A stretch of 17,265 nt of DNA from Candidatus Sumerlaeota bacterium (lineage in GTDB: Bacteria; CG03; SLGR01). The notes beneath the pieces are model-generated. The model was not told the DNA's origin. It was given only the letters and a program-made list of their open reading frames with translations, and made no database searches. Location: contig SLGR01000153.1 in NCBI GenBank assembly GCA_007136585.1, positions 1 to 17,265 on the forward strand, written 5' to 3'. Positions within the stretch are counted from its first letter, which is position 1, and every line of letters starts with the position of its first letter. The position numbers were made by a program, and so were the translations under genes. Shown one piece after another: positions 1 through 17,265 of the stretch.

Positions 1-49
1 GTGAAGAAACCACTCCCCCTGTTATAAAGAGGTACTTTGTTTCATTCAT
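1..49 (-). CDS. pyrG: CTP synthase, N-terminal fragment (cut by window edge)
   Basis: CTP synthase makes CTP from UTP, ATP and glutamine in the cytoplasm. Only the first 16 codons lie in the window, read leftward from ATG at 49-47, giving MNETKYLFITGGVVSS. This is the signature opening of PyrG (K-Y-[IL]-F-[IV]-T-G-G-V-V-S-S), the start of its amidoligase domain. An AAGG lies 7 bases upstream of the ATG. The rest of the gene is outside the window, so intactness cannot be judged. The identification rests on a short but very characteristic motif. It is transcribed away from the zinc-ribbon gene at 345. Confidence 0.85.
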   Translation of the reverse strand, partial: MNETKYLFITGGVVSS

Positions 50-92
50 TTATGAACCTTCCTGATGATTTCACCCCCGAATGAATGTTTAG

Positions 93-120
93 AATTTACT
101 TTTATATTCCGGGATGTCAA
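93..120 (-). promoter_or_regulatory. Probable pyrG promoter
   Basis: On the minus strand a perfect -35 TTGACA (plus 115-120) is followed after 16 bases by TAAATT (plus 93-98), four of six matches to the -10 consensus. The predicted transcript would start near 87 and have a leader of about 38 bases before the pyrG ATG. The leader holds a GGGGG run but I see no attenuator. Read by eye only. Confidence 0.45.
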
Positions 121-255
121 TAATATAAAAAGAGTTGAAATCTTTTCCGCTTGGAAGCAGGGAAGATATGAGCTTCAATAAGCGGCGCAAGTAACCCCTG
201 AGGAGAGTATGCGGCTGTCCTGTTAATAGATTGCTGCAGTAAAAAAGGGTTGCGA

Positions 256-284
256 TTGACAAACCGATACAGAAAAGATATCAG
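256..284 (+). promoter_or_regulatory. Possible promoter for the zinc-ribbon gene
   Basis: A perfect -35 TTGACA at 256-261 is followed after 17 bases by TATCAG at 279-284, four of six matches to TATAAT. Transcription would start near 291, giving a leader of about 54 bases to the ATG at 345. The remainder of the 50-344 region is AT-rich and shows no gene, structured RNA or repeat that I can support. Confidence 0.4.
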
Positions 285-344
285 AGCAGAAGAATACCGG
301 ATCTGTACTTCGCAGTAGAAAGGGATAAGGTTCCCGTAATAAGA

Positions 345-878
345 ATGAATAATATAATTGCTTTAATTCCGGCTGTTATTATCCTTGTTGCGGCATTCTA
401 CCTGTTTCAGTTTTCAGCGATAGCTTCTGGCTTTATGATTCTGACAGCAGGTATAGTTACCGCAGCAAAATTTATACGAACCTGCTCCACCTCTCCTGAA
501 TTTATAAAAGAACGCAGGTGCTACAAATGCGGCTCTGAAATGGTTCTGAGAAGAGCCCGGAAAGGGAAAGACAAAGGAAAAAAATTTTACGTGTGCTCTA
601 AATATCCGGAGTGCAGGTGCATAATTGATATTGACGGTAGAAGAATATTGTCCTCATACAGAAAATACAGAAAACCCGGGGAAGGCTTCGCGAATATAAA
701 TGAAACTCCAAAATGCGGAAAATGCGGCTCTAAAATGGTTCTGAGAACGGCAAAAAAAGGCGCGTATAAAGGGCAAAAATTCTTTGGATGCAGCAGATAT
801 CCGGCCTGCAGGAATATTGTAACCATTAAATCTCCTATAGCCAGGGCTCCGGGGAGAACTCCGGGTAGGAAAGAGTGA
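345..878 (+). CDS. Membrane protein with two topoisomerase-type zinc ribbons
   Basis: 177 residues. Residues 4-44 are strongly hydrophobic and form one long or two short membrane segments; the basic soluble part follows. It holds two zinc ribbons of the type found at the C-terminus of bacterial topoisomerase I: C59-x2-C62-x21-C84-x5-C90 and C124-x2-C127-x21-C149-x5-C155. The identical spacing and shared sequence (KCGSxMVLR, YPxCR) show an internal duplication. Such ribbons bind DNA. In known membrane-anchored relatives they usually follow an Mrr-like nuclease domain, which is absent here. The C-terminus is basic (RAPGRTPGRKE). The gene is richer in A+T, AAA and AGA than most of the window. 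The Shine-Dalgarno is weak (AGGGATAAGG, about 15 bases upstream). Function unknown; a DNA- or RNA-binding membrane protein is an inference. Confidence 0.8.
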   Translation: MNNIIALIPAVIILVAAFYLFQFSAIASGFMILTAGIVTAAKFIRTCSTSPEFIKERRCYKCGSEMVLRRARKGKDKGKKFYVCSKYPECRCIIDIDGRRILSSYRKYRKPGEGFANINETPKCGKCGSKMVLRTAKKGAYKGQKFFGCSRYPACRNIVTIKSPIARAPGRTPGRKE

Positions 879-903
879 AAATATATTATAACCGCCGCGG
901 GAG

Positions 904-924
904 AAATAACCGATCCGGTTATTT
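904..924. repeat. Perfect 9-bp inverted repeat, possible terminator
   Basis: AAATAACCG at 904-912 is mirrored exactly by CGGTTATTT at 916-924 with a three-base ATC loop, 25 bases after the stop of the zinc-ribbon gene. The position suits a transcription terminator. However, the stem is AT-rich at its base and the downstream bases (ATTCGGG) are not a T-tract, so a protein-binding site is equally possible. Confidence 0.4.
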
Positions 925-1148
925 ATTCGGGTCCCATCTACCGAAGATTTCTTTTTTGCCTTTTACCTTTAAACTCATATTAACCTTTAGCAACCCGGTC
1001 AGATTAATTTTTTACTTTAATGTCGTGAAGTTCAAAGCTGTTTCGTCCACGCCGGTTCTCGCCGTCTTTCGGATTCATTGAGTGTGTCATTATCGATGAG
1101 TTTATTTTAAACTATTTAATTTTCTGATTACTCTTCTTCCAGACGGAA

Positions 1149-1177
1149 TAGAAATGAGTATTTAATTCTGTTATAAT
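1149..1177 (+). promoter_or_regulatory. Promoter of the adenylate cyclase gene
   Basis: TAGAAA at 1149-1154 (four of six -35 matches), a 17-base spacer, and a perfect TATAAT at 1172-1177. The transcript would start near 1184 and give a short leader of about 23 bases to the ATG at 1207, with only a weak ribosome site (TAGAGAA). Confidence 0.55.
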
Positions 1178-1206
1178 CTTCACCGTAACGTAGAGAAAAA
1201 AATCCA

Positions 1207-3369
1207 ATGAGCCCTAAAAAAAGCAGACGGTACGGACTTCTTCTGAGTTTTGCGGTTTTTCTGCTCTTTTTCACCCTGTGGAGTTTTGAGGTTCTGTACA
1301 GGCTGGAAGCGGCAGGGAGAGATACCAGTTTTAAATTCAGGCGGCCTCGAATTCCGGATGAATCAGTCCTGATAGTTGAGATAGATGACCTGAGCCTCCG
1401 GGAACTTGGCAGGTGGCCCTGGTCGCGGGGTACGCACGGAAAGCTGGTCCGGACTCTTGACAGGTACGGGGCAAAGAGTGTTTTTTTCGATCTTCTCTTT
1501 ATTGAGGAGGACCTTCTTAACCCCGAAGAAGACTGGTTTTTTCTGGAATCGGTAAGGGAGGCCGGGAATGTTTATATCCCTTATTACTTTTCCTTTATCC
1601 CGGGTTCAGGAACCAGAGTGTCGGAAGAACAGCACTTTGCCGCTTCAGGTATACCCTTTGACGAAGAAAATGAATTTTACACCACCGCCCGGGTAGAGCT
1701 CCCGTTTGGGGAACTCCTGGAGGCTGCTGCCGGAACCGGGTTCGTAAACGGATTTCCCGCCGTAGACGGGGTATTCAGGAATGCCGCCCTGTTCATAGAA
1801 AGCGGAGAAAGGCTTTACCCCGCCGCGGCTCTCTCAATGGCCGCCCGCCGCCTCGGAGCCGATCTCCGGGAAACTGATATAAAACCCGGGCGCTCCGTTA
1901 CCCTCTACCCCGAGGGGAGCGATCCTGTAAGGATTCCCGTGAACGAGTACGGGGAGATGATTATCAATTACAGGAATATTTTCCTTGATAACGGTGAGCT
2001 GGTCCACGGTTACGATACCTACTCCTACTCTGAGGTGCTTGAGCTTGACCGTCTGGCCCGGGACTCGGATGAGGCGGGGGATTACCTTGAGGGTGTTATA
2101 AGCGGCAGGACTGTTTTTATAGGGATGACCGCTACCGGGAGCACGGATATAGCCCCCACCCCTGTTGCCGAAGCCTACCCGATGGTGCTGGCTCACGCCA
2201 ATATTTACGATAATATCATAAACTCGGATTTCATCTCATACACTCCGCCGGCGGCCGATATACTTATCCTCCTTTTTCTTGCGCTCATACTGGGGTATCT
2301 TCTTCCCCGGATGAGCCCGTTTGCCGGCGCGGTCTTCGCAGTCCTGACCGTAGTTATTTACCTTGCGGCGAACTTTGCCGCATTTGATTACCTTAATATA
2401 ACTTTTTTCATTTTCTACCCGGTTTTAATGATAATACTGACCGAACTTGTACTCTTTATCTATAAATACCTTACCGAGGAGAAAGAGAAGAAAAGAGTGC
2501 GCCGCGTATTCTCAACCTATATGACCCCGGCAGTTGTCAACCGTATCCTTATGAACCCCGGGGCCCTGACTCTCGGAGGGGAGAGGCGGGAGATGACGGT
2601 CTTTTTCTCCGACCTGTCGGGGTTTACCGGCATATCCGAATCTCTTGAACCGGAGGCCCTGGTAAGCCTTATAAATGAGTACCTTGAGGTTATGACCGAG
2701 GTTATATTCAGGCACGAGGGGACCCTGGATAAGTACGAAGGCGACGCGATTATGGCGTTCTGGAACGCCCCGCTTGAGCAGGAGGACCACGAGACCCGGG
2801 CTGTCCGGGCCGCTATAGAATGTTTCAGGGAACTCAGCCGCCTCCAGGAAAAGTGGAGGAAAGAGGGTCTCCCTGAGCTTGATATGAGGATAGGGATAAA
2901 TACCGGACAGATGATAGTGGGGAATATGGGGTCCCTTACCCGGATGGATTACACTGTAATGGGAGATGCCGTCAACCTCGGGGCCCGGCTGGAGTCGGCC
3001 AACAAGGCGTACGGGACAAGGCTTATGATAAGCGAGTATACCCGGCAGGGCCTTAGCGATGATATACTTACAAGGGAACTTGACGCTCTCAGGGTAAAGG
3101 GGAAGTCGCACCCCGTAAGAGTATACGAGGTTATAGAGGAGAAGACCCGGGTCTCCGGGGATATGATGAGGCTTCTTCCTCTTTACAGTAAAGCCCTTGG
3201 GTTGTACAGAAAGAGAGATTTTAAATCCGCCGCGGAAATTTTCGGCTCCGCCCTGGAGGTGATCCCCGGTGACGGGCCCTCAAGGGTTTACCTTGAGAGG
3301 TGCAGGAAGTACGAAGTTGAACCGCCCCGGCAGGACTGGGACGGGACCTGGGAGCTTACCAGCAAGTAA
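1207..3369 (+). CDS. CHASE2-domain class III adenylate cyclase
   Basis: 720 residues. It should make cAMP from ATP at the inner membrane in response to an extracytoplasmic signal. After a basic N-terminus and a membrane helix at 11-30, residues about 36-345 form a CHASE2 sensor (DESVLIVEIDDLSLRELGRWPW is typical) facing outward. Three membrane helices follow at about 349-367, 371-391 and 397-419. A short helical linker leads to the cyclase domain at about 455-645. All class III catalytic residues are visible: metal aspartates D469 (FFSDLSGFT) and D513 (YEGDAIMAFW), the base-selecting pair K509 and T583 (YTVMGDAVN), and transition-state residues N590 and R594. Lys/Thr favours ATP over GTP. Residues 655-705 look like one or two TPR-like helices. 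It has its own promoter and converges on a minus operon, three bases between stops. The signal sensed is not evident. Confidence 0.9.
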   Translation: MSPKKSRRYGLLLSFAVFLLFFTLWSFEVLYRLEAAGRDTSFKFRRPRIPDESVLIVEIDDLSLRELGRWPWSRGTHGKLVRTLDRYGAKSVFFDLLFIEEDLLNPEEDWFFLESVREAGNVYIPYYFSFIPGSGTRVSEEQHFAASGIPFDEENEFYTTARVELPFGELLEAAAGTGFVNGFPAVDGVFRNAALFIESGERLYPAAALSMAARRLGADLRETDIKPGRSVTLYPEGSDPVRIPVNEYGEMIINYRNIFLDNGELVHGYDTYSYSEVLELDRLARDSDEAGDYLEGVISGRTVFIGMTATGSTDIAPTPVAEAYPMVLAHANIYDNIINSDFISYTPPAADILILLFLALILGYLLPRMSPFAGAVFAVLTVVIYLAANFAAFDYLNITFFIFYPVLMIILTELVLFIYKYLTEEKEKKRVRRVFSTYMTPAVVNRILMNPGALTLGGERREMTVFFSDLSGFTGISESLEPEALVSLINEYLEVMTEVIFRHEGTLDKYEGDAIMAFWNAPLEQEDHETRAVRAAIECFRELSRLQEKWRKEGLPELDMRIGINTGQMIVGNMGSLTRMDYTVMGDAVNLGARLESANKAYGTRLMISEYTRQGLSDDILTRELDALRVKGKSHPVRVYEVIEEKTRVSGDMMRLLPLYSKALGLYRKRDFKSAAEIFGSALEVIPGDGPSRVYLERCRKYEVEPPRQDWDGTWELTSK

Positions 3370-3372
3370 AGG

Positions 3373-4323
3373 CTACTCTTCCTCTTCCGGGTCCGGTCCG
3401 GGGCCCGGGCGGTCGAACCTGTACCCGATGCTTACCCTGTGGACCGGGTCAAGGTTTCCTCCCGGAAGGTAGGCGTAGGCTATATCGTAGCTCTCCTGGA
3501 GCCAGGTAAGCCCGAAATGCCAGGCGGCCTCGTCCACATCCATCCTGAGGCCTGTATTGAATGATACGGGTCCGGTTCCTGCCTCAAAACCGAGTTCTGG
3601 AATAAATCGGTCCTCTTTGAATATAAAGGTTATATCAAAACCCGGGGTTATGTAGTAAGTACCTATATCCATCCAGTAGGCCCCTCCCGCGTGGGCCGCG
3701 GAGGGGAGGGGGTTTGCCTTATTGATAAACTCGGTTGAGGTTCCTATATTCTGGACGGCCGCGGCAAGGCTGAGGTTCCCGACCCTCTCTGGCTCGTATA
3801 TAATCCCCGCATCCAGGGCCAGGGCCCCGGCCGAGGCCCTCTCAAAAAGCTCGCTAGAAGCGGCTTTAAGCGTTATCCCCGCGGAGAGGCGGGGTGTATA
3901 CCGGAACCCGTATGAGAGCATCGCCATTATATCCCTCTGGGCTTTTACGGTCTCGGACTGAAACCCCGCTCCGTCAAACCAGCTCAGCTCCATATCCCCC
4001 GCGTCATAGTATATGATACCGGCGGCCCAGGAACCGTAGGTTACGGGGTGCCCGTATACCGCTCCGGCAAAGGTGTCGTCGGCCATACCGATTTCCGAGA
4101 GCAGGAAGAGCTCCCGTGACGGGTTAAGGGCAAGGACCGCGGGGTTATAGAAGACCCCTGAAAGGTCTCCCCTGACCGCCATTACAGGGGTGGTTGCAAC
4201 CGGCTTGAACTTGGCCGAACGGGCCTTTCTCATTATGACCCATCCGGTCCGCCCGGTTCCTGCCGAGAGGGTCCCGGGAAGGGCCATTAAAACGAGTAAA
4301 AAGAATAAGAAGGTTTTTCTCAC
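3373..4323 (-). CDS. PorV/PorQ-family (UPF0164-like) outer-membrane beta-barrel
   Basis: 316 residues from a GTG start seven bases after the upstream gene's stop. Residues 1-21 are a signal peptide (MRKTFLFFLLVLMALPGTLS). The mature part has alternating beta-barrel strands and PorV/PorQ-like features: an ARSAKF stretch near the N-terminus, GVFYNPAVLA at 56-65 (the family's NPA motif), QNIGTSTEF at 191-199, and HRVSIGYRF at 295-303 as the probable last strand. PorV in Bacteroidota is the outer-membrane shuttle that receives proteins with C-terminal sorting domains in type IX secretion; UPF0164 is the related treponemal family. Directly upstream is a gene for a protein with just such a C-terminal domain. 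Unusually, the barrel is followed by a 13-residue Pro/Asp/Glu tail ending EEEE. A FadL-type transporter is a less likely reading. Confidence 0.7.
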   Translation of the reverse strand: MRKTFLFFLLVLMALPGTLSAGTGRTGWVIMRKARSAKFKPVATTPVMAVRGDLSGVFYNPAVLALNPSRELFLLSEIGMADDTFAGAVYGHPVTYGSWAAGIIYYDAGDMELSWFDGAGFQSETVKAQRDIMAMLSYGFRYTPRLSAGITLKAASSELFERASAGALALDAGIIYEPERVGNLSLAAAVQNIGTSTEFINKANPLPSAAHAGGAYWMDIGTYYITPGFDITFIFKEDRFIPELGFEAGTGPVSFNTGLRMDVDEAAWHFGLTWLQESYDIAYAYLPGGNLDPVHRVSIGYRFDRPGPGPDPEEEE

Positions 4324-4330
4324 GTAGGTT

Positions 4331-5938
4331 CTACCTTAGTATGGCTATCTTTCGCACCTTATCCACACCCGGACCCTTCAGGTGGGCTATATAGGTGCCC
4401 GAGGCAAGGTTCCCGGGGGCCCAGTTGAACTCGCCTTCCGCTGCCGAATGCCTGGACTCCCTGTAAACCTCCTCCCCCAGGAGGGTATAGATCGTAAGCG
4501 TAAAACTGCCTTCCCGGCTTCCCCGGTAGATGACCCTTACAGTATCGCCCTCATCGGGGTTTATGGTCCCCCTCCGCCTGGGGTCGCTGCTTCCTATGAT
4601 ACTCATACTGCCGGCATCTATTTCCGTAACAGGTTCAGGGTCAGGGTCGGGATCCGGAGAAGGATCAGGGTCGGGATCCGGAGAAGGATCAGGTTCGGTC
4701 TCCTCACCGGTATAGAGCCTGTAAAGCCGCCCCTCTTCTTCCTGGTTTAAAGTCCCCGCGTAAAGGTATCCTTCAAAGGTTTCCGGGGCAAGAAAAGCCG
4801 AAGAGTTTGAGGGGTCCCCGAAACCGTCTGTAACTATATGTTCCCAGATTTCGCGGTTTTCTTCGTCAAGCTCTCCTTTTGTCCTCCATATCTGGGCCCC
4901 GTTATAGCTATCGGAAAAAGAAATGTAAAGATACCCGTCACCCGGAACGGAGATCGTCTCCACGCTTGGCGTTGTCGTAGGGGGTTCCACAGTTTCCAGG
5001 CCGCTGTATGGACCTTCGACTGAAAGGTCAAGGGAGAGCTCCCAGTTGCTTTCTTCCGGGATATCCGGGTTTAGGTTTCTCCAGACCCTGGGAATATCAT
5101 AGTCGGAGTCTGTGACAACATAAAGATATCCGTTAAAATCTTTTGGGGCCGGAATGATCTCTTGACTACCTCCGGCTCCTAACCCGTTTCCCACCTCACT
5201 GTCCCATTCGGATTCGGTAAAGCAGTAGCGGTAAAGGTTTCCTCCCTGGTCATTGGATGTACCGCAATAGAGGTCCCCGAAGGCGGTGGAGAGGTAGGCG
5301 GCTGTATCGTCGTAATCGAAGTCAGTGTACGCATCTGCGAATAAAGTCCACTCATCTCCGGTCTGGCTGGATATGACCTGCGCCCTCCCCTCGCCATAAT
5401 GATCGTATACCCTTAATCCGGCGTATATAATACCTCCCCTGACAGTCGCGCCTGTCAGGGAATAATCGCCAAGCATTATATTGATGTCGCAGTTCTCCGA
5501 AGGCAGTGAAATGGAAAAATCGTGACTTCCGGTTTTGCTCTTGTAAATTCTGAGAGGGTTTCCGGTGGAAAAAACCGCTACAAACATATTTTCGTTAAAA
5601 GAAACGTTAAGTGGCCAGGTTTCAGAGCCTTCAGGGTTTTCCGTATCCATAGGATAGTTGTAGACGGTTTCAATGCCTGAACCGTCAAAGTTTTCGCCCA
5701 GTTTTCTGAGTCCTCCCGTAGGTCGGGTATATGAAATGTGATCGGTGTTAAAAGTGGTGAAAAAAATGTACTGATTAAAAACAGGGCCCGGAACTATCCT
5801 GATATTTTCGGTTCCAAACTGAACCGAAGCCGTTTCCACAAACCCGGAAGTTTCCGAGGCCTCAAGGATTCCAAGGCTGTTTCCGGATGCGCAGAGAGAA
5901 AAAAGAAGAAGAGTCAGCGCTGCCGTTATTTTTTTCAT
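4331..5938 (-). CDS. Secreted protein with Asp-Pro linker and C-terminal sorting-type domain
   Basis: About 535 residues. An ATG exists at 5956, but GGAG sits 8 bases before the ATG at 5938, so the product most likely begins MKKITAALTLLLFSLCASG, a signal peptide. The next 400 residues show repeated beta-propeller-like strands of the pattern YLYxGT/YLYVxTD with Asp and Trp residues (GYLYVVTDSD, GYLYISFSDS, GYLYAGTLNQ), suggesting an extracellular propeller. A Pro/Asp/Ser linker follows, encoded in part by a 24-bp DNA repeat. The last about 90 residues form an Ig-like domain of the FlgD/type IX sorting kind: SFTLTIYTLLGEEVYRE, a central W, GNLASGTYIAHLKG, and a final basic strand KVRKIAILR. By homology this end would direct export or cell-surface fixing through the PorV-like neighbour. 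The propeller ligand is unknown. Confidence 0.7.
   Translation of the reverse strand: MKKITAALTLLLFSLCASGNSLGILEASETSGFVETASVQFGTENIRIVPGPVFNQYIFFTTFNTDHISYTRPTGGLRKLGENFDGSGIETVYNYPMDTENPEGSETWPLNVSFNENMFVAVFSTGNPLRIYKSKTGSHDFSISLPSENCDINIMLGDYSLTGATVRGGIIYAGLRVYDHYGEGRAQVISSQTGDEWTLFADAYTDFDYDDTAAYLSTAFGDLYCGTSNDQGGNLYRYCFTESEWDSEVGNGLGAGGSQEIIPAPKDFNGYLYVVTDSDYDIPRVWRNLNPDIPEESNWELSLDLSVEGPYSGLETVEPPTTTPSVETISVPGDGYLYISFSDSYNGAQIWRTKGELDEENREIWEHIVTDGFGDPSNSSAFLAPETFEGYLYAGTLNQEEEGRLYRLYTGEETEPDPSPDPDPDPSPDPDPDPEPVTEIDAGSMSIIGSSDPRRRGTINPDEGDTVRVIYRGSREGSFTLTIYTLLGEEVYRESRHSAAEGEFNWAPGNLASGTYIAHLKGPGVDKVRKIAILR
4641..4696. repeat. 24-bp tandem repeat in the Asp-Pro linker
   Basis: Two identical 24-base units stand back to back at 4641-4664 and 4665-4688, each beginning TCAGGGTCGGGATCCGGAGA, and a degenerate partial third copy follows at 4689-4696. 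On the coding (minus) strand each unit adds eight residues of the Pro-Asp-Pro-Ser type to the linker. The unit length is a multiple of three, so gain or loss of copies keeps the frame. Confidence 0.9.
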
Positions 5939-5956
5939 ATGAATCGCTCCGGACAT

Positions 5957-6955
5957 TTATTTTTCCGGTTTTTCACCGTCGTAGAAACGCTCCGGGTGCC
6001 AGGCCATAACCCTGCATCCGTCGATATCTTCTTCCACAGTCTTGAAGCTGGCCAGAAGATGCAGGGGAATGGAAGTTTTGTTCGCATATATAGAATTCGG
6101 GGCTGCGTATTTCTGGAAGTGACCTGCCAGATCAATGGAGTGTCCGGCCATTTCCTGAAGAGAGAGCATATCGTCAAAATATATGAACCCGGAGTTGATC
6201 CCGCATCGGACTACAAAATCATGTTTGAACTGCTGGAGGCTGTTATTCAGCCTCGGGAGCTCCTCTATAATCTCCTTTGCTGCAAGGAAAGCGGATTCAA
6301 AGTCTCCAAAACAGCTCATTACCCCGTCAGGAGTCCAGGAAGTCTTCACCGCTCTGTGCCTGTTGAGTCTTTCTTTCACAAAACTGTTATACTGGTTGAA
6401 GTAGTATTCGACAGACGCCGGGTCTTCATCCCGTTTCATTGAAGTTGAGTTTACCACGTCTATGGAGAGAAAGGTAAGCTGTTTCCCGAGTTTATCTATT
6501 TTTTCCTTTATCCGGGCCAGCTTTCTCTGAAGTTTTCTGAGCTCGGATTCCCTGCGAAAAAACAACATCTCAAACTTTTTGAGTAATTTTTTATGAAAAG
6601 GTAATTCCCTGCCGGTCTGCTCCGGGGTTGATATTACAACGCTGTAATAAAGGCTGTCTTTGATACTGCGGCTGAAAGCGGCTGCCGGTATGCTCAGCAG
6701 AAAAGCGCCCAGAAGCACCATCCACCTTGTGATATCCGTGCCCCTGTAGACAGTAGGAAGTGTATTGCGCACGCCCGAAAGAAGAATCCCCTCAATTTCA
6801 AGTAGAAATACAAGGTAGCTGTAGGTTTCGTAGTTCTCCAGGGACGGGATAAGGTAGGCGACCGGGATAAGAAGAACTGCTGCAAGCAGCGCAAATATGA
6901 AAACTTGGGAGAGCACCAGCAGGAGATACAGAAATATTATCTTTAGTATTCTCAT
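5957..6955 (-). CDS. Membrane protein with degenerate class III cyclase-like domain
   Basis: 332 residues. The N-terminus holds about three membrane segments (roughly 5-36, 46-66, 77-96), then a charged coiled coil at about 120-160 and a class III nucleotide cyclase fold at about 160-320. The two metal-binding aspartates are kept (D166 in FLSIDVVNS; D210 in SWTPDGV). The base-selecting lysine position is serine (S206), the family GD becomes PD, and the Asn and Arg of the second catalytic motif appear to be D275 and H279 (GHSIDLAGHF). It is therefore probably not a standard cyclase; it may bind nucleotide as a sensor or make another product. It is first in a minus operon with the sorting-domain protein (stop TAA directly followed by ATG) and the PorV-like barrel. 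The gene is AT-richer than the central operon. Assignment to the cyclase fold is fairly sure; activity is not. Confidence 0.7.
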   Translation of the reverse strand: MRILKIIFLYLLLVLSQVFIFALLAAVLLIPVAYLIPSLENYETYSYLVFLLEIEGILLSGVRNTLPTVYRGTDITRWMVLLGAFLLSIPAAAFSRSIKDSLYYSVVISTPEQTGRELPFHKKLLKKFEMLFFRRESELRKLQRKLARIKEKIDKLGKQLTFLSIDVVNSTSMKRDEDPASVEYYFNQYNSFVKERLNRHRAVKTSWTPDGVMSCFGDFESAFLAAKEIIEELPRLNNSLQQFKHDFVVRCGINSGFIYFDDMLSLQEMAGHSIDLAGHFQKYAAPNSIYANKTSIPLHLLASFKTVEEDIDGCRVMAWHPERFYDGEKPEK

Positions 6956-6963
6956 CTTAAATC

Positions 6964-6991
6964 ATTATATACACATTTATCAGGGAGTCAA
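6964..6991 (-). promoter_or_regulatory. Promoter of the pseudo-cyclase operon; very short leader
   Basis: On the minus strand TTGACT (plus 6986-6991, five of six) and a perfect TATAAT (plus 6964-6969) are separated by 16 bases. Only eight bases lie between the -10 box and the ATG at 6955, so transcription should begin within a base or two of the start codon. No Shine-Dalgarno fits in that space, pointing to a leaderless message. Confidence 0.6.
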
Positions 6992-7038
6992 TAAGTTTCA
7001 GCAGCACCGGATTGAAAGAAAGGTAACGGAAAGAAATA

Positions 7039-7073
7039 CAGGTTTGACATCAACCTGGCGCTTTTTGTAAACT
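7039..7073 (+). promoter_or_regulatory. Promoter and possible operator of the transhydrogenase operon
   Basis: A perfect -35 TTGACA at 7044-7049 is followed by TGTAAA at 7066-7071 (16-base spacer, four of six). The start would be near 7079, leaving a leader of about 33 bases that contains GGGAG at 7091-7095. The -35 box lies within an inverted repeat, CAGGTT (7039-7044) and AACCTG (7052-7057), separated by seven bases, which could be a regulator site. I do not recognise it as a known operator; it is not the Rex consensus. Confidence 0.45.
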
Positions 7074-7111
7074 CCACTGAAAAATCACTTGGGAGATAAA
7101 TCGCTTATAAT

Positions 7112-7600
7112 ATGAACAAAAATCCTGACATCGACCTGACTCCTGCCAGAGAAGCCGTTGAATCCCGCGGACGCCGGAGAAGTTCGCTTATCCCTATATT
7201 GCAGGATATCCAGAAAATATACGGGTACGTGCCCCGGCCGGCAGCCGAAATGGTGGCGGAAGAGCTCTCTATTTTTCCAGCCGAGGTATACGGAACGCTG
7301 ACCTTTTACGCTCAGTTCCGCCTTGAGCCCCGCGGGCGGCATATCATAAAGGTCTGCCAGGGAACAGCCTGCCATGTAATGGGGGGAAAGGATATTCTTG
7401 ATTACCTCTCGGGAAGACTGGGTATAACGACCGGGGGGACTACCTCCGACGGCCTCTTCTCGCTTGAGAGGGTGGCCTGCCTGGGATGCTGCGGGATCGC
7501 TCCCGTTGTTGTTGTGGATGAGAAGTTTTTCGGGCATGTCACGGTTCAGAAGATAGAGAGTATAATTGAAAGCTACAGACAGGGAGCATCCGGTGAATAA
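7112..7600 (+). CDS. NuoE/HydC-like [2Fe-2S] subunit of a bifurcating transhydrogenase
   Basis: 162 residues, the usual NuoE/HydC length. A helical N-terminus (DIQKIYGYVPRPAAEMVAEEL, typical of the family) leads to a thioredoxin-like [2Fe-2S] domain. The four ligands are all present with family spacing: C82-x4-C87 (CQGTAC) and C123-x3-C127 (CLGCC). In complexes of this kind the subunit sits against the NuoF/HydB flavin subunit and passes electrons to or from its FMN. It is the first gene of the operon. The start is odd: a TATAAT at 7106-7111 abuts the ATG, and the best ribosome site (GGGAG, 7091-7095) is 16 bases away, but there is no better in-frame start. Its stop overlaps the next start by eight bases. 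Alone it could belong to a hydrogenase or formate dehydrogenase; the third gene argues otherwise. Confidence 0.9.
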   Translation: MNKNPDIDLTPAREAVESRGRRRSSLIPILQDIQKIYGYVPRPAAEMVAEELSIFPAEVYGTLTFYAQFRLEPRGRHIIKVCQGTACHVMGGKDILDYLSGRLGITTGGTTSDGLFSLERVACLGCCGIAPVVVVDEKFFGHVTVQKIESIIESYRQGASGE

Positions 7601-9341
7601 GGTTCTTGTCTGCGCCGGGACAAGCGGTATATCGGCCGGTGCCCTTGAGGTGGCGGATGCCTTTGCCCGCGAGATAGAGAACCGGTCTCTGAAGGGATGG
7701 AGCCTGGTCCGGACAGGAGACAGGGGGCTTTTCAGGGATGTCCTTGTGGATATAGTCACCGAGAACTCCGGGAGAGTCAGTTACCAGTATATCCGGGAGC
7801 AGGACGTGGCGGAGATAGTCCAGAGCCATCTTATAGAAGGAAAGCCGGTGGAGAAACTCCTTGCCGGGGAAGATTACCGCGATTTTTTCTCCGGCCAGAA
7901 ACGCGTGGTTCTGGAGAACTGCGGGGAGATAGACCCCGAAAACCTGGGCGAGTACACCGCCCGGGGCGGGTACAGGGCCCTCGAGAAGTCCCTGCGTCAG
8001 CCTCCGGAGGATATTATAGAGACGGTTAAATCCTCCGGGCTCAAGGGGCGCGGCGGAGCCGGGTTTCCGGCGGGAGTTAAATGGGAGTTCGCAAGGTCCG
8101 CCGGCGGGGATGAAAAATACATAATCTGTAACGCGGACGAGGGGGACCCTGGAGCTTTTATGGACAGGAGTATCCTTGAGGGAGACCCCCACTCTGTCCT
8201 GGAAGGGATGACCATAGCCGGGTATGCAGCCGGGGCCTCCCGGGGGTACATTTACTGCCGGGCCGAGTACCCCCTTGCGATAGAGAAGCTGGAGAAGGCC
8301 ATTAAAGATGCCCGGGGCGAGAAATTTCTCGGTGAAGATATCCTGGGGAGCGGGTTTTCTTTTGATATAACCGTTAAAGAGGGTGCGGGGGCCTTTGTAT
8401 GCGGCGAAGAGACAGCTCTTATAGCTTCCGTGGAGGGGGGCAGGGGGATGCCGGTTTCCAGGCCCCCGTTCCCCGCGCAGGAGGGACTGCGCGGCAAACC
8501 CACCGTTATAAATAACGCCGAGACACTGGCCTGCGTCAGGCATGTTATCGCCAGGGGGCCCGGGTGGTTCTCTTCAATAGGGGTCGAAGGAAGCAGGGGG
8601 ACCAAGGTCTTTGCTCTCGCCGGGAAGGTCAGGAATACCGGCCTGGTAGAGGTGCCAATGGGGACAACCCTCAGGGAGCTTGTATTCGGTCCGGGTGGCG
8701 GGATGGAGGAGAGGAACTCCCCGATAAAGGGTGTCCAGATAGGAGGCCCCTCCGGAGGGTGTCTCCCGGAGTCACTTCTTGATACCCCTATTGACTACTC
8801 TTCAATCACAGCTACCGGGGCCATAATGGGCTCCGGGGGTATGGTGGTAATGGATACGCGCACCTGTATGGTTGACGTGGCGAGGTTCTTTCTTGAGTTT
8901 ACAGTGGCCGAATCCTGCGGCAAGTGTGTCCCATGCCGTATAGGGTTAAAGAGAATGCTGGAGGTCCTCACGGATATTACCGAGGGCAGGGGCAGGATGG
9001 AACACCTTGAGTTTCTTGAGAGGATCTCCTCCACCGTAAAAAGCTCCGCTCTCTGCGGACTTGGAAACACCGCTCCCAACCCCGTGGCGACAACCCTGAA
9101 GTATTTCCGGCAGGAGTACGTAACGCATATCAAGGAAAAAAAATGCCCCTCAGGGGTCTGTCTGAAACTCATAGAGTTTGTCGTGGTTGATGAAAAGTGC
9201 AAAAAATGCGGAAAGTGTTACGGAGTATGCCCTGCAGGGGCTGTCTCTTGGGAAAAAGGGGGGTACGCTTCTATAGACAGGGAGAAATGCATAAAATGCC
9301 GGGCCTGCATAAACGCGTGCCCCTTCTCGGCAATTGAATGA
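7593..9341 (+). CDS. NuoF/HydB-like FMN, NADH-binding iron-sulfur subunit
   Basis: 582 residues. I chose GTG at 7593 over ATG at 7566 because AGGGAG at 7581-7586 lies six bases before it; GTGAATAA then overlaps the previous stop. Counting from that start, residues 1-95 are a HydB-type thioredoxin-like domain, then the FMN loop GRGGAGFPAG (152-161), the NADH region ending CGEETALI (270-277), a [4Fe-4S] site C442-x2-C445-x2-C448 with C488, the conserved CPSGVC (518-523), and a C-terminal ferredoxin domain with C536/539/542/546 and C566/569/572/576. The protein should take up or release NADH at FMN, the probable bifurcation centre in this family, and exchange electrons with ferredoxin through the C-terminal clusters. 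Oddly, the N-terminal domain keeps only C7 of its four cluster cysteines. It overlaps the next gene by ATGA. Confidence 0.9.
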   Translation: MNKVLVCAGTSGISAGALEVADAFAREIENRSLKGWSLVRTGDRGLFRDVLVDIVTENSGRVSYQYIREQDVAEIVQSHLIEGKPVEKLLAGEDYRDFFSGQKRVVLENCGEIDPENLGEYTARGGYRALEKSLRQPPEDIIETVKSSGLKGRGGAGFPAGVKWEFARSAGGDEKYIICNADEGDPGAFMDRSILEGDPHSVLEGMTIAGYAAGASRGYIYCRAEYPLAIEKLEKAIKDARGEKFLGEDILGSGFSFDITVKEGAGAFVCGEETALIASVEGGRGMPVSRPPFPAQEGLRGKPTVINNAETLACVRHVIARGPGWFSSIGVEGSRGTKVFALAGKVRNTGLVEVPMGTTLRELVFGPGGGMEERNSPIKGVQIGGPSGGCLPESLLDTPIDYSSITATGAIMGSGGMVVMDTRTCMVDVARFFLEFTVAESCGKCVPCRIGLKRMLEVLTDITEGRGRMEHLEFLERISSTVKSSALCGLGNTAPNPVATTLKYFRQEYVTHIKEKKCPSGVCLKLIEFVVVDEKCKKCGKCYGVCPAGAVSWEKGGYASIDREKCIKCRACINACPFSAIE

Positions 9342-11440
9342 CGATGGAACTTGTAATTAACGGAAAAAAGGTAACAGCTCCCGGAGAGTGCACCATACTT
9401 GAGGCCGCCCTGGGGGCCGGGATATATATCCCCAACCTCTGCTGGCACCCGGATCTTCCCCCCGGAGAGGCCTGCCGGATGTGCATAGTTGAGGTAGAAG
9501 GGATGAAAGGGTATCCGACGGCCTGCACCACTCAGGCGGCTGAGGGGATGGAGGTAAAGACCGAAACCCCCGAGTTGCGTTCCATAAGAAAAGACCTGAT
9601 CTGGCTTATAATGAGCCGGTACAAGGGAAGGCCGGAAAGCTCTTCACAGCTTGAGAAACTGGTGAAATACATAGGAGAACAGGAACTTTCGGGCTCCGAT
9701 TCTATGGATAATCCCGATCTTCCGACGGTGGATGACGAACCGCTTTTTGTACGGGACCTCAACCGCTGCATACTCTGCGGAAGGTGCGTATCCATATGCC
9801 GCGATGTAAGGAAGACCGGGGTCCTTGGTCTCTCCGGCCGGGGTATTGAAACTTCGGTAAGCACGAGTTACGGGGCGCCTTTTGCTGATTCGGCCTGCAG
9901 GTTCTGCGAGGCCTGTGTGGAGGTATGTCCTTCCGGGGCCCTTACTGACAAAGAAAGGTTTGATGAGAAGGACCGCGAGAAGGTCCTTCTTCCCTGCGTA
10001 AACACCTGCCCGGCGCGCATAGACGCCGCAAGGTACGTGAAACTAATAGCCGCGGGAAGGTACGATGATGCTCTGGAGGTTATAAGGGAGAAGGTTCCCT
10101 TCCCGGAGATACTTGGGTATGTCTGCGACCATCCCTGCGAGGAGGAGTGCCGAAGGGGTCAGCTGAACCAGCCGATAGCCATCCGGGCGCTTAAGAGGTT
10201 TGCCGCCGAACAGAGCTCGGGCAGATGGCGCTCAAAATTAACTCCGGGACCGGATACGGGAAAGAAAGTTGCAATTGTAGGCTCCGGCCCGGCGGGGCTT
10301 ACCGCGGCCTGGTTCCTGCGCCTGGCCGGCCACGGGGTGAGCGTATTCGAATCCCTCCCGGAACCCGGGGGTATGATGAGGACCGGTATCCCCGCCTACA
10401 GGCTCCCGCGCAAGGTGCTGGACAGGGAGATATCCGAGGTGGAGAGGATAGGGGTAAGGATCAATACCTCCTCAGAGATAGACGATCCCCGCAAACTTCT
10501 CAGCCAGGGGTTTGATGCGGTATTTCTGGGCGTGGGGGCTTCCCGGGGGACAGGTATGGGTATCCCCGGTGAAGACTCCCCAGGGGTCCTTGACGGTATA
10601 TCTTTTCTTAGTTCCGTAAACTCGGGCGGCGACCCGGGTATAGCCGGAAGTGTTACTGTGGTAGGGGGCGGTAACGTGGCAATAGACGCGGCCAGGTGCG
10701 CGCTCCGGGCCGGGGCTGAAAAAGCGGTCATTCTATACCGCAGGACTCGCCAGGAGATGCCTGCGCTTCCGGAAGAAGTTGAGGAGGCCTGCCGGGAGGG
10801 GGTTGAGTTTAATTTCCTGGTAAACCCCGTGAGTATTGAAGGTTCATCCGTGAATCTGAAAGTACGGTGCCTCAGGATGGAGTTAGGGGAACCCGATTCA
10901 AGCGGCCGGAGGCGCCCGGTCCCCGTTGAAGGCAGCGAATTTGTGCTTAAGACGGGTATGCTCGTAATGGCTATAGGGCAGCGCACGGAGGTCCCGGAGG
11001 GGTTCTCAGGGTTTCTAAACGAAAGGGGGCGTATAGAGGCTGATCCTGTTACGGGGGCCACTCCGGCGGCGGAGGGTATTTTTGCCGGCGGCGACGCCTG
11101 CAGCGGCCCCGCTTCGGTGATAGAGGCCATCGCCGCGGGAAGGCGCGCGGCTGCTTCAATGGACAGGTACCTCGGCGGGGACGGGCAGCAGGTTGATAAG
11201 AAACTGCTTCCTGAGGAGGAGTACGACCCCTGTTTCGGAAGACAGGAGGGGTTTGCGGGACTGGAGAGGGTATCGCTTCCTGTAACCGGTTTAAGGGAAA
11301 GGCTTGGAGGGTTTGATCCGGTTGAGCTTCCCCTTGACCCGGATAAGGCGCGCAGTGAGGGTTTGCGGTGTCTGAAATGCCAGTTCCGCCTGAGGATATC
11401 AGGTCTTCCCGCACCTCCTTCTGAACCCGCCTCGGATTAA
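9338..11440 (+). CDS. NuoG/HydA-type iron-sulfur domain fused to GltD/NfnB-like FAD-NADPH module
   Basis: 700 residues in two halves. Residues 1-75 are a plant-type [2Fe-2S] domain (C35, C46, C49, C63). Residues 140-200 hold two [4Fe-4S] sites (C144/147/150/154 and C187/190/193/197). The His-Cys cluster normally between them in NuoG and HydA is absent; residues 80-140 have no Cys or His. From about 215 the protein is GltD/NfnB-like: cysteines C220, C224, C263, C267, C271; FAD loop VAIVGSGPAG (311-320); NADPH loop VVGGGNVAID (441-450) followed by YRRTRQEMPA, whose arginines suit the 2'-phosphate; FAD motif GIFAGGDAC (580-588); and a C-terminal CxxC (678/681). Fusion beside NuoE- and NuoF-like genes fits a Sporomusa-type Nfn/Bfu transhydrogenase coupling NADPH with NADH and ferredoxin. 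A glutamate synthase is unlikely, as no large subunit gene is near. Confidence 0.88.
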   Translation: MTMELVINGKKVTAPGECTILEAALGAGIYIPNLCWHPDLPPGEACRMCIVEVEGMKGYPTACTTQAAEGMEVKTETPELRSIRKDLIWLIMSRYKGRPESSSQLEKLVKYIGEQELSGSDSMDNPDLPTVDDEPLFVRDLNRCILCGRCVSICRDVRKTGVLGLSGRGIETSVSTSYGAPFADSACRFCEACVEVCPSGALTDKERFDEKDREKVLLPCVNTCPARIDAARYVKLIAAGRYDDALEVIREKVPFPEILGYVCDHPCEEECRRGQLNQPIAIRALKRFAAEQSSGRWRSKLTPGPDTGKKVAIVGSGPAGLTAAWFLRLAGHGVSVFESLPEPGGMMRTGIPAYRLPRKVLDREISEVERIGVRINTSSEIDDPRKLLSQGFDAVFLGVGASRGTGMGIPGEDSPGVLDGISFLSSVNSGGDPGIAGSVTVVGGGNVAIDAARCALRAGAEKAVILYRRTRQEMPALPEEVEEACREGVEFNFLVNPVSIEGSSVNLKVRCLRMELGEPDSSGRRRPVPVEGSEFVLKTGMLVMAIGQRTEVPEGFSGFLNERGRIEADPVTGATPAAEGIFAGGDACSGPASVIEAIAAGRRAAASMDRYLGGDGQQVDKKLLPEEEYDPCFGRQEGFAGLERVSLPVTGLRERLGGFDPVELPLDPDKARSEGLRCLKCQFRLRISGLPAPPSEPASD

Positions 11441-11454
11441 ATAAGGGAATATTA

Positions 11455-12774
11455 ATGGGTAGTGAAACCGTGAGAATACGGAGCCTCGGCTCCGCGGAGT
11501 TTGATTCGCCGCTGGGGAAAAGAGAGGATACCCTCTTTGTCACGCCGGATGACGATATCAGTATCCGCAGAAGGCGGGGTGAGATGGGCGAGGGAACCCC
11601 CCCGGAATTCTTTGAGGCGGCCGGCCCCCGGCGCAAGATTTATTTTAGTCCGGAGAACCTCAGGTGCGGGATACTTACCTGCGGAGGCCTATGTCCGGGG
11701 CTCAATGATATAATAAGGGAAATCGTATTTAAGCTCTATCACGGGTACGGGGTCAGTGAGATTGACGGCTTCAGGTTCGGGTACCGGGGCCTGGCCCTGG
11801 CTGATGAGATCCCTCCCCTTGAGCTTACCCCTGACCTGGTCGATTCCATACACCGGGACGGTGGGACGATACTCTCATCTTCCCGCGGACCCCAGGATAT
11901 TGACAGAATGATTGATACGCTCATTGAGCGCAGGGTCGGAGTTCTTTTTGCCGTCGGCGGGGACGGGACAATAAGGGGGGCCCACAGTATAGCTGAAAGG
12001 GTCAGGGAGAGAAACCTTGATATATCCGTTACGGCGGTGCCCAAGACCATAGATAACGATATAGCTTTTGTCAGCAGGTCCTTCGGGTTCGAGACGGCGG
12101 TCCAGGCCGCATCAGATATAATAGACAGCGCCCATACGGAGGCCCGGGGTTATTTTAACGGGATAGGCCTTGTGAAACTTATGGGGCGCCATTCAGGGTA
12201 TATAGCCTCCGCCGCTTCCCTTGCCAACAGGAACGTGAATTACTGCCTTATCCCTGAACTTCCTTTCAGGTTAGAGGGAAAAGGAGGGCTCCTGGAGGTC
12301 CTTGAGGAAAGGCTGGCCCTGAAAGAACATGCTGTAATAGCGGTGGCCGAGGGTGCCGGCCAGGACCTCCTCAATAAGGACCGGAGCTCCGCTGAGAAGG
12401 ACGCCTCGGGTAATCTCAGGCTCGGGGATATAGGGAAACACCTTAAATCAGAGATAGAGAGATACCTGGGGTCGCGCTCGGTTCCCGTGAATATAAAGTA
12501 CTTTGAACCCAGCTATATAATAAGGAGCGTTCCGGCAAACGCCTCCGACTCAATATACTGCGTTAAACTTGCCCAGAACACTGTCCACGCGGCCCTTTCG
12601 GGAAGGACCGATATGCTGGTCAGCCTCTGGAACTCGGATTATGTGCATATCCCCCTTTCAATGGCCGTCTCCGAAACCAAATGTGTCGATATCCGGAGCC
12701 GCCTCTGGAGGACCGTTATGGAAGCGACCCGCCAGCCTTACTCTCTTTTTAAGGATCCCGGAGGGGGTTCTTAG
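11455..12774 (+). CDS. ATP-type 6-phosphofructokinase (TP0108/plant/trypanosome-like group)
   Basis: 439 residues. It phosphorylates fructose 6-phosphate to fructose 1,6-bisphosphate, the committed step of glycolysis, in the cytoplasm. An N-terminal extension of about 65 residues precedes the catalytic fold. Visible motifs are CGILTCGGLCPGLN (71-84), GGDGT (168-172), PKTIDND (196-202, catalytic D200) and KLMGRHSG (241-248). Gly in GGDGT marks ATP use, whereas pyrophosphate enzymes usually have GGDD there. The lysine in PKTIDND together with that Gly is the pattern of the long ATP enzymes of trypanosomes, plants and spirochaetes. It is last in the plus operon, 14 bases after the transhydrogenase gene, with GGGA six bases before the ATG. 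Its stop overlaps that of the converging barrel gene. Substrate preference is inferred from motifs only. Confidence 0.9.
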   Translation: MGSETVRIRSLGSAEFDSPLGKREDTLFVTPDDDISIRRRRGEMGEGTPPEFFEAAGPRRKIYFSPENLRCGILTCGGLCPGLNDIIREIVFKLYHGYGVSEIDGFRFGYRGLALADEIPPLELTPDLVDSIHRDGGTILSSSRGPQDIDRMIDTLIERRVGVLFAVGGDGTIRGAHSIAERVRERNLDISVTAVPKTIDNDIAFVSRSFGFETAVQAASDIIDSAHTEARGYFNGIGLVKLMGRHSGYIASAASLANRNVNYCLIPELPFRLEGKGGLLEVLEERLALKEHAVIAVAEGAGQDLLNKDRSSAEKDASGNLRLGDIGKHLKSEIERYLGSRSVPVNIKYFEPSYIIRSVPANASDSIYCVKLAQNTVHAALSGRTDMLVSLWNSDYVHIPLSMAVSETKCVDIRSRLWRTVMEATRQPYSLFKDPGGGS

Positions 12775-13271
12775 AACCTGTAATTTATACCCGTCCTGAA
12801 AAGCGGGTTGTGGGCCGGGGAATCATCATCCATAGCCAGGTCGTAGAGCACCATCGCGTAGGCCGTTGTCCTGCGGTCCAGGCGCCGCCGGTACCCCGCT
12901 CCTACCGGGAATGAGGCCGCCCACTTACGGTCGTCATCAGTTCCGGGTTTCTCCATATTGGTAAGCTGCAGTTCCGCGTGGGCGTAGATATCCCTGTAGA
13001 AAGTGGCCTGGGTAAAGAGCCTTGACCCGTAAGTGTAACTGGATATATCATCCCTCTCAGAGTAGGAGTAGAAAGGGGAGACCCCGAAATCATATATTCC
13101 GATCCTGTACCCGATCAGAGGGGAGACATCCAGGTAGAACCCCCGGTTGTCGTAATTGCCGCTGAAAGACCCTCCTGTGTAAATGTACCCGGCTTCGGCG
13201 GAAGGCCCAGAGGCTGTAAAGCCGGCAAAGACCAGTGCCGCGGTCAGGCATTTTGCCGCAAGTTTTCTCAT
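12771..13271 (-). CDS. Small outer-membrane beta-barrel protein
   Basis: 166 residues. Residues 1-27 form a signal peptide ending AEA before GYIYTGG. The mature protein, about 139 residues, has amphipathic strands rich in Tyr, Arg and Gly (FYLDVSPLIGYRIG, FGVSPFYSYSE, AHAELQLTNME, FPVGAGYRRRL, AYAMVLYDLAMD) and ends in NYRF, the aromatic terminus expected of outer-membrane barrels. The pattern (DVSPLxGYRI, AHAE, VGAGYR, VLYDL) resembles small uncharacterised barrels I associate with Bacteroidota and relatives. A strong ribosome site (AAAGGAGG) lies eight bases before the ATG and a good promoter precedes it, so it can be expressed separately from the PfkB gene. The stop overlaps that of phosphofructokinase by four bases. 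Function unknown; a structural or small-solute pore role is a guess. Confidence 0.75.
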   Translation of the reverse strand: MRKLAAKCLTAALVFAGFTASGPSAEAGYIYTGGSFSGNYDNRGFYLDVSPLIGYRIGIYDFGVSPFYSYSERDDISSYTYGSRLFTQATFYRDIYAHAELQLTNMEKPGTDDDRKWAASFPVGAGYRRRLDRRTTAYAMVLYDLAMDDDSPAHNPLFRTGINYRF

Positions 13272-13279
13272 AAGTTCTG

Positions 13280-13328
13280 CCTCCTTTCTTTAAAGACTTA
13301 ATATACAAATTTTAATAAGTGGCTTCAA
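13280..13328 (-). promoter_or_regulatory. Promoter and strong ribosome site of the small barrel gene
   Basis: On the minus strand TTGAAG (plus 13323-13328) and TATATT (plus 13300-13305) are spaced by 17 bases. The leader then carries AAAGGAGG (plus 13280-13287), a nearly full anti-16S match eight bases before the ATG at 13271. This is the best Shine-Dalgarno in the window and suggests an abundant envelope protein. Confidence 0.6.
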
Positions 13329-13350
13329 ATGAAAAAAACTATCCCGGGGT

Positions 13351-14277
13351 TTATCTGTTGTTCCGCCCGAGCGGCTCAACCGCCCGGTATATCTCCCTTA
13401 CCCCCCGGGCCTTTACTGCCAGTGAGGCGGTTATTATCCCGAACCTCCCGGCGCTTACAGGGTCATCGCCTTCAACCAGGCGGGAAGCGGCTCCGGCGCA
13501 GAAAGCGTCTCCGGCCCCGGTGGTATCAACGGCTCCGCCGGCCGGAGAGTCAGGGGAAAGCAGAATCGTCTCCCCGGGGGTCATAAGAAAAACCCCTTCT
13601 TCCCCCAGGGTTATGAAAAGGGCCTCTACCCCTACCTCGAAAGCTTCCGGACCCAGTTTTCGTATCCTTCCGGGGCCCGGGATGGACCCCGGTTCCCCCA
13701 GCATAGAGGCCGCTTCTTTTCTGTTTGCCTGGAGGCACCTTGTTCCCCGGGCCCATTGTTTCCAATTACTTAGTGAGCGGTATGAGCGGGGTGAGGCGGT
13801 TTCCCGGGAGAGGGCCAGCGAATGGATATCCAGCCATACGGGGCAGGGGAGACTGGCGGTAAGTCTGTCCCATTCACCGATACGGAGCTCAAACCCGGAG
13901 TTCATTACCATTATGAAAAAGTCCAGCTTCCCGGCCTCACCGGTTATCTCGCGGATATCAAGGGGGTCGGAAAGGGAGAGGAGTGTCTCTCTCCGTTCCC
14001 CTTTTAATGGGTAGTGGAGTCTTACCCGGTTCCCGGGTTTCTCCGGGAAAAGGACCTTTTCGGTCGAGAGGGTATCCCAGTCGCGGGTGATCTCTTTGAA
14101 CTCCTCCCGGAGATCTTTCCCCACCGCGCAGTAGAGCCTGGTCCTTACCCCCAGGGCCGAGAGAGCCGCACACTGGTAGAGTACTCCGCCCGGACCTTCC
14201 CATTCAGGTGATGTTTCCGAGGTTACTATGTCAAAAGTGGGGGTCCCGGCTAATCCCAGTACTTTTGAGTATGACAC
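13351..14277 (-). CDS. PfkB-family sugar kinase
   Basis: 308 residues from a GTG start. PfkB (ribokinase-like) enzymes phosphorylate sugars, nucleosides or sugar phosphates with ATP. The C-terminal signature is complete: DTTGAGDAFCAG at 251-262, with D257 as catalytic base and the GAGD anion hole. Upstream lie FITLGEEGVF (221-230), a common ATP-domain strand, and the family's AVG(K/R)D stretch (51-55). At the N-terminus GPGGVLYQCA (28-37) matches the GG lid motif, but the usual Asn is not present, so the sugar substrate cannot be guessed from it. It starts nine bases after the CPBP gene's stop with no clear ribosome site, so translation may be coupled. A role in sugar or nucleoside salvage is inference. 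Confidence 0.8.
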   Translation of the reverse strand: MSYSKVLGLAGTPTFDIVTSETSPEWEGPGGVLYQCAALSALGVRTRLYCAVGKDLREEFKEITRDWDTLSTEKVLFPEKPGNRVRLHYPLKGERRETLLSLSDPLDIREITGEAGKLDFFIMVMNSGFELRIGEWDRLTASLPCPVWLDIHSLALSRETASPRSYRSLSNWKQWARGTRCLQANRKEAASMLGEPGSIPGPGRIRKLGPEAFEVGVEALFITLGEEGVFLMTPGETILLSPDSPAGGAVDTTGAGDAFCAGAASRLVEGDDPVSAGRFGIITASLAVKARGVREIYRAVEPLGRNNR

Positions 14278-14286
14278 GGCGCGGTC

Positions 14287-14997
14287 TTAGAGAAGAGCCA
14301 TTACAAGAAGTTTCCCGCTGAGTATGAACCTCAACGTCATTGAGAAGATCAGTCCCTTTGTTACAAAGAAGTACCCTGTAACCAGACCCGATAAAAAAGC
14401 CAGGCTTACCTGCGTAATAAATATATAATTCAATACCGGGGTTTCTCCTATGAAAGACGAGTACCTCAGGGAAAAAAGCGCGGTTATCAGCGCTGAGAGT
14501 ATTACCCCGTATCTTCTGCTTCCAAGGAGGGCGACGGCAAGGCTGGTTATTCCCAGCCTGAGTATGACCTCTTCCGTAACGGCGTTTTTAAGGGCTACTG
14601 AAAGGATGTAGTGAATGTTTTCCGGGTACGATGCCGGAGATATGCTTATAAAGTGCCTGTCAAATAGAAAGTATGAGAAAACCCCCATGACGGCTGCTGT
14701 TAGAGCGAGCTTCGGAAGAGCGCGGGGGAGTTTACGGGGGTCTCCCAGGCCGGGCAGCCCGGATCTCCCCGAGTAGTAAATCCCGGAGGTGGAGCAGATA
14801 AATGATAGGCCAAGGACCACCGCAAGCTGGGATAGTATAAGGGAGGTCGGGTCCGGGGGCGCAGCGTACCCGGATTCCGGCATTACTGCGGCTACCAGGA
14901 ACTGGAAGTACGGCGCCGCCGCTGCCGCCGAAATAAGGGCCAGGGCCAGGGACGAAGCAAGGTTCTGCTTTATCCTGTGAATATCTATAGTACTCAG
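14287..14997 (-). CDS. CPBP-family membrane protein, probable CUG start
   Basis: From ATG at 14883 the product would be 198 residues, but the same frame stays open upstream to a TAG and encodes a missing first membrane helix (IHRIKQNLASSLALALIS...). No ATG, GTG or TTG lies there; CTG at 14997-14995 has GGAGG (plus 15003-15007) five bases before it, giving 236 residues. I call that start. CPBP proteins are polytopic membrane proteases (CAAX protease/bacteriocin-processing type). Motif 1, EExxxR, is present (TEEVILR, residues 103-109 from the ATG). The histidines of motifs 2 and 3 seem replaced: FxxxH reads FSLRY (137-141) and the last helix reads SMTLRFIL. It may lack protease activity. It heads a minus operon with the PfkB kinase. 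An assembly frameshift could also explain the lack of a normal start. Confidence 0.65.
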   Translation of the reverse strand: MSTIDIHRIKQNLASSLALALISAAAAAPYFQFLVAAVMPESGYAAPPDPTSLILSQLAVVLGLSFICSTSGIYYSGRSGLPGLGDPRKLPRALPKLALTAAVMGVFSYFLFDRHFISISPASYPENIHYILSVALKNAVTEEVILRLGITSLAVALLGSRRYGVILSALITALFSLRYSSFIGETPVLNYIFITQVSLAFLSGLVTGYFFVTKGLIFSMTLRFILSGKLLVMALL

Positions 14998-15061
14998 AAG
15001 CGCCTCCGCGGTCTCCTGGAGACAAAGCTATTCTTTTTTATTATTGACCCAGGTTTTAAAA

Positions 15062-15090
15062 TTGGTAAATCCTCCGGTTTTGATTATAAT
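15062..15090 (+). promoter_or_regulatory. Probable promoter for the metallopeptidase-MscS-recD2 operon
   Basis: TTGGTA at 15062-15067 (four of six) is followed after 17 bases by a perfect TATAAT at 15085-15090. The -10 box overlaps that of the opposite-strand promoter, so the two polymerases could not bind at once. The leader to the ATG at 15214 would be about 115 bases. Confidence 0.45.
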
Positions 15091-15111
15091 AAATTCCTGA
15101 GAGTTTATCGA
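15083..15111 (-). promoter_or_regulatory. Probable promoter for the CPBP-PfkB operon
   Basis: On the minus strand TCGATA (plus 15106-15111, four of six) stands 17 bases from a perfect TATAAT (plus 15083-15088). The transcript would begin near 15076. A GGAGG (plus 15071-15075) occurs just after this start but is not followed by a usable start in the CPBP frame. Confidence 0.45.
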
Positions 15112-15113
15112 GA

Positions 15114-15127
15114 CCCGGAGCTCCGGG
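15114..15127. repeat. 14-bp perfect palindrome in the leader
   Basis: CCCGGAGCTCCGGG is a perfect inverted repeat without a loop, located about 20 bases after the predicted plus-strand transcription start and just upstream of the minus-strand -35 box. It could bind a dimeric regulator acting on both promoters, or be a chance product of local G+C content. Confidence 0.5.
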
Positions 15128-15213
15128 AGGGATGTACCCTGGAAGTATGATGTTTTTGAGATCGCGAAACAGTATGGAAATCTCAGTCCGGGATTTTCCG
15201 GGAGTCATTTTAA

Positions 15214-15582
15214 ATGAACCTGGAAGAGTTTGAGGCGGAGGTCAGGAGGGTGCTTGAAGAGCTTCCCGGGGAGTACCGGGAGATCCTCTCCCGGGAGGAG
15301 GTTGAGGTCATCTGCCGCGACAGGGTGCCGCAGGCGGTAAGGGAAAGGCATTCGGGCAGGACGGTTTTAGGGATATTTACGGGTATTTCCCGGGAGAAGG
15401 CTGGGCGGTTTTCAAGCAGCGTCGAGCCGACCCGGATAGAGATATACAGGGAGAGCTTTGAAAGGGTTTACGGAACCGGGATAACGGAGCGTATGAGGGA
15501 TAATATCTACCGCACGGTTGTGCACGAGATAGCCCATTACCTCGGGTTTGATGAGGAAAGTATAAGAAGACTTGGGTACTGA
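15214..15582 (+). CDS. Small zincin-like metallopeptidase-domain protein
   Basis: 122 residues. It matches the short cytosolic zincin-like family (Pfam Zincin_1 type), whose members are little more than a minimal metallopeptidase fold. The zinc motif near the C-terminus is intact: H104-E105-x2-H108 followed by x2-G111-x-D113 (VVHEIAHYLGFDEE), giving the HExxHxxGxxD form with D113 as a possible third ligand. The N-terminal half (FEAEVRRVLEELP) and the IEIYRESFE strand are typical. There is no signal peptide. GGGAG lies nine bases before the ATG. It is the first gene of an operon with mscS-like and recD2 genes, 15 bases before the former. The natural substrate of the family is not established as far as I know. 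Confidence 0.85.
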   Translation: MNLEEFEAEVRRVLEELPGEYREILSREEVEVICRDRVPQAVRERHSGRTVLGIFTGISREKAGRFSSSVEPTRIEIYRESFERVYGTGITERMRDNIYRTVVHEIAHYLGFDEESIRRLGY

Positions 15583-15597
15583 AAAGGAGCGTGAGCG

Positions 15598-16929
15598 ATG
15601 CTTGAGAACAATATGGCGCTGGAAGGTCTGATTGAAGAGATAACCGGGTGGTTTGAAGCCGAGATATTCATAACAGCCAACCTTGTATCCCTGGCGGCGC
15701 TCCTTATTACTGGAGCGGCCGTATTTATTCTAAGGAAGAGGCTCCGCAGGTGGGGAGAGATGCTTCTTCAGGCACTCCCATTCAAGACCCCGGGGGGCTG
15801 GTTCTCATTCTGGTCCCGCGTGCATTTCCAACTCAGCTGGGCCGCGCTGCTGTGGGGGTATAATTTCACGTCTGCCGCGCTGGGGTATCCGACCCCTCTT
15901 ACTCTCATAGCCGGGTACCTTATAGGGGCCTGGCTTCTCATTCAGATAGTTCGGAAACTCCTCCCGGATTCGGTGCTTGTAAGGTTTATTTCCCTTGTGA
16001 TCTGGGTTGTTGCGGTACTTAATATCGTGGGGGTTTACGGTCCGGTAGTCGGTTTCCTTGAGCAGGTGCGGTTCAACCTGGGGGATTTCCAGGTCTCGGT
16101 GATGCTGATACTTAGAGGAGCGGTCTTTTTTGTCATACTCTTCTGGGCCGCCTCATCCCTGGAAGTTTACCTGCGCAGGTACCTTCAGAAGAGCGGCAAC
16201 CTGACCCCTTCAGTCAGCATACTTCTCCAGAAACTTCTCAGGATAACGCTCTACACCGCGGTATTTCTGATACTTTTAAGCAGCATAGGGATAGATATAA
16301 GCGCGTTTGCCGTTATCGGAGGCGCGGTAGGTGTAGGTCTTGGTTTCGGGCTCCAGAAGATAGTATCGAACTTCATCAGCGGGATAATAATAATCCTTGA
16401 CAGGTCTATAAAACCCGGAGATATAGTTGAGATAGACGATGTATTCGGAAAAGTTCGGGCTCTAAACACAAGGTTCGTCTCGGTGGTGACCCTGGCCGGA
16501 AAGGAGTACCTTATACCTAACGAAAGCTTCATAACTAACCAGGTAATAAACTGGTCGTACAGCGACAACCTTGTTCGGATTGACGCCGTGGTAGGGGTAG
16601 GATATGATAGCGACCTCAAGCTGGTTCGGGAGCTTATGATAAAGGCTATGGAGGAACAGTCCAGGATACTTAAAGACCCCCCTCCGACCTGCCTTCTTAA
16701 GGAGTTCGGGGATAATACCGTTGATTTTGAGCTGAGATTCTGGATAAAGGATGCAGATATGGGTGTGGGGAATATAAAGAGCGATGTTCTTCTGGAGATA
16801 TGGGGCCTCCTCAAGGAGCACGGGGTCAATATTGCTTTCCCCCAGAGAGACCTTCACGTCAAGACGGTATCTTCCCAGGCGGCCCGGAAACTCAAGGATA
16901 TACTCTCCCGCGGGAATGAATCCGGATAA
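15598..16929 (+). CDS. MscS-family mechanosensitive ion channel
   Basis: 443 residues. MscS channels open under membrane tension and release solutes on osmotic downshock. Membrane helices lie at about 25-46, 77-94, 102-118, 126-146, 168-188 and 213-232, more than the three of the smallest MscS. The pore helix and its hinge follow: FAVIGGAVGVGLGFGLQKIV (237-256), with the Gly/Ala pattern of MscS TM3. The beta domain is classic: DRSIKPGDIVEID (268-280), GKVRALNTRFV, and LIPNESFITNQVINWS (305-320). An alpha/beta C-terminal domain ends IAFPQRDLHVK (412-422). AAGGAG lies eight bases before the ATG. The gene follows the metallopeptidase and overlaps recD2 by 14 bases. Which solutes it passes cannot be told. 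Confidence 0.92.
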   Translation: MLENNMALEGLIEEITGWFEAEIFITANLVSLAALLITGAAVFILRKRLRRWGEMLLQALPFKTPGGWFSFWSRVHFQLSWAALLWGYNFTSAALGYPTPLTLIAGYLIGAWLLIQIVRKLLPDSVLVRFISLVIWVVAVLNIVGVYGPVVGFLEQVRFNLGDFQVSVMLILRGAVFFVILFWAASSLEVYLRRYLQKSGNLTPSVSILLQKLLRITLYTAVFLILLSSIGIDISAFAVIGGAVGVGLGFGLQKIVSNFISGIIIILDRSIKPGDIVEIDDVFGKVRALNTRFVSVVTLAGKEYLIPNESFITNQVINWSYSDNLVRIDAVVGVGYDSDLKLVRELMIKAMEEQSRILKDPPPTCLLKEFGDNTVDFELRFWIKDADMGVGNIKSDVLLEIWGLLKEHGVNIAFPQRDLHVKTVSSQAARKLKDILSRGNESG

Positions 16930-17265
16930 AAGATCTGTTTCTTCGAAAGAGCTTTGCGGCAGGGTAAAGAGAATAACCTACGCCGACCCCGGTTCGGGGT
17001 ATACGGTAATGAAACTCTCCGCGGAGGAATCCGGAGAGGAGGTTACCGCTACGGGAAATATCCCCGGCCTCTCCGCGGGGGAGCGGTTGCGCCTGGAAGG
17101 CAGGTGGGTAACCCATCCCAGGTACGGAAGGCAGTTTGAAGCAAGCGGGTATTCCAGGGAAGCCCCCGTTACGGAAGACGGTATAGAGAAGTACCTGGGG
17201 TCGGGGCTCATAAAAGGGATAGGGCCGGTCACGGCCCGGAGAATAGTAAAACATTTCGGATCCGA
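16916..17265 (+). CDS. recD2: RecD2 helicase (RecD/TraA family), N-terminal fragment cut by window edge
   Basis: The frame starts at ATG 16916, inside the end of the MscS gene, and stays open to the window end (116 codons plus two bases), beginning MNPDKRSVSSKEL. The translation shows the RecD2 N-terminal OB-like domain (GRVKRITYADPGSGYTVMKL, then a LEGRW strand and HPRYGRQFEA) followed by the start of the helix-hairpin-helix region (IEKYLGSGLIKGIGPVTARR). RecD2 is a 5'-3' DNA helicase acting in DNA repair without RecBC partners; its ATPase motifs would lie beyond the window. No clear ribosome site is seen, so translation is probably coupled to mscS. Confidence 0.85.
   Translation, partial: MNPDKRSVSSKELCGRVKRITYADPGSGYTVMKLSAEESGEEVTATGNIPGLSAGERLRLEGRWVTHPRYGRQFEASGYSREAPVTEDGIEKYLGSGLIKGIGPVTARRIVKHFGS

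Follow-up and report, generated by a model that had tools for sequence, protein, structure and literature searches.

The window, that is, the whole 17,265-nucleotide stretch of DNA that we analyzed, contains three intact plus-strand ORFs at 7112–7600, 7566–9341, and 9338–11440 in its ORF list; we refer to these genes as bfuC, bfuB, and bfuA. The first, bfuC (7112–7600, +), encodes a 162-residue NuoE/HydC/StnA-like [2Fe-2S] thioredoxin-like subunit with a Pfam match to 2Fe-2S_thioredx (1.7e-50) and, by eye, all four cluster Cys residues. The second ORF is open from a TTG at 7566; because its orthologs begin at positions that align with its residue ~10–12, the start of bfuB is probably the GTG at 7593, so bfuB (7593–9341, +) would overlap the bfuC stop by 8 nt. 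This gene encodes a NuoF/HydB/StnB-like subunit with an FMN/NADH site (Pfam matches to Complex1_51K, 3e-47, and NADH_4Fe-4S, 1e-31, plus SLBB and two stretches of Fer4; domain ids PF01512, PF10531, PF10589, and Fer4). The third, bfuA (9338–11440, +), shares 4 nt with the end of bfuB and encodes a 700-residue protein in which a compact HydA/NuoG-like N-terminus is joined to a C-terminal GltD NADPH/FAD module (Pfam matches to Fer2_4, Fer4_Nqo3, Fer4_20, and Pyr_redox_2, the last at 1e-24). An earlier sequence-only reading of this DNA had recognized NuoE-, NuoF-, and NuoG/GltD-fusion genes with overlapping stops and starts; the intact overlapping ORFs and the Pfam matches, which are far above chance for all three subunits, bear this out.

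Upstream of bfuC is a sigma-70-like promoter match (TTGACA-18-TAAACT; 7044–7073, +), a consensus match only; ~3 such matches would arise by chance over the stretch scanned. Downstream, pfkA (11455–12774, +), encoding an ATP-dependent 6-phosphofructokinase (NF005301, 606 bits against a cut-off of 400), starts 15 bp 3' of bfuA and is probably co-transcribed with it. Elsewhere in the window are a CHASE2 adenylate/guanylate cyclase (1207–3369, +), a second cyclase-like ORF that has no Pfam match (5957–6955, −), and a PorV/PorQ-family protein adjoining a secreted protein whose C-terminus is FlgD/T9SS-like (3373–4323, −, and 4331–5956, −). The ORF list and a Pfam scan of ten window proteins revealed no H-cluster, formate dehydrogenase, or quinone-module genes in the window and no molybdopterin/FdhA domain in bfuA or the neighboring ORFs; the H-cluster domain PF02906 is likewise absent from bfuA and its surroundings and was found only on other contigs of the host genome. 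The absence of hydrogenase, formate dehydrogenase, and quinone-module genes that the sequence-only reading had reported thus holds for the window; the genome has [FeFe]-hydrogenases elsewhere. Four features go beyond that reading: the C-terminal position of GltD, the deletion of the A3 motif, the loss of the N-terminal [2Fe-2S] cluster of BfuB, and pfkA 15 bp downstream.

We assigned the domains of BfuA from Pfam matches and alignments. The [2Fe-2S] domain (A1; 9347–9628, +) comprises residues 4–97 with the ligands C35, C46, C49, and C63; it is followed by a linker (9629–9739, +; residues 98–134), a 2x[4Fe-4S] ferredoxin-like domain that contains A2 and A4 (9740–9955, +; residues 135–206; C144, C147, C150, C154, C187, C190, C193, and C197), and the GltD module (9989–11383, +; residues 218–682; cluster ligands C220, C224, C263, C267, C271, C678, and C681). 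When BfuA is aligned with PDB chain 9bov_A, its residues 6–97 correspond to residues 7–98, residues 219–682 to 103–567, and residues 133–206 to 602–675. The two-cluster ferredoxin domain therefore has swapped sides relative to the StnC order, that is, it precedes GltD in BfuA; we found no description of a domain order with GltD after the ferredoxin domain in the literature searched (supplements excluded). In a structure search, residues 1–682 of the BfuA model superpose on residues 2–567 of the matched chain (Z 42–46) and match the folds of StnC, NfnA, and NfnL; the GltD half dominates these matches, so they speak to that half. The model is a monomer with pLDDT <50 at residues 117–139 and 198–204. 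Among the NCBIfam models for the NuoG part, FeFe_hydrog_A6 is the top match to the N-terminus (172 bits); GltD thus sits in BfuA where HydA has its H-cluster domain.

In HydA and the colinear relatives of BfuA, alignment shows an HPxDCxxC...C motif in the segment that connects the [2Fe-2S] domain to the two-cluster domain; we infer that it represents A3, the His/Cys3 cluster in the Bfu scheme. This motif is deleted from the linker of the window BfuA and is missing from its close orthologs; it is kept in a Dehalococcoidia sequence (L055) and in Lachnospiraceae-type sequences. A1, A2, and A4 suffice if electrons enter at A4, as in F420-Bfu (Schut et al., PMC9304861); the simplest reading is that electrons would likewise enter BfuA from the A4 side and that A3 became dispensable.

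The NADPH module contains the FAD loop GSGPAG (residues 315–320), the NADPH loop GGGNVA (443–448), and R468/R469, so the FAD and NADPH loops and the arginines that the sequence-only reading had noticed in the third protein are indeed present. The seven GltD cluster Cys residues are invariant or nearly so among relatives, and K286 (StnC K170) and R355 (StnC R239) are invariant in 24/24 relatives. R468/R469 are also invariant, except in seven side-group sequences (L058–L064) in which they are replaced by Leu-Glu and which have no full BfuB/C. The members of this side group, from Lachnospiraceae, Holophagaceae, and others, are colinear GltD fusions that are mostly followed by a short divergent NuoF-like gene; because of the Leu-Glu replacement and this sole short neighbor, their nucleotide preference probably differs, and the sequences suggest an NADH-type enzyme.

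The BfuB tree contains 72 sequences; the NuoF-like sequences of L060 and L062 were left out because their very long branches misplaced the root. The 11 compact BfuB sequences form one clade with 100/100 support. The sequence-only reading had proposed such a tree as a check on a hydrogenase or formate dehydrogenase affiliation, and the check was carried out in part: the subunit has a clade of its own, and its union with the sampled HydB sequences is rejected (p = 0.016), but union with StnB is not rejected (p = 0.44), and formate dehydrogenase BfuB is not a labelled group in the tree. In the GltD tree, a 100/100 branch parts the compact and colinear proteins from StnC and from most hydrogenase-fused and most stand-alone GltD proteins, and a joint clade of compact and StnC GltD is rejected (p-AU 0.00046); compact BfuA therefore gained its NADPH module independently of StnC.

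These results bear on whether the locus encodes an orthodox member of the Stn (Sporomusa-type Nfn) group that simply lost the C-terminal FdhF-like domain. The subunit types and predicted reaction would be the same, and BfuB is close to StnB in the tree. However, loss of a tail cannot place GltD on the opposite side of the 2x[4Fe-4S] domain, the A3 motif is absent, and the GltD modules do not group (p = 0.0005), so we regard this explanation as very unlikely. The "Sporomusa-type" architecture proposed in the sequence-only reading is accordingly not supported: StnC has another domain order, another set of clusters, and a GltD of different origin.

The closest known relatives of the GltD module include a protein encoded beside bzd-type benzoyl-CoA reductase genes. 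In two loci (L039, 7606–10134; L040, 6460–8919), colinear NuoG-N/GltD proteins directly adjoin such genes and are candidate NADPH donors for ring reduction; we infer that these are BzdV, which has been named as part of a ferredoxin-regenerating system (PMC5736913). Two further loci have different arrangements. L052 (4730–9088) encodes a compact BfuA whose paired BfuB lies elsewhere in the tree and retains the N-terminal [2Fe-2S] Cys; joining it to the compact BfuB clade is borderline rejected (p = 0.0497), and a second pairing of compact BfuA with a BfuBC core is possible. In Chloroflexi, L054 (6664–12103) encodes a colinear GltD protein, BfuC, a BfuB that lacks the C-terminal ferredoxin domain, and a 344-residue HydA-like piece; a large adjacent ORF resembles a molybdopterin oxidoreductase.

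We aligned the window BfuB with the corresponding subunits of solved bifurcating enzymes (A. woodii and A. mobile HydB, Sporomusa StnB, and the Nfn-type B chains of C. saccharolyticus and T. sibiricus). Both of its loops (the FMN loop and CNADEGDPGAF) are retained, as are the B1 Cys residues, the B2 Cys and His ligands, and both C-terminal [4Fe-4S] clusters (B3/B4); among PDB chains, it is matched best by T. sibiricus NfnB, A. mobile HydB, and chains of the StnB type. Three of the four Cys residues of the N-terminal [2Fe-2S] cluster (B5) are replaced throughout the compact clade. Schut et al. (PMC9304861) tie the B2 His to bifurcation, report that non-bifurcating homologs lack B2–B5, count B5 among the conserved core clusters, and include the Sporomusa enzyme in the Bfu family; StnB has itself lost two of the four Cys, and the cluster is absent from its structure. 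The other family traits are present, that is, the BfuB domain set, a NuoE-type BfuC in the same operon, a BfuA with 2Fe-2S and Fer4 domains, and the B1–B4 ligands; in the compact-clade alignment only B5 is absent. Because the Sporomusa enzyme counts as a member although StnB lacks B5, we treat B5 as not defining and, from these sequence features, assign the bfuCBA product to the Bfu family.

The strongest new evidence comes from the genome contexts of bfuCBA. The compact operon is found in 6/16 genomes of the phylum (that of the window and 5/15 others) and in scattered outsiders. NfnA, called at E < 1e-67, is found in 0/6 carriers and 8/10 non-carriers (one-sided p = 0.0035 for the 16 phylum genomes, a test that ignores relatedness); the two non-carriers without NfnA are genomes that are 63–69% complete. 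The six carriers have only PyrK-like matches (identity ≤32%): in the window genome (G000) the homology search identified no NfnA above the PyrK-like level, and no stand-alone NfnB-type gene was found near bfuA. Single absences count for little, because the window genome and most of the related genomes are incomplete drafts; the bfu/nfn state changes inside a family, inside a genus, and between families.

Two sites in the chromosome show bfuCBA in the place that nfnAB has in relatives, between orthologous flanks. At the first, the gene order is acn-icd-fumA-fumB-ndk-ackA-[X]-plsX-fabH-fabD, where X is bfuCBA in three genomes (G001, G004, and G006) and nfnAB in three others (G005, G007, and G002, where the contig end cuts it); the flanking proteins are 46–70% identical, and in some genomes parts of the flanks fall outside the contig ends or the stretches examined. 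At the second, within one genus (G008, G012, and G014), bfuCBA is inverted in G008 between an xdh-lipoprotein block and a glycosyltransferase; the block is 75–94% identical to that in G014, where nfnA follows it, and the glycosyltransferase is 94% identical to that in G012, where nfnAB precedes it. In Elusimicrobiota, NfnA is found in 125/149 genomes and in neither of the two carriers identified (p = 0.025), and four other carriers that we checked (G061, G064, G065, and G066) lack NfnA; G063 (labelled Thermoplasmatota, the contig being possibly mis-binned) has both. A gene for an NADP-type glutamate dehydrogenase adjoins bfu in three loci and nfnAB in one. In acetogens, Stn and Nfn are almost mutually exclusive (Kremp et al., PMC7483475). 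The genomic evidence for functional equivalence to Nfn is unusually direct.

The in situ exchange also bears on whether the enzyme might be a non-bifurcating NADPH:NAD+ or NADPH:ferredoxin oxidoreductase whose NuoEF-like module is only an NADH diaphorase. The loss of B5 would fit this, as would the colinear BfuA relatives that are encoded without BfuB/C beside benzoyl-CoA reductase genes, because the GltD half alone is a plausible NADPH:ferredoxin reductase. However, the operon replaces the bifurcating nfnAB, and BfuB retains the B3/B4 ferredoxin domain and the B2 ligands with the His specific to bifurcation, that is, clusters reported to be missing from non-bifurcating homologs (Schut et al., PMC9304861); we consider this explanation unlikely.

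The host draft genome (1.88 Mb, 88% complete) encodes RnfC (478 bits) and, at three places on two other contigs, [FeFe]-hydrogenases, each with its own adjoining NuoE/NuoF genes; family searches of this 88% complete genome did not find formate-THF ligase or acetyl-CoA synthase. The sequence-only reading had suggested a redox role in a fermenter that is not a classic acetogen, and these findings agree with it. One contig contains a tandem hydrogenase locus (L041, G000:C149:7000-26994; 7791–16902) that encodes NuoE, a 1049-residue NuoF-GltD fusion, and HydA, followed by NuoE, a short NuoF, and HydA; the NuoF-GltD hydrogenase resembles the sub-type I BfuABC of Hydrogenedentota (PMC11406978). Derivation of BfuB from this NuoF-GltD hydrogenase is rejected (p = 4e-58). 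Across carriers, the bfu neighbors include ackA, fatty-acid synthesis genes, and NADP-type glutamate dehydrogenase, with pfkA in the window; together with Rnf and the [FeFe]-hydrogenases, they fit a predicted role in NADPH supply in a hydrogen-evolving fermenter.

The hydrogenase genes on other contigs could point to a third substrate other than NADP(H), or to a catalytic partner, e.g., a hydrogenase subunit, encoded elsewhere. We judge this extremely unlikely: each hydrogenase gene has NuoE/NuoF genes of its own, no extra gene common to the carriers was found in the bfuCBA neighborhoods, conservation extends to R468/R469 and the NADP-type loop, and bfuCBA takes the place of nfnAB.

We therefore favor, with a probability of about 85%, the prediction that bfuCBA encodes a soluble electron-bifurcating Bfu transhydrogenase (2 NADPH + NAD+ + Fd(ox) <-> 2 NADP+ + NADH + Fd(red)); the coupling of NADH, NADPH, and ferredoxin predicted in the sequence-only reading is supported by the intact B1–B4 core, the conserved NADPH site, and the replacement of nfnAB in situ. 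In the path suggested by the sequences, NADPH would deliver its electrons to FAD in the GltD module at the BfuA C-terminus; from there they would pass via the two GltD [4Fe-4S] clusters to the 2x[4Fe-4S] domain (A4, A2), at the position of the H-cluster input in HydA, and then via the [2Fe-2S] cluster A1 and B1 to the FMN in BfuB. The BfuB/BfuC core (FMN, B2, the [2Fe-2S] of BfuC, and B3/B4) would split them between NAD+ and ferredoxin. In vivo, the reaction probably runs mostly in reverse, that is, NADH and reduced ferredoxin would provide NADPH for biosynthesis in a hydrogen-evolving fermenter, the job of NfnAB in the relatives.

We also think it likely that this is a third bifurcating transhydrogenase, assembled independently of NfnAB and Stn: a BzdV-like NADPH module would have joined a BfuBC core at the point of hydrogenase input, feeding in electrons from the side opposite to that in StnC and making A3 dispensable, and the enzyme would have changed places with nfnAB at its native loci on more than one occasion. 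This suggests that the Bfu core would accept an NADPH module from either end of a NuoG-like wire and that a bifurcating transhydrogenase of this kind was assembled at least twice. The in situ swaps are a natural complementation experiment in uncultured bacteria, and the fact that B5 and A3 were lost in nature informs the question of which clusters are needed for bifurcation. Having found acetogens that lack both Stn and Nfn, Kremp et al. (PMC7483475) asked whether there is a third complex; bfuCBA is a searchable candidate architecture.

Among known systems, bifurcating [FeFe]-hydrogenase HydABC shares the BfuB/BfuC core and a HydA-like BfuA N-terminus, with GltD at the position of the H-cluster; bfuA has an NADP(H) module instead of the H-cluster, and BfuB lies outside the sampled HydB clade (p = 0.016). 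F420-Bfu and Type 2 Bfu (PMC9304861) also have a BfuA with only A1, A2, and A4 and electron entry at A4; they differ in the third substrate, F420, or in an extra subunit. The BzdV-like colinear NADPH oxidoreductase beside bzd-type genes has the same domain order, with its GltD in the same region of the tree; in contrast to bfuA, it has no adjoining BfuB/C, has kept an extended Cys-rich segment in which the A3 region lies, and has a C-terminal extension. NfnAB is alike in predicted reaction and, given the in situ swap, in genomic position, but has two subunits, bifurcates at FAD, and has no NuoE/NuoF core. The Nfn-Bfu/NfnABC enzymes of Thermococcus sibiricus (PDB 9n5u) and Caldicellulosiruptor saccharolyticus (PDB 9bov) share the predicted reaction and match in structure (Z 42–46), but in both the domains follow the order of StnC, unlike in bfuA; the T. 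sibiricus enzyme is described as feeding via A3 in the absence of A4 (PMC9304861), whereas bfuA lacks A3. StnABC (PDB 8oh5; PMC10482914, PMC7483475) resembles bfuCBA in its NuoE, NuoF, and NuoG/GltD subunits, its FMN/FeS bifurcation core, an expected non-bifurcating FAD, the K170/R239 counterparts, and the degenerate N-terminal [2Fe-2S] of the NuoF subunit. StnC (1172 residues) consists of a [2Fe-2S] domain, GltD (~102–565), the rest of NuoG including 2x[4Fe-4S], and an FdhF-like domain, and its electrons pass through C7 (of which K170 is a ligand), C6, C5, C4, C3, and B1; in the 700-residue bfuA product, GltD is last and of separate origin, the FdhF domain and the His/Cys3 motif are absent, and C114 is replaced by Ala. 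From these comparisons, the bfuCBA enzyme belongs to the Bfu family and very likely works like Stn, but by domain order and GltD ancestry it is not a member of Stn.
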